Of a stretch of 64,000 nt of DNA, positions 1 to 64,000 are shown in pieces; position 1 is the stretch's first letter; each line of letters starts with the position of its first letter. A program made the position numbers and the translations under genes. The DNA lies in contig JAIVFJ010000009.1 in NCBI GenBank assembly GCA_025765615.1, forward strand, positions 575,166 to 639,165. Reading direction: 5' to 3'. Under the pieces are notes generated by a model, which searched no databases, was not told the DNA's origin, and saw only the letters and a program-made list of their open reading frames with translations. The DNA is from Zopfochytrium polystomum (Eukaryota; Chytridiomycota; Chytridiomycetes; Chytridiales; Chytridiaceae).

Positions 1-1625
1 ATCGGGCCTTTTGGTTTGGGCTTTTTCCGTCCTTGCTTGAACCGCTTCCCCCATAAAATGCCCATTTAAACTTCCCCACTAGTCCTTCGCCAATTTTTTT
101 CGTTTCTTCTATGGGTAGAAACCACAGCCCCTCCCTCCCTCCATCCCCCACCAAACGTATTATTCACTCTCTCCTCTTTTTGATTCATTTTTTGTTTTTT
201 TTTTTACCGTTCCCCACGCAAGAACGAGAAAGAATGGAAAACGCCCCCCCGCCGACGGTGGGAAACCCAAGTAGTTACATCAAGGGGAGCCAAAAAAAAA
301 AAAAAAAAACCACCCCCTGAGGTGTTGTGATCCAGCTTGGCCCCTTTGGTTTGAGGGGCGGTTGTGTTGGTCGAGCCCCTTTTTCTTTTGTTTCTTAATG
401 CTTTTTGGGGGTTTTGGATGGGGGTAGTCCCGTCGTCATACGTCACCCGCAGCAAAGGTAGCGTGGGGGGTGGGAAGGTTTTGGGCGGGTTGAAGAGACG
501 GTTTTTTTTTTTATTTTCCCGTCCATGAACGAGCGTGCCTTTTGCTGCATTGGTTCGGGGTTGAACCGCTAAGCTGTCAATCAGCTTCTTTTTTTTTTTT
601 TTTTTTTTTTTCCTTCTTGTTTTGTGAGCCGGCACGGGCCCGTTACACGTGCAGATACACCGCGCACACACACGTACGGCGACTTTACCCTTTTGTTTCT
701 CATTTTTGGGTTTGTCCAAAGCGGCGGACCCGGGTTTGTGCTTAGGCGGAGGTCTCTCTCTCTCTCTCTCTCTCACTTTCGGTCTCTCTCTGCGACGGCT
801 GGCGGATCATTCGAAATGCAGCTCAACAGCCGGCTACGGCCATGCAAGCCCAACCTGATTTTACCCCTATCCTTTTCTCTCTCTGTCTCTCTCTGTCTCT
901 CCCTCTCTCTGGCTGTCTCTCTCTGTCTCTCGCGGTCTCACGGGAACGAGTTGCTTGCTTGCAAAACCTTCACAGTGAACGAACGGCTTGGGGGAGGCGA
1001 GGTGAGTGTTACGCGCCGGAGTGGGGAAACGTCTGAAATCGAACCGGAATCGAAGTGCTTTTCCCCGCTTCTCTCGAATCGAACGAAGATGATTGATTGG
1101 CTGGCGATGATCTCTTGCCGTTTTCGAGCTGATTGGGTCCCAAGCAACCAACCCCTGCCCCCTGATTGGGAGGGAGCCGTATGATCAATCTTCTTTCTTT
1201 TTTTTCTTCTTCTTTTTTCTTTTCTTCTTTGGGGTTTGCAGTTTTTACCAAGGAAACAAACCCCTGGAAAAGCCCTATGTCGCAGCTGAAACAACGAAGA
1301 AAAAAAAAATTTTTATTTTCTTCTGTCTGTCTGTCTGCCTGTCAGGCTATAGGGGTGTCTGTCTGTCCGTCTGTCTGTCTTACACTCTTGATTGGTCGGT
1401 CCATCATTCATCATCAACGTGAATCACGCGGCCAGGTCGTTGGTCTGTCTGCCGCCCTCTCTCGTCTGTTTGAGAGTGCGTGCGTGCTTTCTCTCTCTCT
1501 TTCGTTTCTGTTCTCTCCTCTCGTCTTTTTTTCGTCATTTTTCTTTTTCTTTTTTTCTTTTCTTTTTTTTCCCTCTGAATTCTTTTTCTCCTTCGCATTG
1601 AAACGAACAAAAACGCTCCTCGCTG
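1..1625. other. Gene-free low-complexity 5' region
   Basis: No gene is supported here. The stretch is pyrimidine-rich: a 23-T run at 589-611, a (TC)n tract at about 752-774, imperfect CTCTCTGT tracts at 870-935 and CTGT tracts at 1321-1380. The open frames on both strands are simple-sequence translations (Ser/Leu or Arg/Glu/Lys runs) without domain character. Confidence 0.7.
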
Positions 1626-1631
1626 TATAAA
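1626..1631 (+). promoter_or_regulatory. TATA box of the 1777 gene
   Basis: A clean TATAAA lies about 146 nt upstream of the ATG at 1777, followed by a CT-rich leader with CA repeats. The same kind of spacing (about 125-150 nt between TATA and ATG) is seen at the two small secreted-peptide genes further on. Confidence 0.55.
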
Positions 1632-1776
1632 TCCGGCCGCCCCCGCTTTCTCCCAGCACCCTCCAGCAAAGCGACCGCAGCAGCACCTCGTAGCCTACTC
1701 TACCTTCTACCAAACTTCTGCGACTCTCCATCACACTCACACACACACACCCTCACACACACACTACAAAGAACAA

Positions 1777-2544
1777 ATGCTCGGCAGTGGACACCCCAAA
1801 TCCCCCTCCCTCGGCGCAACTCCCGGCTCGCCCGCCCTTTCCGACATCCTCGGCGGCGGCGGCCCCACCCCCTCCAGCCCCGTCTACCAGGTCCGCGGCG
1901 GCGGTCACCCCTCCCCGACCCTCGAGGCTGCTATCTCCAACAAGCGCGCCTCGATCCACGCCGCCGCCGCCGACACCCACCCCATCGACGTCCGCCACAC
2001 CGGCCCCCGCATGGCCCACAACGCACAGCACTCCGCCACAGAGTCGGCCCTCCGCGCCGCCGCCGCGACCGTCGAGTCGACCGAGATCCAACCCGCCACC
2101 GCCGGTCCGAGGCACCCGCCGGCGTACCCCGCTGGCCACCCAAAGTCGCCGACCCTCGGCGGCAGCGGGAGCCCGAAGCTGTCGTTTGCCCAGAAGAGCC
2201 CGACCATCCCGGGGTCCCCGTCGCTCGTGTACCAGGTCCGCGGGTCCGCGCACAGCCACCACCAGCCGTCGCCGTCGCTGCGTAGCCCCGGCCTCGGGGC
2301 GGGCAGTGGCGAGGTGGCCGAGATCGATGTGAGGGCGACCGGCGCGCGGATGGCGCACGGCGCGCAGCACGGAAAGGAGGAGGCCGCGAGACGCGCGGCG
2401 GCCGCCGGCGTTGCGACGACCGAGGTGGCGCCCGGGACCGGGCCGAGGCACCCGCCGGTCAAGCCTGCGGCGCAGCAGCAGCAGCAGCATGCGCACGAGT
2501 CGGCGCCGGCGCAGCATGGGCTTGGGTTGGGAGTGGATCTGTGA
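1777..2544 (+). CDS. Pro/Ala/His-rich protein with an internal duplication
   Basis: Encodes 255 residues and is not assigned to a known family. The protein is two copies of one module. Each copy runs from SP.LG..GSP, through a VYQVRG motif, a SPSL/SPTL stretch and a TG.RMAH.AQH core, to an Ala-rich helix and a closing GPRHPP. The first copy covers roughly residues 1-115 and the second 120-235, with a short glutamine run and a His-rich tail after the second. There is no signal peptide, membrane segment or cysteine pattern. A TATA box sits upstream, the first ATG after it is used, and no intron is needed. High-GC codon use matches the neighbouring genes. The alternative frames are GC-rich shadows. 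The gene is very probably real, with function unknown. Confidence 0.8.
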   Translation: MLGSGHPKSPSLGATPGSPALSDILGGGGPTPSSPVYQVRGGGHPSPTLEAAISNKRASIHAAAADTHPIDVRHTGPRMAHNAQHSATESALRAAAATVESTEIQPATAGPRHPPAYPAGHPKSPTLGGSGSPKLSFAQKSPTIPGSPSLVYQVRGSAHSHHQPSPSLRSPGLGAGSGEVAEIDVRATGARMAHGAQHGKEEAARRAAAAGVATTEVAPGTGPRHPPVKPAAQQQQQHAHESAPAQHGLGLGVDL

Positions 2545-3196
2545 AAGAAAGAACAGACCGGAAACCGGAAGCGGGAGGGAAAAAGAGGGATCCGAGTCCT
2601 CCGGATCGCATCGCAAGCATCTTCTTTCTGTTTCGTCACTCGCTCGATCCCATCCATTCGTCTTGTTCGTTCCCTCTCGCCCACCTTGCCCCGACCGTAC
2701 TCTCAACGCCTCTCTCTCTTTCAAGGACATGACCTGTTTTCACTCGAAACGCCTCAGCAGTCTACTACTCTCTCTTTCTCTCTTAGCCTCTCTGTCTCTC
2801 ACTCTCTCTAACGAGTCGTATAACTTTTGAACGATATACCTTGGCTGTTCTTCTTCTTTTTGCTTTGCTTTGTTCCTTACCCTGCCGGCCACTCCGCCGC
2901 CCCTCGTTCGGTTGATTGATTGATCGAGACAGAGGAGCGCGGAAGTGGAGCGAGAGAGGTAGAGAGAGAGGAAGGGTGAGGCAAGCCCTCACCATTTCGT
3001 CTCTCTCTCTACCTCTCTCAAGCCTCAAACAGGAATATATTATCAAGTTCAAAAGGAACTCGTTTTTACGATTTTATGCGCGAGTGTTGCGGAGTCGTAA
3101 AACGGGCACTGGCCATCTCGCTTGACAAGTGTGCATCAGACACGTCACCGAAACAGTTTAGCCGGCTCTCTCGAAAGGTCCTCATACGTTTAGTGA
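2545..3196. other. Intergenic, no gene recognised
   Basis: Contains CT-rich and GA-rich low-complexity tracts around 2760-2810 and 2930-3020. I see no RNA gene and no credible reading frame. Confidence 0.6.
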
Positions 3197-3544
3197 CTAG
3201 AAGAGTGGTGAGCCCATCCAGTCGCCGGAAGTGAAGGGCAAAGGGACGCATATCGTTTTTCTCGTTATGGTAACGAGGTCTTCCCTAATGTAGTTTGGGT
3301 TGTCTTCACCATCAATGAGAATTGTAATGAAATTCTCGTTGAGGAAGCCACGGGCCCCGTTTGTGGTTTTTCTTGAGTCTTGAGATGTGGTGGGAGCTTC
3401 CATGCAAGTGAGGTTCGTGGCAGCGTCGATTTTCGTCTTGTCATCCTTACTGCAGAGGGTAACGAGGCTCCGGCCCAGGTCGGGAAGCCTGAGAGTGTTC
3501 AGGGACTGGACTTCTTTGTTCGTTCGTTCCAAACCGTCGGCCAA
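3197..3544 (-). CDS. Possible exon of an unidentified gene
   Basis: A 115-residue open frame on the minus strand has ordinary amino-acid composition, unlike the simple-repeat frames around it. It contains a mixed hydrophobic/charged stretch with NENFITILIDGEDNPN and ends GDWMGSPLF. The Met at 3544 need not be the true start, because an upstream acceptor-like ATGCAG and a 27-base T run (A on this strand) immediately precede it. Another normal-looking minus-strand frame at about 3620-3924 could be an earlier exon. No family is recognised and no donor/acceptor pair is secure, so this could also be a chance open frame. Confidence 0.22.
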   Translation of the reverse strand: MADGLERTNKEVQSLNTLRLPDLGRSLVTLCSKDDKTKIDAATNLTCMEAPTTSQDSRKTTNGARGFLNENFITILIDGEDNPNYIREDLVTITRKTICVPLPFTSGDWMGSPLF

Positions 3545-3561
3545 GGCTGCATTGTTGGAGG

Positions 3562-3588
3562 TTTTTTTTTTTTTTTTTTTTTTTTTTT
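3562..3588. repeat. T27 homopolymer
   Basis: An uninterrupted run of 27 T, one of at least eight A/T homopolymers of 17-34 nt in intergenic parts of this window (see also 589-611, 17305-17333, 28549-28565, 37579-37598, 47115-47137, 60225-60245). Confidence 0.9.
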
Positions 3589-4253
3589 CTTCTTTTTTTG
3601 GATCGTGTTGGTTGTGAGGAAGGTAGAAACGCGGGCACCAGACCTTTTCTCTTTTCTCACGACATTCTGCGCAGGTTTCCCTAATGTCTTTTTGGTTTGG
3701 GGGCTGGGCGTCTCAAGTTTTCTTAGATTAGGGTCTGTGCGAATGTTAACTTTGGGCTGCGGAGTTCTTGAGAGTGAAGGTCTTTTGTGCTCGATCCAAG
3801 TAGAGAGCGTCGTGGGTGGGTCGCGTCCGTCCCTTTTATTCATTCCAGAGTTCTTTTGGTCAAGGTCCTCGGCCTGGCTTCTTGTTTTTGAAGTCCTATC
3901 AACGTCGTTCTTGATAAGCGTCAAAGTTCCGGGTCACCTTCGGTAGCACTTCCGTCCGAGAAAGGTGTGCAAGGAACGCTGGATTCCGCATCAATCAAAA
4001 AAAAGGGTGGGTTTGAACGAAAAATAGTGCAACCGGTCACCCAAAAACTCTCCTCCTCCGTTCGCGACGAATCCTTTTCGCAAAACTTCCTTCCACCAAA
4101 TGCCCCCCTTCTCAATGCTTAAGAAAGTGGAACGGCTCGGTGAGCGCACTTCCGAAAGATGGGAGGACATACTATCTCCTTCGCACGCTCACGCTCTGGA
4201 GTGTGCCATGCTCACTCAGAGTTATCGAAACAATAGTGGGCGTAAGAACCCTT

Positions 4254-4323
4254 GCGTCAGCCGGGAATCGAACCCGGGGCCGCTGCGTGGGAGGCAGCGA
4301 TTTTGCCACTAAACTACTAACGC
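4254..4323 (-). tRNA. tRNA-Gly(CCC), copy 1
   Basis: A 70-nt cloverleaf read on the minus strand: acceptor GCGTTAG pairs with CTGACGC, the D stem is GTTT/AAAT, the anticodon stem is GCTGC/GCAGC with loop CTCCCAC (anticodon CCC), and the T arm is CCGGG-TTCGATT-CCCGG. It has no intron. The sequence is identical to the copy at 8842-8911. Confidence 0.95.
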
Positions 4324-4502
4324 TGCTGATGATCGTGGGATCAACAACTATTATAAAGTAAACTAACAGCAGCAAAGCTTTCAACAGTAGACTGCGCCGT
4401 TGAAGGCGTTCACCGGTTTCTTTTGACTGGGACGTGCCACCAGAAGTCCGACTGTGGAGCAGCTATTCTGCCGGAGATGAAGTTCTCTCAGAGAGGGAAA
4501 AC

Positions 4503-4531
<29 letters not shown>
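4503..4531. repeat. A29 homopolymer
   Basis: An uninterrupted run of 29 A between the tRNA-Gly gene and the secreted-protein locus on the minus strand. Confidence 0.9.
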
Positions 4532-4534
<3 letters not shown>

Positions 4535-4610
4535 GTTCCAGACAAACATCTCTTGTTTAATGACGTAAGAACGACAGGGCAGCCAGCATGGTTCAACATC
4601 ATCGCGAAAA

Positions 4611-5359
4611 TTAATCGTTGTCATAAAATTCATCCTCCACGACCTCGACCTCCTCACCGTCAAACCCGTCATCGCCAAATTCGCTCAGTCATATCATCGT
4701 CCACAAGCTCCTCGATGCGTGCGTGGCTTCATAACGAATGGGGGGGTGGATCAATCAAGACAAAAAATCCGGCTAGCGAGTTTCTAACACCTCTTACCGC
4801 CTCGTGGCCCTCTTCGCCTTGAACTGCATCCTCTTCTTCTTCCTCTCCCTGTTTTTCCCGCGCTCCTCTTGCGCCAGAGGCTTGCAGCCGCGGTCGACGA
4901 ACCCGCCGGCCTCTTCGATCCGGCCGGCAATGCACCGCGCACCTCCACCCGTCGTCGACCGCATCGTCATCAAGTTCACCCAACACATCCTCGGCAATCA
5001 TCACCGCATTCATCCCCTTCACCTTGAACGGCCACAGCGACTGGTCTCGCGGCGGTACCTCGCGCCTGTTCGGGTCGACCGGGCACGACTTTTTCTTTTC
5101 CTTTGGCGGACGGCTTTTTCGGGAACGCCTCTGGGAAGCGCTTGTCGCCGCAGCTGGCCCAGCTCGACTGGACTCGCGGGCTTTGCGCTGGAGCTTCGGG
5201 GTGGGGGTGTTGGCAGGGCGCGACGGGCGAGCGCGATGGCGCGTTGATGGGGGTGCCCGCTGTAAGGTGGTCCGTGTTGTGGGCCTTCGCGGTGGCGGTG
5301 GCGGCTGGGACGACGGCAAGGAGGCCGAAGCGGGCTGGTAGGAGGAGGTCAAGCTTCAT
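4611..5359 (-). CDS. Poorly resolved secreted-protein locus
   Basis: The minus-strand ATG at 5359 opens a frame with a convincing signal peptide (MKLDLLLPARFGLLAVV, then an Ala/Thr-rich cleavage region). Protein-like sequence then jumps frame: a stretch with CPVDPNRREVPP and WPFKVKGMNAVMIAEDVLGE in a second frame, then RIEEAGGFVDRGCKPLAQE in a third. Near 4611-4690 a very acidic tail ends in DDGFDGEEVEVVEDEFYDND before TAA. Either several short introns or frameshifts must connect these pieces, and I could not choose junctions. The cysteines and the signal peptide suggest a small secreted protein. No family is recognised. Confidence 0.35.
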
Positions 5360-5947
5360 TTCTGCTGTCTTCGGAGGGGGTGCTCGCTTTTTCTGGGGGT
5401 GTACGTCAGATTGAGAGGATGTGAATCGACTCGCAAGGTGTGGTGGGGGGAGGGCGGTAGCTTCTTCGCTGAGTTCGCTGTTTAGATTCGTAGGCAGGAC
5501 CTTTTTCCCCTGCAGCTGACAGCCGCAAGCAGTCGTCTCTCGTCAGTCTGTCAGTACGTGCAGTCGGTTGATGGCCCACCCCAAGCACCACGCCCGCCAC
5601 GAACAAGCTCCTGAGTGCTTTTTTCCTTCCCCGCGTCGCTCTGGACGCTTGCATGAGTGGCGTCGAGGAGATCAGTTGCCTGACGTCCAGCTTTCCCCTC
5701 GTCTAGTGCAGTTCGTTTTAAATACGCCTGTCAGCAAACCAGTGGCGATGCGACAACATGCAGATTCCCCGAAAAAAAGTTGGATGGATGCATATGAGCG
5801 AGTACTACTTTCAGAATTTACTATTTCAATCATGAAATGAAAACTTTCAAACACAGTACGAGTCCAAGCCGTGACAACTGATTGCAAGATAAAGAAAAAC
5901 GGTGCATAGAAAAAGAGCTTGTAACCACGCAAGTCCTCCCAACCTCC
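5360..5947. other. Intergenic, no gene recognised
   Basis: This is the likely upstream region of the minus-strand locus at 4611-5359 and the 3' flank of the arylsulfatase. No convincing frame or RNA is visible. Confidence 0.55.
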
Positions 5948-7822
<1,875 letters not shown>

Positions 7823-7898
7823 CTATGCGGGTTAGGGAAAGCCTTTGGGACTGATGTGCGCGCGGGCAGAGTGGGGCGGTAGGAAGGGAGTGCGCACT

Positions 7899-7905
7899 CT
7901 TTATA
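7899..7905 (-). promoter_or_regulatory. TATA box of the arylsulfatase gene
   Basis: Minus-strand TATAAAG about 80 nt upstream of the ATG at 7819. Confidence 0.5.
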
Positions 7906-8841
7906 TTCAGTGGGTAGCAGGCGATGCTGATGCGATGCGATGCGGGCGGGGGCGGATGTGCGTGGGGCTCACCCAGCGGCGGCAGAGTAAACTCCGCTTT
8001 CTGGTTGGTGGTGTGGTGCAAATACAAGTATGTCGCGATGCAAAAATAAATGGCGCAATCTTTTGCTGCCGCCGGCCCTCGTTCGCGCAATTGCAATATT
8101 TCCTCGAAACAACACCGAGCCCGCCATCGCGGAAGCGCGGGACTCGCGGAGCCTCCGACTGCCTGCCGAGGCAGCGTTATCTCCATTCGTTGCAAATGTG
8201 CTCCTTTTGATGGAGGAATTCGAGATTGCAGATCACGTCAGGAGGTCTGCGGAGCGAAAGCGCCACTGCTCGCGGGCGGGTGGGGCGCGGGTCAACACTG
8301 CGAATGATGCGCAATAATATTTATTTCCTCTTATCCGCCGTTCTTTCATAGATCCCATTCCAACCACTGCGGCGGAGTATTCAGTAATTGGTGGGGTGGC
8401 TATCGCTGGGAGGCTGGCGGGGTTGGCGACGAGTCCAGGCAAGGTTTGGCGTGCTTTGCGCTTCCCCCCAAAATAATTGGTAGATCGCCTGGTGAGAAGG
8501 ACAAAGCGTCCTAGGTCTACTACTCCATGCGACTGGTAGAGAGGATCGAACGCCAACCAGTACCATAGTTTCAAGCGCACGAGATCCGATATGGTTTGAG
8601 CTTTCCAGCAGCGACACAGTGCCTTTGGGCCTCCATTTGAACACTTCCCCTTCGCAGATATCCTGCAACCACAGATTGTCAGAATTGATGACTTTCGTTT
8701 GCAAACAAGCACAATTTGTTTAATCGGGGTCTAACAAATTTTAGATTCGACATTTGCTAACCATGCGCTCAGCAGAGGTTCCCCGAAATACTGAAATCTC
8801 TGCTCTCGTTCGCCGCACCACAGGCTGAACGAGGCACAGGT
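7906..8841. other. Intergenic, no firm gene
   Basis: Open frames on both strands (for example minus 8233-8712) look partly protein-like but have no motif, no secure splice sites and no start context. I call none of them. Confidence 0.45.
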
Positions 8842-8911
8842 GCGTCAGCCGGGAATCGAACCCGGGGCCGCTGCGTGGGAGGCAGCGATTTTGCCACTAA
8901 ACTACTAACGC
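8842..8911 (-). tRNA. tRNA-Gly(CCC), copy 2
   Basis: Base-for-base the same 70-nt tRNA as 4254-4323: acceptor GCGTTAG/CTGACGC, anticodon loop CTCCCAC, T loop TTCGATT. The flanks are not obviously shared beyond a few bases, so the two copies are dispersed rather than a recent large duplication. Confidence 0.95.
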
Positions 8912-9521
8912 TGATGTAGGAGGGGTGAAAGAAATGATACATAACATTAGGTTGTGTACCAAGCAGGACATAAATCTCTTGATCTCGCAACTGTCTTCCA
9001 ATGGTAGTAAGGGGAAAATCAGTGACGGAAATCGGTCGTCGAGCAGAGCTCCTGCTAGATCGCAACTATGGCCATCTGTTTCCATAGGAATATAGAATTC
9101 CGAGTGGAAAAGAGAGTGGCGCGCGTGCAACCGTTGCTGCTGGCGCTGGAGCACCTCGTCCAAGTTACTCTGTTGTTTAATAAGCTGATGAGCTTCTTTG
9201 CACTTAACGACGCTGCATATGCTCGAAATATCCACCACGAACCGAAAAAATGGAGGATCCTATTTTGGCGACCCAAGCGTGCCTTATTTTCTCACCCTTT
9301 GACCTAAATGATTTATTCTCTCGCGTGGGGGAAGAGCAAATTGTGGGTTCTCACTGAAGCACAACTTGACGTCCCACTTGATATCAACCGCATACACCCC
9401 ACCAACCCCCTTTCTACTCTGAGAATTTCACCGGATTTTCATCCCTGCTGGCGAAGGTACGAGTCACTGTTTCACACTGCTTACCCATCAAAACCTTTCC
9501 ATCCCTTACCATTTTCCCTCC
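8912..9521. other. Intergenic, no firm gene
   Basis: A minus-strand frame at 8897-9238 contains a Gln-rich, helix-like stretch but overlaps the tRNA-Gly gene and lacks family similarity. The rest is the 3' flank of the minus-strand GH43-like gene. Confidence 0.45.
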
Positions 9522-11597
9522 TCACCAAAGCAACCACGCGAACCCCACACCCGACACAGCCCATGCCAGCGCCACCGCGCCCCTCAATAAGGGTGCGGCC
9601 GCGGCACTGGCCAGGATACCTGACGCGCGGGACAACGGCGCCGCGGCGGCGGAGGACGCGACGGAGGTCGGCGTCGCGGTCGGCAGCGTCGTGACGCCGC
9701 GGGACGAGCTCACGGTCGCCGTCGTCCCGGCGTCCGCACTCAACCCGTACACCGTGAACTCTGCGACGCCCGCGGCAAAGTCCGCCTCGTGGTTGTTCAC
9801 GTCGTTGACGACCCTATCCACCGCGACCCTGACGTACCGGTACTTTGTCGCCGCCGCCGCCGCCGCCGCCCCACCGGGCCACGCCGCGCTGAAACCAACG
9901 TCGATCGCCGTCGACATGTTTGCGAGCAGGTCGAACCGCGCCGCGTCGTTGGACCCCAGCACCGTGTACTGCACAAACGTCTCGGACCCGTGCACCATCT
10001 TGAACGTCAGGTCCACCTGCGCGATCGCAGCCGCCGCCGGTCCGAGATCGACCGTGACCCAGAACGGGACGGTCTTTGGCGCGTAGACGGCGTCAGGGTC
10101 CGACGAGGTGCCGTCGTTGGCGAGCGGCAGCGCCGCGGACGGGTCCGACGCCGTCAGCGGCTTGCCGACGGATACGATGCGGCCGGCTTGGATGCCAAAG
10201 AGCGCTTGGTCCGCGCGGGAGGGCCCGTTGTCGGAGTAGGCGACAGAGCGGAAGAAGTGGTACCACGCGAAACCGCCGTTGGTGTTGACCGGGAGCATCA
10301 GGCGGCGCGTCGGGCCGCCCGGGGTCGGCCAATTGGACGACCACCGGTCGGCGAACATGGCCATCGCGGGTTGCTGTTGCGGGTTGGTCGCGACGGCGAG
10401 GACCGCCACGCCGCCGGACTGCGCGCCAAAGGTCGCCGCGTTGGCCACCGCCTGCGCGGCGTCAGCCGCCGGCCAGGGCCCGGCCATGGACTTTGCGGCG
10501 ACCACCTGCGGCGCGGACGGCAGCCACCCCGACGCGCGCGACGTGAAGAGGTAGTACCACCCGTCCGCGCCTTTCACCGTCGACGGCGCCTCGCGGAAGC
10601 CGCCCTTGTTGATCGTCGCCAGCAGCGCGTCGACCTTGGTCCAGTCGGCGGAGAGCTTGTACACGTTCATGTCCGTGTTGGTGTTGGTCGCCGACAGCAC
10701 GTACGCCGCGCCGTCGTCGTCCGCGAAAAAGTCAAGGTCCCTCGAGTCGTGCCCGAGCGGCGCGTACGCGCCGTCAAACGTCAGCTGCGCGTCCCCGGGC
10801 GCCTTGTGCGCCGCCGCGACCCACCCCAGCGCGTAGTCCTGCGCCCGCTCAAAGTGCGCCCACATGACAATGTTCCCCGTCGTGGGGTTGACCCGGAACC
10901 GGATCCGCTCCAGCTTGCAGCTGTAGTTTGCCGGCGCGCACAGCACCGAGCCCGTTAGCACCGTTTTATTTCCCGTGAACGTGTACCCGTCCGGCGACGT
11001 CTGCTCCACCAGCCGGCTGACGCTGCCGTTGGCGGCGGTCTCGTAGAGGTAGCTGTAGTACAGCCCCGTGGTTTTCGAGTAGACGTCGGACCGCAACGTC
11101 GCGGTGGACGGCTTCGAGTTGTCGTAGACCATGTACTTGACGCCGGCGGGGGGCACGAACGGCGTGACCTGCACGGTCACGGACATGTCGACGATCACCA
11201 GGTGGGGAGCGGTCGTGTTGAGGGCGAGGACGGTCAGGTTGCAGAGGCGCCCGACGGGCAGGTCGTAGACGTCGACCGTGTTGCCCGTGACGTTGTCTGC
11301 GACCACGGTGGTGGTGTTGAGCAGCACGCGGTAGGCGGTGGCGTTTTGGAGGGTCGGCCAGGCGAGCTTTGCGTTGTTGACGGGGATGGTGGAGGACGGC
11401 GCGGTGGGTGCTGCGCCGGTGGCGGCGGAGGCGGCGTCCTGGAGCTGGAACAGCTGGGCGACGAGCGCGAACTCTGCGGCGACGGGCGGCGTGGCAGGCG
11501 CTAAAGCCAACAGGAGGACGGAGAGCAGGAAGTTGAGCTGGAGGTACAGGAGAGGTGTGTGGCGGCGCAGGACCGCGACTTGCGATCGTCGCGCCAT
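9522..11597 (-). CDS. Secreted, GPI-type GH43-like glycosidase with discoidin-like domain
   Basis: I chose the ATG at 11597 (691 residues) over the in-frame Met at 11738 because it places the hydrophobic signal segment (LQLNFLLSVLLLALA) close to the N terminus. The central region resembles five-bladed GH43 enzymes of the exo-beta-1,3-galactanase type: SRDLDFFADDDGAAYVLS followed by a KLSADW element, and an earlier RIRFRVNPTTGNIVMWAHFE. A beta-sandwich region with WVTVDLGPA and FVQYTVLGSND resembles F5/8 type C (discoidin) domains. The C terminus is Ser/Thr/Ala-rich and ends in a hydrophobic tail (VALAWAVSGVGFAWLLW), as in GPI-anchored wall proteins. Many N-x-S/T sites are present. No intron is required. 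Likely a cell-surface polysaccharide-binding or hydrolysing protein. Subfamily and substrate are inferred. Confidence 0.8.
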   Translation of the reverse strand: MARRSQVAVLRRHTPLLYLQLNFLLSVLLLALAPATPPVAAEFALVAQLFQLQDAASAATGAAPTAPSSTIPVNNAKLAWPTLQNATAYRVLLNTTTVVADNVTGNTVDVYDLPVGRLCNLTVLALNTTAPHLVIVDMSVTVQVTPFVPPAGVKYMVYDNSKPSTATLRSDVYSKTTGLYYSYLYETAANGSVSRLVEQTSPDGYTFTGNKTVLTGSVLCAPANYSCKLERIRFRVNPTTGNIVMWAHFERAQDYALGWVAAAHKAPGDAQLTFDGAYAPLGHDSRDLDFFADDDGAAYVLSATNTNTDMNVYKLSADWTKVDALLATINKGGFREAPSTVKGADGWYYLFTSRASGWLPSAPQVVAAKSMAGPWPAADAAQAVANAATFGAQSGGVAVLAVATNPQQQPAMAMFADRWSSNWPTPGGPTRRLMLPVNTNGGFAWYHFFRSVAYSDNGPSRADQALFGIQAGRIVSVGKPLTASDPSAALPLANDGTSSDPDAVYAPKTVPFWVTVDLGPAAAAIAQVDLTFKMVHGSETFVQYTVLGSNDAARFDLLANMSTAIDVGFSAAWPGGAAAAAAATKYRYVRVAVDRVVNDVNNHEADFAAGVAEFTVYGLSADAGTTATVSSSRGVTTLPTATPTSVASSAAAAPLSRASGILASAAAAPLLRGAVALAWAVSGVGFAWLLW

Positions 11598-11849
11598 AAT
11601 GTGAATCGGCGGCGACGGCGGCGGGGCTGAGGCGATTCCCTGCCCTTTGTGCGGTGCGGTGCGGTGCAGGTGCGGTGGGCGGTGCGGTGTGTGCGGCAGA
11701 GGCGGAGCAAGGTTTTGAGCAGCTGGACTGGACCGCACGTTTGTCTGCTTTTGTCTCTGTCTCTGTCTCTGTCTCTCCTTGACATCTTTTTTTGGACGTG
11801 GACAAACACGTGCATGAAATGCGCGCCCCTTCGGCCTCCAAACAAAAAA

Positions 11850-11851
<2 letters not shown>

Positions 11852-11885
<34 letters not shown>
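11852..11885. repeat. A34 homopolymer
   Basis: The longest A/T run in the window. It lies upstream of the GH43-like gene, next to a CTGCTG run at about 11910-11921. Confidence 0.9.
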
Positions 11886-11887
<2 letters not shown>

Positions 11888-12242
11888 ATGGACATGGAGC
11901 CTTCTCTTGCTGCTGCTGCTGCTGTGTCCCGCCTGGAGCCATAATGGAGTCGGGCAAGCGGGTTAGGGCCAGCAGGCGTGGCGGAAGCCTTGTCCTTCCT
12001 TGGGTTGCGCCAAAGAGGCGGCTCCTTCGTCGCATCGTCGGACTGAAAAGATTCCAAATTTTAGAGGGAAAACACCGCAGCGAGTAGCTCCGTGAAAAAG
12101 GACAAGTATTTCAGGACAGAATTCGCTAGCTTGGATCATTGGAAAATGTGGGTGCTATTGTGTGAGGGAGCCGAGTAGAGAGAAAAGACTAATTTTTCAC
12201 TGAGAACCCGCGACGCGGCTGCGATGAGGCGATCATTTGTCT

Positions 12243-12248
12243 TATATC
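12243..12248 (+). promoter_or_regulatory. TATA-like element upstream of SRP RNA
   Basis: TATATC lies about 25-30 nt before the estimated 5' end of the SRP RNA, the position expected for the upstream TATA of a Pol III SRP RNA gene. Confidence 0.4.
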
Positions 12249-12267
12249 GACGAAAAGATCCTATCAG

Positions 12268-12526
12268 TGCAACGAGCGGTGGCAACACTGTAATCCCTTC
12301 CGGGGGAGCTCGCCGTTGCTGTCGGATCTCTTCCCGCGCCTTGTGGGTTCACAGGCTCTGGGTTTGTTCCAATGTTGAGGATCGCCCCCTTCCGAAAACA
12401 GAAGCCCCGTGTGGACCAGCCTCCTGCGTCGCAAGGCGCAGCACTGAGACGGGTCTTGAATAGCTGCCGCACCGCCCGAGGCTGGACAACAGAGCAGGGA
12501 AAAGGCACAGCACGGGACGGTCTGGG
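12268..12526 (+). ncRNA. Signal recognition particle RNA (7SL/SRP RNA)
   Basis: The RNA scaffold of the SRP, which targets ribosomes making secretory proteins to the ER. The 5' part matches the SRP Alu domain: GCGGTGGC, then the U-turn CTGTAATCCC (about 12288-12297), then GGGGGAGCTCG. The 3' strand has the partner block TTGAATAGCTGC-CGCACC and GAGGCTGGACAACA, at the place and in the order of GAATAGCCACTGCAC and GCCTGGGCAACA in human 7SL. Between them, GGATCTCTTCCC starts the helix 5 strand. A stem closed by a GCAA tetraloop (about 12424-12440) followed by GCAGCA fits helix 8, the SRP54 site. The ends are estimated. The first T runs usable for Pol III termination are at about 12593 and 12613, so the transcript may extend further. 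Confidence 0.8.
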
Positions 12527-13070
12527 GACGCGCCGGTCCGAGTTGGGCACCAGATGTTCCTCCACCCGGGTTGAGGGACCAGCAACTTCTCTCTTTTATT
12601 GGGTTACTTCTTTTTCACTCCGCTCGGAGAACCACGGCCAGCTATCACCCACACAGGACTCAGTGTGCTGTTTGCTGTCCAGAAACCTCAGATAAAACGC
12701 CCGGATCCTGCGCTACGCTAGGAATGTTTAACCTTCGCCATAGGTGGTATGTAGACATTGAAGATGCCTGTGCGCGAGTCTGGACCAAACATCAATCTGG
12801 TCGATGGTCGCGGTTTGAAAAGCCAGTCCAGCTCGGCTGCATCACTGGAGGAAAATTGCAAGAGTCGCAATTGGTTCGTGCAACCTGACCAAGATCAACC
12901 AGGATAGCCAAGTATGGCCTCTGTTTCACGCGATGTTGTTCGGTACGGTGACGGCACCCCGGTCCTTCGGGCGGAGTCATCGCTCCAAGCGCACCTTCCA
13001 AAGAAAACAAAGAGTAAGAGACCAGTGTGGGGAAGTAACGCGAAACGACTTTGCTGATCTCGAGCAGAAG
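12527..13070. other. Intergenic, no gene recognised
   Basis: Short open frames only. The first 70-90 nt may be the 3' trailer of the SRP RNA. Confidence 0.5.
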
Positions 13071-14080
13071 CTAGCGACGGCTTTCACGCTTCCTCGCTTG
13101 GTGTAACAGCCCCCACTTGAAGATCGGCGGTGCTGCTCGGGCGCTCTCAAAAGTCTGCACCAACTCGTCCGTCGCGCCGTCCCACACTTTTGCCTCGGAG
13201 GGCGACGCCGAGAACATCATCGCCCCGATCCACCCGACCTCCGCGACAGAATTATCGTGACCGCGCAGCACCATCCTGCACATGCCCACCACAACGTCCA
13301 ACACCCTGACCACCCTGTCGTGCGACCCCGTCAGGACCGTCCGCCGTCGGCCGCCAGCTCGGCGCACTTGACCCGGTGTGGCGGTGGCAACGACAAGCTC
13401 CGGACAGGGCTCCCATCCGACCGACCGGCGCAGCACCGTCACGTTGCTGTGAACCATCGCAACCACGTACTCGCCGCCGAGGCCGACGATGAGCGAGCCG
13501 CGCGGGATCGCGAACCGCCGCTCCCGCGGGGCGTCCGCTTAGCCAGCACCGGTCCAGCGCCGCGGACCCGTACAGCTGCTTCCAGGACGCCGCCGATCGG
13601 CCGCCGCCGTCGTCGTCTGCGTTCGCGTCGTGCGGCGGCGCAACTGGGCCAGTTGCGGCCGAATCGTGGGACGCGATCGCACGCTGCGGACGCGGCTTGC
13701 ACCAGTGGGATAGTAGATCGGGCGTTGCGCGAGGCGAGGACCGACCAGTGCTTGGATACGCAGCATAGGCGGGCGAGGGTGCGGGCGTCGGCGATGGACG
13801 CGAGGATGCGGCGGGTGATCTCGGGGAGAAAGGCGGGAGAGGCGGTCGCGCGGATCGAGGTGGGACTGGGTGGGCGCGGTCGCGATCGAAAGTGTTCGTT
13901 AAGATTGTGGGGGGGATAACGATGATTGTCTCCTTGCTTTCCGAGACACAGCAACGACGCATCTGGGCCGGGCTTCGAGGACAGTTGTGCTGCTGCAGAT
14001 GAATAGAATACCTGAGGAGGAGCAGGGTGAGAGCAGAAGATCATCGCGCCGCGTGGGACCGAGCAGGCCCCACCGTCCAA
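13071..14080 (-). pseudogene. F-box/WD-repeat protein gene with two frameshifts
   Basis: On the minus strand an F-box-like helix set (LPEITRRILASIADARTLA, then LCCVSKHWSVLAS) is followed, one frame over, by SWKQLYGSAALDRCW. One frame further comes RRFAIPRGSLIVGLGGEYVV and WD-like strands with SHDRVVRVLDVV and SEAKVWDGATDELVQTF. Moving between frames needs one base removed near 13720 (a GGG run) and one near 13539 (a TT pair). Introns cannot explain single-base shifts, so this is either a recent pseudogene or two homopolymer errors in the assembly. If intact it would be a substrate receptor of an SCF ubiquitin ligase. Only about two WD repeats are visible before the stop at 13071, fewer than a propeller needs, which favours decay or an unfound 3' exon. 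The start is uncertain. Confidence 0.6.
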
Positions 14081-14343
14081 TTAGGATGGCATTCCGAGTC
14101 CTTCCTTCACCACTGCCCGTGCCCATTGGGGCGACCTAGCGGAAAGTTGGCACAATCATTGCGCGGCGTTCCCCAAAATGTTTTTCTTTCTGTACTGATT
14201 CCAGGAGTTTTTATTACACGCTTCGAATGCTTCGAAACACCAAAAAGGAAACGAGAAAATGTGCAAATGGTGAAAGAAAGGGAAAAAAAAAGGGTGGTGC
14301 TGCGCCCATCCGATATTTCGGCGGACGGCGCTTGATTTGTTCT

Positions 14344-14837
14344 TCACTCGGCGGCCACCTCCGCAGGTGCCTCGGCAGCCGCACCGCCGCCGCCGCGACC
14401 TGCGAATTGGAGAGGAGGGTAACGGGAAAGCGGGATGGGTGGTAGGAGAAAGTTGTGAGCACTCTGAGGGAGTGGCTATCGTGGTGGTGGTGCTGTGGGG
14501 AAGAGAGCATATGCCGCCAACCGCACGACGGGAGCATAGGATAAACCCAAGAGCTCACTTTCAACCGAGCCAGCAGCAGCCCCACAACAGCGGCAGGCGG
14601 GCCTACACCACACCGCAAAGAAAAACGCTCACCTCCGCTAAGCTTGGCCCTGACTCTTCCGACCAGGCCCTTCGCACCGCGGATGCCCTTGCCGCCGAGG
14701 CCCCTCGCACCGCGGAGGGCACCGCCCACCCTCTCCTTGATACCGCGGCGCGCGAGCGCGGCGCTGTCGATGGGCGCGGCGTCGACGAGGGCGAAAGTCG
14801 CGATGAGGAGCGTGACGAAGAGGACGAGGAAGCGCAT
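14344..14837 (-). CDS. Small secreted cationic prepro-peptide, paralogue A
   Basis: Two exons (14633-14837 and 14344-14399; 233-nt intron 14400-14632 with GTGAGC donor and TTCGCAG acceptor) encode 86 residues. Layout: signal peptide 1-20 (MRFLVLFVTLLIATFALVDA), a short pro-segment, a dibasic Arg-Arg at 30-31 after an ALA triplet, then a Gly/Lys/Arg-rich stretch from GIKERVGG to AKLSGG, a Gly run and an acidic AEAPAEVAAE tail. The predicted product after dibasic cleavage is about 55 residues with no cysteine. The intron position, phase and overall plan equal those of the gene at 15790-16336. The core promoter TATATAAA lies about 131 nt upstream. The plan resembles cationic antimicrobial or signalling peptide precursors, but no family is recognised. 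The exon junction is inferred from phase and paralogy. Confidence 0.85.
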
Positions 14838-14967
14838 TGTGGGTTTGGGGGGGTGTGTGTGTTGTTTGGAAAGAGTGAAGGGACAGGGGTAGGTTTTTTT
14901 CTGGGTGGAGGGCTGCTTGCGTTGTTGGGTGGGTTGTGAGGAGAGGGAAGGTAGTCGGGGCGATGGG

Positions 14968-14975
14968 TTTATATA
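14968..14975 (-). promoter_or_regulatory. TATA box of prepro-peptide A
   Basis: Minus-strand GTATATAAACCC. The same 12 bases occur upstream of paralogue B. Confidence 0.7.
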
Positions 14976-15789
14976 CTCCGCTTGTTCTGCTCCCTCCTTT
15001 TGGGCTGAACCGCTTCCGGTGCCCCGCTCGCACCAAAATAAGTCAGCTTTGGTGGTGTCCGGAATCCGTCCGTTTCCGGCAAGAAAACGAATTGTAAGAA
15101 AAACGTGCAAAAAAAAAAACAGACACGCCTCGTTTTGGAAATGTGTCTGAGCTGCCGCATGCATGAAACACGGCACAGCCAATAACTTGGTGCGGGCTGA
15201 GGCGAGCAACCCCTGACATGTTACCAAGAGAGACAGACAGCCGAAGCAGCAAACTGGAGGTGGTCTGTGGACGTCGCAGTTGTGCAATAACACATGACAA
15301 AAAGCGAGAAATCGCTGGCAAAATGGGATACGTGACTGTCAAACCGTACTTGCTATGCATCCTGACGTCGGCGACGAGTCGACGACTCGACTTGGTCTGC
15401 TCAGCCCCCAACCCACGACTTCGAACCAAAAAAGAACCACCCTAAACCAAACTCGCCTTCATAAGCGACAAGTTGGTGTGCCTGAGCGGCATTCACTCAG
15501 CGTTGCCCCAAAATCCGAATCAGGGTTCTCTCGTCTTTCTTCATCCCGTTGCGGGCGTTCTCTTTTTTTCGGTTTCAAAAGTTTTTTTTTTATTACAAAG
15601 GCGCATGCAGAAAAAGAACGAAATTGGTAGGCGAAAAACGGCGCAAAAAAAGTAATAGTTGAACGAGAAAGCGACCAGATCCGCGCTGCTGTGCACCCTA
15701 ACAGAGTGCAAGAGAGAGAAATGATCCGAAACCCCGACCAACAGTGCCGACGGTCCACCCCGAAGGCGCTTGTATCGAGAAAAGTTCGT
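14976..15789. other. Spacer between the two peptide genes
   Basis: No gene is supported. It includes the upstream region of paralogue A and short A/T runs. The open frames on either strand show no domain character. Confidence 0.55.
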
Positions 15790-16068
15790 TTACTCTGCGG
15801 GAGCCTCCGCGGGGGCTTCGACGGCTGGAGGGGCACCACCGCCACCTCCTCCGCGGCCTTTTTACGGTTTTGCGGTGGAAGATGGAGAAGACAGGGGGGA
15901 CGGGGACGGGGAGGATATAAAGAACATGGGAAGACAGGGGAGTTTGTTAGGCGCCGGGAAATCTGCGGAAGGGGGGGGAAAGGGACCGCCGGAGGTGGAG
16001 GTTGGGGGGGCTCGGCGGCTGGTTCAGTCGTGCCCCCTTGCGCAGACCGCGAGCACACAGGATCACAC

Positions 16069-16100
<32 letters not shown>

Positions 16101-16336
16101 CACCCCAGCTCGCACTACTCACCGCCAAACTTGCCCTTGATCTTGTTGAACAGGCCCTTGCCCGCGCCAAACGCCTTTTGTCCGAACCGCTTCATGCCGC
16201 GGCCGATGCCGCCAATCTTCTCCTTGAAGCCGCGGCGGTCGAGGGCGGCGGCGTCGACGGGCGCGGCTTCGACGGCGGCGAAGGACGCGAAGAGGAGGCA
16301 GAAGAGCGCGACGAGGGCGAAGAGCGAGAAGCGCAT
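15790..16336 (-). CDS. Small secreted cationic prepro-peptide, paralogue B
   Basis: Two exons (16123-16336 and 15790-15857; intron 15858-16122, GTGAGT donor, AAAAAG acceptor, CCTAAC branch candidate) encode 93 residues. A signal peptide occupies 1-24 and a pro-segment ends at ALDRR (Arg-Arg at 34-35). The predicted product starts GFKEKIGG and continues through a Lys/Gly/Phe-rich amphipathic stretch to KIKGKFGG. A Gly run and an acidic APAEAPAE tail follow, about 58 residues in all, with no cysteine. The splice joins exon 1 and exon 2 in the same phase and at the same residue as paralogue A. Exon 1 alone would stop at once in the intron (...FGGE, TAG), hiding the conserved tail. The intron holds a (CA)n microsatellite (16073-16101). 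Function is unknown; an antimicrobial or pheromone-like role is inference. Confidence 0.85.
16073..16101. repeat. (CA)n microsatellite in intron of prepro-peptide B
   Basis: About 14 CA units, just inside the 5' end of the intron on the minus strand. Confidence 0.9.
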
Positions 16337-16461
16337 TGTTTTGTGCGGGAGTTGTAGTTGGTTGAGGAGAAAGTGGCAACGGTGGACTCGACGAGGGTGT
16401 GAGAGTATGTGATTGTGTTGGGTGCTGATGATGGAGGTTGGGATCGAGGGCGGGGGGAGGG

Positions 16462-16469
16462 TTTATATA
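16462..16469 (-). promoter_or_regulatory. TATA box of prepro-peptide B
   Basis: Minus-strand GTATATAAACCC, identical to the element of paralogue A, about 126 nt upstream of the ATG. Confidence 0.7.
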
Positions 16470-17304
16470 CTGGCTAGCCTAAACCATTGCAACCTGAAAC
16501 CAATCCACCGAGCAACGCCGAAACGCTGAAAAAGGAAGACAAGGAAACGGCTATCTCGAGAGCGAAGAGACTTGTTGCTCTTTGGAAAGAGTTGATGAAA
16601 AGTAAAAAATTTTTAGGCGGACTTTGTGTCTCATCCACCCGCGTGGGCATGAATTGCGGCTCGGCTCGTGCGTGGATTTGGCACGGGCTGAGCCCTGAAG
16701 CAGAACAGACAGGGCCGACCCACCCACGACAAGACAGGCAGGCGGGCAGACAGACACGCAGTGGAGTTGTTCCGCAAAGAGAGAGAGAGAGGGCGGGGCT
16801 GAGCACCCGCGCCCAAGGCCACCTCTCGGTACTCTGACTCCCCGCCTTCGCCCAACAACCGTCGAGGCGAAGCGAGCGCGGCTCAGCCCGCAATGTCTCG
16901 TCTCGTCTGGAACGCCCACACCGCTGTCTCCCGCACAACAAATCATTGCTCCCAATTTGCCAAACGCTCAGCCCCCCGGCCAACCCCGAATTACACAACT
17001 AGTTCCCGTCTTCGATTCCTTTTGTACGTGCGCATAAAGAAGAGGCTCCGCCGCATGTAGACCGGACCCGAGCGGATTGCGACCGGCCAGCTGCGTGATT
17101 GATGTGACTCTTTTTTTTTTTTTTTGATACGTTGTCCTAGGTATCTCGCCTCTATTTACCTCTGCATCGCATGCCACCACCAGAGTTTCGCTGCCACAAT
17201 GGATGGCATGGGAAACACACGCACGTGTGACATTCGAAAATGGTCTCGCGAAGGTAAGGTTGCGAACGGAACGGTTCCGCCAAGCCATGGCACTCGACTG
17301 AAAC

Positions 17305-17335
<31 letters not shown>

Positions 17336-17833
17336 GCGGGTGGCATCAGTGATTCTGGTCGTCGAAAGGGACGGCTGAAAGTCAAAAGATTGCGAACATT
17401 CACCCACAGCGGTTAGAAAAGGCCGACCAGGTCAGTCGCGCCTCAACAGAACGTGACCCGTCGGCGGCCAAACTCCTTCCCGCCTTGCTCATACTCAATG
17501 AAGCTCAGCTTCCCTTCATTGAGCATTTAAACATGATGTGCTCCTTATATCGAAAGGACTCACTCGCCAGCAGCGAACTAGGATATAAGCAATTTCGAAA
17601 CCTACAGCCAGCGATTCCAATCACAAGTTGCCACGCTCAGCAACTCTGGTGGGCTGATATGTGATGAGAGCTGCGCTTTGTGGGTGGGGGCTGGTGACAA
17701 AGCGCAGGCATCCTCGCTTTTTCTTCGACCCGCCGAAGTGGAGCGTTAAGCCAAAAATGTTTCTTGCGCAACATCTCAATATTTTGTTTTCTTTTTTGGG
17801 ACATCAAAAAATTTGTCCCTGTGATAAATGCAA
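16470..17833. other. Intergenic, no gene recognised
   Basis: Contains an A29 run at 17305-17333 and a T run near 17111-17125. Several open frames overlap on both strands without any recognisable domain or splice pattern. Confidence 0.55.
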
Positions 17834-17905
17834 AGCAGCGTAGTGTAGTGGAAGCACGTTGGGCTCATAACCCAAAGGTCGAACGATCGAAACGTTCCGC
17901 TGCTA
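17834..17905 (+). tRNA. Initiator tRNA-Met(CAT)
   Basis: Acceptor AGCAGCG pairs with CGCTGCT (A1-T72, typical of eukaryotic initiators). The anticodon stem is TTGGG/CCCAA with loop CTCATAA, and the T loop reads ATCGAAA, the A54/A60 hallmark of initiator tRNA. Discriminator is A. The 3' end GCTGCTA plus CCA is complementary to the primer-binding site of the LTR element at 51700-51709. Confidence 0.95.
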
Positions 17906-18375
17906 ATCAGAGCACGTGGTCCTGAATGCGGTCTGGTAGTCCATTTCGTTTGATTGTCAGCAGATTTGGAATGGATACTCAGAGGCTGAAAGCGAAGCAC
18001 GTGCGAGAGCAAAGCGACCTCGGAATTTTCGTAGATCGAAATCATTCTTGCATAAAAAAAGGACCATCTTTCCCAGTGAGGCAAAAGCAGAGACAAGTGA
18101 GAAAAATGTAAGAGACCGACCATGATGTGCAAGCAAATGCCCCGATGCATTCCCCGAGACCATCCTCGTGCTTCTCTTGGGGGTTTCTTGTTCACTGGCG
18201 CCACAGAAAGTAGTGTGCGCATGATTCGTGCAGATGCAGACACTTAAAAAAATTTTGTCTGAACAACCCCCATCTTGAAAAGGGCTGCATTGAAGCGGGT
18301 TTCCCCAAAGGTCCTCAGTTGTTGAAGGCAGAAATGTCTTCGCGTTATATATTGTAAGGGAATATACTTAATCAA

Positions 18376-18457
18376 GTCCTGTTGGCGGAGTGGTTAACGC
18401 GGTGCCCTGCTAAGGCATTTCCCTTTGGGAGCGCAGGTTCGAATCCTGTGCAGGACG
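18376..18457 (+). tRNA. tRNA-Ser(GCT)
   Basis: An 82-nt class II tRNA: acceptor GTCCTGT/GCAGGAC, anticodon stem GTGCC/GGCAT with loop CTGCTAA (anticodon GCT), long variable arm TCCC-TTT-GGGA, T arm GCAGG-TTCGAAT-CCTGT. No intron. Confidence 0.95.
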
Positions 18458-18703
18458 CTATGACTGTGATGTGATACCTTGAGCTGACACTCATTTCTTT
18501 ACATTTCCTTCAGCTTTGTGCCGGCGCGGATTTTTCGTGAATCTCAATCCTTGAAGGGAAACATGGCCAAAAAATCTCCTTATTTATTCATTGGAGCGTC
18601 TGGAGACGAAATTCCCTTCAACCTCTGCGCGTCGTGTCGCGCGCGTCATTTCATCCAAACAACGACGCAAACATCACATCCAGACCTGTTTTTTTTTTTT
18701 TCC

Positions 18704-20968
18704 TCAGTCGCACTGGGGGATCGTCACGCCGTCCTTGAGCCTCAAGTCCTTGTCAAACAACCCCCAGCTGGCCTCGCGCACGCTGTACGCCTCCTTCCAC
18801 GGGCAGTCGAACGCCTCGAACCAAAAGTACCGTATCCCCGCCCGGTTCGCGGGGCACACCCACAAGTTCAGAAACGCGTTCATGTTCTCCACCGTCGGCA
18901 CGCTCGCCTGGTAGCTCTCGTTCACGGGCGCCGTCGGCCACCCGATCTCGCTGATCATCGCCGATTTCCCCGTCTGGTTCGCCAGCCAGTTTAACCCCGT
19001 GCCGGGAGAGTTTAGCGACTTGATCGCAAAGTCCCATCCGGCGGTGGGGAGCACCCCCGCGAAAAACGGGTGCACGTTCCCCCACGCTTCGTCCGAGTGC
19101 GACAGGATCGTCGGGTACGTCGACCAGCTGTCCGCCACGTCCGTCGTCACAACCGATATGTGCCCGTACCCGTTCTCCCGCAGCCACCCGCGCGTCTTGT
19201 CGATCTCCTTGCCCAAGAACGCGACGGCCTGCGGCCCTTTGTCCGCCGCGCGCAGCAGCACCTCGTTCCCGACGCTGATGTACGAGATGTTCGCGCCGCC
19301 GTACTTTGCAACCACGCGGTACAGCTCCCGCCGCTGCCGGCTGATCATCGCCACGTCGTTGTCCTCCCACAGCGTCAGCACCACGGACAGGTTCGCGTTC
19401 AGCAGCCGCACCGCGTTGAGCGTAAAGTCCGCGACGAGGCAGTCCATCCCGTACAGCCGGATCCGCGTGGTTAGTTGCGACATGAGTTTGACGTGGTTGA
19501 GAACGTCTTGTTGGGTGATGTAGCAGCCTTGGTCGTATTGCCCGCCAAAGGGCGGCGTGTAGTCGAGCCCGTAGAGTGACTTGTGGAGGTCCGGGTTCGG
19601 GGAGAGGGTCAGGTCCAGCGGCTTTTGGAGCGTGGAGGATGTGTGGGTGGAGTAGCGGATGAAGTAGACTGTCAGGGTGCCCGACTGAGGAGGTGGGTTA
19701 GTGCTTCGTTGGATAATGGTCGCTGCAAGTGCAAGGAAGTCAGGTTGGATCGGGGGGGACTCACCAGGGCTGCCAGAGTGATGAACGCGAGAAGAATGAA
19801 AAACACGCGGCCGTTCTTTGCTGTTTTTTGCGATGGAGAACAGGAGGTCAACGCTCTTTTTGTCGGGGGGCCGGAGTTTCAACCGCGCATTTTTTTTTCG
19901 CTCACCAGTCCGCAGCCGGTCCATTTCCTCCCTCCGCCGCCGCAGACGCGGCGACGACACCTCCGCGTCGAACGCCTTTGCCGGCTTTCCCTTCCCATCG
20001 CCTTCCTCCCCCCACGCGCCGACATCATCGTCCTCGTCCGACTCGGAGTCCGGCATCGCAAACGACGAATGCGACACGTAGCTCCGCAGCATCGGCCTCC
20101 CACCGTTGCCGCCGCCGCCGCCGCCCAGCCACGACGACGTCTGCACCGACTCGCTAGGCGAGACGGCCCGCGCCGCGTCCCCGAACAACAACGACCCGGG
20201 GCTCGCTCGGCCCCCTACTGCAGACAGGGACACCGCGACGCTGCCGCCTCGCGCGTGCTGATGATGCTGATAATGATGATGCTGGGAGCGCGCGGACTCG
20301 GTGCGCGAGACGGACCAGCCCGCTGCCGCCGCCGCCGCCGCGGGGGACCCGGCGGACGCCGCCGGGGTGCAGCCGGACGTGCTGCCGTACCGTCGCACGC
20401 CAATGAACAACGACGAAGGCGACGACGACGAGGACGCCGACGAAGCCGACGACCCGCGTCGCGTCCGCGGTTGCGGGGTCGACGCGCCGCCGCCGCTGGG
20501 CAGGACTGGAGACGACGACGACGACAGGGAAGACGACGACCCTCCCGCGTGGGATGCCGACGTCAGCCAGTGGTACGCGCTGGCCGACTTCGACAGCGCC
20601 CCCGCGTCGGAGCCGCGGCGCGAGTGGAGCGGCGGGGTCGCGCTTCCGGCGCCATTGAGGTTGTTGGTGTTGGTGCGGTCGTTGTGGTGGTGGTGATGCA
20701 CGACGCCGACGGCGGCGGCCTTGGAGGAGGCACTGCTGCTGGGGGTGGTGGAGGCGGAGGTTGCGTGCGAGGAGGAGGCGGAGAGGGTGGGAGCGGGCGG
20801 GGTCCCACTGGCGGCGGCGGGGGTGGACGAGCGGCGGTGCGAAGAAGACGCGGGGCCCCCGTCGCTGGGGTCGCCGCTGGTGGAGTCGGCGGACGACGAC
20901 GGAGAGGGAGCTGGTGTTGAGTCGTCGGGGGATGGGAGCGGGGTGTTGGGAGTGCTGGATGGCGGCAT
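18704..20968 (-). CDS. Type II membrane GH17 glucan endo-1,3-beta-glucosidase
   Basis: A cell-wall beta-1,3-glucan hydrolase of glycoside hydrolase family 17. The frame is open over 754 codons, but two introns lie inside it: 19821-19905 (85 nt, GTGAGC...ACAG) and 19685-19764 (80 nt, GTGAGT...TCAG). Their sum is a multiple of three and neither has an in-frame stop. Splicing yields 699 residues and creates the membrane anchor FFILLAFITLAAL joined to SGTLTVYF, which the unspliced frame destroys. Layout: about 310 Ser/Ala/His-rich cytosolic residues, one TM helix, then an extracellular catalytic domain starting near LYGLDYTPPFGGQYD. ISVGNEVL carries the acid/base Glu and ISEIGWPT the nucleophile Glu. 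The same architecture is known for BtgC/EngA-type fungal glucanases. Expected role: wall remodelling. Confidence 0.92.
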   Translation of the reverse strand: MPPSSTPNTPLPSPDDSTPAPSPSSSADSTSGDPSDGGPASSSHRRSSTPAAASGTPPAPTLSASSSHATSASTTPSSSASSKAAAVGVVHHHHHNDRTNTNNLNGAGSATPPLHSRRGSDAGALSKSASAYHWLTSASHAGGSSSSLSSSSSPVLPSGGGASTPQPRTRRGSSASSASSSSSPSSLFIGVRRYGSTSGCTPAASAGSPAAAAAAAGWSVSRTESARSQHHHYQHHQHARGGSVAVSLSAVGGRASPGSLLFGDAARAVSPSESVQTSSWLGGGGGGNGGRPMLRSYVSHSSFAMPDSESDEDDDVGAWGEEGDGKGKPAKAFDAEVSSPRLRRRREEMDRLRTGERKKNARLKLRPPDKKSVDLLFSIAKNSKERPRVFHSSRVHHSGSPGESPPIQPDFLALAATIIQRSTNPPPQSGTLTVYFIRYSTHTSSTLQKPLDLTLSPNPDLHKSLYGLDYTPPFGGQYDQGCYITQQDVLNHVKLMSQLTTRIRLYGMDCLVADFTLNAVRLLNANLSVVLTLWEDNDVAMISRQRRELYRVVAKYGGANISYISVGNEVLLRAADKGPQAVAFLGKEIDKTRGWLRENGYGHISVVTTDVADSWSTYPTILSHSDEAWGNVHPFFAGVLPTAGWDFAIKSLNSPGTGLNWLANQTGKSAMISEIGWPTAPVNESYQASVPTVENMNAFLNLWVCPANRAGIRYFWFEAFDCPWKEAYSVREASWGLFDKDLRLKDGVTIPQCD

Positions 20969-21081
20969 TAGTAGTAAGAAGGGTGCGGAGGGGAGGGGCG
21001 AGTAGTAGTAGTAGTGTAGTGTGTGACTCCTTTTGCGAGCAGCAGCAGCAGCAGGAGTTTTTTCTTTTCTTTCTCGTTCCT

Positions 21082-21141
21082 TTCTTCTTCTTCTTCTTCT
21101 TCTTCTTCTTCTTCTTCTTCTTCTGCTTCTTCTTCTTCTTT
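21082..21141. repeat. (TTC)n microsatellite
   Basis: About 20 units with one TGC interruption, upstream of the GH17 gene. Confidence 0.9.
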
Positions 21142-21256
21142 AGCAAGCCCCGACGCGCCGCGTGGCGTGCATGAGAGATCGATAAGCCTCAATCTGCAGT
21201 CTCTCTCTCTCTGTCTCTGTCTCTCTCTCTCAGTTGTTTACTTGTTCTTTCATTCT

Positions 21257-21339
<83 letters not shown>
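21257..21339. repeat. (TCTG)n microsatellite
   Basis: About 20 tetranucleotide units with one TTTG variant. Confidence 0.9.
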
Positions 21340-21526
21340 TTCCCTGTGCGTGCATTGATCGTCGCTGCTGTCTCCGTGTGTGTCTGTCCCCCGCTCCTTC
21401 CCCTCCCTTTTTTTTCGCGCGTCATCTCCAATCAATCAGCTAATGCGCGGGGGCTTGGTTTCTCTGAAATGGGGCTGGGTTCGTTCGCTCTCGGCTGCAT
21501 GTGGGGCTGACTGGGTGGTTGGCTGA

Positions 21527-21529
<3 letters not shown>

Positions 21530-21578
<49 letters not shown>
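21530..21578. repeat. (TG)n microsatellite
   Basis: About 24 TG units followed by TGCGCG variants. Confidence 0.9.
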
Positions 21579-21582
<4 letters not shown>

Positions 21583-22367
21583 TGTGTGTATCTGTGTGCG
21601 CGTGTGAGCGTAGCTTGTGTCGAGACGCATCGGGTGAATTCACCCGACCGCGACGACTCAAAACGTGCGTCCGCCTCCCCCGCGCGTGCGAAACGCGCAG
21701 GTCAGAGAGGGTGTGGCTGGCTGGCTGGCAGGCCCACCAAGCAACCTTCTGTCTTTCCGTCCATCTCGTGCTTTCTTTCGTGTCGGTCACCCCCCTCACG
21801 TCGAAGCGCGATCGCTATCTTCTCTCTCCGTCTCCACGCCCAGCCATGGTTTTTTTTTTTTGCACTGTTGTCCGTCCCCGCTCTCCTCCGCGATATTCGA
21901 TACCTGGTTGGGTTTGCTTGCAGGGCTGGCACTGTGGCTGACTTGCTCTCTACTTCTGTCTGTCTGTTTGTCTGTCTGTATGGGTGGACTGTATGCGCTT
22001 CAGCGCAGGGGTGACGATCTATGACGACAAAATGACGGATGGCCGGGGGGAAGGCACCACACGGTTCGCAAAGCAGCTTTAAAGAGAAGGGTCAGGCCAC
22101 TGTGCCACACTTGTGCCACACTTTTTCACGTGCATAACCCAATTGAAAACACAAGGTGTGATCACTTACCCCCTTCCCCAACGCCCGGCTCCATCCGTTC
22201 GACCACATTGCGAGGTGTGTATTTACCTTCCTGACCTTCTTGTACGTAATTGACACCCCGACCCACCCACCCTCGGCTCGGCTCGACTAAATGGACCACA
22301 TGACCTGCGGCACGGGCTTGGGATTCGCCGAAACGACGCCACCCAAACCTCCCTCACCAACCCCCTT
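21579..22367. other. Intergenic, no gene recognised
   Basis: Only simple-sequence and T-rich frames are open here. A TGTGCCACACT direct repeat near 22100 is short and unexplained. Confidence 0.55.
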
Positions 22368-23454
22368 TCACAGTTTCGCCGCAGCCCCCATCACGCCCGT
22401 CCGCAAAAGCGGCACGGCCTCCCGGTACATCTCCTCCTTCAACCCCCGAATTGCGATCCCGGCCCTCGCCTTGGGCGCCACCTTGCGCGCCAGCGCTTTC
22501 GCGCCCGCAATCGTCTCCGCGCTACCCGTGTGCGCCTCGTCCACGAACCCGCCTTTGATCGCTTCGGCCTTTTTTTTGGGGGGGGGTCGCAAAAAAAATA
22601 ACAATAAAAAAGGAAATCAATGATGGTTGTTGTACAAGGGGGAAAAGGGTTTGGTTTTTTTTTTTTTATTACCGCCGAGAACCGTTCTCCGAGCAGAATC
22701 ATCCGCGTGAGGTACGCCGGGGACGAAACTTTGGCTCGGATGAGCGACATCAGGGACGCCGGGATCGCCATCTTGAGGTCGATCTCGTTCATGCAGATGA
22801 ACCCGCGGTCGGCGCGCATCACGCGAAAGTCGTGCGCGAGCGCCAGGAGGCAGCCACCGGCGAAGGCGTGGCCGGATACGGCTGCCGGGCGATGCGGTTG
22901 ATACGGGCGGCGCGGGGTGGGGGAGGGGGAGGGAGGGGCGTCAGAGTTAGACGGAGTGTTCAGTGGAATAGAGCCATGAGGGAGTTGATAGTTGCCTGCG
23001 ACGGTCGGGATGCGGAAGGACACGATCCGGCCAAGAAGCTGCGACGCCTCGCTGAGGAGCGTTTTGCCCAGACAGGGTGAGACGCCAAATCGTCGGAAAC
23101 GCATCAGAGTTCTCACATCAAGTATTGCCCCGAGATCAACGAAAGATCCAAACCGTTGCTAAAGTACTGCCTCGCAAACAAGAGGAAAGAGTTAAACCTC
23201 ACTATGAGCACCATCGGCCTCGCCCGCCCGTGAAGACGGTGTCTTACCTTGGACGCAGGGTCCACGACGGTGACCAGCGCCGCGTCCTCGGCGTCGCCGG
23301 CGTCCTCGACCGTCTTTTCGATGTAGTCCAGCGCGGCGTTGAAGCCGTCCAGGAACGCCCGCGTGAAGCGGTTCTCGCCGTCCAGGAGCGCCACGACGAA
23401 CAGCGGGCCGTCGCGGGTCAGGACCACCGATGTCGAACTTGTCAGGCCGGGCAT
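22368..23454 (-). CDS. Peroxisomal Delta3,Delta2-enoyl-CoA isomerase (crotonase family)
   Basis: Five exons: 23248-23454, 23117-23166, 22996-23051, 22673-22881, 22368-22568. Phases agree at every junction and the product is 240 residues, the size of short enoyl-CoA isomerases. YFSNGLDLS is the first oxyanion-hole segment. Joining PTVA to AVSGHAFAGGCLLALAHDFR restores the second crotonase core motif, and FICMNEIDLKMAIP follows. GERFSAAEAIKGGFVDEA is also made by splicing. The C terminus AKL is a PTS1 peroxisomal import signal. Likely role: shifting double bonds during beta-oxidation of unsaturated fatty acids. The third intron (22882-22995) starts with GC rather than GT. Isomerase rather than hydratase activity is inferred from size and overall pattern. 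Confidence 0.9.
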
Positions 23455-23846
23455 GGTGGCGTCGGTGGCCCGAAATCAATGTGAGATTTTTCTCGTTTTC
23501 TCAATCCCATCCCCCGCCTGCAGACAAAATACATTCGTTGGCGGGGTGGTATCGAATCATGATCATCAAAAGAACCTTCGACTCGCAAACCTTCTCCTTG
23601 TCGGTTGAAACCCAAAGCTTTGCGTGCGCAAGCTGGCGAAAAAGGTGAAAAAAGGAGCAGGCGTTGCCCGGCGCTCGAGAAGTTGTGGGCGTGAGCTCAG
23701 GGAGCGCAACGCCTGGCTGCAACGCTGCTTGCGAGGGAGCTGAGGTTGTGGGATTGTCAGACCCAAAAACCCATCGTCGAACTTGTCAGTGTGAGGCGTG
23801 GCTGATCCATTCTCGAGATTTTTTTTTTCCACTTTTCGCTGCGACG

Positions 23847-25274
23847 ATGAAGCGGCTGGTGGCGTACGACCGCAGCGATGACGACGACGACGACGAGGAC
23901 GCCAACGGCGGGCCTGGCCGAGCCGCGAGGGGCGCGGCGAGGGCGGCAGCACCCGCAGCAGCATCGGTCGGCGGCGGGATCGAACGGATGCGGGGCGCTG
24001 GCGCGTTGCGGGAAAAGGGTGCGTTCGGGATGCCGGCACTTCGTCCTCTAACCCCCCGCACGCGCTCGCAGCAGCAGGCTCCCCGCAATCCAGCGCCCCT
24101 ACGTCGACTCGGTCCGATCCGTCGTCGCGCGCAAAGAAGGTCAAGAAAGAGCGGTAGGTGTGGAGCGGGACTTTTGGAGGGTGGCGGTTCCTTACACAAT
24201 ACGGTTTTCAACGTCAGTGGCACCGGCAAGCTACCCGCGCCTGTTCTCCCCGATGGACTGCGCGACCGGTACAAGGAGAAGGGTGAGGTGGTTGGCACCA
24301 AGTAATCTGCGAACGAACTTTTTTGTTTTTTTATTTCTTTTTTTTCCCTCACAGTGGAGGCGAAGCTCCACGCATCGTCGGGACATCCCGTCACGTTCGT
24401 CCCTGGGAACTGGTCGACCGTGGTTTTTGTGGCTGGTAAACTACCCGATGCCCCCACAGCAGGGAAATAGTCGCTCCCGCTCATTTCCTAGGTTTTGTTT
24501 CGAACCCACCTTTTTCTTTGTAAAAATCATCATGGAGTCAGGTGTTCCGACGAATTCTCCGCGCTCGTGCAGGAAGTCTTGACCGAAGCGACCCGCCTTG
24601 TTCCGTCGCTTACGCCTGTCGCGCCGGGCGGCGGCGGTCTTCACATCAGTCTGTCAAGGACGATTTTCTTGAAGGCATTTCACGTCGACAAGTTTAACGA
24701 CGCGTTGAAGGAGGGCGTCGTTGACTGCAAGAGGTGATGGCCCCGAGGGGAGGAATGAAGAGCGGTGGAAAACGGCTGACGAGCCAAGGCAGGTTTTCGA
24801 TTTCGTTCACGCGATTGAGCTGTTACGTGAACGACGACGGAACGAGATCGTTCTTGAGCTTTGACGTGGGCGCTGGTCACGCTGACGTAGGTTTGATTAG
24901 ATTCCGCCTTTTTGCCCTGCCTCTTAATAACTTTTGATGCCCAGCTGGCATCGGCTCTGTCGCGCGTCGACGCTGCTGTCAAGAAACTCGATCAACCCAC
25001 ATTCTATGAGGTAAGCGACTTGGTCGTCTTGAGGCATCAGGGGTGCTTGCAAATGTCCTGCCGAAGTGACTTGGACCCCGTACCCCTCAACACAAAGGAC
25101 CCCAAGTTCCACGCGAGCGTCGGCTGGGCGCCGGACAAGGCGGCCCTGGACGACCGGATCGCCGACGAGCTCGACGTCAAATTCGCGCGCCGCCTGTCCG
25201 AGTTTTCGTTCTACGTCACCGAGGTCGTTTGCCGGACCATGAACAGGGATTTCAAGTTTCCGTTGCGTGCGTGA
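23847..25274 (+). CDS. USB1: U6 snRNA phosphodiesterase Usb1
   Basis: A 2H-family 3'-5' exonuclease that trims the oligo(U) tail of U6 snRNA in the nucleus. Eight exons give 310 residues: 23847-24018, 24072-24153, 24218-24282, 24355-24435, 24538-24733, 24793-24886, 24945-25010, 25098-25274; every phase agrees. The N terminus is MKRLVAYDRSDDDDDDED, typical of Usb1, followed by a Ser/Lys-rich linker. Then come the PVTFVPGNWSTVVFV strand and the two catalytic HxS motifs, GGLHISLSRT and KFHASVGW. The C terminus ends in the FKFPL type of strand. The fourth acceptor (GGAG before 24538) is chosen only by phase and is the weakest junction. The family call rests on the paired HxS motifs and N-terminal pattern. 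Confidence 0.88.
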
Positions 25275-25629
25275 TGTTTGTGGGAATGTGGGTGGGAGCC
25301 GGTGGCGCGGAAGTATTTTCAGCTTAACACTGTTCGCGATGTTTTGCACCGACAATTGGGGGGCTGTGTGTGTGACAGCGCGGGATGACTGCTCCTCCAC
25401 CCTTACCCTCCTCCTCCTCCTCCTTCCCTTCCCCTCCTGTCCGAGCGATGCCTGCCATCCATCGTTAGGCGGCGTCTTTCGTCGTGGGGTCAGGCCCGGC
25501 CAGCTCGATCGATCGATCGTGGTCGGTGGCACCCCACCATTCAGCCCGATCCCAATGAAAAAGTTTTTTTCGACGGATGTGCGAAGTTGGGACCGGAAAT
25601 CGGTTTGTTTACACTTTTTGTTGCAAAAG
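25275..25629. other. Intergenic / upstream of Zn2Cys6 gene
   Basis: Short spacer with a CTC-rich tract and GATCGATCGATC near 25507. It may contain the promoter of the regulator. No gene is called. Confidence 0.5.
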
Positions 25630-28474
25630 ATGTCGCCCTGTTCATCCCCTCCAAGCCCGGCCCCGACCTCACTACCCAGCCCCGCCCTATCCGCCTCCGC
25701 TGCGTCCACGACCGCAGCACCGCATCTGCCCGCTACTGCTGCCTCGTCATCGCTCTCTTCGTCACTATCATCGTCATCGTCATTATCATCATCGTCGTCC
25801 GCTGTCGTTGCTGGTGCAAAGGCGAAACCCCGTGCATCCTCCGCCGCCTCCTCCTCCTCAGGCGCAGTATCGTCGACGCGGCCCGCCGCTCTCACAAGAA
25901 GATGGTTTACTGTTTGCATTCGATCCCCAGGCCTCCGCACCCAACCCTGCCTCCATAATCCCAGCTTTCACCCAACCTCACCCATCCCCTCCCTCACGAT
26001 AATCCCCCCGCGCCCAAACAGGTCCTGCGAAACCTGCCGCCGCCGCAAGCTGAAATGCGAGGGCGAGCGCCCGACTTGCTACTACTGCGCAACCCGCAAC
26101 TTTGAGTGCGTCTACATCGGCACCCGCCTGCGCGCCGACATTGACGCAAAAAAGCGCGCGCGATCCCAAAAGCTGTCGCTTCCGCGCCCGACGCAGACGC
26201 AGACGCCGCTGGACCCGAGAACGTGGCAATTTGCCGTCCAATCGGGAATCCCGTCCGTCTTTGATCGGTTCCCGCTCCCGATCGCAATGACCCCGCCGCC
26301 CACCAGATCGTACGACGTGCCGTTCCGCCCGCGACCGGACGCGCCGGCGCGGGAAGAGCTGGATTTGATCGAGGAGTTTTTCGAGCGCGCCACGTTGGTG
26401 TCGGGCGTCATCCACAAGCGGACGTATTTGTTAAAGTTCGAAACGATGCCGTCTTACCTTCGGTTAGTAGGGTGATTTCTTCCAAACTTTTTTGTGTGCT
26501 TATCTCGGTGGGATCCAACCAGGTACGCCGTCTGTGCGGCCGGCTCGGGCAACCTTCCCTTCTCTCCCAGACGCCAAGAGGTGACCGATTGGTATGCGGA
26601 GCAAGCAATCACGGGACTCGACGTCGCCCTCAAGTATCCTTGTTTTGAGTGCATGCAAGCTCTTCTCATTCTTCCAGCTACACCCTCATGTGAGTGCCAG
26701 ACGCTGTTTGGACGGGTTCGTTTCCAATCAACATCGGCGTCTTTCCTTCTTCTTCCGCAGACACTGCGCCAGGGTACCATTCAGAAAACTTGAAAAAGCT
26801 GGTAAGGAGAACCTTCTGTTTGAACCACCTACTGACTGATCGGGCAATCGTCGCAGGCTGTTTTCCTTCGGCTGAATATCGACCCCGATTACCTTCCCGA
26901 TCTGGCGAGTTTGAGCTGGGCAGAGAAAGAGGCGCGACGTCGGTGTTGGTGGCATCTCTATATCGAGGATCACAGTTAAGACCGGATTCGATATTGAAGC
27001 GACAGAATTCTAAACCTTGCCACTCACTCTCATTTTCTTTCGCTGTCGCACAGCTTTCAGCACCGTGCTGTACCGCACACCTGCCCTGAACCAAAGCATG
27101 TCAGCCGTAAAACCCGCGTGTCCAGAAGGACTTTGGACATGCTCGAAGCCTGTCACCTCCCCCAGCACCGCGCCGAACTACACGGTCGACGCGTACAGCC
27201 CCGTCAACTGGCACGCCAAACTCGTCGAGATCTTCCACCGCGTGGGTCAGACCTCCCGTGCCTCCTCCGACGACGTCAGCGGCGGCGACCAGTCGCTCCG
27301 GCTTCGCGAGCAGGAGCTCGAAGTGGAGCTCCTCGGCTGGTGGAGCACGATCCCGGCGTCGTTCTGGCGGGTCGTCGAAACCGACGACGACCTCTACGAG
27401 GCGATGGTCGACGACCCCGGTACCTGGCTGTACGCTATGAACCTCTTCTTCCTGTACCACAGCGCCGTGTGCTGGCTGATGCGTCGCAAAATGCTCGTCT
27501 ACCTCCGCGACCTGTCCTCCGCGACAACCGTCTCCGCCGACTCCCAGGAGGACGAGCTCGACCAGCTCGACAACCAAGCCGCGTTCGCGATGGCGCTGCG
27601 ATCCGCGGAACGCATCGCAAGACTCATATCGCTGTTGAACCGCACCAACGCGTTCACACACCGCCTCCCGGACCTCACCGTCTACTTTAGCTCGCAAGCC
27701 GTCGTCACCCTCCTCAGCGCCCACCTCGCCCTCTCCACCCGCTCCACCCGCCACCGCTACTGGCACTTTCACATCGGCGGCGCCTCCGACACCGGCGTCT
27801 CTCCGTCCCCGCCGCTGCTCGACCCGTCCGCAGACGAAATCGGCGCATGGGCACAGTGGATCGAGTACTACCTCTGGCTCCTCAAATCCATGACCTCCTC
27901 CCGCACCGTCTCCCGCCTCTTCGCCCGGTTCTTTTACAAACTCGCCGACAGGGCCCGCCTCGGCGACTGGCGATACCACGACGGCATCGACGCAAACAGC
28001 TCCTCCCTCCTCCAGGACGTCGGACTCCCCGACGGACCCGGGGACTCTGGGAAGGTGCCCGCGAGACACCCGGCGGACGCCAGCGCGAGGCCGTACGCGG
28101 AAACGGGGAACGTGATGGTCTTAACGGTGCGCAGCTTTATTGGTGCGTTCCGCGCCGCCACGGAGATCGGGAGGGCCGCCACACCGCCCCCGCCGCCGCC
28201 TCCGCCGACGACGACAACGGCGCCCCCGGACTCTGCGTTGCTTGGGGGAGGGCTGACGTCGTGGTCCGCGATCGACCTTGCGCAGTGGGCCGCCGCGACG
28301 ACGTCCCCGACCGCGGGGAGCTTGCCGCAGGTCGGCTTCTTCGTGACGGGCAACGGGATGATCGGCGCGGACGGCGGCCTGCGGGAGGCCGGGGAAAAGG
28401 CTTTGGCGGCTGGCGCGGACGGCGGCTCGGATATTGCCGAGTGGCTGGACTGGCTGAGCACCCGATCGCATTGA
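25630..28474 (+). CDS. Zn2Cys6 fungal transcription factor
   Basis: A nuclear regulator with the binuclear zinc cluster SCETCRRRKLKCEGERPTCY...C (C-x2-C-x6-C-x6-C-x2-C-x6-C) encoded at about 26022-26120. The fungal-specific regulatory domain follows. Later exons: up to 26462, 26523-26689, 26761-26801, 26857-26974, 27054-28474; phases agree. Splicing makes a continuous middle homology region with CFECMQALLILP, NLKKLAVFLRLNIDPD and LSWAEKEARRRCWWHLYIED, all typical of this family. A long C-terminal part ends with Pro and Gly-rich segments. The start is uncertain: 25630 opens a Ser-rich leader in frame, but an intron ending at the AACAG before 26022 is possible. No target genes can be inferred; neighbours are not an obvious pathway. 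Confidence 0.85.
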
Positions 28475-28548
28475 CGGCTTCAAGGGGAGGCACCGGACTT
28501 GGTAGTTTCCTCTTGCTATGTTACTTGTAGGATTTATTTTGTCAACAC

Positions 28549-28565
28549 AAAAAAAAAAAAAAAAA
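28549..28565. repeat. A17 homopolymer
   Basis: An A17 run 75 nt downstream of the Zn2Cys6 gene's stop codon. Confidence 0.85.
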
Positions 28566-28852
28566 TAATAGATTGCATCATATTTGTTTCAGATTAACCA
28601 CTCCGCGCCTTCCCTTCGTACCCCCACACCACCTGAGCGTTTGGGGCGGGTTTACCGATTACCCCTCGTGTTCGAGGCCGTGTTTGGTTTTGAACGGAAC
28701 GACCACGATACAAGCGTTGAAGCTGCCCGGGGGGCTAAAAGAAAGGAAGAATTGTCTCGTTTTATTTCCAACCATCCACTTCGTCGACTTTATCACACGC
28801 ACTCACACGCACACACTACACACACCGAGACATCCACTTAGGCGAAACCCAA

Positions 28853-30479
28853 ATGCGAGTATCCCTCATCGGCCGACTCTTGATGATGGTGCTGGTCAGC
28901 AGCACGATCAGCGCCAGTGGCTTGACGGCCATGGCCCAGATCGAGTCGGCCCTGCGTGATCGCAACGCCTCGCGGCCCCCAGACTCGTCGTCGCTCTTCG
29001 TACTGGGGAGCGTCTTCTTCACTCACTGCCTCAGCTTTTCCACCTACTTGGCGCTGCTGGACTGGCGCGAGCTCGGCTTGCGAAGGTTTCTGGAACCGCT
29101 GGCAGTGTTTGGGCTTGGCACCGTTTCGTACGCCGCGCTGTCGGCGGCTTTGGTCGCGTTGGCGACCCAGAAAACGGCGGTCGTGGTTGTGGCGCCGTTT
29201 TTGCGGGTTTTCTGTAGGGTTCGGCGATTGACGGAAGCGCGTGCTGCGAATCGGCGACTAAAACTTGTTTTTCCCGAATGATCGCCACCCCCAATTCAGG
29301 TGTGACGTTCACAACTTTTTCAAATTCACCAAGCTGCCACCAGCCCGGTTTGGCCAAGCTACTCGAGTACCTTTGCTTCGCCATCGTCGACGCCTTGATC
29401 AACGCCGCGTCAATCTGGCTCGCCGCTTTCCTCGTCAGCGTCCCGGACTTGGCCGACGCCGCGCACGTTTCGAGCGTCCTTATATCCTTGCCGCTCGTCA
29501 TCGCGACGCTGGCCCTCGAGCAGCTGGCGTACTGGCACATTGCCAAAACAATCGACCGAACAATGTTCGCCGAAAACAGTGTTGAGGAAAAGATCCGCTC
29601 GGCGTCGAGCGCCGTGGTCGCATCCATGGCTACACTGGCGGTATCAAAGGACGCGGCGCGAAATGCGACGGCGACGGGGACTCTGAAGACCAGCGCCGTT
29701 TTTCACAAAGTTTTGCCCGCGATGATCGTGACTGCGTGTGAGGATCTTTTTTTTTTTTTCCGGCACACTTGAACAAAATGGCTAACCCGCAAACAGTCTA
29801 TCACACCTGCGCAGTCGCCACAACCCTCAGAGCATCAGCAGACCAAGAGTCCGGATTTTACCTAGTCGCGGCGGGGCTAGTCCTGTTCCAACCGATGCAA
29901 AACCTCCTCGTCCTGCTCTGGCTACTGTACAAGTCACGGCACGACGCAGCCCTCCCACCAATAGAAAGAACGCTGCGAATCGTAAGCGATCGGTACCAGC
30001 CCCAAATCATCGTAAACCACCGGCTGGCCAGCCACTGCGCCGAAGCCAGCGCGCTGCTGGGAGTCCTCTTCTTCTTCGTCCCCGACACCCGAGCCCAGCG
30101 GCTGGCCGACGCCTGCACTGACAGGTTCGCGTCGCTCCGGGCGGCTCGAGTGGGGGGGCGATGGGCACTCATCGTTCTCGGCGAGCTCTTGGTCGACGCT
30201 GGGCTCTACTGCTTTAATGCCTGGCTGACCCGATGGCGCGGATCCGGCCGCCTGGGCCGCGTGCGCGACTTGGTTTCGATTTCCGCACCGGACGGCGTGG
30301 ACGACGGGGACGACGAGGCGAACAATGCGAGACCCGCCGCCGCCGGGGAAGCGCAGTTTGTTTGGTTTTTGATCGCGTGCACTCTTGGCTTTTCGTCCTG
30401 CGTCAGCGTCTGCGCCGGTGTGGCGTACGTCAAGGGTCTGTTTGGAAGCCAAGCGTGCAATATGATTGGGGCCGGGTGA
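28853..30479 (+). CDS. Polytopic membrane protein, unidentified
   Basis: Three exons with about nine hydrophobic helices. Exon 1 begins MRVSLIGRLLMMVLVSS and holds three helices, the third in FGLGTVSYAALSAALVAL. Exon 2 (about 29346-29737) holds LLEYLCFAIVDALINAASIW and LISLPLVIATLALEQLAYW. Exon 3 (29797-30479) holds YLVAAGLVLFQPMQNLLVLL, ALIVLGELLVDAGLYC and a final helix before QACNMIGAG. The second intron (29738-29796, GTGAGG...ACAG) is phase-consistent. The first intron lies between about 29207 and 29345, and its donor is not settled. I recognise no transporter or receptor signature. The arrangement could be a GPCR-like or transporter-like protein, but this is only a topology reading. Confidence 0.65.
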
Positions 30480-30770
30480 GCCCCGGTGGGTTTGTGGAGT
30501 CCTGAATGGTCCGTAGCCGTCTAGGATCGTACCCTTGAGAAAATAATCATTTCGAGGCCCGGCCGACGCTGACGCGGAGGGACCATGCACCAAAGCGCCG
30601 ACAAGCTGCGGGCACCAGAACGGGGAGGGGGGTATTTAGTAGTGGAGGGAGGCTGGGGATCTTTCTTTTGAACCACTTTTTTTCTGCGTTCTTGAACATT
30701 TCCGTTGCTTTGCGGATGGAAAGAAGTCGCCTATCATAATTTAGTTTGACGTATTGGTTAAGTAGTAGAG

Positions 30771-30844
30771 CTACCGTGGCGCAACTGGTTAGCGCGTGCG
30801 GCTGTTAACCGCAAGGTTGGTGGTTCAAGTCCACCCGGTAGCGA
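30771..30844 (+). tRNA. tRNA-Asn(GTT)
   Basis: Acceptor GCTACCG/CGGTAGC, anticodon stem TGCGG/CCGCA with loop CTGTTAA (anticodon GTT), T arm GGTGG-TTCAAGT-CCACC, discriminator G. 74 nt, no intron. Confidence 0.95.
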
Positions 30845-32217
30845 CAACACGGTGACCACAACGCTAAGGCTGCACTTCACTGCTTGGTCTTGCTTGCATG
30901 GTTCACTTAACTGCATCCGCTCCTGCCGGTGATGCTTTGTTGGGGAAGCGGCACTGTATTCCTGCATGAAAGCTTTTGAAGTAACTCCTTATCCTTCTCT
31001 CAGTTGACTGAGCATCTGCGTTTTGCAGCTTGAGTTTCGCACTTTGGCTTCACAATGAGTCAGCAAGCCGCCCACACATCTTCCTGTTTCGAACCTCGAT
31101 GTTTATGACAGCCCGTCCGTCAGCCTTATCAGTCTTTCGCGAAGCAGATCGAACCAGGACTGGCGCACTGAAGAAAGATATAGTTGAGGGGCGCGTTCTG
31201 GGGACGAGCGAAAAGAATCGTTCGAACGTGTCTCCAGGAGGTAAAATCACGCAAAGGCCCATCCGCTGGCTGCTTGTTTGGCAATCTCTGCATGGCTTTG
31301 TGTCTTCGGGGACTGGCGCGGCCAAACCCAGCAGGAAAAACAAAAACTCCGCGCCAGGCGGAGACAACTGGACTATCCACTATCCATATTTTACATGGAA
31401 TGTTGAAACAGCTCCCAGACAGAAAAGTCACTTGTGTTCAAGATGGATGCAGCTGCACCCCATCACGCCTGAAAATTCTTACTTGCTGATAGGTGGAACT
31501 GACTGGTTAGCAGCAAGAGGTACAAGACGGACCTGAACCTATTGTGACTGTCAGTCATCATTCTCACAATGCACATGGGGAGAGTGAGCCACCATCAATG
31601 CAGAGGCGCTGACTTGCGCTGTTGACAAATACTCTGAGTATTAAGTGGAATGGAAACCCAGTTTAAACAGTTTTCCTCCTCCTCTGCTCAAGCAGATAAT
31701 ATAGGAGAGGTTTTTCCCCTGTGCCAGTCATGCTTGCCTAGCAACTATTACAAGGTGCATATCATCAATAATTAATAACAGAGTTTTTTCTCTTTCTCTC
31801 CAAGTTGGGGAGAAGGAACACCCACAAACACACATTTCCACTTCATTCACTCCTTCCACTCACTCACTCAGAGTAGACTGTTTACACTTGCCTTGTCCAT
31901 GATATCAATCATAAGACTTTGCTTACTTATCAACAGTATCAGTGTAGTGCCCTGCAGAAGCAAGCTGAAAGCGCTGGGGACAAAGGAGAAGGACGAGGCT
32001 TTTTCAACACTGTCGATGATTAGTTTCTTCGGCGCCTTGATGACTCTGTAAAAAATAAGTTCCTTTATGTCTTATCATTAAAAGGAGGGGTGACCTACGA
32101 CCTGTTCAACAACAGTGTGGATCGTTGCTTTCGAAGTGACATTGGGTTGCACTTTACTTTGAGCAAGATTTTGTCCCTGCAGGTTGGTCAGTATTGTTGC
32201 CTTATTCTTCTTGATGT
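30845..32217. other. AT-richer intergenic region
   Basis: Base composition drops visibly in GC from about 31.5 kb. A plus-strand frame at 31030-31536 is open but shows no domain and is overlapped by similar frames on the other strand. Nothing is supported. Confidence 0.5.
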
Positions 32218-33860
32218 TTGTCTCACAATAGAAACCCAGAGCGATATGCAGAACTCCTTGATATTTTTGCAAAGCGCTCTCAAAAACTTCCAACAGATTT
32301 GCGACCCATTCCACTTACACTTGAGTCATATTTTGAAGGACAAAGCACCCGATTCAAAAGAAATGACTGGGCTTTGACTGAAGGAGACAAGCAAGTATGA
32401 CGACGTTGCAACAGCACGGATGAAATCTGCAAGAGTTACAAAGTCAGTATCTATTGATGGCACAAGAAGATTTGCTAAGCGACTGAAGATGTGAGTGAAG
32501 AATGGTACTGTGAATCTTAAAGAGTGCCATTTGCTTGTCTTTGCAAGAAATGAGATTGGTGAGTGATTGCTCAAATCTCTGCGGTAGCATTCGCTGGTTT
32601 TTTCTGACATATCAATGTTTTGGGGAAATAGAAATAGATTCTTCGTATCCTCTGAGAATCAGGCACAGATGACGACGTTTCTCTTGCATATTGCAAAGCA
32701 GAATATTGAAAAGAGAGATGGAGCGTCGAATGAAATGGAGAGCACAGGAAACATCGATGACGATACAATTTCTTTGGAGAGCTGATGATGCGTCTGAAGG
32801 AAGAGAGCCGGATTTCGTTGAAGTGGAGAGAATCAATGCTGTATATAGTGAGATGGAAACTTCTCTCAATCAAGGTACTGCAGCTTATGGCGTAAGTATG
32901 TTGCACAGGCAGCTGCAAAATCTTCAAGCATCGAGCCTATTTGAAGATTCTCATTTTCTTGACCCCAGCATGTCCGAAAAGAGTGTTTCTGCCGCTCCCC
33001 AAGCTGACTTGCCGCCAAGTGCTGCAACTGAAAGTCTTCAAGGAAACCTAATCAAACCCCATGGCGGCATTTATATTACGGAGAAACATATTAGCCAGAT
33101 CATGCAATTTGCTGAAACAAAAAGGAAAGGAAAGTACAACTGGAAGATTGTTGTCAATTTTGCTGCAACATTGGACAAAGGCTACGGGAATATTAGGTCT
33201 GACACACTCCACCAGAAGAATGCAAGGTCAAGCTTCTCGTCGTCAAAATCATCAACGCAACTCGACCCATCACATGCTTTGTCCAATACAATTCCAGCCC
33301 CAGATATTGTGGCGGTTGGAAGTAGTTCTTGTCAGCATTCTGAAGCAGCTACTTTATCATTGCCGATCGCTTCCACCAACAAAGTTCCTCTATCTTTGCC
33401 TCATCTGGCTGCGACAGAGACTTTTAATAGTCAAGCTGCATTGCCCATGGCTGGGCTAGCGAAAATATCTGAGAACTGTTCACTTGGAGCTTCCAATGTT
33501 AGTCTTAAGACAACGCTATCTGCAAATGATCCAGCTCCAATTTCCAAGGCTCAATCAGGTTAAGCTTTGCGAGAGCTGTAAAAAAGGAAAAAAGGATGTG
33601 ATGGATCTGACAAAGACTGTGATAAAAAACGTGTGAAAGTCGTCAGCAGCAGCGGTATGCAGTCAATTTCTTCGTTTTTCACTCCAATTCAATCAACCGG
33701 AGGGGTAGTGGGACTTGAGCGACTTGATAAAAGTTGTGAAGCACGTTTGCACAAGAGATATCAATTTACTCGCCTAAGAACCCTCATTTTGAGTGAATTT
33801 AAAAAAGAGCCAGATTTAAATAGAACAAGGTCTTGCCAAACTCCAGCTAATTATATCGCC
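32218..33860 (+). pseudogene. Orphan AT-rich gene, probably frameshifted
   Basis: Protein-like sequence runs through several frames: NPERYAELLDIFAKRSQK and LTLESYFEGQSTRFKRNDW (32220-32395), then one base shifted KYDDVATARMKSARV to about 32493. The largest open frame is 290 residues (32691-33563); it contains ETKRKGKYNWKIVVNF and a Ser-rich linker. After an A run at about 33580-33592 the frame changes to a cysteine-rich patch (CESCKK, then CDGSDKDC) and MQSISSFF, which resembles a PCNA-interacting peptide. Codon use and GC are lower than in flanking genes. I recognise no family; the W-x-I-V stretch is faintly Myb-like. It may be an accessory or transposon-derived gene broken by one-base indels, or a gene with short introns I could not place. 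Confidence 0.4.
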
Positions 33861-34029
33861 TTATTTCGACGCCGTCGGAAACCCTTTTGCAGGCGGCACC
33901 TGCGGCCACCAATAGCCACAAGCAGACATTCCGAAAGACAGACAGACAGACACAAATCACACACGAGCCTGCACCCCCCATCGCCACTCTTATCCCTCAA
34001 GCATCAGCACTCTGAAAACAAGCTTCAGG

Positions 34030-35581
34030 CATCAGCCTCAGGATTCGTAACGTCAAGCGGCAAAGCCTCCGCCCCAAACGACTTGAGTATTGCAGACGAC
34101 AAGCAGCGCCAGCCTGATGTCCCTGTGCTGTCCAACACCGAGTTTGTCCCCTTCTTTGTCGCCTCGCCCTCGCAGTGTTCCTCGCCGCGCTCGACCAGGT
34201 CTGTGGGAGTTTCGCGGGGGCTGCACTTTCTCTTTCGAGTGTCGTGTTCCTTTCGCTAAAAAACTGCTACCAGACCATCGTCGCCGTCGCGCTCGGTGCC
34301 ATCGCCCAGGAGTTCAACGCCCTCGGCCAAACCACCTCGATCGCGACCGCCTACTTTCTCACGGCGATGGACAGCTCGCGGACATCTTCGGACGCTTTCT
34401 CTTTGCGATCATTGTGTTTGAGATCGGTAGCGTAATGTGCGGAGCTGCCGTCAGCATGAACGTGAGTGGCGCTGTCTGTGTTTGTTTGAATCGAAGGTCA
34501 GAGTATGATCCGACGGGTTTCCTCTTTGATTCCACGTAGATGCTCATTTTGCGTCGAGAGCGATCGCTGGACTCGGAGGCGGCGGCATCTTTTCGTTTGC
34601 GGTCATCATCATCGCGGATATCGTCCCCGTGAAGGAGCGCGGAAAGTACATGTCGGCGCTTGCTTTGGTTTCGCGTCAGCCGCTGGTACGAGCTGATCCT
34701 TTCAACTGTTTCGCGATTATCGCTTGCAGGGTGTGATCACCGTCGCCGCCGTCGTCGCGCTCCTGAAGCTCCCCATGATCCAGGACGGCGACGTCTGGTT
34801 GTCTTTGTCGCGAATCGACTGGATCGGAACATTCCTCCTCGTGGGAGCTGTCATCTGCATCCTGATTCCGCTGCAGGGTGTGGGTTGCCTTTTCGCGTGG
34901 AAGGATCCATCTGCTTGTCGTTGGTGGGGTTCTTACCATCGTATTCTTGTATGTCGAAGCCAACTGGGCGGCGAATCCAGTTATCCCGCTGTCCATGTTC
35001 AAGGACATCAAGCCTGACGTCGCTCTTTGGCGGATGCGCGTTCTTCGCTGCACCATCCAGACCGTCATCCTTGTCGCCCAGTTCACCGCCAGACCCGACC
35101 AGCTCGCCATCGTCACCGCAAACGTCAACTTCTTCCAGACCATCGGCGCCGTCCTGGGCCTCGCCATCTGGTCCGTCACCTTCAACAGCAAGCAGCAGGA
35201 AAACGTCTACGCCAACCTGGCCGCGCGAATCAGACCCTGACGTTCACTGTGCCGTATGTCCACCACAACACGTTCTTCCAGAGCGCGTCGTTCATTAGGA
35301 CGGCTATCCCGTCCGAGGAGCAAGGGCCCGTGATCCATGGGTATGTGCAGACCCTGCAGCTGATGTTTTCCGCCGCGGTCGCGTTTGGCGTCCTCCGTAC
35401 CGAAAAGCGCAACTTTGTCCTCTTCGACATGGCCACGCACCCGGTCTCGGACCCCTTCGTCAAGGAAAAACTCATCCGCCGCTCCGTCGACGTGCTCCTC
35501 AGCCGCGGGCCGGCGCCCGACCAGCGGACGGTCGCGATGCTCTGGGCGGCGAACGCGGCGAAGTGCTGGAGAACGCTTTGA
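34030..35581 (+). pseudogene. MFS drug:H+ antiporter (14-helix type), decayed
   Basis: Fragments of a DHA2-like major facilitator appear in order but in shifting frames: LALAVFLAALDQ joined through an intron to TIVAVALGAIAQEFNALGQT; QLADIFGRFLFAIIVFEIGS; AIAGLGGGGIFSFAVIIIAD; GVITVAAVVALLKLP; LTIVFLYVEANWAANPVIPL; QTVILVAQFTARPDQLAIVT; and a C-terminal GYVQTLQLMFSAAVAFGVL. The family motif D-x-x-G-[RK] survives as DIFGR. Frame shifts occur near 34161, 34375 and 34560. Segments are missing between ALALVSRQ and GVITVAA (helices 5-6 region) and between SMFKDIKP and the later helices. In-frame deletion plus several shifts makes this a true relic rather than a sequencing artefact. Multidrug or siderophore efflux would have been its likely role. 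Confidence 0.8.
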
Positions 35582-35763
35582 TAAGAATTTCAGCCACGCG
35601 CAGAGGGAGCAGGCGTTTGTCAAGGTGGACGAGATGTTGCAGGAGTATGTGGAGTGGTCAAACCCTAAGGGGGCGCGACGGAGGTGATGGCGGCGGTGTT
35701 TTCGGTGTATCCAAGGTAAGAGAGAGAAAGAGAGAGAGTGTGTGCTGTGTGAGTGTGCGTGTG

Positions 35764-35769
<6 letters not shown>

Positions 35770-35811
<42 letters not shown>
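35770..35811. repeat. (TG)n microsatellite
   Basis: About 20 TG units just 3' of the MFS relic, preceded by GTGAGTGT variants. Confidence 0.9.
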
Positions 35812-35812
<1 letters not shown>

Positions 35813-36655
35813 ATACACTTCTCGTCGTACACAGTGAGTTTTATTCTTTTGTCATCCCCCCGCATTTCTCACAAGGCGGAGCCCCCGAGGGAAGTGAAAT
35901 GGTGGGGTACACGTATGTGTTATAGCCCATGAACGCTGGAATTGCTCTCAAATAATATGCGGAACGAAGAAAGGACGGGCACCTAGAAAGACGGCCGGAC
36001 TCAACTGCCAACAACTAGGACTGCGGAAAGACGTTTAAAAGTCCCATTGAGTGGCGGGGGCACAGCGGTGTTTGGAGGCGCAGAGGGCTAAGAGATTCGG
36101 CAATGACCTTCTCGGTTTCGCAAAGGAAAAATTTTTTTCTTTCGTGGGAGCCGTGGAGGAGGCGGGAATGCAACAAGGGCCACTGGAGGAGCCTCCTTTG
36201 GCAGGGTGGCACCGAAATGAAGACTGAAAAAAAAGGAAAACAGCCCACGTCCCACGCCCAGGGCGAATATCATTGGTGCCAAGGTTGACTGAATAAGCAG
36301 CAAAATAAGCAAATGCCAATCTAGAATGGCGTCGCCATTGGGGCAATTTCAATTTCCTGTCTGGTTTTGGCTGAGAGACTGGGCATCTGCTCGCTCCATT
36401 TCCTTATCGTCCACACATTGTCTCGTGGCTGAGTTGGCACGAGAATTACGCCACCAATCGCCTCCTTGGAGCCACCGTCGTCGCGCTACCGAGGACCGAC
36501 AAAGAAATGAACTGCGCTCGAACATTGACAAGGCAGACAGAGTCGCTCATCTCCCCAAACCCACCACAGCAATAAAAACAAGAAAAAAGAAACCAAAAAA
36601 GAACCAGACCATCATCCCCGCCCCCCAACACAACACAACAGTCCCAACTTCGCAA
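35812..36655. other. Intergenic / upstream of the ART-like gene
   Basis: No gene is called. The frame of the ART-like gene stays open back to a Met at 36326, but that extension is Arg/His-rich without domain character, and an A-rich leader-like stretch sits just before 36656. Confidence 0.5.
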
Positions 36656-37255
36656 ATGGCATTCTTCTCCCCAATGATGCCCATCATGCTGCCGCCGCCG
36701 CCGCCGCCACCGCCCTTCTTTGCACCGCCGTTCGTGCCGCCCTTCGTGCCAATTCCTCCGCCACTCATTCCGAATCCATTGATCCAGCAACAGCAGCTGC
36801 GCAATCAAAGACAGTTCGTTGCCGACGTTCGTGGGGCCGCAGCGCCGTGGGAAACGGCGCCACTCGTGGCAGCCCACAAGATGCGGCTCGAGGTCTCTCG
36901 ATGCTCGTGGCGCGTGTTGACGCTGTACCACCAGACCGACAAACGCGCGGCGCGCTTGATCTTGGCGAGCAGGAAATTCAAGCCGGGGCGGGACGGAATC
37001 GCTGGAGGCGGGATCTACTTTGCTGACTCGCCACAGGCGACGTACCGCAAGGCGCACAGCCGCGGTGTGATACTGAGAGCGAGAGTGAACCTCGGGAACG
37101 TAGGCGTCCTCCACAAAGACCTGAATTTGTACAAGACCAATTATAACGACGTCATTGCGCAAGGATTTGACGCCGTTGTGCTGGAAGGCCTCCCATCCGG
37201 TACGGAGTACATAGTGTTCGATCCAGACCAGATTGAACATGTCGAAATGCTTTGA
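36656..37255 (+). CDS. PARP-like ADP-ribosyltransferase-fold protein
   Basis: 199 residues from the chosen ATG at 36656, which follows an A-rich leader; an in-frame upstream Met at 36326 is less likely. The N terminus is a Pro/Phe-rich segment (a [10 protein letters not shown] run and PPFVPPFVPIPP) and a short Gln run. The last 120 residues look like a compact ART domain: TLYHQTDKRAARLIL (the H of an H-Y-x triad), GIAGGGIYFADSP (the Y), an arginine-rich strand, and a closing VVLEGLPSGTEYIVFDPDQI strand with a candidate third residue. This layout matches small PARP-like domains, which use NAD+ to modify proteins or nucleic acids. No signal peptide, so likely cytosolic or nuclear. The gene is intact between two decayed transporter genes. 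Catalytic competence is inferred only from the motifs. Confidence 0.75.
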   Translation: MAFFSPMMPIMLPPPPPPPPFFAPPFVPPFVPIPPPLIPNPLIQQQQLRNQRQFVADVRGAAAPWETAPLVAAHKMRLEVSRCSWRVLTLYHQTDKRAARLILASRKFKPGRDGIAGGGIYFADSPQATYRKAHSRGVILRARVNLGNVGVLHKDLNLYKTNYNDVIAQGFDAVVLEGLPSGTEYIVFDPDQIEHVEML

Positions 37256-37740
37256 ACTCTGTTGGTATACGCATTCTGTTTTCATGAACGCCTCATTTGA
37301 TTTTCCGCTTCAGTATCGCAAAAAAAATTGTTCTTTGCCAACCTCCAGTTAGCCCACTGGGACTCCTCATTCGCTGTTACTCTTTCTCTTGTCAACCTGT
37401 TTTGCCTTGAAGACCAGGACCTCTCTTCTCTTTCGATTCTTTTCTTTCTCCGTCGCGCCTTCTGGACCTCTTGTGCGAAACCATTATTAAGACTCTTCGC
37501 ACTCTAAACATTCTTGAAAGATTCCATTCGTCCTGGCTGGAGTTAATCGCCTCGCTCGCATGTTTTAAATACAAAGCGAAAAAAAAAAAAAAAAAAAAGC
37601 GAAACAAACGCCCTTGTGTTTTTGATGTCGTTTGACTTGTTCCCAGCCGGAAGCGGGGGGCGAGGAGTGCTGATGAACTCTCCGCGATCTACTTAGCGTG
37701 TCACCTGGAATTCCATAACGCCAGGGTTTCCTCAGTCGGG
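37256..37740. other. Intergenic, no gene recognised
   Basis: Contains an A20 run at 37579-37598. No credible frame; this marks the missing 5' portion of the ABCC relic. Confidence 0.55.
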
Positions 37741-40700
37741 GCATTACAACCCCAGATGGCAGAATCATCCACTTGTTTATGGCAGTGGCCGTTGGCGTCA
37801 CACTGCTCCACCGGCTCATCGACAACGCCGTCTTCGCGTCCTTGGAGTGATCGTCCTCACTGTTTCCCACCAGGGCCTCGTTCTGAAATCCTTGGCGCCG
37901 ATTCAAAAGAAGCTGTACGGAGCCAGCGACGCGCGATTGAAGGCCATCCGCGAGTTGCTCTGCGGCGTCGGCGCCGTCAAGCGTCTCTATAGGTCGCATC
38001 CGCGACTTTCTCTTTGCGGCCGAGTCGGACCCGCTCAAGACGCTTCCCGCAGTGAACCCCAGCGATGCAGACGCAGCCGCTATCGCCTCTTTCAAGTGGG
38101 AATCGGTCGTTCCGGACGGCGCCGGGCCGAAAGGCGGCGGCGACGCCAAAGAGGGCAGCGGCGACAAAAAGGCGTCCGGCCAGCCGCCAAAGGCTCGAAA
38201 CTCACGCTTCGCTGGCCGAAACCGCCCGCGCAGAAAAAGCCGCCGCAGGTGTCGACGGCGGCGACGCTGGGCGGTCGCAGCAGGCCCGTTCTTTGAGAAC
38301 CTGGCAAGTCGAGCCTGTTGTCTGCGATCATTGGCGAGATGACGCCCGTCGCGGCGGCGGCGACGACTCCGCCCACGCCGACGCCGTCGCCGCCGCCGCC
38401 GCCGCCGGTCGAGATCCGCGGCAGGGTGGCGTACGCGCCGCAGCAGCCGTGGATTGTGACGGACACGGTGGAGGCCAAATCGCGTTTGCGGGCGGGAGAC
38501 CGGAGCTCGCGGGCTTTGGCCAGGCGTAGCGGGAGGCGAAGATGGACGCGGCGATCGAGGCCGCGATGCTCAAGGCGGATTTGGCGGCTCTGTCGGCCGG
38601 CAGGAAGACGCTGATCGGGAGAATTGAGAGGAGGACAGCAGGCCAGGCTTTCTCTTGGTTAGTGGCGAGGAGGGGAGGTTGGTCGTTTTGGCAGCCCCGG
38701 CGGTCTTTCGTTCTGATCCACTGTTGTTTGTGAATCTTACGCAGCTCGAGCGGTCTACGACGATGCGAATATTTTTGGTAAGGAGGAATGGGCCATCCCT
38801 CCGTATGAAACTGACGAAACACTACACAACAAACGTAAAACCCTCTCCTTGCCCATTTCAAAAAGGATGATCCGCTGTCAGCCCTCGACGCCAGGGTCGG
38901 CACGGCCGTCTTTTCGCGCAGCATCAAGGGCGCCCTCGCCTCCAAAACGGTCGTACTCGTCACGCGCCAGCTCCACTTCCTGCCGTTCGCCGACCACATC
39001 GCTGTGATGCAAAAGGGCCGCATCGTCGAGGAAGGCAAGTTCGAAGCCCTGGTCGCAAAGCCGGACGGAGCGCTGTCGGAGATGATGGCGGGCTACGGCG
39101 TGCACGGCGGCAAGGACAAGGGGTCTGGTGCTTCGCAGAGCAGCGTGCTGGGAAAAGAGGCGGCGCTGGCGGGTGGGACACACGACGGTGAGGGCGCGGA
39201 GAAAGAGATCGGCGAGGATGGCGACGACCGCGACGAGGAGGCATCCGGTGCGGTGGGGCAAGATGGCAACATTATGAAGGAGGAGGAGCGCGAGAGGGGC
39301 ACCATCAGCAAAAAGGTGTGGCTCAGCTTCTTCAGGGCTGTCGGCGGGTGGCCTTTGGTCGCGACTATTTTGACCGCTTCGGCCCTCAACAAAGCGGTTG
39401 GGGTAGTGACCAGCCAGTGGTTGACTTGGTGGACCCACGGTAAGTTCAACGACAGCCTTGGCCTGGCTGGGTACACAAAGGTTTCTGCTGGGCTCACAGC
39501 GGCTACAATCCTTGGCTTGTGTGAGTTCCCTGACTTTTGTTGTCGGTTGTTATTCTTATCAGGACTGGCGCGATGCCCAGTCACCGTCAGCTTTTTGGCC
39601 GTCGCCGGTGGATACACCGCATAACGCGTCTTCCAGCCGATCGGCCGAATTTAGAATCGGCTAAGCCGAGATGTTGATTTCATCGACCAATATCTCTACC
39701 TGTTCTATTTCAGCACGATGTTGTACGTGCTCCAGCTGATCGCCCCATTAATCTTGCTGGTTATTTACTTTCCAATTCTATTGGGTAAGCGTAGTATTTA
39801 CAACACACCAGAAAAAGGCGTTGCTAACTGGTTGCAACTCGCACGGGCTGAATAGCTATCATCGTTCCCATCATGGGTGTTTACTACGTCATCGGCCTCT
39901 TCCACAGAACAACCAAACGAGAACTCCGCCGCTTCGAATCAAACTACCGCTCGCCGCTCAACGCCCATATGTCAGAGACGCTCGCAGGCCTCCCGACCAT
40001 CCGCGCGTTCCAAGCCTAAGACCGCTTTGTCGCGCGCCAACGCGTCCTCACCGACCTCTCGAACACGCCCCGATTTCTCAACCTGTGCACGCCCATTTGG
40101 GTCACCGACCGCATCGAGCTGCTGGCTGCGTGCATCGCGCTAACCATCTCGCTCCTCGGCATTTCCGGGAAAGTCAGCCCGTCGTCCATCGGTTTGACGT
40201 TGACCTACGCGCTGAGCATTATCGATATTGTCGGCGGACTGGTTCAAAATTACGCCATGGTGGAATCGGAGGTGCGGGAGGTGTTGGTTAAATTTCTTTT
40301 GTTCTAACCAAACGTGTCGCACACCTGCCGCTTCCCCGATAACCACCTGGAATGAACAAAGATGAACTCGGTGGAACGCCTCGAGTATTACTGCACCGAG
40401 ATCCCAAACGAGGCCGCGAGAGCGCTTCCAACAGACCCAGACCAGTCATGGCCCTCTGACGGTGAAATGGTGTGCGGTACCCAGTCGCCCTGACCACGCC
40501 GTCCTCCGTCCCCTTTCACGCACACACATTGCACACACCCTTTCTTCCCCACAGACCCTCACATCCCTGGTGATCCTCGTCTCCTTACCCTTACAATTAC
40601 TTTATCACAGATTGGTGTCGTCGGCCGCGCGGGCTCAGGCAAGTTGACGCTCCTCTTGGCAGTCTTCCGCCTGACCGAGCCGACCTCAGGCGTCATCTCC

Positions 40701-41413
40701 ATCGACGGCCGCCCGACGACCGAGTTGGGTCTCGCGACGCTGCGCTCGCGGCTGCAGATCATCACGCAGGAGCCCGTCCTGTTCGCCGGCACTGTCCGCT
40801 TCAACCTCAACATCGAGGAGCGCTGCGTAGATGCCGAGATCTGGGCCGCGCTCGACTCCGCAGGGTTGAAGGACGCCGTGGCGGAGATGCCGGGGAAGCT
40901 GGATGCGATGGCCGAGGAGGGCGGAGCAACCTGTCGGTCGGGCAGAGGCAGCTGATGTGCTTGTGTCGGGCAATGTAAGAGGGGAGCGGGCGGGTGGTTC
41001 TGTAAACTCTGTCCGCCATCCCCTTGCCGTCGGGCTATTTTATTTCAAGTCTGTCTGACGTTCACAACACTTCCAACCCGAAACCCCGCCCACCCCACAG
41101 CCTCAAAAAGTCCAAGCTCCTCTTCCTCGACGAGGCGACGGCCTCCGTCGACCGGCGATCCGCGCGCACTTTGCGGACGCCACGGTCGTCTCCGTCGCAC
41201 CGGCTTCACACTGTGGCGGGCTTTGACCGCGTGCTCGTGTTGGACGGCGGGCGCGTCGCCGAGTTTGACGCGCCAGCCGCGCTGCTGGATAAACCCAAGA
41301 ACGCCGAGGGGGCCGGCGGAGTGTTTCGGAGCATGGCGGAGGCGGCGGGTAAGGAGAACTTTGAGGCGCTGAGGGACGCCGCGAGGAAGGGATTCCGCGT
41401 CAAGGAGGACTGA
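37741..41413 (+). pseudogene. ABCC (MRP-type) ABC transporter, decayed and 5'-truncated
   Basis: Ordered pieces of a full-size ABCC exporter: TMD1 from mid-domain (GVTLLHRLIDNAVFASLGV, KKLYGASDARLKAIRELL), NBD1 (SLLSAIIGEM, GRVAYAPQQPWIV, LDARVGTAVFSRSIKGAL), TMD2 (TTKRELRRFESNYRSPLNAH), and NBD2 (ITQEPVLFAGTVRFNLN, FLDEATASVD, DRVLVLDGGRVAEFDAP). Lesions: no N-terminal half of TMD1 and no Walker A for NBD1. TAA at 40017-40019 interrupts the RAFQA-DRFVARQ region, where this family normally has an aromatic residue. NBD2 Walker A reads GSGKLT with Leu for the usual Ser. The NBD1 switch region reads TRQLHFLP where THQ is usual, and there are deletions or shifts after DEATASVD and around the ABC signature. 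Some introns (for example after ILLG near 39784) still have GTAAGC donors. Would have exported glutathione conjugates or drugs. Confidence 0.85.
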
Positions 41414-42477
41414 AGTAAGGTAATGGTGCACTGGTCACAGGGTAACGCTTTAATGGAAATCGACTTCTTTTTTTCTTTCTTTTTTGTTCGTAAAGCCCTG
41501 CATGCAAGTTCCTGTTCCTTCCACGACCCCTCTTGGCTCTCCCTCTCATCAGAATTATGTTTGTCGTGCAGTACTACAGTAAAATGTGTACGAACGAAAG
41601 AAAACAAAACAAGCTTCCCGCACAAACATGTACGTGCGTGATAAATAAAGGTGTTCGCTCAAGTGTGGGTTGCACGCAATGGAGAACTCTCCAACCTGGA
41701 AAAAAAAAAGGAAAGGAAAAAAAAGAAAGAGAAAATTTTCGTCGACAAAGGTGAGAGGAGCCAGGCATTGGGCGACGCACCCTTCCCCCGTTGCAGGGTA
41801 GCCGCCACCACCACCGACGTTCTGGACACATGGAGGCTCAGATGGATCGGGCGACGCTGGATCGCATCCTCCCCGAATCATGATCTGCCCCATCACAGAC
41901 TCGGCCCGCCGGCCACGTTGTGGGGTTGGGCGATGCTGGATCGGACAAACCGCCCCCATGGCTCGGTCGAATAGATGTTCCGGGACACAAATGACGAGTG
42001 AGTGAGTCACCTCCATTCGCTGTTTAGATATTAAGCAACTGACCAGTGGACCGCACCGCTTCACACCCCCTCATCCCAGCACTCCTCCAAAATCCCCTCT
42101 CTTCAAAAGTGTCGAAATTTCGCAACTGTATGATCCATGATTAACTGTGGTAAGCAATTGCAGGGAAGGGGGGGCGATTGACTGATATTGACTGATGAAA
42201 TTTTCGACCACTTCTTTGTTGTCACGTATTTGTAACCATCCAAACGCCTCAACAGTCTCCACCCACCGAGTATCTGTCTCCATCAACATTTTCTTGACCA
42301 TCTTTTGCACTGATCACAGGACAAGTTGACGAATGAATGCACTTAATAAGTGCTCTACTTCCAAATTCCTGAGCGTCTCCTACACTCTCCCCACTTCAAG
42401 CATTAGTTTACCCTCCCAAATCTAACACTCAAGTCCTCTTTGCAGAACCATATCACAGAGTACGCTTTCAGAGAATA
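41414..42477. other. Intergenic, upstream of the NLR gene
   Basis: A/T-rich runs at 41465-41490 and 41700-41737. No gene is supported. Composition shifts here from the GC-rich to the lower-GC accessory block. Confidence 0.55.
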
Positions 42478-45400
42478 ATGACCAGTCAAGCAACTGCTTG
42501 GACTGTGACCTTTGTGCATGATGGCCTTGGAAGGAAGGTCCGCATTCCGGCAACCACTGACTTTCGTGGGCTGCATCAGCTTGTTTCTGCCAAATTCCAG
42601 ACCTCTTTTGCCAAAGAGTTGGTGTATGTGGACTCCGCCACCAACGATGAAACTGTCCTTGACGAGGATGATGATCTACCCAGTCTGCTTTCTCAGAATT
42701 TCAAGTGGAAAGTAAGAACCTTTGTGTATTGCCTGCACTTCTTTCTTTGTTGCATCTTCTATTTGTTCTCACAATTGTGCAGGTGGTTGGTGCTATGAAC
42801 TCCAGCCCCACTGGAACCACTTCTGCTGCTGCTGCTGTCACAACTCCAGAGGTTAATCCAGAGAGCAATGTGACGAAGTAAGTGCAAATGCTCCTCCCAA
42901 TTTCTCTTTCTTCACCTGACATTGATCATCCTATGAACCTTCACAGATTTGTGACCGAAGCCAGAGAAGTGTACAGCCGCCGCAAGACTGATTTGAAGAC
43001 TCCAATCATTAGTCCAGATATTTCGCTTCCCATTTCCAGCTTGCCTAAATTGGAGAAATGGTTGACTCCTTTCTCTGATTTGATGGATATTGAGAGGGAG
43101 GCTCTCCTGAAGGACGTCCTTCCTGGATCAAGGCAGTGGCTGTTGAAGAAAGTTTTTCAGTTCTTGTCTCCAGATGATGCTGCAGCAGCCAACCCCAACA
43201 GGGTGATGTGGTTGAAAGGTGTTGCTGGTATTGGCAAGTCTGTAATGGCTGCCATGGTTTCCAGGGAGTTGCAAGCCCAGGGCATGCTGGGTGGCCTGTT
43301 CTTTTGCAAGCATGATGACAAGCGTCGCAGCAGTGCACGCAACCTGGTCTTGACTTTGGTGTTTGGTCTTGCAAAGTTCAGTTATCAATTTGGAGAGATC
43401 CTGCTTCAAGTCAAGCAAGACAATCCAGATATTCTGTCCAAATCTGTATTTGAGATGATGAAAGTTTTGCTTGTTCAGCCATTGGAGAAGGTTGTTGCTG
43501 CCAGAAAGCTGGATACACTGGTGGTACTGGTTGTCGATGCCCTTGATGAATGCAGTGTTGTTGGGAAGAGGAATGAGATTCTTTCAGTATTTCAGGAGCT
43601 GAACAGGCTGCTTCCTGGTAATGTGAAGATGCTGGTGACTGGACGACCTGAAGTAGATATTGTGAAAGCCTTTAAGAAGATTCCATTTGAAGAGATTGAG
43701 CCAACGGCAGATGAGAACACTCAGGACCAGATTGAGTTCACAAGAGATTTCCTCAGGTCTTCAAATGCTGAGCAACCTGTTGTTGATGAGGGGTCTGAGA
43801 TTCTGGTGTCAAGGTCTGCTGGAATATTTGTCTGGCTTGTGACTGCTTGCACTTATCTGTGGAAATTAGAGACTGAAAAAGTCACTATTGAGAAAATTAA
43901 AGACCTTCCTGACGGTGACAAGATGGATGGATGCATTGACTCAATGTATGACAGAATATTCAATGGCATCCTCCAATTTATCAGAGGGAGTCATTTGGAA
44001 AATCTTCTTCCTGCTGTGCTGTCCACCATTGTTCTTGCCTATGAGCCTCTAACTGCTGCTGCAGTCGTATCTCTGCTGGACAAGGAGGAACCTGAAAATG
44101 TCATGACGTGCATCCGCATGCTTGATCCCATTCTTGTGCTTGATGGTTCAACCATGAAGATTAGGATTTTCCACAATTCTGTCAAGGACTACTTGACAAC
44201 TCCAGAAAGATGCAAGCTGTCTGTTCAGATTGACCTCAAAAGCATCCACTCTGAACTTGCAAGTGTGTGCATCAGTGCAATGAGCAAAAATCTGAAATTT
44301 AATATGTGTGACCTGCTATTCTCTGATTTCTACTCTGAGATCCCTGATTTTGATGAGAGAGTGGAGAAGGGAGTCCCTGAGCCTGTCGGATATGCGGTGA
44401 AGCACTTCTGGGAGCATTGCTTTGATTCCTCAGTGGAAACTACAGGCAAGACAAATGACAAGGAGGAGAACTTGAAGAAAATTGCAGAGGCAACCTCTCC
44501 CATACAAGGCACAAAGGCCAAAGAAATCAAGTCCATTTCCAGCTCCTTCAAGAGGAAGGACTGGGCAAAACATGAGTCCGAATTCAGTGCTGAGTTGAAG
44601 GAAGGTTCAGTCGAGGGTGCTGCGCCTGTGTCTGTGACTTCTATCAGGAAAGTATTTCAGATTGACGAGACACTGTTGGCTGAATTAGAAGCTCTTCTTG
44701 TGCAACATGGACATCATTACCTTGAAGCATGCAGTTTGATTGATTCACTTACTTTGGTGATTCCAGCCATGACCAAGCTCCAGAGTCTGGTCACTATTCC
44801 TGGAAAAAAACGATTGCACACCCTTATGGAAGACATGAAAAGGGTTGTGCAAAAGTTTCTCATTCCACTGAAGGCATCTGCGTTGCAAGTTTACTTCACA
44901 GCTGTACCATTCTCCCCAAGTGACTCTGAATTTTTTAAAACATTTGTCCAGAATGTGCCTGGAAGTGTGTCATGCCCTAAAGTTGTAAAAGGGCAACCAA
45001 AATCTTGGTCTTCCTGTTTAAATATTCTGGAAGGACACTCTGGTTTTGTCGAATCTGCAGCATTCAGTCCTGATGGGCAGTTTGTTGTGTCTGGAGGTCG
45101 GGACAAGACAGTCAGGATTTGGAATGCTTCCACTGGCCAGGAGCTGCATAAGCTGGTGGGACACTCTGATTTTGTCAAATCTGCAGCCTTCAGTCCTGAT
45201 GGGCAGTTTGTTGTGTCTGGAGGTCGGGACAAGACAGTCAGGATTTGGAATGCTCACACTGGCCAGGAGCTCCGTAAGTTGGTGGGACACTCTGAAGTTG
45301 TCAAATCCGCAGCCTTCAGTCCTGATGGGCAGTTTGTTGTGTCTGGAAGTGAAGACAAGACAGTCAGGATTTGGAATGCTTCCACTGGCCAGGAACTGCA

Positions 45401-46913
45401 TAAGCTGGAGGGACACTCTGAATTTGTCACATCGGCAGCATTCAGTCCCAATGGGCAGTTTATTGTGTCTGGAAGTGAAGACAAGACGGTCAGGATTTGG
45501 AATGCTTCCACTGGCCAGGAGCTCCGTAGGCTGGAGGGACACTCTGAAATTGTCGAATCTGCAGCCTTCAGTCATGATGGGCAGTATGTTGTGTCTGCAA
45601 GCGAAGACAAGACAGCCAGGATTTGGAATGCTTCCACTGGCCAGGAGCTGCATAAGCTGGTGGTACACTCTAGGACTGTCAACTCCGCAGCATTCAGTCC
45701 TGATGGGCAGTTTGTTGTGTCTGGAAGTTCTGACAATGCAGTCAGGATTTGGAACGCTTCCTCTGGCCAGGAGCTGCATAAGCTGGTGGGACACTCTCAT
45801 GTTGTCGACTCTGCAACATTCAGTCCTGATGGGCAGTTTGTTGTGTCTGGAAGCGATGACGAGACAGTCAGGATTTGGAATGCTTCCACTGGCCAGGAGC
45901 TGCATAAGCAGGAGGGACACTCTGATAAAGTCACATCTGCAGCGTTCAGTCCTGATGGGCAGTTTGTTGTGTCTGGAAGTGTTGACAAGACAGTCAGGAT
46001 TTGGAATGCTTCCACTGGCCAGGAGCTGCATAAGCTGGAGGGACACTCTGATTCTGTCAGGTCTGCAGCATTCAGTCCTGATGGACAGTTTGTTGTGTCT
46101 GGAAGCGATGACGAGACAGCCAGGATTTGGAATGCTTCCACTGGCGAGGAGCTGTGTAAGCTGGAGGGACACTTTGATGTTGTGAACTCTGCAGCATTCA
46201 ATTCTGATGGCCAGTTTGTTGTGTCTGGAAGTGGAGACAGTACAGTCAGGATTTGGAATGCTTCCACTGGCCAGGAGATGCATAAGCTGGTGGGACACTC
46301 TTCTGAAGTCTACTCTGCATCATTCAGTCCTGATGGGCAGTTTGTTGTGTCTGGAAGTTGGGACAAGACAGTCAGGATTTGGAATGCTTCCACTGGCCAG
46401 GAGCTGCATAAGCTGGTGGGACACTCTAAGTCTGTTGAATCTACAGCCTTCAGTCCTGATGGGCAGTTTGTTGTGTCTGGAAGTGAAGACAAGACAGTCA
46501 GGATTTGGAATGCTTCCACTGGCCAGGAACTGCATAAGCTGGTGGGACACTCTGACTTTGTCAAATCCGCAGCATTCAGTCCTAATGGGCAATCTGTTGT
46601 GTCTAGAAGTCGGGACAAGACAGTCAGGATTTGGAATGCTTCAACAGGCCAGAAGTTGCATGATCTGGCGGGGTTTTCTGCATTTAGTGATGATGTCGCT
46701 GCTCCAAGCATGTCACACAATTGCAGTGCCTGGATTTGGACAGGAGAGCCGCTGCAGAGTAAATCTGTGATAAAAAATGGTGTTTGGTTCATCTTTGATG
46801 TCGCAAAAGTCTGTTTCTGGCTTCCGCCCGAGTTACGTGGCGACTTTCAGCTCCTTTCAAGGCAAACTGCTCTCTTTCTTGGTGAAGGCTTTTGTTCTGT
46901 CATAAAAGTTTGA
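42478..46913 (+). CDS. NLR-like receptor: PB1-like, NACHT, 13 WD40 repeats
   Basis: Three exons (42478-42711, 42783-42877, 42947-46913; introns 71 and 69 nt, phases 0 and 2) encode 1431 residues. Residues 5-80 form a PB1-like beta-grasp: WTVTFVHDGLGRKVRIP, a helix, then an acidic DETVLDEDDDLPSLL resembling the OPCA motif. Exon 2 is a Ser/Thr/Ala linker. The NACHT NTPase has Walker A GVAGIGKS (201-208) and Walker B LVVLVVDALDEC (301-312), followed by VTGRPEVD and a helical region. From residue 804 come 13 WD40 repeats of 42 residues, nearly identical, then a degenerate unit and a 70-residue tail. In fungi, STAND proteins of this plan (HET-E/HNWD type) sense ligands through variable WD repeats and trigger responses such as incompatibility. 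Ligand and output here are unknown. GC content is lower than in flanking genes. Confidence 0.93.
45027..46664 (+). repeat. Thirteen 126-bp tandem WD40-coding repeats
   Basis: Thirteen in-frame units of 126 bp (42 codons) starting at the CTG codon at 45027. Long blocks such as those encoding SPDGQFVVSG and TVRIWNASTGQEL are almost unchanged between units. Differences cluster at codons 6, 7, 9, 24, 25 and 27 of the unit. This is coding minisatellite structure and will be prone to copy-number change. Confidence 0.95.
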
Positions 46914-48467
46914 TCAGGAAATGGCTTTGTCGCTTCTATGTTCTCTGTCTCTGTATTTGTTGCTGTGGGCAAACTTGTTTTATCAAAAACAGTGTTTTTG
47001 AAGGAAATAAAAATGAAAGATTGCTCTGGTCAAGGACAGATTGTCCAAAATTTGCATATCAAATAGTATATAATCAGCATAATCTAATCCATCGCAGCAA
47101 AATTCGAATCCCGATTTTTTTTTTTTTTTTTTTTTTTGCAGAAATGTAAAATTAGTATCCCACCCCAAACATTTGAGCTCGCCATGAATGTATCAGGGGT
47201 AAAGAAGAAAAAAAAATGGGGAGTATGGTTTCAACAATCAATCTTACCTTAGAGAGTGCTTTTTTTTTTTAAATCCTAGACATATCAATCTGGCCCTTTG
47301 GGGACGATTAGTCCGTTTGGCCCTCACATAAGGCTTGGTCTTCACACACTGGCCCAAGGGGAATGTTGTTCCAGACATATCCATCCAGGCCCACTTAGTG
47401 AAAGTGGGGCCACTATCAAGTCCACACTATCAAGTCCACTATCAAGTCCATTATTGAGTCCATTTTGTGTCTCCTTAATTGTTTTTATTTGGCCAATTTT
47501 ATTGTTTTTGTTATGATTTTCATTCACTATTGAGTCCACACATATGGACTCAATATGGTCTCAATATTGGCTCATATGAGGCCAAGTCTAATTGTTTTTT
47601 TCGTCAATTTAACCCTGAGCTAGTTTGAATTGTTGATCTGGTTTTAGCGCAAAGTACTGAGACCAAGAATTGTTGGTGGTCTGGTTGCTGGTTTAGCAGG
47701 CACCAGATGCAATGGCAGTGGACGTCGTCAGATGCGCTAGGAGGCGTAGGCAACAAACAGCAAGAAGTCAAATTGCAGGTCGGCAAAACCAAAGCGAGTC
47801 ATTGTCAGCAAACTGCAAATTGCAGTGGCTGGTAAAAACATTGTCAATCTGGAGATTAAAGAAAATAGTAGTTGTCCAGTAAATTGAAATTGATAATGAT
47901 ATGATTATAGATGTTGTTGATTTGAGGCCACAAAAGAGCATTCAATCAGTGGAATTCACAGCAGAAATTTTTCCTGCTGCTTTGTTATGTGCAAAGAAAT
48001 TATTCTGGCTCAAAAATTATTTCAGGTTTCAAAAGTATTGTGATATATGTCATGATATTTAATTAGTAAAAGTATTGCGATATTTTGGGCTATAGTATCA
48101 ATTTGAAACCATAGTGGCTGGCAGCGAGCCAGTGGAGATCCTCCAGGTGGGTGGCAGATTGTCAAACAGCCCCAAGTCAATAGACAAAAATTGAGGTTTT
48201 GGAACCACACTTTCTGCAGGAAAAAATTGAATGTTTTTATAGAAATCAGGAAAAATAAGCAAATACCTGCACACTGATATCTGTGATGGGAGGACTGGAA
48301 TTCTGTCCTTTCTTTCCATTGAGAATTTTGGACTTCTTGTGTAACATGTGTGCAACAAAAATCTTGATCTTTCATGCACTTCTGCTTCAATTTTTCTGCT
48401 TTACTGCTTTTCCAAAGACATCAGAAAGGCCTATGTCCCAGCTATTGTCGCATGAGTGGGCGATCCT
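46914..48467. other. AT-rich intergenic region
   Basis: No gene. Holds a T23 run (47115-47137), a small ACTATCAAGTCC minisatellite (47411-47461) and scattered short frames. Confidence 0.6.
47411..47461. repeat. ACTATCAAGTCC minisatellite
   Basis: Three 12-14-nt units of CACTATCAAGTCC followed by a diverged ATTATTGAGTCC copy. A related ACTATTGAGTCC recurs near 47525. Confidence 0.75.
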
Positions 48468-48540
48468 GGGGCTTGCTGGGGATTGAACCCAGGACCTCCT
48501 CCACCCGAAGGAAGGAATCATACCACTAGACCACAAACCC
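48468..48540 (-). tRNA. tRNA-Pro(CGG)
   Basis: Minus strand: acceptor GGGTTTG/CAAGCCC (one G-T pair), anticodon stem CTTCC/GGAGG with loop TTCGGGT (anticodon CGG), T arm CTGGG-TTCAATC-CCCAG. No intron. Confidence 0.9.
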
Positions 48541-50102
48541 TCCGCCTCATTTGAAGGTAAATTACGCTTCTAATGCTCTTTACAGATTTGCCTTAAGGGC
48601 CCCAACAGCTACTGGCCCCAGATTCATGTCTTTCTTCAGGCCAGTGATGCAGTTGACAACCTTTCACTAATCATGCACCAGCACGACTCCTAAACAAGTC
48701 CACGTCACTATGCCCGCCTTTCTGCGACAGAGTATTGGTGCAATTGCCTATCTGCACATTCTGCTCCAATAGCTTGAACACCAGCAGATACAGCAGATAT
48801 CAGCAGGTTTTTCTTTGGATGCAAGCGGATATACACAGTCAAATTTGATATCTGCGTACTGCTTATATCATTATCTGCCAAATGTCTGCAAGTCAGGTTA
48901 GCAACCCTTGTCCATCTCTACCTTACCTGCATCCAGAAGCAGATATCCACTTTGGGTTGGTGTTTGACCACAACCCTTTGTTGTTTGTGCTGGGACTGAT
49001 AAGTGTGGTGGTTTTTCTCTTTTTTTTTCCCTTTTTTTTTTTTTTTTTTGTGTGTTTCCCACAGACGTAGGACTTGCTCCCACATCACTTGACTGCCTAT
49101 CCTGGGGTGCCTAATACCGCCATTACATCACCTAATGCATTGGGTCCTGGGATGTTCCCCAGTGTCCAAAGTGGCAAGCCTGCATCCCTAACAGGCCCAG
49201 TATCCCTCTGACCAAATTGCTTTACCTCAGCACCAGCGCCGTCACTGTCTGCCAACAATTTGTGGTTTTTTGGATGACGGCTATATTCATTACTGGATTC
49301 ACAGCTAGCCTCTGCCATGACAAACCCTGTGATTACGATAGTCGGACCTATGCTGTAGTTCCCCTCTGCTTGACACTATAGCTGGATTCAACCAAAGATC
49401 TCACCCCAGGAACAGTCCCTGGCGACTGGGAAAGAGCTGGTCCAGCAGACAATTTTGGATTCAAAGATTGCAGCTGGTTGTGGAAGGCCAGAAACCTTGA
49501 GGCAAAAGTAACTACTCCCATTTAGGGTCAGTTTGAGCTCAGTGGCAGAATGTAGTGTGAAACCGCAAATGTCAGCAGTGCTGCATTTGTGGACATGACA
49601 GACAAACAAACCCACTGGTCCCTACATCCAGGCTCCATGGGTGTGACAGACAACACAGTGGCATTGAGCAAACCATAAGTAATAAACTTACAAAAGCCTT
49701 CAAATGAAGGCAAAGCACAGTGGATTAAGTGTCTGCAGCGCAATTGGGAGGTGGGGGAGGGGTTGATGGGCAGGTGATCTCTTAAGAAAAGAAAATGGGA
49801 CTGTGGGGCTCCAATTACGCAGACTTTTTGATCTGAAGCGGCTTGACACCAATGGTGACATCCAACAGAGACATGAGGGCAAAATTATTTACAGAGATAT
49901 CCTGAAAATTTTGGTGAGTGAGACAGGGCCAGAGACTGTCAGCTGAAAAATTGCCAGAAATAACAAAATGCTGACAAACTAGTCATTTCTTTGTATTGGC
50001 AGGTCAGTCTGCTGTCCAGTCACTGACAGGAGTATTGATTTCAACTTTGCAAGTGGGTCACTCACCAAGGTTTTCAGGATATCGCAGTAACAGATAGAGA
50101 AA
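48541..50102. other. AT-rich intergenic region
   Basis: No gene or RNA recognised. Repeated CAGCAGATA-type words occur around 48780-48805 and a T20 run near 49031-49049. Confidence 0.55.
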
Positions 50103-50184
50103 TGAGCAGAGTGGGATTCGAACCCACGCCTCTCTCGAGACTACGACCTGAACGTAGCGCCTTGGACCGCTCGGCCATCTGCCC
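50103..50184 (-). tRNA. tRNA-Leu(CAG)
   Basis: Minus strand, 82-nt class II tRNA: acceptor GGGCAGA/TCTGCTC (one G-T pair), D arm GCCGAGCGGTCCAAGGC, anticodon stem CTACG/CGTAG with loop TTCAGGT (anticodon CAG), variable arm TCTCGAGAGA, T arm GTGGG-TTCGAAT-CCCAC. Confidence 0.92.
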
Positions 50185-50375
50185 CCATCCCCACACATCC
50201 CCCTTTTAATAATAGCCTGCACTTAGCCGCTCATCAAGGCAGTGTATCTATGAAGGATAATGGATACCGAGAAGGAATTCAATCAGAGTCTTTCCCCAGT
50301 ACGATATTTACACAATGGCAACTACAAGAACATTGTCCTAATTTCAAATAATGCAGCGGGGAAGGCTGAAAGACA

Positions 50376-50469
50376 GCCTTCTTGGCTCAGTTGGCAGAGC
50401 GTCTCCCTAGTACCAGGAGTGAATCCTGACGGCAGGAGAAGGTCACCAGTTCGATTCTGGTAGAAGGCA
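50376..50469 (+). tRNA. tRNA-Thr(AGT) with a 21-nt intron
   Basis: Acceptor GCCTTCT/AGAAGGC, anticodon stem TCTCC/GGAGA, loop CTAGTA-A interrupted after position 37 by an intron at 50413-50433. T arm ACCAG-TTCGATT-CTGGT, discriminator A. Anticodon AGT. The intron position is the canonical one for nuclear tRNA introns. Confidence 0.9.
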
Positions 50470-51191
50470 TGGCTGGCAGGAACTGGGCCTGTTCTATCCC
50501 ATTATTGAGCCTTACTGGCAGGGAGCGCTTTCTGCATTGATCTGCATTTCTGGGTTATTTTCCAATCAATCTGAAACCAGCCAGGAAGGAGGCTAAGGCT
50601 GGCTGGATTCAGACCAGATACTAAGAGCTCTGTATCCAAGAATACACACAGACATGGTTTTCTCATATCTGTTTAAAGACCCAGATATCTAGTGGAGGGC
50701 GGATGTCTGGACTTTGTCAGCAGATTGGGCAGATATTTGGTCTTTTTGCGTATCAGTGACTGGGAATTATCTGTGAGGCAGGTGTGGGCAGTAACCATAT
50801 CTGTCCACCACATCCCAGAGTTGGAGCAGATCGGACAGAGATCCGGCAGAGGTCCAGTCTCCACTTTCTCAGATGCCAGCCTTAAAGGAAGCTGTTCTCC
50901 AGCACTGCCCATTGATTGTGTGCATACTCCAGAACTGTGTTCAAGTCATACCACTTGCACTTAATCAGGAACTTCTGTTTTGGTTTTTTTCTTTTCCCCT
51001 GAGGCACAAATCTGCACCCAAACCTCTTTATAATTGTATGATGTTCCTAAGTGAGACACATTTGACACAAGGCAAAGTCTCAGCACAGTAGAAGAGTCAG
51101 GCATGCTAGCCTATTTGTTTACTTGGCTAAACTGGTTGTTGTCTGTCGTGCTTCCCACAAGATTTTGCAAACCCCACGAAGTCTTTGCACT

Positions 51192-51265
51192 GGTCACATG
51201 GTGTAGTTGGTTATCACGTCTGTCTAACACACAGACGGTCTCCAGTTCGAGTCTGGATGTGACCA
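51192..51265 (+). tRNA. tRNA-Val(AAC)
   Basis: Acceptor GGTCACA/TGTGACC, anticodon stem TCTGT/ACAGA with loop CTAACAC (anticodon AAC), T arm TCCAG-TTCGAGT-CTGGA, discriminator A. Its 3' end lies 131 bp before the left LTR of the Ty3-type element. Confidence 0.95.
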
Positions 51266-51396
51266 AATTCTCCTCTTTCTTGTCCCAGCTCTACTGTCTG
51301 GTTGTGGTGTTTGTGCTGTTGGCAAAAGATGGATGGTGGGCTGGTGAAGGGGTTTTGTGTGGGTTTCAGTTCCCAAATCAGGAAGGTGGCTCCAGA

Positions 51397-51697
51397 TGTG
51401 AGAGAACTTCACGTCATCCGCTTTGTCTTCCTTCCTTGTCACTTGTCGAACCCTGATGCTTCACTTCCCGCTCCGCATCGTTACCTTCGTCTCCCCCTTT
51501 GTTACCTTTGTGTCATTCTCCACTCCCTTACTTTCTGATGTATCACTCTCCGCTTCCCCTGCCCTTCATATCGGATAACTCTCAACCATCGGACTTCTAG
51601 CAGTATAAAACCGCCCTTTTGCAGTACCTATAAAGAGGCGAACCTCCAAAGACCTTCCACTACGCTTCAAAGGACCCTTCCTTCGAATTCCCTCACA
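51397..51697 (+). repeat. 5' LTR of Ty3-type element
   Basis: 301 bp from TGTGAGAGAAC to CCTCACA (TG...CA ends). Contains TATAAAA at about 51604-51610 and a second TATAAAG near 51631. The first 70 bp recur at 56249-56318. The right boundary is supported by the primer-binding site starting three bases later. Confidence 0.82.
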
Positions 51698-51699
51698 TT

Positions 51700-51709
51700 T
51701 GGTAGCAGC
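51700..51709 (+). other. Primer-binding site, initiator tRNA-Met
   Basis: TGGTAGCAGC is the exact complement of the 3' end (GCTGCTA plus CCA) of the initiator tRNA-Met encoded at 17834-17905, starting three bases after the LTR. Ty3-type elements commonly use this primer. Confidence 0.85.
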
Positions 51710-51764
51710 AGATAACGTCCCTCATCCGCTTACCCCTCGTTCACTCAACGCCGCCTCTTTCACC

Positions 51765-52925
51765 ATGGATTCACCAACTGGTGATGACGACGAAAATTCC
51801 CTTTCACGTAACCTCGCCAACCTTCTCCTGAACCTTGACGAGGATGCAGAAGAGCGCACCGAGCCTTCAGACAACGAGGACACCACCCAAGCTCAACAAG
51901 CCACCAACCCAGCCACTGCGACCACTCCCTGCAACTTCAAGATGCCAAGCGTCATGCCCCCTTCCTTTGACGGATCGGTTTGACATCTACCTGCCCACCA
52001 AGCCCAACAGCAAATCGAGGAATACCTTTATGCTTGTGAGCAACTCTGCAAGCTTCACGACTTTCGCACTGACAATTCCCCTGCCACCTACCGAGTTCAC
52101 CACCGCTACGCCTTCAGGGTTTCAACGCAACTCAAGGGAAACGCCCTCTCAGCATGGAAACAGTTGTCGCCACACCACCGCCAAAACATGCGTTGGACAA
52201 CCTATTGCAAGTCGATTCGCCGCCAATTCAGCTCTTCTCTCGCCTACGACCAAGTAGTTGTTGCACTTGTCAGATTGAAGCAGAACAAGTCCGCCGCCAC
52301 ATACTCGGCTGACGTCAACTCCATCCTTGGCTCCTTCGTCGGCCACAACCTCCCTGTACGAGCGCAGTGCGCGTTCTACCGCAACAGTCTCAAAGCTCAT
52401 ATTCGCTAACGCCCTGAAATTGCGTCCATGATCACCAGCCTCTGCGCTCTCCAGCTTGAAGCCAAACGAATTGACGACCTCTCATGGCAGTCTCACGGCG
52501 CCACTTTGCAAGTTTCTTCACGGCTTGACTCCCTCACCAACCGTCAACAAAAAAATCGACAGCAGCAGCAACAGAACCAATCCACACCGCGCCCACAGCG
52601 CTCCATGACCTTTGAGGAATTTGGTCGAGCTCACTGAGATAGCAGCTTTGGGCAACGAAAGCAATCCCGCTATGAGCTTGCAGAAGTCGATCCTATGCTC
52701 GGCATGATGCAAGGAAACACTCAAAAACGTCAACCTCTCACAGACCGGGAACGCAGCGAGTACCGCACCCATGGTTGGTGTACGTTCTGCCACCACAAGG
52801 ACCACACTGTCGACAGTTGCACGCACCCAGACTCTCACAACTCTCGCAAGCGCCATGACAACAGTAACGCCAACATTCAAGTTGCCACTGCCACCGATAA
52901 AGGAAAGAGCGGTGAGCGACGCCAG
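51765..52925 (+). pseudogene. gag-like region of the LTR element
   Basis: Opens with MDSPTGDDDENSLSRNLANL and an acidic stretch. It reaches MPPSFDGS (a common gag start of the capsid region) and then breaks at a frameshift near 51975. Capsid-like sequence resumes in another frame (RRQFSSSLAYDQVVVALVRL), is cut by TAA near 52408 and TGA near 52635, and ends with a CCHC zinc knuckle (CTFCHHKDHTVDSC). Nucleic-acid packaging was its role; this copy is not functional. Confidence 0.8.
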
Positions 52926-53059
52926 TAAGATGCACCGTCGCCCTGGACGACTGGCCCGACCACCGACAGCAGCCTCAGCCAGCGTCCGCACTCCTACTGC
53001 ATTATCACCCACACTCGCACCATTAGACCTTAAGCTTCACCACAGTAGACGTCAACGAT

Positions 53060-55990
53060 CATCTCATCCTCTTCTAGTTGTCATTGGCTCTTTCCGGGGC
53101 GACCCCATCAAGATCCTTATTGACTCCGGAGCATCCCCTTCGTTCATCAACTCTGACCTTGTCCCTTACCACCGCAAGAAGGGAACGATTCCCATCACGC
53201 TCGCCGACAGCTCCACCACCACCCACGGCTCGCAACACTCCCACATCTCCTTCCAAGTAGATGGAAAAAACCTACCACCACGACCTTGTTTCCACCACAA
53301 TTGCGTACGACATCATTCTTGGCAAAGACTGGCTTGACAGCGTCAACCCTGCAACGGCTGGCCCACCAACTCTCTTCGCCTCCAGGACGGCACCACCTGG
53401 CAAGGCCGCAAAGCAACTGACATCCACGTAGAAATCTGCTCCGCCAACGCCTTCAAGCGCGCCATTCACAAGTCCCACCTCTGGGGGATTCTACTCTCCA
53501 TCAAGACCACTGCCGACTCCAATGTCGCCGACACTACTGCACAAGAGAAGCTCAACCCCGAAGTCCGCGCCATCATTGACAAATATCCACATGTCTTCGA
53601 ACCCTTTGAAGGCCTTCCGCCAGCTCGCTCTACCACGCATTCCCCTCATGGACCCTCTGTCACCTCCTCCATGGCGACCCATCTACCCCATGTCAGAGGA
53701 CGAACTCGCCGCTCTCCGCGAAGAACTGGACATTCAGCTGAAGCACAGCCGCATTCAGCACTCCACCTCCCCTTACAGTGCACCCATCATCTACGTCCGC
53801 CAAAAGGATAAGTTACGTCTTGTGTTCGACTACTGTGCTTTGAACAAAAACACCATCAAGGACCACACGGCTCTTCCAAACATCTCCGAGATTCTTGATC
53901 GACTTGTGAAAGCCCGCCATTTCTCCACTCTCGACCTCGCCTCAGGCTACCACCAGCTGCAGATCCATCCTGATGACCGCCACAAGACCGCATTTTGCAC
54001 GAAGTACAGACACTATGAGTGGGTAGTCATACCTTTTGGTCTGTCAAACGCCTCTGCCACCTTCCAGGCCACCATGAATTGCATCTTCCAGGATTACATT
54101 GACGCTTTCATGACAATCTACCTTGACGACATCCTGATCTATTCGTCCACTTTTGAGAACCACATGGCGCATATCGACCTCGTCCTCCAACGACTTGCTG
54201 ACAACATGTTGCACTGCCACCTCTACAAGTGCTCGTTCCTTCAAGACGAGATTGACTACCTTGGCCACCACGTTCGCCTTGGCGAAATCTCCGTTCTATC
54301 ATCGCGACTTCAAGCAACCAAAGACTTCGAGCCCCCTCGTTCCTGGACCGACCTCTGAGCCTTTCTCAGTCTCACCAACACAATCCACCGCTTCACACCA
54401 CACCTCGCAGACATTTTAGCACCGCTTTCTGACCTTCTTTGCCGGGGGGAGTCCATTACAAAGTCAACGCCTTTTGAATGGGACAACTCTTATGATGCCA
54501 TCTTCACCAACGTCAAGCACGCCATCTCTCAGCCGCAAACCCTTGCAATGTTCGACCCTTCCAACCCTGTACACCTGTACTCTGACTGGTCCACCCGCTC
54601 TATTGGCTCCTACGTCACCCAGCCTGCCGACAACGGCACAGAGCGCCCCATCGTATGCCTCACGAAAATACAACCCTGCAGAATCCGCCTAACATCCCTA
54701 TGAAGGCGAAATACTTGCTCTTGTTTCCGCCTTGAAGCAACACCGCCAGTACCTTATCGGCCGAGAGGTGAAAGTATTTACAGACCACTCATCCCTCAAG
54801 CACATTCTCGACCAGCCTAAACTCCGACCTGTACACCACCGCTGGATCGCCGATATCCTCACCTTTGACTTCCAAATACAATGGCTCCCAGGCAAATGGA
54901 AATAACGTCGCTGATGTCCTTTCCCGCCGAACATTTACCTACACCATCGCTACATAGGTCTCTGACTCTGATTTCGACGCACCAACAGTCACTCTCAACA
55001 ACATGTTATCGATCAACGACAACCTTCTCGACGAGATTCAGGCCCTCTATGGCACCGACGGTGACTACAAGCAAATCACAGACGCACTAGGCGACAAAAG
55101 GACCACGCCAAACCGTCTCTGCAAACACCTCCGTCGCTACACCCTCCGTGACAATCTCCTTCTCTACGATGCCAATGACGGCCTCCGCTACTACGTTCCC
55201 ACTGCCCTCCGCCAGCGTTTCATACATCTTGCCCACTCTGACGGCCCTGCCATCCACACCTCTTGGGAAAAAACCGCCGAACGTTTAACCCAGAATTTCC
55301 ATTGGTCAAACCTCCACCGTGATGTTCAACATTTCGTCCGCACCTGCGACGCCTGCCAACGCTACAAAGCTGTCCGCCGCCTCCCTTACTGCCTCCTCTC
55401 GCCTCACGAGATCCCACCAACACCATGGCACACCGTCTCCATGGACTTCATGGGTCCGCTCCCACCGACAGCTTCTGGATTCACTGCGATCACTGTCTTC
55501 GTTGACTCTGCAACCAAACACACGCACATCGCTGCCAGCCGCATCACTGACTCTGCCGAAGTCGTCGCCGCCCTCTTTGAACGCATCATCTGGCGCTACC
55601 ACAGCTTCCCCAAGCACATCATCTCCGATTGCGACTCTCGATTCCTTTCCAACTTCTGGCAAGCCCTTCGCAACAGCCTCGGAATCCGCCAGACTATCTC
55701 CACGTCGTTCCATCCTCAAACCAATGGCCAAAGAGAGAACAAGAATGGATGGATCATTGCTTCCCTCCGCCCATATGTCAACTGGATCCAAAACGACTGG
55801 GATCGCTTCCTCCATATCATTGAGCACGCCATCAACGACACCATGAACACATCAACTGCCTTCCGAGAAGCTCGCCACCATCTTCTACGGCCCGTTCCGC
55901 ATCATTGCCCGCCTTGGTACTTCCTATCAACTCGATCTCCCTCCAACTTGGCGTTTTCACCCTGTCTTTCACCCTGAGAAACTTTGTCCC
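53060..55990 (+). pseudogene. pol-like region: protease, RT, RNase H, integrase
   Basis: The protease active site DSGAS lies near 53122-53136, followed by a frameshift. The longest RT frame (53522-54358) has the LDLASGYHQL and the YLDD catalytic motif (about 54119-54130) and stops at TGA 54356-54358. RNase H-like sequence follows in shifted frames to about 54960. The integrase frame (55003-55977) is open over 324 codons with an H-H-C-C finger (CDACQRYK), MDFMGPLPP (first catalytic Asp), ISDCDSRF (second Asp) and a degenerated NGQRENKN around the catalytic Glu. The last part changes frame into a chromodomain-like tail (RTFYNHPQILVSW). No complete polyprotein remains. Confidence 0.88.
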
Positions 55991-56248
55991 TACTTTTGGG
56001 ATCAACATGGCCCCCACCGTTGAACGCTCTTCCCCTTGACTCTCGCCAAATTGCTGCTGTCCTTTCCTACCGCACTTTTTACAACCACCCACAAATCCTT
56101 GTTTCTTGGACAAACCACTCTCCTTTTACAATGCTTGGCTCAACCTTACACCAAAACTTCATAATGATCTCCGCCTCTCTGGCCTTCTTTAATGAGCTCC
56201 TTCCTCTGTTCTCCTTCTTTCAGAGCGCAGCCCGCTCTTGCCAGGGAG

Positions 56249-56318
56249 TGTGAGAGAACTTCACGTCATCCGCTTTGTCTTCCTTCCTTGTCACTTGTCG
56301 AACTCCAATGCTTCACTT
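56249..56318 (+). repeat. 3' LTR remnant
   Basis: First 70 bp of the LTR, matching 51397-51466 with three transitions, then abruptly replaced by unrelated RNase H-coding sequence. Confidence 0.85.
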
Positions 56319-56715
56319 AACTCTGAAGTCGACGCCTCCGGCTATGCCCTTGGCACTGCCCTTTACATTGTGGACCCACAGGAACCCCATAACCAAGAGA
56401 AGCGAAAACCTGTTGCTTTTGCTTCCCGCGTTCTTGCTGATGCTGCGATGCGCAATTGGACTCACGATTGTGAGGGTCTTGCTCTCGTGTGGGCTGTTGA
56501 CACCTTTGAGCGCTACCTGTTTGGTCAGTCGTTCATTGTTGAAACAGACCACGCACCACTCCTGCAGCTGTTTAAGAAAGCACCACTTACTGGACGCTTT
56601 GCCCACTGGCCTTACCAGCTCTCTGACTATGGCATTGAACTTGTTAATGTTTCTGGTAAAAATACGTTGTAGCTGATGCCCTCTCCCAAGTCCAGCTGGA
56701 AGCCTTCACTGAACA
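56319..56715 (+). mobile_element. RNase H fragment of a second LTR retroelement
   Basis: The frame open to 56672 encodes a Ty3/Gypsy-type RNase H: VDASGYALGTALYIVD, RNWTHDCEGLALVWAV and VETDHAPLLQLFKK carry the D-E-D residues. It then continues one base out of frame with ADALSQ, the usual link to the connection domain. Its sequence differs from the RNase H of the 51.4-56.3 kb element, so it comes from another family. Both ends are truncated. Confidence 0.8.
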
Positions 56716-57120
56716 TCTCCACTTGGAACGTGAACAGAATTAATTCCTGGCTCAAAGTTGCCTGCAAGGCTGGTTTACCTTATGCCCAGGACCCAGATAT
56801 TGGTTGGTGCCTTGAGATTTGAATTCTCAGTCTTCAGCCATTGTCTGTCTCCAGGAGACTCACCTTGGCCCAAAGAGCCAGAAGCTCGTCGATCACCTCA
56901 GTAAAATGAAGGATTGGAGATGCATCCTCTGCGACCCCCGTACCAGACAGAACGGAGTAGCTATCTTTTATCACTCTGACCTTAAGTTCAGAATATGAAA
57001 TAGCAGGGGATGCCCAGCATTATGCAGAAGGTCGTGTTGTGGCCCTCCTTGTGGGAGAATATGCAGTGATGACCTGCTATGCACCAAGTGCTTTTGGTGA
57101 CGATACAAAAATGAAAAAAT
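56716..57120 (+). pseudogene. Endonuclease/exonuclease/phosphatase (AP-endonuclease-like) fragment
   Basis: Fragments in neighbouring frames resemble the ExoIII/APE fold: ISTWNVNRINSWLK, CLQETHLGPKSQKL, NGVAIFYHSDLKFRI and EGRVVALLVGEYAVMTCYAP, in the right order. Stops and frame changes separate them (for example near 56820 and 57000), and the C-terminal half with the catalytic SDH-type motif is absent. It could be a relic of a host AP endonuclease or of the endonuclease domain of a non-LTR element. Confidence 0.6.
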
Positions 57121-57394
57121 TGACAAAAAAATCAATTGCCAAAGGGGGTTGGATATGTCAAGGACAACTGGAGGTCACTTGTGCACTTGAACTCGAGAAT
57201 TGCACTTTCACTTCAGCAATGCACTTTCACGTCACTTGTGCACTTTTGCTCCAGAGTGTGGAGATGGACTGCGCTTTTTCTCTATTAGCTGTTTGATACT
57301 TTAACGCGTTCCCGAAGAAAAAAGAAGGTCACTAGCCAGCCACAGATCATCATTCTCATCATTTTAATAGACCACATACACGCACACGCACACC

Positions 57395-58494
57395 ATGGCG
57401 GCGGCAAACCAGGCTCCACTGGCCGGCGAAGTTCGACAAGCGCTGCGCGCCAGAGCCGACAGCGTCAACGCCATCATTGCGAGGGCGCGTGGGATCCTTG
57501 CCAAGGAGTATGGAGTCCGGCTGGAAGCAGCTGCCACAGACCTCGAAAGGGGGAAGAACTTTATAAAGCGGCTGCAGGAGCTGTACATCAGCCTGGAGAC
57601 CGCCGTCACGGACATGCAGTGGGAGACAACGTTAGACCGGATCAACGAGCACATGAACAGCTTCGACCGGTGGATCAAGCAGCATCGTCGCGAGATAACC
57701 GCCTTCTGGACGGTCGCCGCTGTGGCAAAGTGTTTTGAGGAAGGAGCGCGAAAGACGCTCACCAGACAGCTGAATGACATGGCGGTCACCCTCGAGCGAA
57801 TGAGGAAGGCGCTCGAGAACCTGGCACAAAGGCGCACCCCCGAGTGCTTGCAGCGGTTCGGCGCCACCGTCAGCGAGCTCACCACCGCCTCCGTCGTGCT
57901 CGTTGCGGCGGTGTCCGCGCTGTTTCTAGCGTGGTTCTCCTGGACAGTCGCGCAGTCGGCAAAAGAGGTCTTGGGCGAGTTTTCGGCGGCCGTTGCGAAA
58001 CGGTCGGAAAGAATACAGAGCGTTTTGGACCAGATCCAAGACGCTGCCAGAGGCGGTCGGCTTGATGAGTTGAATTCTCGGCTGGACAGGCTGGAGATTG
58101 AGTTGCACCAGCTGAATGATATGCTACGGGACTTTGCCGAAGAGTACCGCGTGAGTCTACAAGTTTTCATACGAAGCAGCATAGTGAATATATAACCCGT
58201 GTCCGTACCTCTTTATCCAAAAAACACACACACACGCACACACACACACACACACACATAAATAAGAGGATTCGATCCAAGAATATTTGGATTTCTGTTG
58301 GCGCCGCGGCCTTCGGCGCCGTGGCCCTATTCACTCCAGCATTCGTAATCGCTACCCCTACCTTAGGCTTTGGCGTAGGTTTTGCTATAAGCCAGGTTTT
58401 CACCAGTGAACGGCACTTGAAGGATGTTCGCGAGAAAGCAAAGACCCTGAATGAGCTGTTCGTCGCGACGGCTTCCGTTCTGGTGCAAGAGTAG
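57395..58494 (+). CDS. Coiled-coil protein with hydrophobic segments, unidentified
   Basis: Two exons (57395-58150 and 58282-58494; 131-nt intron with GTGAGT donor, CCAAG acceptor and a CA repeat) encode 322 residues. The N-terminal 160 residues are long charged helices. A single hydrophobic helix follows (ASVVLVAAVSALFLAWFSW), then a heptad-rich helix (SRLDRLEIELHQLNDMLRDF). The second exon adds a Gly/Ala hydrophobic pair (VGAAAFGAVALFTPAFVIA and LGFGVGFAIS) and a final charged helix ending SVLVQE. There is no signal peptide and no cysteine framework. The helix-hairpin-helix plan is seen in membrane-remodelling and pore-type helical proteins, but I recognise no family. An ORF reading without splicing would end at 58195 and miss the hairpin. 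Confidence 0.8.
58224..58258. repeat. (CA)n microsatellite in intron
   Basis: CA repeat with one CG variant inside the intron of the coiled-coil gene. Confidence 0.85.
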
Positions 58495-58796
58495 AAACAA
58501 GCAGTCTTTGCTGACGCTTTCCTTTTTTTTTCTCTATCCATTGCCCTCATCTCTCTCCCTCTCTCTCTGCGGCTCTGGCGGCTCGTCCCCTTCCCCCTCT
58601 TCCCACTTTTTTTTCCCCTTCCTTTTTTTCTCTATCTTCCAAAGTGTGCGTGTTGAAGGGCGACTCGCGTGCTGCCCTTAAACATTGGTCGGAATACCAA
58701 TTCACGAAACAGCCGTCCCTTCCCACCCCCCAACTTGTTTCTTGACCTCATGACTTGTTTTTGAGTTGCCTATTTTTTCACAGATGAGGGGGACCC
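58495..58796. other. Pyrimidine-rich 3' flank
   Basis: CT-rich tracts downstream of the coiled-coil gene. No gene is visible. Confidence 0.6.
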
Positions 58797-59159
58797 TCAC
58801 ACCGCACCCCCCCATCTTGCGATTGTTTCGCGTACGACGCCCATCGGCCGCTCATAGGCCTCTTGGACAGCCTCCGCGACGACGCTGTTAGCAATCTTTT
58901 CGTCGCACTGGATCACGTAGCCATACTTATCGTCGCAGGACGCTGTAATTGAACAACACCGTCCCAGCCGCACCCGCCTTCGCCAGGCTTTCGTGCCCCA
59001 TTTCTGTAAAGACGATGACCCATTTTGCCTTTGCCGTCCGACGACCACTCCGACGCCGGTCGTACAGTCGTTAGAAACGCAGCGCCTCCGGCTGTGGACA
59101 CTCGCGCGCCATAACCCGGAAAACACGCGCAAGGGCGCGTCGAAAAAGCAGTTTCTCAA
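58797..59159 (-). CDS. Possible small gene, frame uncertain
   Basis: The 120-residue minus-strand frame ends with an ordinary-looking C terminus (VIQCDEKIANSVVAEAVQEA, then YERPMGVVRETIARWGGAV). Upstream, a second frame (TTVRPASEWSSDGKGKMGHR) also looks like protein, so a short intron or frameshift may lie near 58950. No family, signal peptide or upstream TATA box is recognised. Confidence 0.3.
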   Translation of the reverse strand: MRNCFFDAPLRVFSGLWRASVHSRRRCVSNDCTTGVGVVVGRQRQNGSSSLQKWGTKAWRRRVRLGRCCSITASCDDKYGYVIQCDEKIANSVVAEAVQEAYERPMGVVRETIARWGGAV

Positions 59160-60264
59160 CGTAAGCCGCCTCAGCCTTGGCAGCTGCGCCGCGTCGAATG
59201 CTGTCGGGGGGCGTCAAAGCTCAGGGCATGCCGCAAAGTCAAGATCTCTGGCGTTGACCCGCGTGCGCGAAAAAAGTGTGCAGCGTCAAGTTTGAAACTG
59301 CAAGCATGGTCGTCTGGTAGCTTGGGTTCGCGGGCTGTTGGAATGAGACTTTCGCGGCTGATGCCTCCCTCAGTTCGTTCCCGTCCACTGTTGGAGCCAC
59401 TGGTGTATCTGACATATTCTGTTACTTACTTTCATTAGTGCATGTCCGCGGTCAAACTTACCACGTCCGTCGATGCTAGACAGTGCGGCACGATAGCGAG
59501 CCTGCGGCCTTACCCTGGGCGTCGGCGGCGCCGGCAGTGTCAATTTAGGGACAGATGCCGGGGGGGGAAGGATCAGCTACGGAAGTGGAACGGTGCATAG
59601 CGTCTCTTCTCCTTCCACTCAGGCTTCCAATTTCCTTCGTTGTTCTTCCCTTTTGATCCTACATGCTACTTTGCAAGTCGTCTCTCCTCCCCTGTCACGA
59701 CGGTTTCAGAGACTAGGAGGTGCTTGGATCATTAACACATGACAGACTTTTGTTGCACTGGGCGAATGGACGAGTTATCCCGCCACCCCAATGAGAACTA
59801 CCATACACGACGCCGGTTGGACGCTCTGACTCGACTAATTAGGCAAACAGCGAAAAGTGTACTGAATAGAATCGAATAGTATTTCTGTGCGACAAAGTAA
59901 AGAGGAGAGCGAAAGACATGCGTACCCGCACATGTACAAAAATGGAAGAAAGAGAGATACAGAGGAACGCAGCAAGAAGACGATCAGCGACGTCCCTTTT
60001 CGGAGCATTCCGAAAACATTCATCACCGTCTTAAAGCTGCCGTGAAACAGTCTCTGACTTACTCTTAAAGCAGTCTCTGACTTACTATTCCACCTTTTGT
60101 TCCTGAAGCAAAATGACGTTGAATGAGGAACAGTTTCGACGACCCAAAAAAAAAGGACTGCAAAGCGACTTACCACCGCCGCCTGTTGCGAAAGAATAAG
60201 AATACAAGAGAAAGAAAGGATTGCAAAAAAAAAAAAAAAAAAAAAGCAATAAACTTGCCATTTT
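59160..60264. other. Intergenic, no gene recognised
   Basis: Mixed composition with an A21 run at 60225-60245. The 151-residue minus-strand frame here includes the poly-T stretch and is not credible. Confidence 0.55.
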
Positions 60265-60299
60265 GTGTCGAGACTCCCTGGACTAATCAAGGCACGTTC

Positions 60300-61135
60300 G
60301 GCACGTTCGATGAGGATGTACTTGCAAGTTGGTCCTGCCCGCCGTCAAGCTCCGGCCAACACCACGGCCACGTTTGCCGGTGGTCGCCGCGGCAGTGTCT
60401 TGCAGCACTTCGTCGTACTATACCATCTCTTCCCGCTGCAACGAAGCCGGCCAGCGAAACGATCGAGGCGTCTCACTTGCCTTGCCTGTATACTGGGAAC
60501 GTCGGGGTGTACGACTTTGGGTTGCTGCCGGACACGAACTTCATCCGCTTCTGCAGCGAGGTGCCGTCGACCGCACCGTTCCCAGAGTGGAATAACAAGG
60601 CTGCGTTCGGTAGCACCTTTGGGCACATCATCGACAACCCCCACACCGCGGTCGAGATCGTATACTCTGCCGCAAACTGCACCCTGCGCGCTGGTTTCGG
60701 CACGGGACGCACCAACTCGTTCAACGGCTCGGAATTTTTCAACCCCGATCCGCCACCTGGCGAGCAACGACACTCCCTACCTCCAGCTCGCCAAACTCGC
60801 CGGCATCAGCGCAAATCAAAGCTCCACGAACCCGACCATTTACGCGTTGTCGGTGTGCTGGGCCTCGTGCTGACCGCAACGTCTCGGGGACGGGGAGCTT
60901 TGACTACATGGCGCCCGAGCCCGAGGGCCAGCTGGGACTGGCTGGGCGCAACCTTGCGCTGTTGAGTTGCGTGGTTAATGAATATAATCAAGAGATAGTG
61001 GGACGGAAAGCTCCTCCACTTCCACCGCCAAGCAGGCAATTAGCAGTTAAAAAGGAGAGGTACTTCTCCGCGTGCCAGTCACCGTCACTCAGTGATTTAA
61101 CAGCGTGCGCTCAACCGTTGAGTATCAATTATTGA
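60300..61135 (+). pseudogene. Unidentified protein relic in three frames
   Basis: Ordinary protein-like sequence is spread over three frames: CLYTGNVGVYDFGLLPDTNF and FGHIIDNPHTAVEIVYSAAN (60487-60680), then TPYLQLAKLAGISANQSS (about 60770-60830) one frame over, then DYMAPEPEGQLGLAGRNLAL (60903-60960). N-glycosylation-type sites and Cys suggest a secreted or surface protein. No splice sites join the pieces convincingly, so decay is more likely than introns. Family unknown. Confidence 0.35.
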
Positions 61136-61232
61136 ATAGCAAACCTTTTTCTACCTCGCCGAGTCGCCACGCCCCCCGCCCACTTCGACTGCCGTCCGCC
61201 CAGCCGAAGCCAAATGTTTCCTGTTGTGAGAT

Positions 61233-61235
<3 letters not shown>

Positions 61236-61264
<29 letters not shown>
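61236..61264. repeat. (GA)n microsatellite
   Basis: About 14 GA units. Confidence 0.85.
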
Positions 61265-61270
<6 letters not shown>

Positions 61271-61475
61271 CAGACTCACCTTAGACACCCTGTTGTTTTT
61301 TTTTTGTTTGTGTTTTTTCTTCGGTATGGTTGGGCTTGGCGCGTGCACGGTTGAGATTATTGCGTGAGACCGACAGAGACAGCGAGCAACAAATTCAAAA
61401 TTTCAAGGCGCGCGACAGTGAGAACATTCAGCGAAGACAGCCAACGACGCAAGCAAGCACTCACTCACTCTCTGT

Positions 61476-61481
<6 letters not shown>

Positions 61482-61533
<52 letters not shown>
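61482..61533. repeat. (CT)n microsatellite
   Basis: About 26 CT units. A second imperfect (CT)n tract runs from about 61720 to 61818. Confidence 0.9.
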
Positions 61534-61538
<5 letters not shown>

Positions 61539-61786
61539 GCTCGGAGAATTGCCGGAAGAAGAAGAAGCGTTTTCATTTGCGCTCGGCCCAGGGCGAGCAG
61601 AGAGAGGAACAGACAGAAAGGCGGGCGCCGCCTGCCGCAATCTACTTTTTATTGCCGAAAAAAAAGAAAAAAATTGCTGCGACACCTCACACCACACACG
61701 CCTCCTCCGCTGTCTCGCTGTCTCTCCCTCTCTCTCTCTCTCTCTCTCACTCTCTCTCTCTCTCTCTCTCACTCTCTCTCTCTCTC

Positions 61787-61819
<33 letters not shown>

Positions 61820-61972
61820 GGCTCTCTGGGTTATCTGTCTTTGTCTCACTATCTCTCTCTCTTGCCAATTGAAGCCCATTATTTGCAGAAGCGACGGACC
61901 GAACTCGACTCAATAGTATTTAATCTCCCCTCTCTCACGCTCTCGCACTCATACTCTCACCCTCACTTGCCG

Positions 61973-62886
61973 ATGCAGACGCACACGCAGACGCGGCGGC
62001 GGCGGCGGCAGCCGCTCCCCTCCAGCCATCATTCGCTCCTCCTCCTCCTCCTCCTCCTCCTCCTCCTTCCCCTTCTCCTCGTCGCCCTCAGCCTCGCTCC
62101 CACAGCCTCCGGCTCGACTGCAGTCGCCGCCCCCCGCCGCGCGGACGTTGCTCAATCTCCCGCACTCTTTCGCTTGCGCGCCGACCCCGCCAGCGTCGTC
62201 CTCGTCCGCCGAATCGTCGAAGACGACGGCACCGAGGAGAAGGCGCCGATCCCCACGTCGCCGGGGGGAACAAGCGACGGAGGCGGCGGCGGCGGCGGCG
62301 GCGGCGGCGGAAGTGGTCAAGACACGCCGCCCACTGCTACGGAAGAAAGTCGGTCACGCTCGAGGCAGCTTTGGGAGTGAGTGAACTTAAGGGAGGCGAA
62401 GGGGAAGGGGTGGTCGTCACCAATGTGAGCTGATGATCCGTTTTCCACTTTCGATACTTTGCTCAGGAGCGGAAAAGCGAAGGCGGCGAACTTTGTGGCA
62501 AGCAAGAATGTAAGTGAAGTCTCCCGCATTGAAAAAAATAGGCTGACACGCATTTCTAACCAAAAAAAAAACCCCCCCGCTTCAGAACAAAAAAGCAGTA
62601 AGCACCATCCCGCTCTCCTCAGGAACCCCACCTCCTCCCCCTTCTTCCCAACCTCTGACAACGTCATCGCCACATCCAAGGCCGTCAACGCGTTCGCGAG
62701 CGCCGTCACAAGTGCGGCGAGCGCTGGGCTCAAGGCCACCGCCGGCCCGGTCATCGTGCCTGCCGTGGCGGCCGCCGGCGCCGTCATTGGCGGTTTAAAA
62801 GAGGCCGCTACCAACAAGATTGACAAGCCCGAGACCAAACGAGCGAGTAAGTGCGCAAGCGAGGGAGAGAAGTGCGCGCAGTGGCT

Positions 62887-62939
<53 letters not shown>

Positions 62940-64000
62940 TGCGTTTTTGTTTAATTGTATCCTCTACAACTGCAGAGTTCGCTCGCGTCGCGCACGGCGC
63001 TGTGTTTGGCGCTGCCGGAGCGACTGCAGGGCTCTTTGGGGGGCCGATTGCAAGTAAGTTTGGGGCAAGTCTCCTCTTTCAAAACTTCGACCTTTACCGC
63101 CCTAACCGCGATTTGACTTACTTCCCGACCCGCTCCACAACACCCCCCTCACGCGCATAAAAAGGCGGTGCCGTCAGTGCCTTTGGCAGCGCCACGCAGG
63201 CTTTCGTCAAGAAAAAGTATGGAAAGGAGAAGCAGACCGAAGCCGATCAGGCGGGTGAGCGGCCCTCCAATTCGCTCCAACCTCTGTTGAAGTTACTGAT
63301 TGAAAATCACGCGCGCGCACGCACACACGCACGCACACACACACAGGCGGAGTAGCAAAGGCAGGGGTTCAGTACACTATGGGAGGTTCGTCGCCAAGGG
63401 AAACCTCTCCCCCCCACCTCATTTCACTTTAACCTCCAAATCATCAACCTCCAATCCTCCACTCCACCCCCTTCGCTCCTCCCCAAACCAAGGCGTCAAC
63501 ACAATCGTCAAAGAAGCAGCGTCGAGTCTGCCCCCCGTCGCGGCGGCGGCCGTATCGATGGGTATGTCGGTCGCGACGAGCCTGGCGGGCGACGCCACCA
63601 AGAACAAGGTGAAGGCGTCGGTGGCGGCGGAGGAGGCGCGGACAGCGGCTGCGGAGCGGGGAGGGTCGTCTTCGTCGTCGCCGTCGCCGCGGGGTAGTGA
63701 GTCGAGTGCGTCGTCGCCGCAGGGTAGCGAGTCAGGATCCGCGTCGTCGCCTCAGGGCGCCTGGTCTGCGGTGTCGACGCCGCGGGATCCGGGGTCGCCG
63801 CAGTGGCAGGAGCCGACGACGCCGCGGGTGCAGAGCCCGGACGAGGCGCCGTCGTGCAGGGTGCGGCGCGGGATGGTGTATCGGCGGGCGGCGGGGATGG
63901 CGATGTGCGGGATGACGCCGCCGGCGGCGAAGGCGGCGAAGGATGCCGGCGGGGCGGGGAAGGGGGGTGAAGGGAACGAAGGAGGCGGTGGCAGGGGGGA
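61973..64000 (+). CDS. Secreted glycine-zipper-rich protein, 3'-partial
   Basis: Exons supported by phase: 61973-62376, 62467-62509, 62681-62846, 62976-63053, 63165-63254, 63347-63385, 63493 to beyond the window; a 12-nt micro-exon near 62586 is possible. The N terminus has an Arg-rich start and a strong Leu-run signal or anchor segment. A Pro/Ser/Gly linker with a 12-Gly run follows (encoded at about 62279-62315). Then come short Gly/Ala hydrophobic units, one per exon: VIVPAVAAAGAVIGGLKEAA, GAVFGAAGATAGLFGGPIA, SGAVSAFGSATQAFVKKKYG and VAAAAVSMGMSVATSLAGDA. The last exon becomes Ser/Pro/Glu-rich with repeated SSSP.G.ES motifs. The recurring GxxxG/AxxxG pattern resembles membrane-inserting glycine zippers. 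No named family; the 3' end is outside the window. Confidence 0.7.
62888..62936. repeat. (TG)n microsatellite in intron
   Basis: About 24 TG units within the fourth supported intron-exon interval of the last gene. Confidence 0.9.

Follow-up and report, generated by a model that had tools for sequence, protein, structure and literature searches.

A TIR-less PB1-NACHT-WD40 gene as a probable member of a very large PB1-TIR-NACHT-WD40 family of NLR-type genes in the chytrid Zopfochytrium polystomum

A predicted gene of Zopfochytrium polystomum that joins a PB1-type domain to a NACHT NTPase and a WD40 array belongs, on the reading somewhat favored here and with the mechanism proposed below, to a very large PB1-TIR-NACHT-WD40 family of NLR-type genes, of which it is a copy without TIR. 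The gene lies in a 64,000-nucleotide stretch of genomic DNA, referred to as the window. PB1, TIR and NACHT occur in that order at 80 of the 93 NACHT paralog loci of this genome, broken copies included, and by comparison of these sequences PB1-TIR-NACHT-WD40 is the family plan and PB1-NACHT-WD40 a derived form. The first-pass annotation of the window had proposed PB1-NACHT-WD40 as a new class of NLR, a proposal that gives way to the TIR found between PB1 and NACHT at those 80 loci and lost from the window copy.

The gene is predicted on the forward strand from an ATG at 42478, with three exons, GT/AG introns and a product of 1431 aa. Exon 1 (42478..42711, +) encodes the 78-aa PB1-type domain, which was correctly recognized at the outset as having its own exon, and which carries a basic pair in β-2 (R19 K20) and an acidic face (D52, D57, D62-D66). 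Intron 1 (42712..42782, +, GT...AG) is followed by exon 2 (42783..42877, +), where the start of an Ala/Thr-rich linker is joined to the last residues of what appears to be the former TIR exon; exon 2 ends in ...TTPEVNPESNVTK in the window gene versus ...GPKANPENDVMK in its siblings. Beyond intron 2 (42878..42946, +, GT...AG), exon 3 (42947..46913, +, stop included) encodes a NACHT-type NTPase, a middle region that by analogy may be helical, the WD40 array and a C-terminal tail. The NACHT core, placed by six-frame genome scan and profile search at 43200..43652 (+; C9:618365-618817), includes GVAGIGKS and VLVVDALDE, which we take to be the P-loop and Walker B motifs. The window protein matches NPHP3_N (PF24883) at 91.7 bits against a cut-off of 24.8, while for NACHT (PF05729) residues 1-537 of the spliced protein score 26.1 bits, slightly below the cut-off of 26.7, and the six-frame genome scan gives 27.0 bits for the locus. 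A central NTPase with P-loop and Walker B, together with C-terminal WD40 repeats, places the gene among NLR/STAND genes, with PB1 as its candidate N-terminal signaling domain.

The same layout recurs family-wide, which excludes chance as the origin of the window gene's architecture. At 86 of the 93 paralogous NACHT loci a PB1-type exon precedes NACHT in the same orientation, at a distance of no more than 4 kb, and of the 70 paralogous copies of exon 1 that were read, 68 are followed immediately by GT. Public gene models would instead make NACHT-WD40 a protein of its own and leave exons 1 and 2 as a separate gene, in that the Z. polystomum models P0002, P0003, P0004 and P0006 all begin downstream of TIR. 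This arrangement is nonetheless very improbable: the corresponding contigs carry PB1-type and TIR segments upstream of NACHT, in order (the PB1 hits upstream of NACHT on C60 and C344 are weak, at E 0.04-0.05), a Chytridium lagenaria model (P0009) contains the end of a TIR and NACHT-WD40 in one protein, and in both the window gene and sibling C359 the exon joins are clean, in phase as well as in splice sites. The fusion of an N-terminal PB1-type domain with NACHT and WD40, as originally described, is contained in the single three-exon model. Twenty-two NACHT loci were detected by Pfam alone, 18 of them having neither PB1 nor TIR. There are also 20 TIR hits at loci with PB1 and TIR and no detected NACHT; all five that were read hold broken-frame pieces of the NACHT family, and the idea that such loci encode MyD88-like adaptors is unsupported.

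That the N terminus is PB1-like, as first suggested, is borne out by homology through the paralogs. Of 45 aligned paralogs, 38 have a PB1 (PF00564) match at E ≤ 0.1 (best E 6e-9), divergent paralogs reach 30.4 and 29.6 bits and so exceed the curated cut-off of 23.6, and a paralog profile searched against the PDB has the PB1 domains of NBR1 and MEKK3 as its top matches. Window exon 1 itself scores 13-17 bits (13.1-17.0), under that cut-off, and the HMM search suggested for the N terminus succeeds for the paralogs but falls short for exon 1 by itself. It is scarcely credible that the domain is another β-grasp fold, whether RA, CIDE-N, Crinkler header or ubiquitin, given that TEN_YD-shell, the next best family, is matched by only four of the 45 paralogs and that the divergent paralogs pass the cut-off for PB1; RA and TUG-UBL1 are matched by one paralog each, and the CIDE-N, Crinkler and ubiquitin families by none of the 45 at E ≤ 0.1. 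Modeling of the fold is supportive only: a single-sequence AlphaFold model of exon 1 is of low confidence (mean pLDDT 57.5), and Foldseek with this model returned nothing at E ≤ 0.001 (best 0.54). The genome also has other PB1 proteins, one of them with a ZZ-like Cys cluster that is p62/NBR1-like by eye.

The interaction faces of the domain are unevenly preserved. A conserved Lys or OPCA face had been predicted, and it is the acidic face that was kept: an acidic residue at 52 plus at least two among 62-66 are present in 69 of 70 exons, the window included, although the middle of this acidic stretch differs from what we take to be the textbook OPCA motif. The β-2 pair R19 K20 is retained in window exon 1. 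The column in β-1 that, from the alignment, appears to be the canonical PB1 Lys site has Val in 33 of the 70 exons, Glu in 23 and Lys in 10, and in the window it is Val13. Because β-1 of the window copy has Val rather than Lys, and exon 1 is below the PB1 cut-off, its head-to-tail PB1 stacking is not assured. With the PB1 scaffolds (NBR1/p62, MEKK2/3-MEK5, Cdc24-Bem1, p40/p67phox) the family shares the PB1 sequence profile, an acidic OPCA-like face and the β-2 basic pair and, going by a model of low confidence, possibly the fold; unlike them, PB1 here is N-terminal in an NLR-type gene and the β-1 Lys is missing in 60 of 70 exons, including that of the window.

The WD40 array (45027..46664, +) consists, exactly as first annotated, of 13 repeats of 42 aa, and is detected at the DNA level as a tandem array of period 126 with 13.0 copies (45033-46672, score 2336). 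Description of the repeats as near-identical was loose. Pairwise identity averages 78% (range 67-90%) between the protein repeats and 87% between their DNA sequences, and the term fits the positions outside five hypervariable sites (6, 7, 9, 25 and 27), where identity is 86%, but not those sites themselves, where it is 20%. Positions 7, 9, 25 and 27 account for 247 of the 711 pairwise differences among repeats, a concentration matched by only 2 of 100000 random position sets, and the 13 window repeats show 12 distinct combinations at the contact sites. These same four positions are reported to be under positive selection in the NWD receptors of Podospora (PMC1805685); diversification of that HNWD type is recognized here as a concentration of differences, from pairwise comparison rather than a codon model.

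The window gene has no TIR upstream of its NTPase, whereas its close relatives retain one. PB1 and NACHT are separated by 234 nt in the window versus 1089 nt in sibling C397, and alignment of the two indicates an in-frame loss of about 855 bp within exon 2, with a junction at ~42848..42849 (+) whose exact placement is ambiguous. As judged from this alignment, the window gene derives from a TIR-bearing form by in-frame deletion. It is one of a set, in that six loci in the genome have PB1 and NACHT without TIR, and a second TIR-less group lost its TIR at other breakpoints. At one PB1-NACHT locus without TIR (C144) the NACHT match begins at query residue 87, so the deletion there is probably a different, larger one.

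Such a copy might simply be decaying, as a duplicate that suffered an internal deletion and now does little or nothing, or that at most acts by accident as a dominant-negative. This possibility must be taken seriously, though it is the less probable outcome. Truncation or a short frame is seen in further copies that lack TIR or lie nearby, and some of the close TIR-less relatives appear degenerate: C79 breaks off after NACHT, and the open frames of C182 and C63 are short, at 660 and 706 aa. Decay also occurs elsewhere in the family, as in the five loci with broken NACHT pieces. PB1 and NACHT are under purifying selection in the family, and dN/dS of the window NACHT is 0.34-0.46 against its nearest relatives and 0.21-0.28 against distant ones, a rise toward near relatives that relaxed constraint would also give. 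Against decay, the third frame of the window copy remains open for 1343 aa, its splice sites are canonical, the deletion junction preserves the frame, and its 13 repeats are regular, with varied contact sites.

If the window copy is instead a working member of the family, as is favored here, it would probably sense or regulate through PB1 contacts with its TIR-bearing siblings. In the proposed mechanism, the WD40 propeller would recognize a ligand and the NACHT domain would undergo ATP-dependent switching and oligomerization; end-to-end PB1 contacts would then stack receptors and bring sibling TIR domains together, and these may trigger defense or cell death by NAD+ cleavage, as TIRs do elsewhere. 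The TIR-less copy would be a sensor or modulator that borrows a sibling TIR through PB1 and NACHT contacts. A more elaborate, and only tentative, proposal is a PB1-based sensor-helper network in which filaments raise TIR activity and TIR-less members, arising repeatedly by in-frame TIR deletion, plug in through PB1 as dedicated sensors or brakes. The sibling TIR matches TIR_2 above its cut-off; it has no matches in the PDB by sequence from which the catalytic residues, the Glu among them, could be placed, and the candidate LLE-WE glutamates are retained in sibling TIRs. It is unlikely that the gene is a PB1 adaptor NLR that signals, independently of TIR, by engaging PB1 proteins of MAPK or NADPH-oxidase modules, a route that the first-pass annotation had put forward as inference and that nothing in the data specifically favors. 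The family profile and model do resemble the PB1 domains of MEKK, MEK5, Cdc24 and phox proteins, and the genome holds the further PB1 proteins noted above, including the one with the ZZ-like cluster; however, the likeness to MEKK is at the level of the fold and also includes NBR1, TFG and Bem1, and a TIR effector adjoins PB1 at 80 of 93 paralogous loci. The sibling TIRs point to TIR-type signaling instead of MAPK/NOX.

Among known systems, the NWD/HNWD genes of Podospora anserina (HET-E and HET-D, which are HET-NACHT-WD40) likewise have NACHT followed by a regular array of 42-aa WD40 repeats, with variation concentrated at unit positions 7, 9, 25 and 27 (PMC1805685). The N terminus differs, being HET in HNWD versus PB1 in the window or PB1-TIR in the siblings, and HET has no match at E ≤ 0.5 in window residues 1-537 or the first 777 of sibling C359. 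Family size differs as well, with 80 PB1-TIR-NACHT loci here, broken copies included, against the 10 members reported for the Podospora family (PMC1805685). TIR-type NLRs (plant TNLs, bacterial forms, and those reported in Chytridiomycota, PMC9815663) resemble the siblings in having TIR directly upstream of the NTPase; unlike them, the siblings add PB1 before TIR and a WD40 sensor, and the window copy has no TIR. More distantly related is P0015, a JGI-source protein that has both TIR_2 and NACHT. A search for the fusion elsewhere, as the first-pass annotation had advised, gave no example among the candidates scored: window residues 1-200, compared with about 5.8 billion proteins, yielded 1344 candidates, none of which reached E ≤ 0.001. 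The NACHT region gave 27 matches among the best 7992 candidates scored, and the sibling PB1-TIR region one among the best 7991, located in TIR and elsewhere showing weak low-complexity similarity alone; PB1-TIR was not found, among the best candidates scored, in proteins outside the Z. polystomum genome. The literature examined on fungal NLRs, immunity and gene transfer does not mention "PB1" in its main text, and the best reading is that PB1-TIR-NACHT-WD40 is an NLR variant not found in the literature searched.

A 2014 survey of fungal NLRs reported no chytrid hits (PMC4986451), although later work mentions TIR-NLRs in Chytridiomycota (PMC9815663). Here some 90 related loci, counting broken copies, occur in a single chytrid, with a PB1-TIR front end that is missed by all four of the public Z. 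polystomum gene models compared. The repeat positions at which the sensor surface varies are those that also vary in the allorecognition genes of Podospora. If PB1 drives assembly, chytrid NLRs would have a polymerizing adaptor module, much as animals have their death-fold domains, and recurrent TIR loss would provide natural sensor-only versions with which the separation of effector and sensor roles may be tested.

The gene under study runs exactly as the first-pass annotation had placed it, from an ATG at 42478 to the end of its stop codon at 46913, and its three exons (42478-42711, 42783-42877 and 42947-46913, plus strand) encode 1431 amino acids. A scan of the assembly (80.16 Mb in 761 contigs, with the window at 575166-639165 of contig C9) gave 94 NACHT matches that merge into 93 paralogous loci; 22 further loci recognized only by Pfam bring the total to 115. 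At 86 of the 93 a PB1-type exon precedes the NACHT in the same orientation, no more than 4 kb away, and the median distance from PB1 to NACHT, over these 86 and one Pfam-only locus, is 1086 nt, compared with only 234 nt in the window gene. In seven siblings (other copies of the family) the extra gap sequence was read directly and is a TIR domain, and a TIR query returned 128 genome matches at E<=0.01.

When loci were sorted by upstream matches to PB1 (up to 4 kb away, E<=1) and TIR (up to 2.5 kb away, E<=0.01), 80 of the 93 carried PB1, TIR and NACHT, six PB1 and NACHT without TIR, four TIR and NACHT without a PB1 match, and three neither; the Pfam-only loci fell into the same classes as 1, 0, 3 and 18, all counts being from six-frame scans that include broken copies. 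PB1-TIR-NACHT-WD40 is the domain plan of the window gene's family. The copy on contig C359 is joined by GT/AG introns, and its frame stays open for 1301 amino acids, into the WD repeats at the end of the fetched DNA; TIR_2 (32.3 bits, cut-off 28) and NPHP3_N (91.1 bits) score above threshold, NACHT (25.7 bits, cut-off 26.7) and PB1 (17.7 bits, cut-off 23.6) below it. Among 35 loci searched with an alignment that did not require the motif, 25 gave a match to the first TIR exon, which ends in LLE at 24 of them (the remaining match is one residue short), and the second begins with WE in all 21 matches that reach that point. The 18 Pfam-only NACHT-like loci without a PB1 or TIR match, many with frames of about 405 amino acids (e.g., C67:207409-207876), are perhaps another family.

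The window gene has lost its TIR, as a DNA alignment with six close copies shows. The domain is present in copies C397 and C270; relative to C397 the deletion is about 855 bp and in frame, and window exon 2 (ending in TTPEVNPESNVTK) consists of the beginning of the linker fused to the last part of what was the TIR exon (ending in GPKANPENDVMK in siblings). One deletion junction is common to the window, C79 and C63 copies, and C182 and C257 have a different junction, with which the second TIR exon still has its residues 30-84. In a NACHT tree of 13 chosen rows, C182 and C257 group with TIR-bearing C397 (100/99), and the window group (92/92) stands elsewhere. The well-supported branches require a minimum of two TIR changes; in the best tree the number is three because C397 adjoins C182 (94/94).

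The C79 copy (loci L010/L040, C79:62216-64415) is 99.8% identical to window 42263-44462 over 2.2 kb and ends abruptly after the NACHT; it lacks WD repeats, since the 1.3 kb read past its end holds no match to the window, and it is a truncated duplicate of the window gene. The strongest alternative reading, which we consider unlikely, is that the TIR-less window copy is itself decaying. Against paralogs other than C79, exon 1 gives dN/dS values of 0.27-0.45 and the NACHT values of 0.21-0.46, the latter being 0.34-0.46 versus the nearest relatives, above the 0.21-0.28 versus distant ones; compared with C79, exon 1 is unchanged and the NACHT has three changes (ratio 0.6). The window copy looks intact.

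The 13 WD40 repeats of exactly 42 residues that had been proposed are borne out by a tandem array of period 126 and 13.0 copies. Their description as near-identical holds outside five hypervariable sites (86% identity) and fails at those sites (20%); mean pairwise identity is 78% for protein and 87% for DNA. Positions 6, 7, 9 and 25 each show seven residues among the 13 repeats, and changes there nearly all alter the amino acid. Across 135 repeats of 27 paralogs (from a sample of 141 repeats at 28 of 30 loci, the window's own six excluded), variation is greatest at positions 7, 25, 9, 6 and 27; His 4, Phe/Leu 13, Gly/Asp 17 and Trp 32 were prescribed by the extraction pattern. Positions 7, 9, 25 and 27 account for 247 of 711 pairwise differences in the window, a share reached by 2 of 100000 random four-position sets. 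According to Paoletti et al. (PMC1805685), codons 7, 9, 25 and 27 of their repeat unit are positively selected and lie on the propeller's interaction face; the window repeats vary at the same positions, as judged by pairwise differences. Repeat DNA identity is 90% within genes versus 88% between genes, an excess so slight that the repeats look homogenised across the family.

Other PB1 loci are also present. The divergent locus L114 (C110:9300-12700) has two PB1-type segments (29.6 and 20.0 bits, one passing the cut-off) followed by TIR and NACHT pieces, and may represent an earlier version of the family. Loci L117, L119, L120 and L121 encode similar proteins with a PB1-like segment and a C-terminal hydrophobic tail resembling a membrane anchor (L121, the only one scored, exceeds the cut-off at 36.6 bits); in L118 and L122 (PB1 of 36 bits in the latter) PB1 is accompanied by a ZZ-like cluster of Cys residues, and by eye these proteins resemble p62/NBR1. 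Elsewhere, Polychytrium aggregatum has a related TIR (35% over 188 columns), and one Chytridium lagenaria protein joins a TIR end to NACHT-WD40. The source, Zopfochytrium polystomum, is classified in Chytridiomycota, Chytridiales, and an IFT46-type gene and the window's Zn2Cys6 domain are consistent with a flagellated fungus. Window 42001-52000, which holds the gene, is AT-richer (G+C 41-49% in 2-kb windows) than most of the remainder (50-67%), with a second AT-richer stretch at about 31-34 kb. A Ty3-like retroelement by eye, with reverse transcriptase and integrase domains, lies about 6.5 kb downstream (53432-55974); other genes are a sulfatase (5951-7822, minus), a GH43-like gene with a domain score just under cut-off (9525-11849, minus), a GH17-type gene (18707-21139, minus) and a Zn2Cys6 transcription factor (25243-26472, plus).

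TIR-NLRs of Chytridiomycota are already mentioned in PMC9815663, and Dyrka et al. 2014 (PMC4986451) obtained no NLR matches in chytrids. PB1 goes without mention in the main text of these two papers and of PMC10197012, PMC12881547 and PMC11291939, and a search of open-licence papers for PB1 with NLR gave nothing relevant. Public Z. polystomum protein models P0002, P0003, P0004 and P0006 start downstream of the TIR, which would hide the front end of the family.

The architecture of the family, its recurrence, the deletion, the constraint and the sensor variation are shown here. PB1 domains pair end to end. NLR switches oligomerise, and TIR domains are able to cleave NAD+ and to bring about defence or cell death (see PMC10197012, PMC12881547 and PMC9815663). 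Receptors of this family may be stacked through their PB1 domains, and the TIR-less copy would then sense, or restrain, by way of its TIR-bearing siblings.
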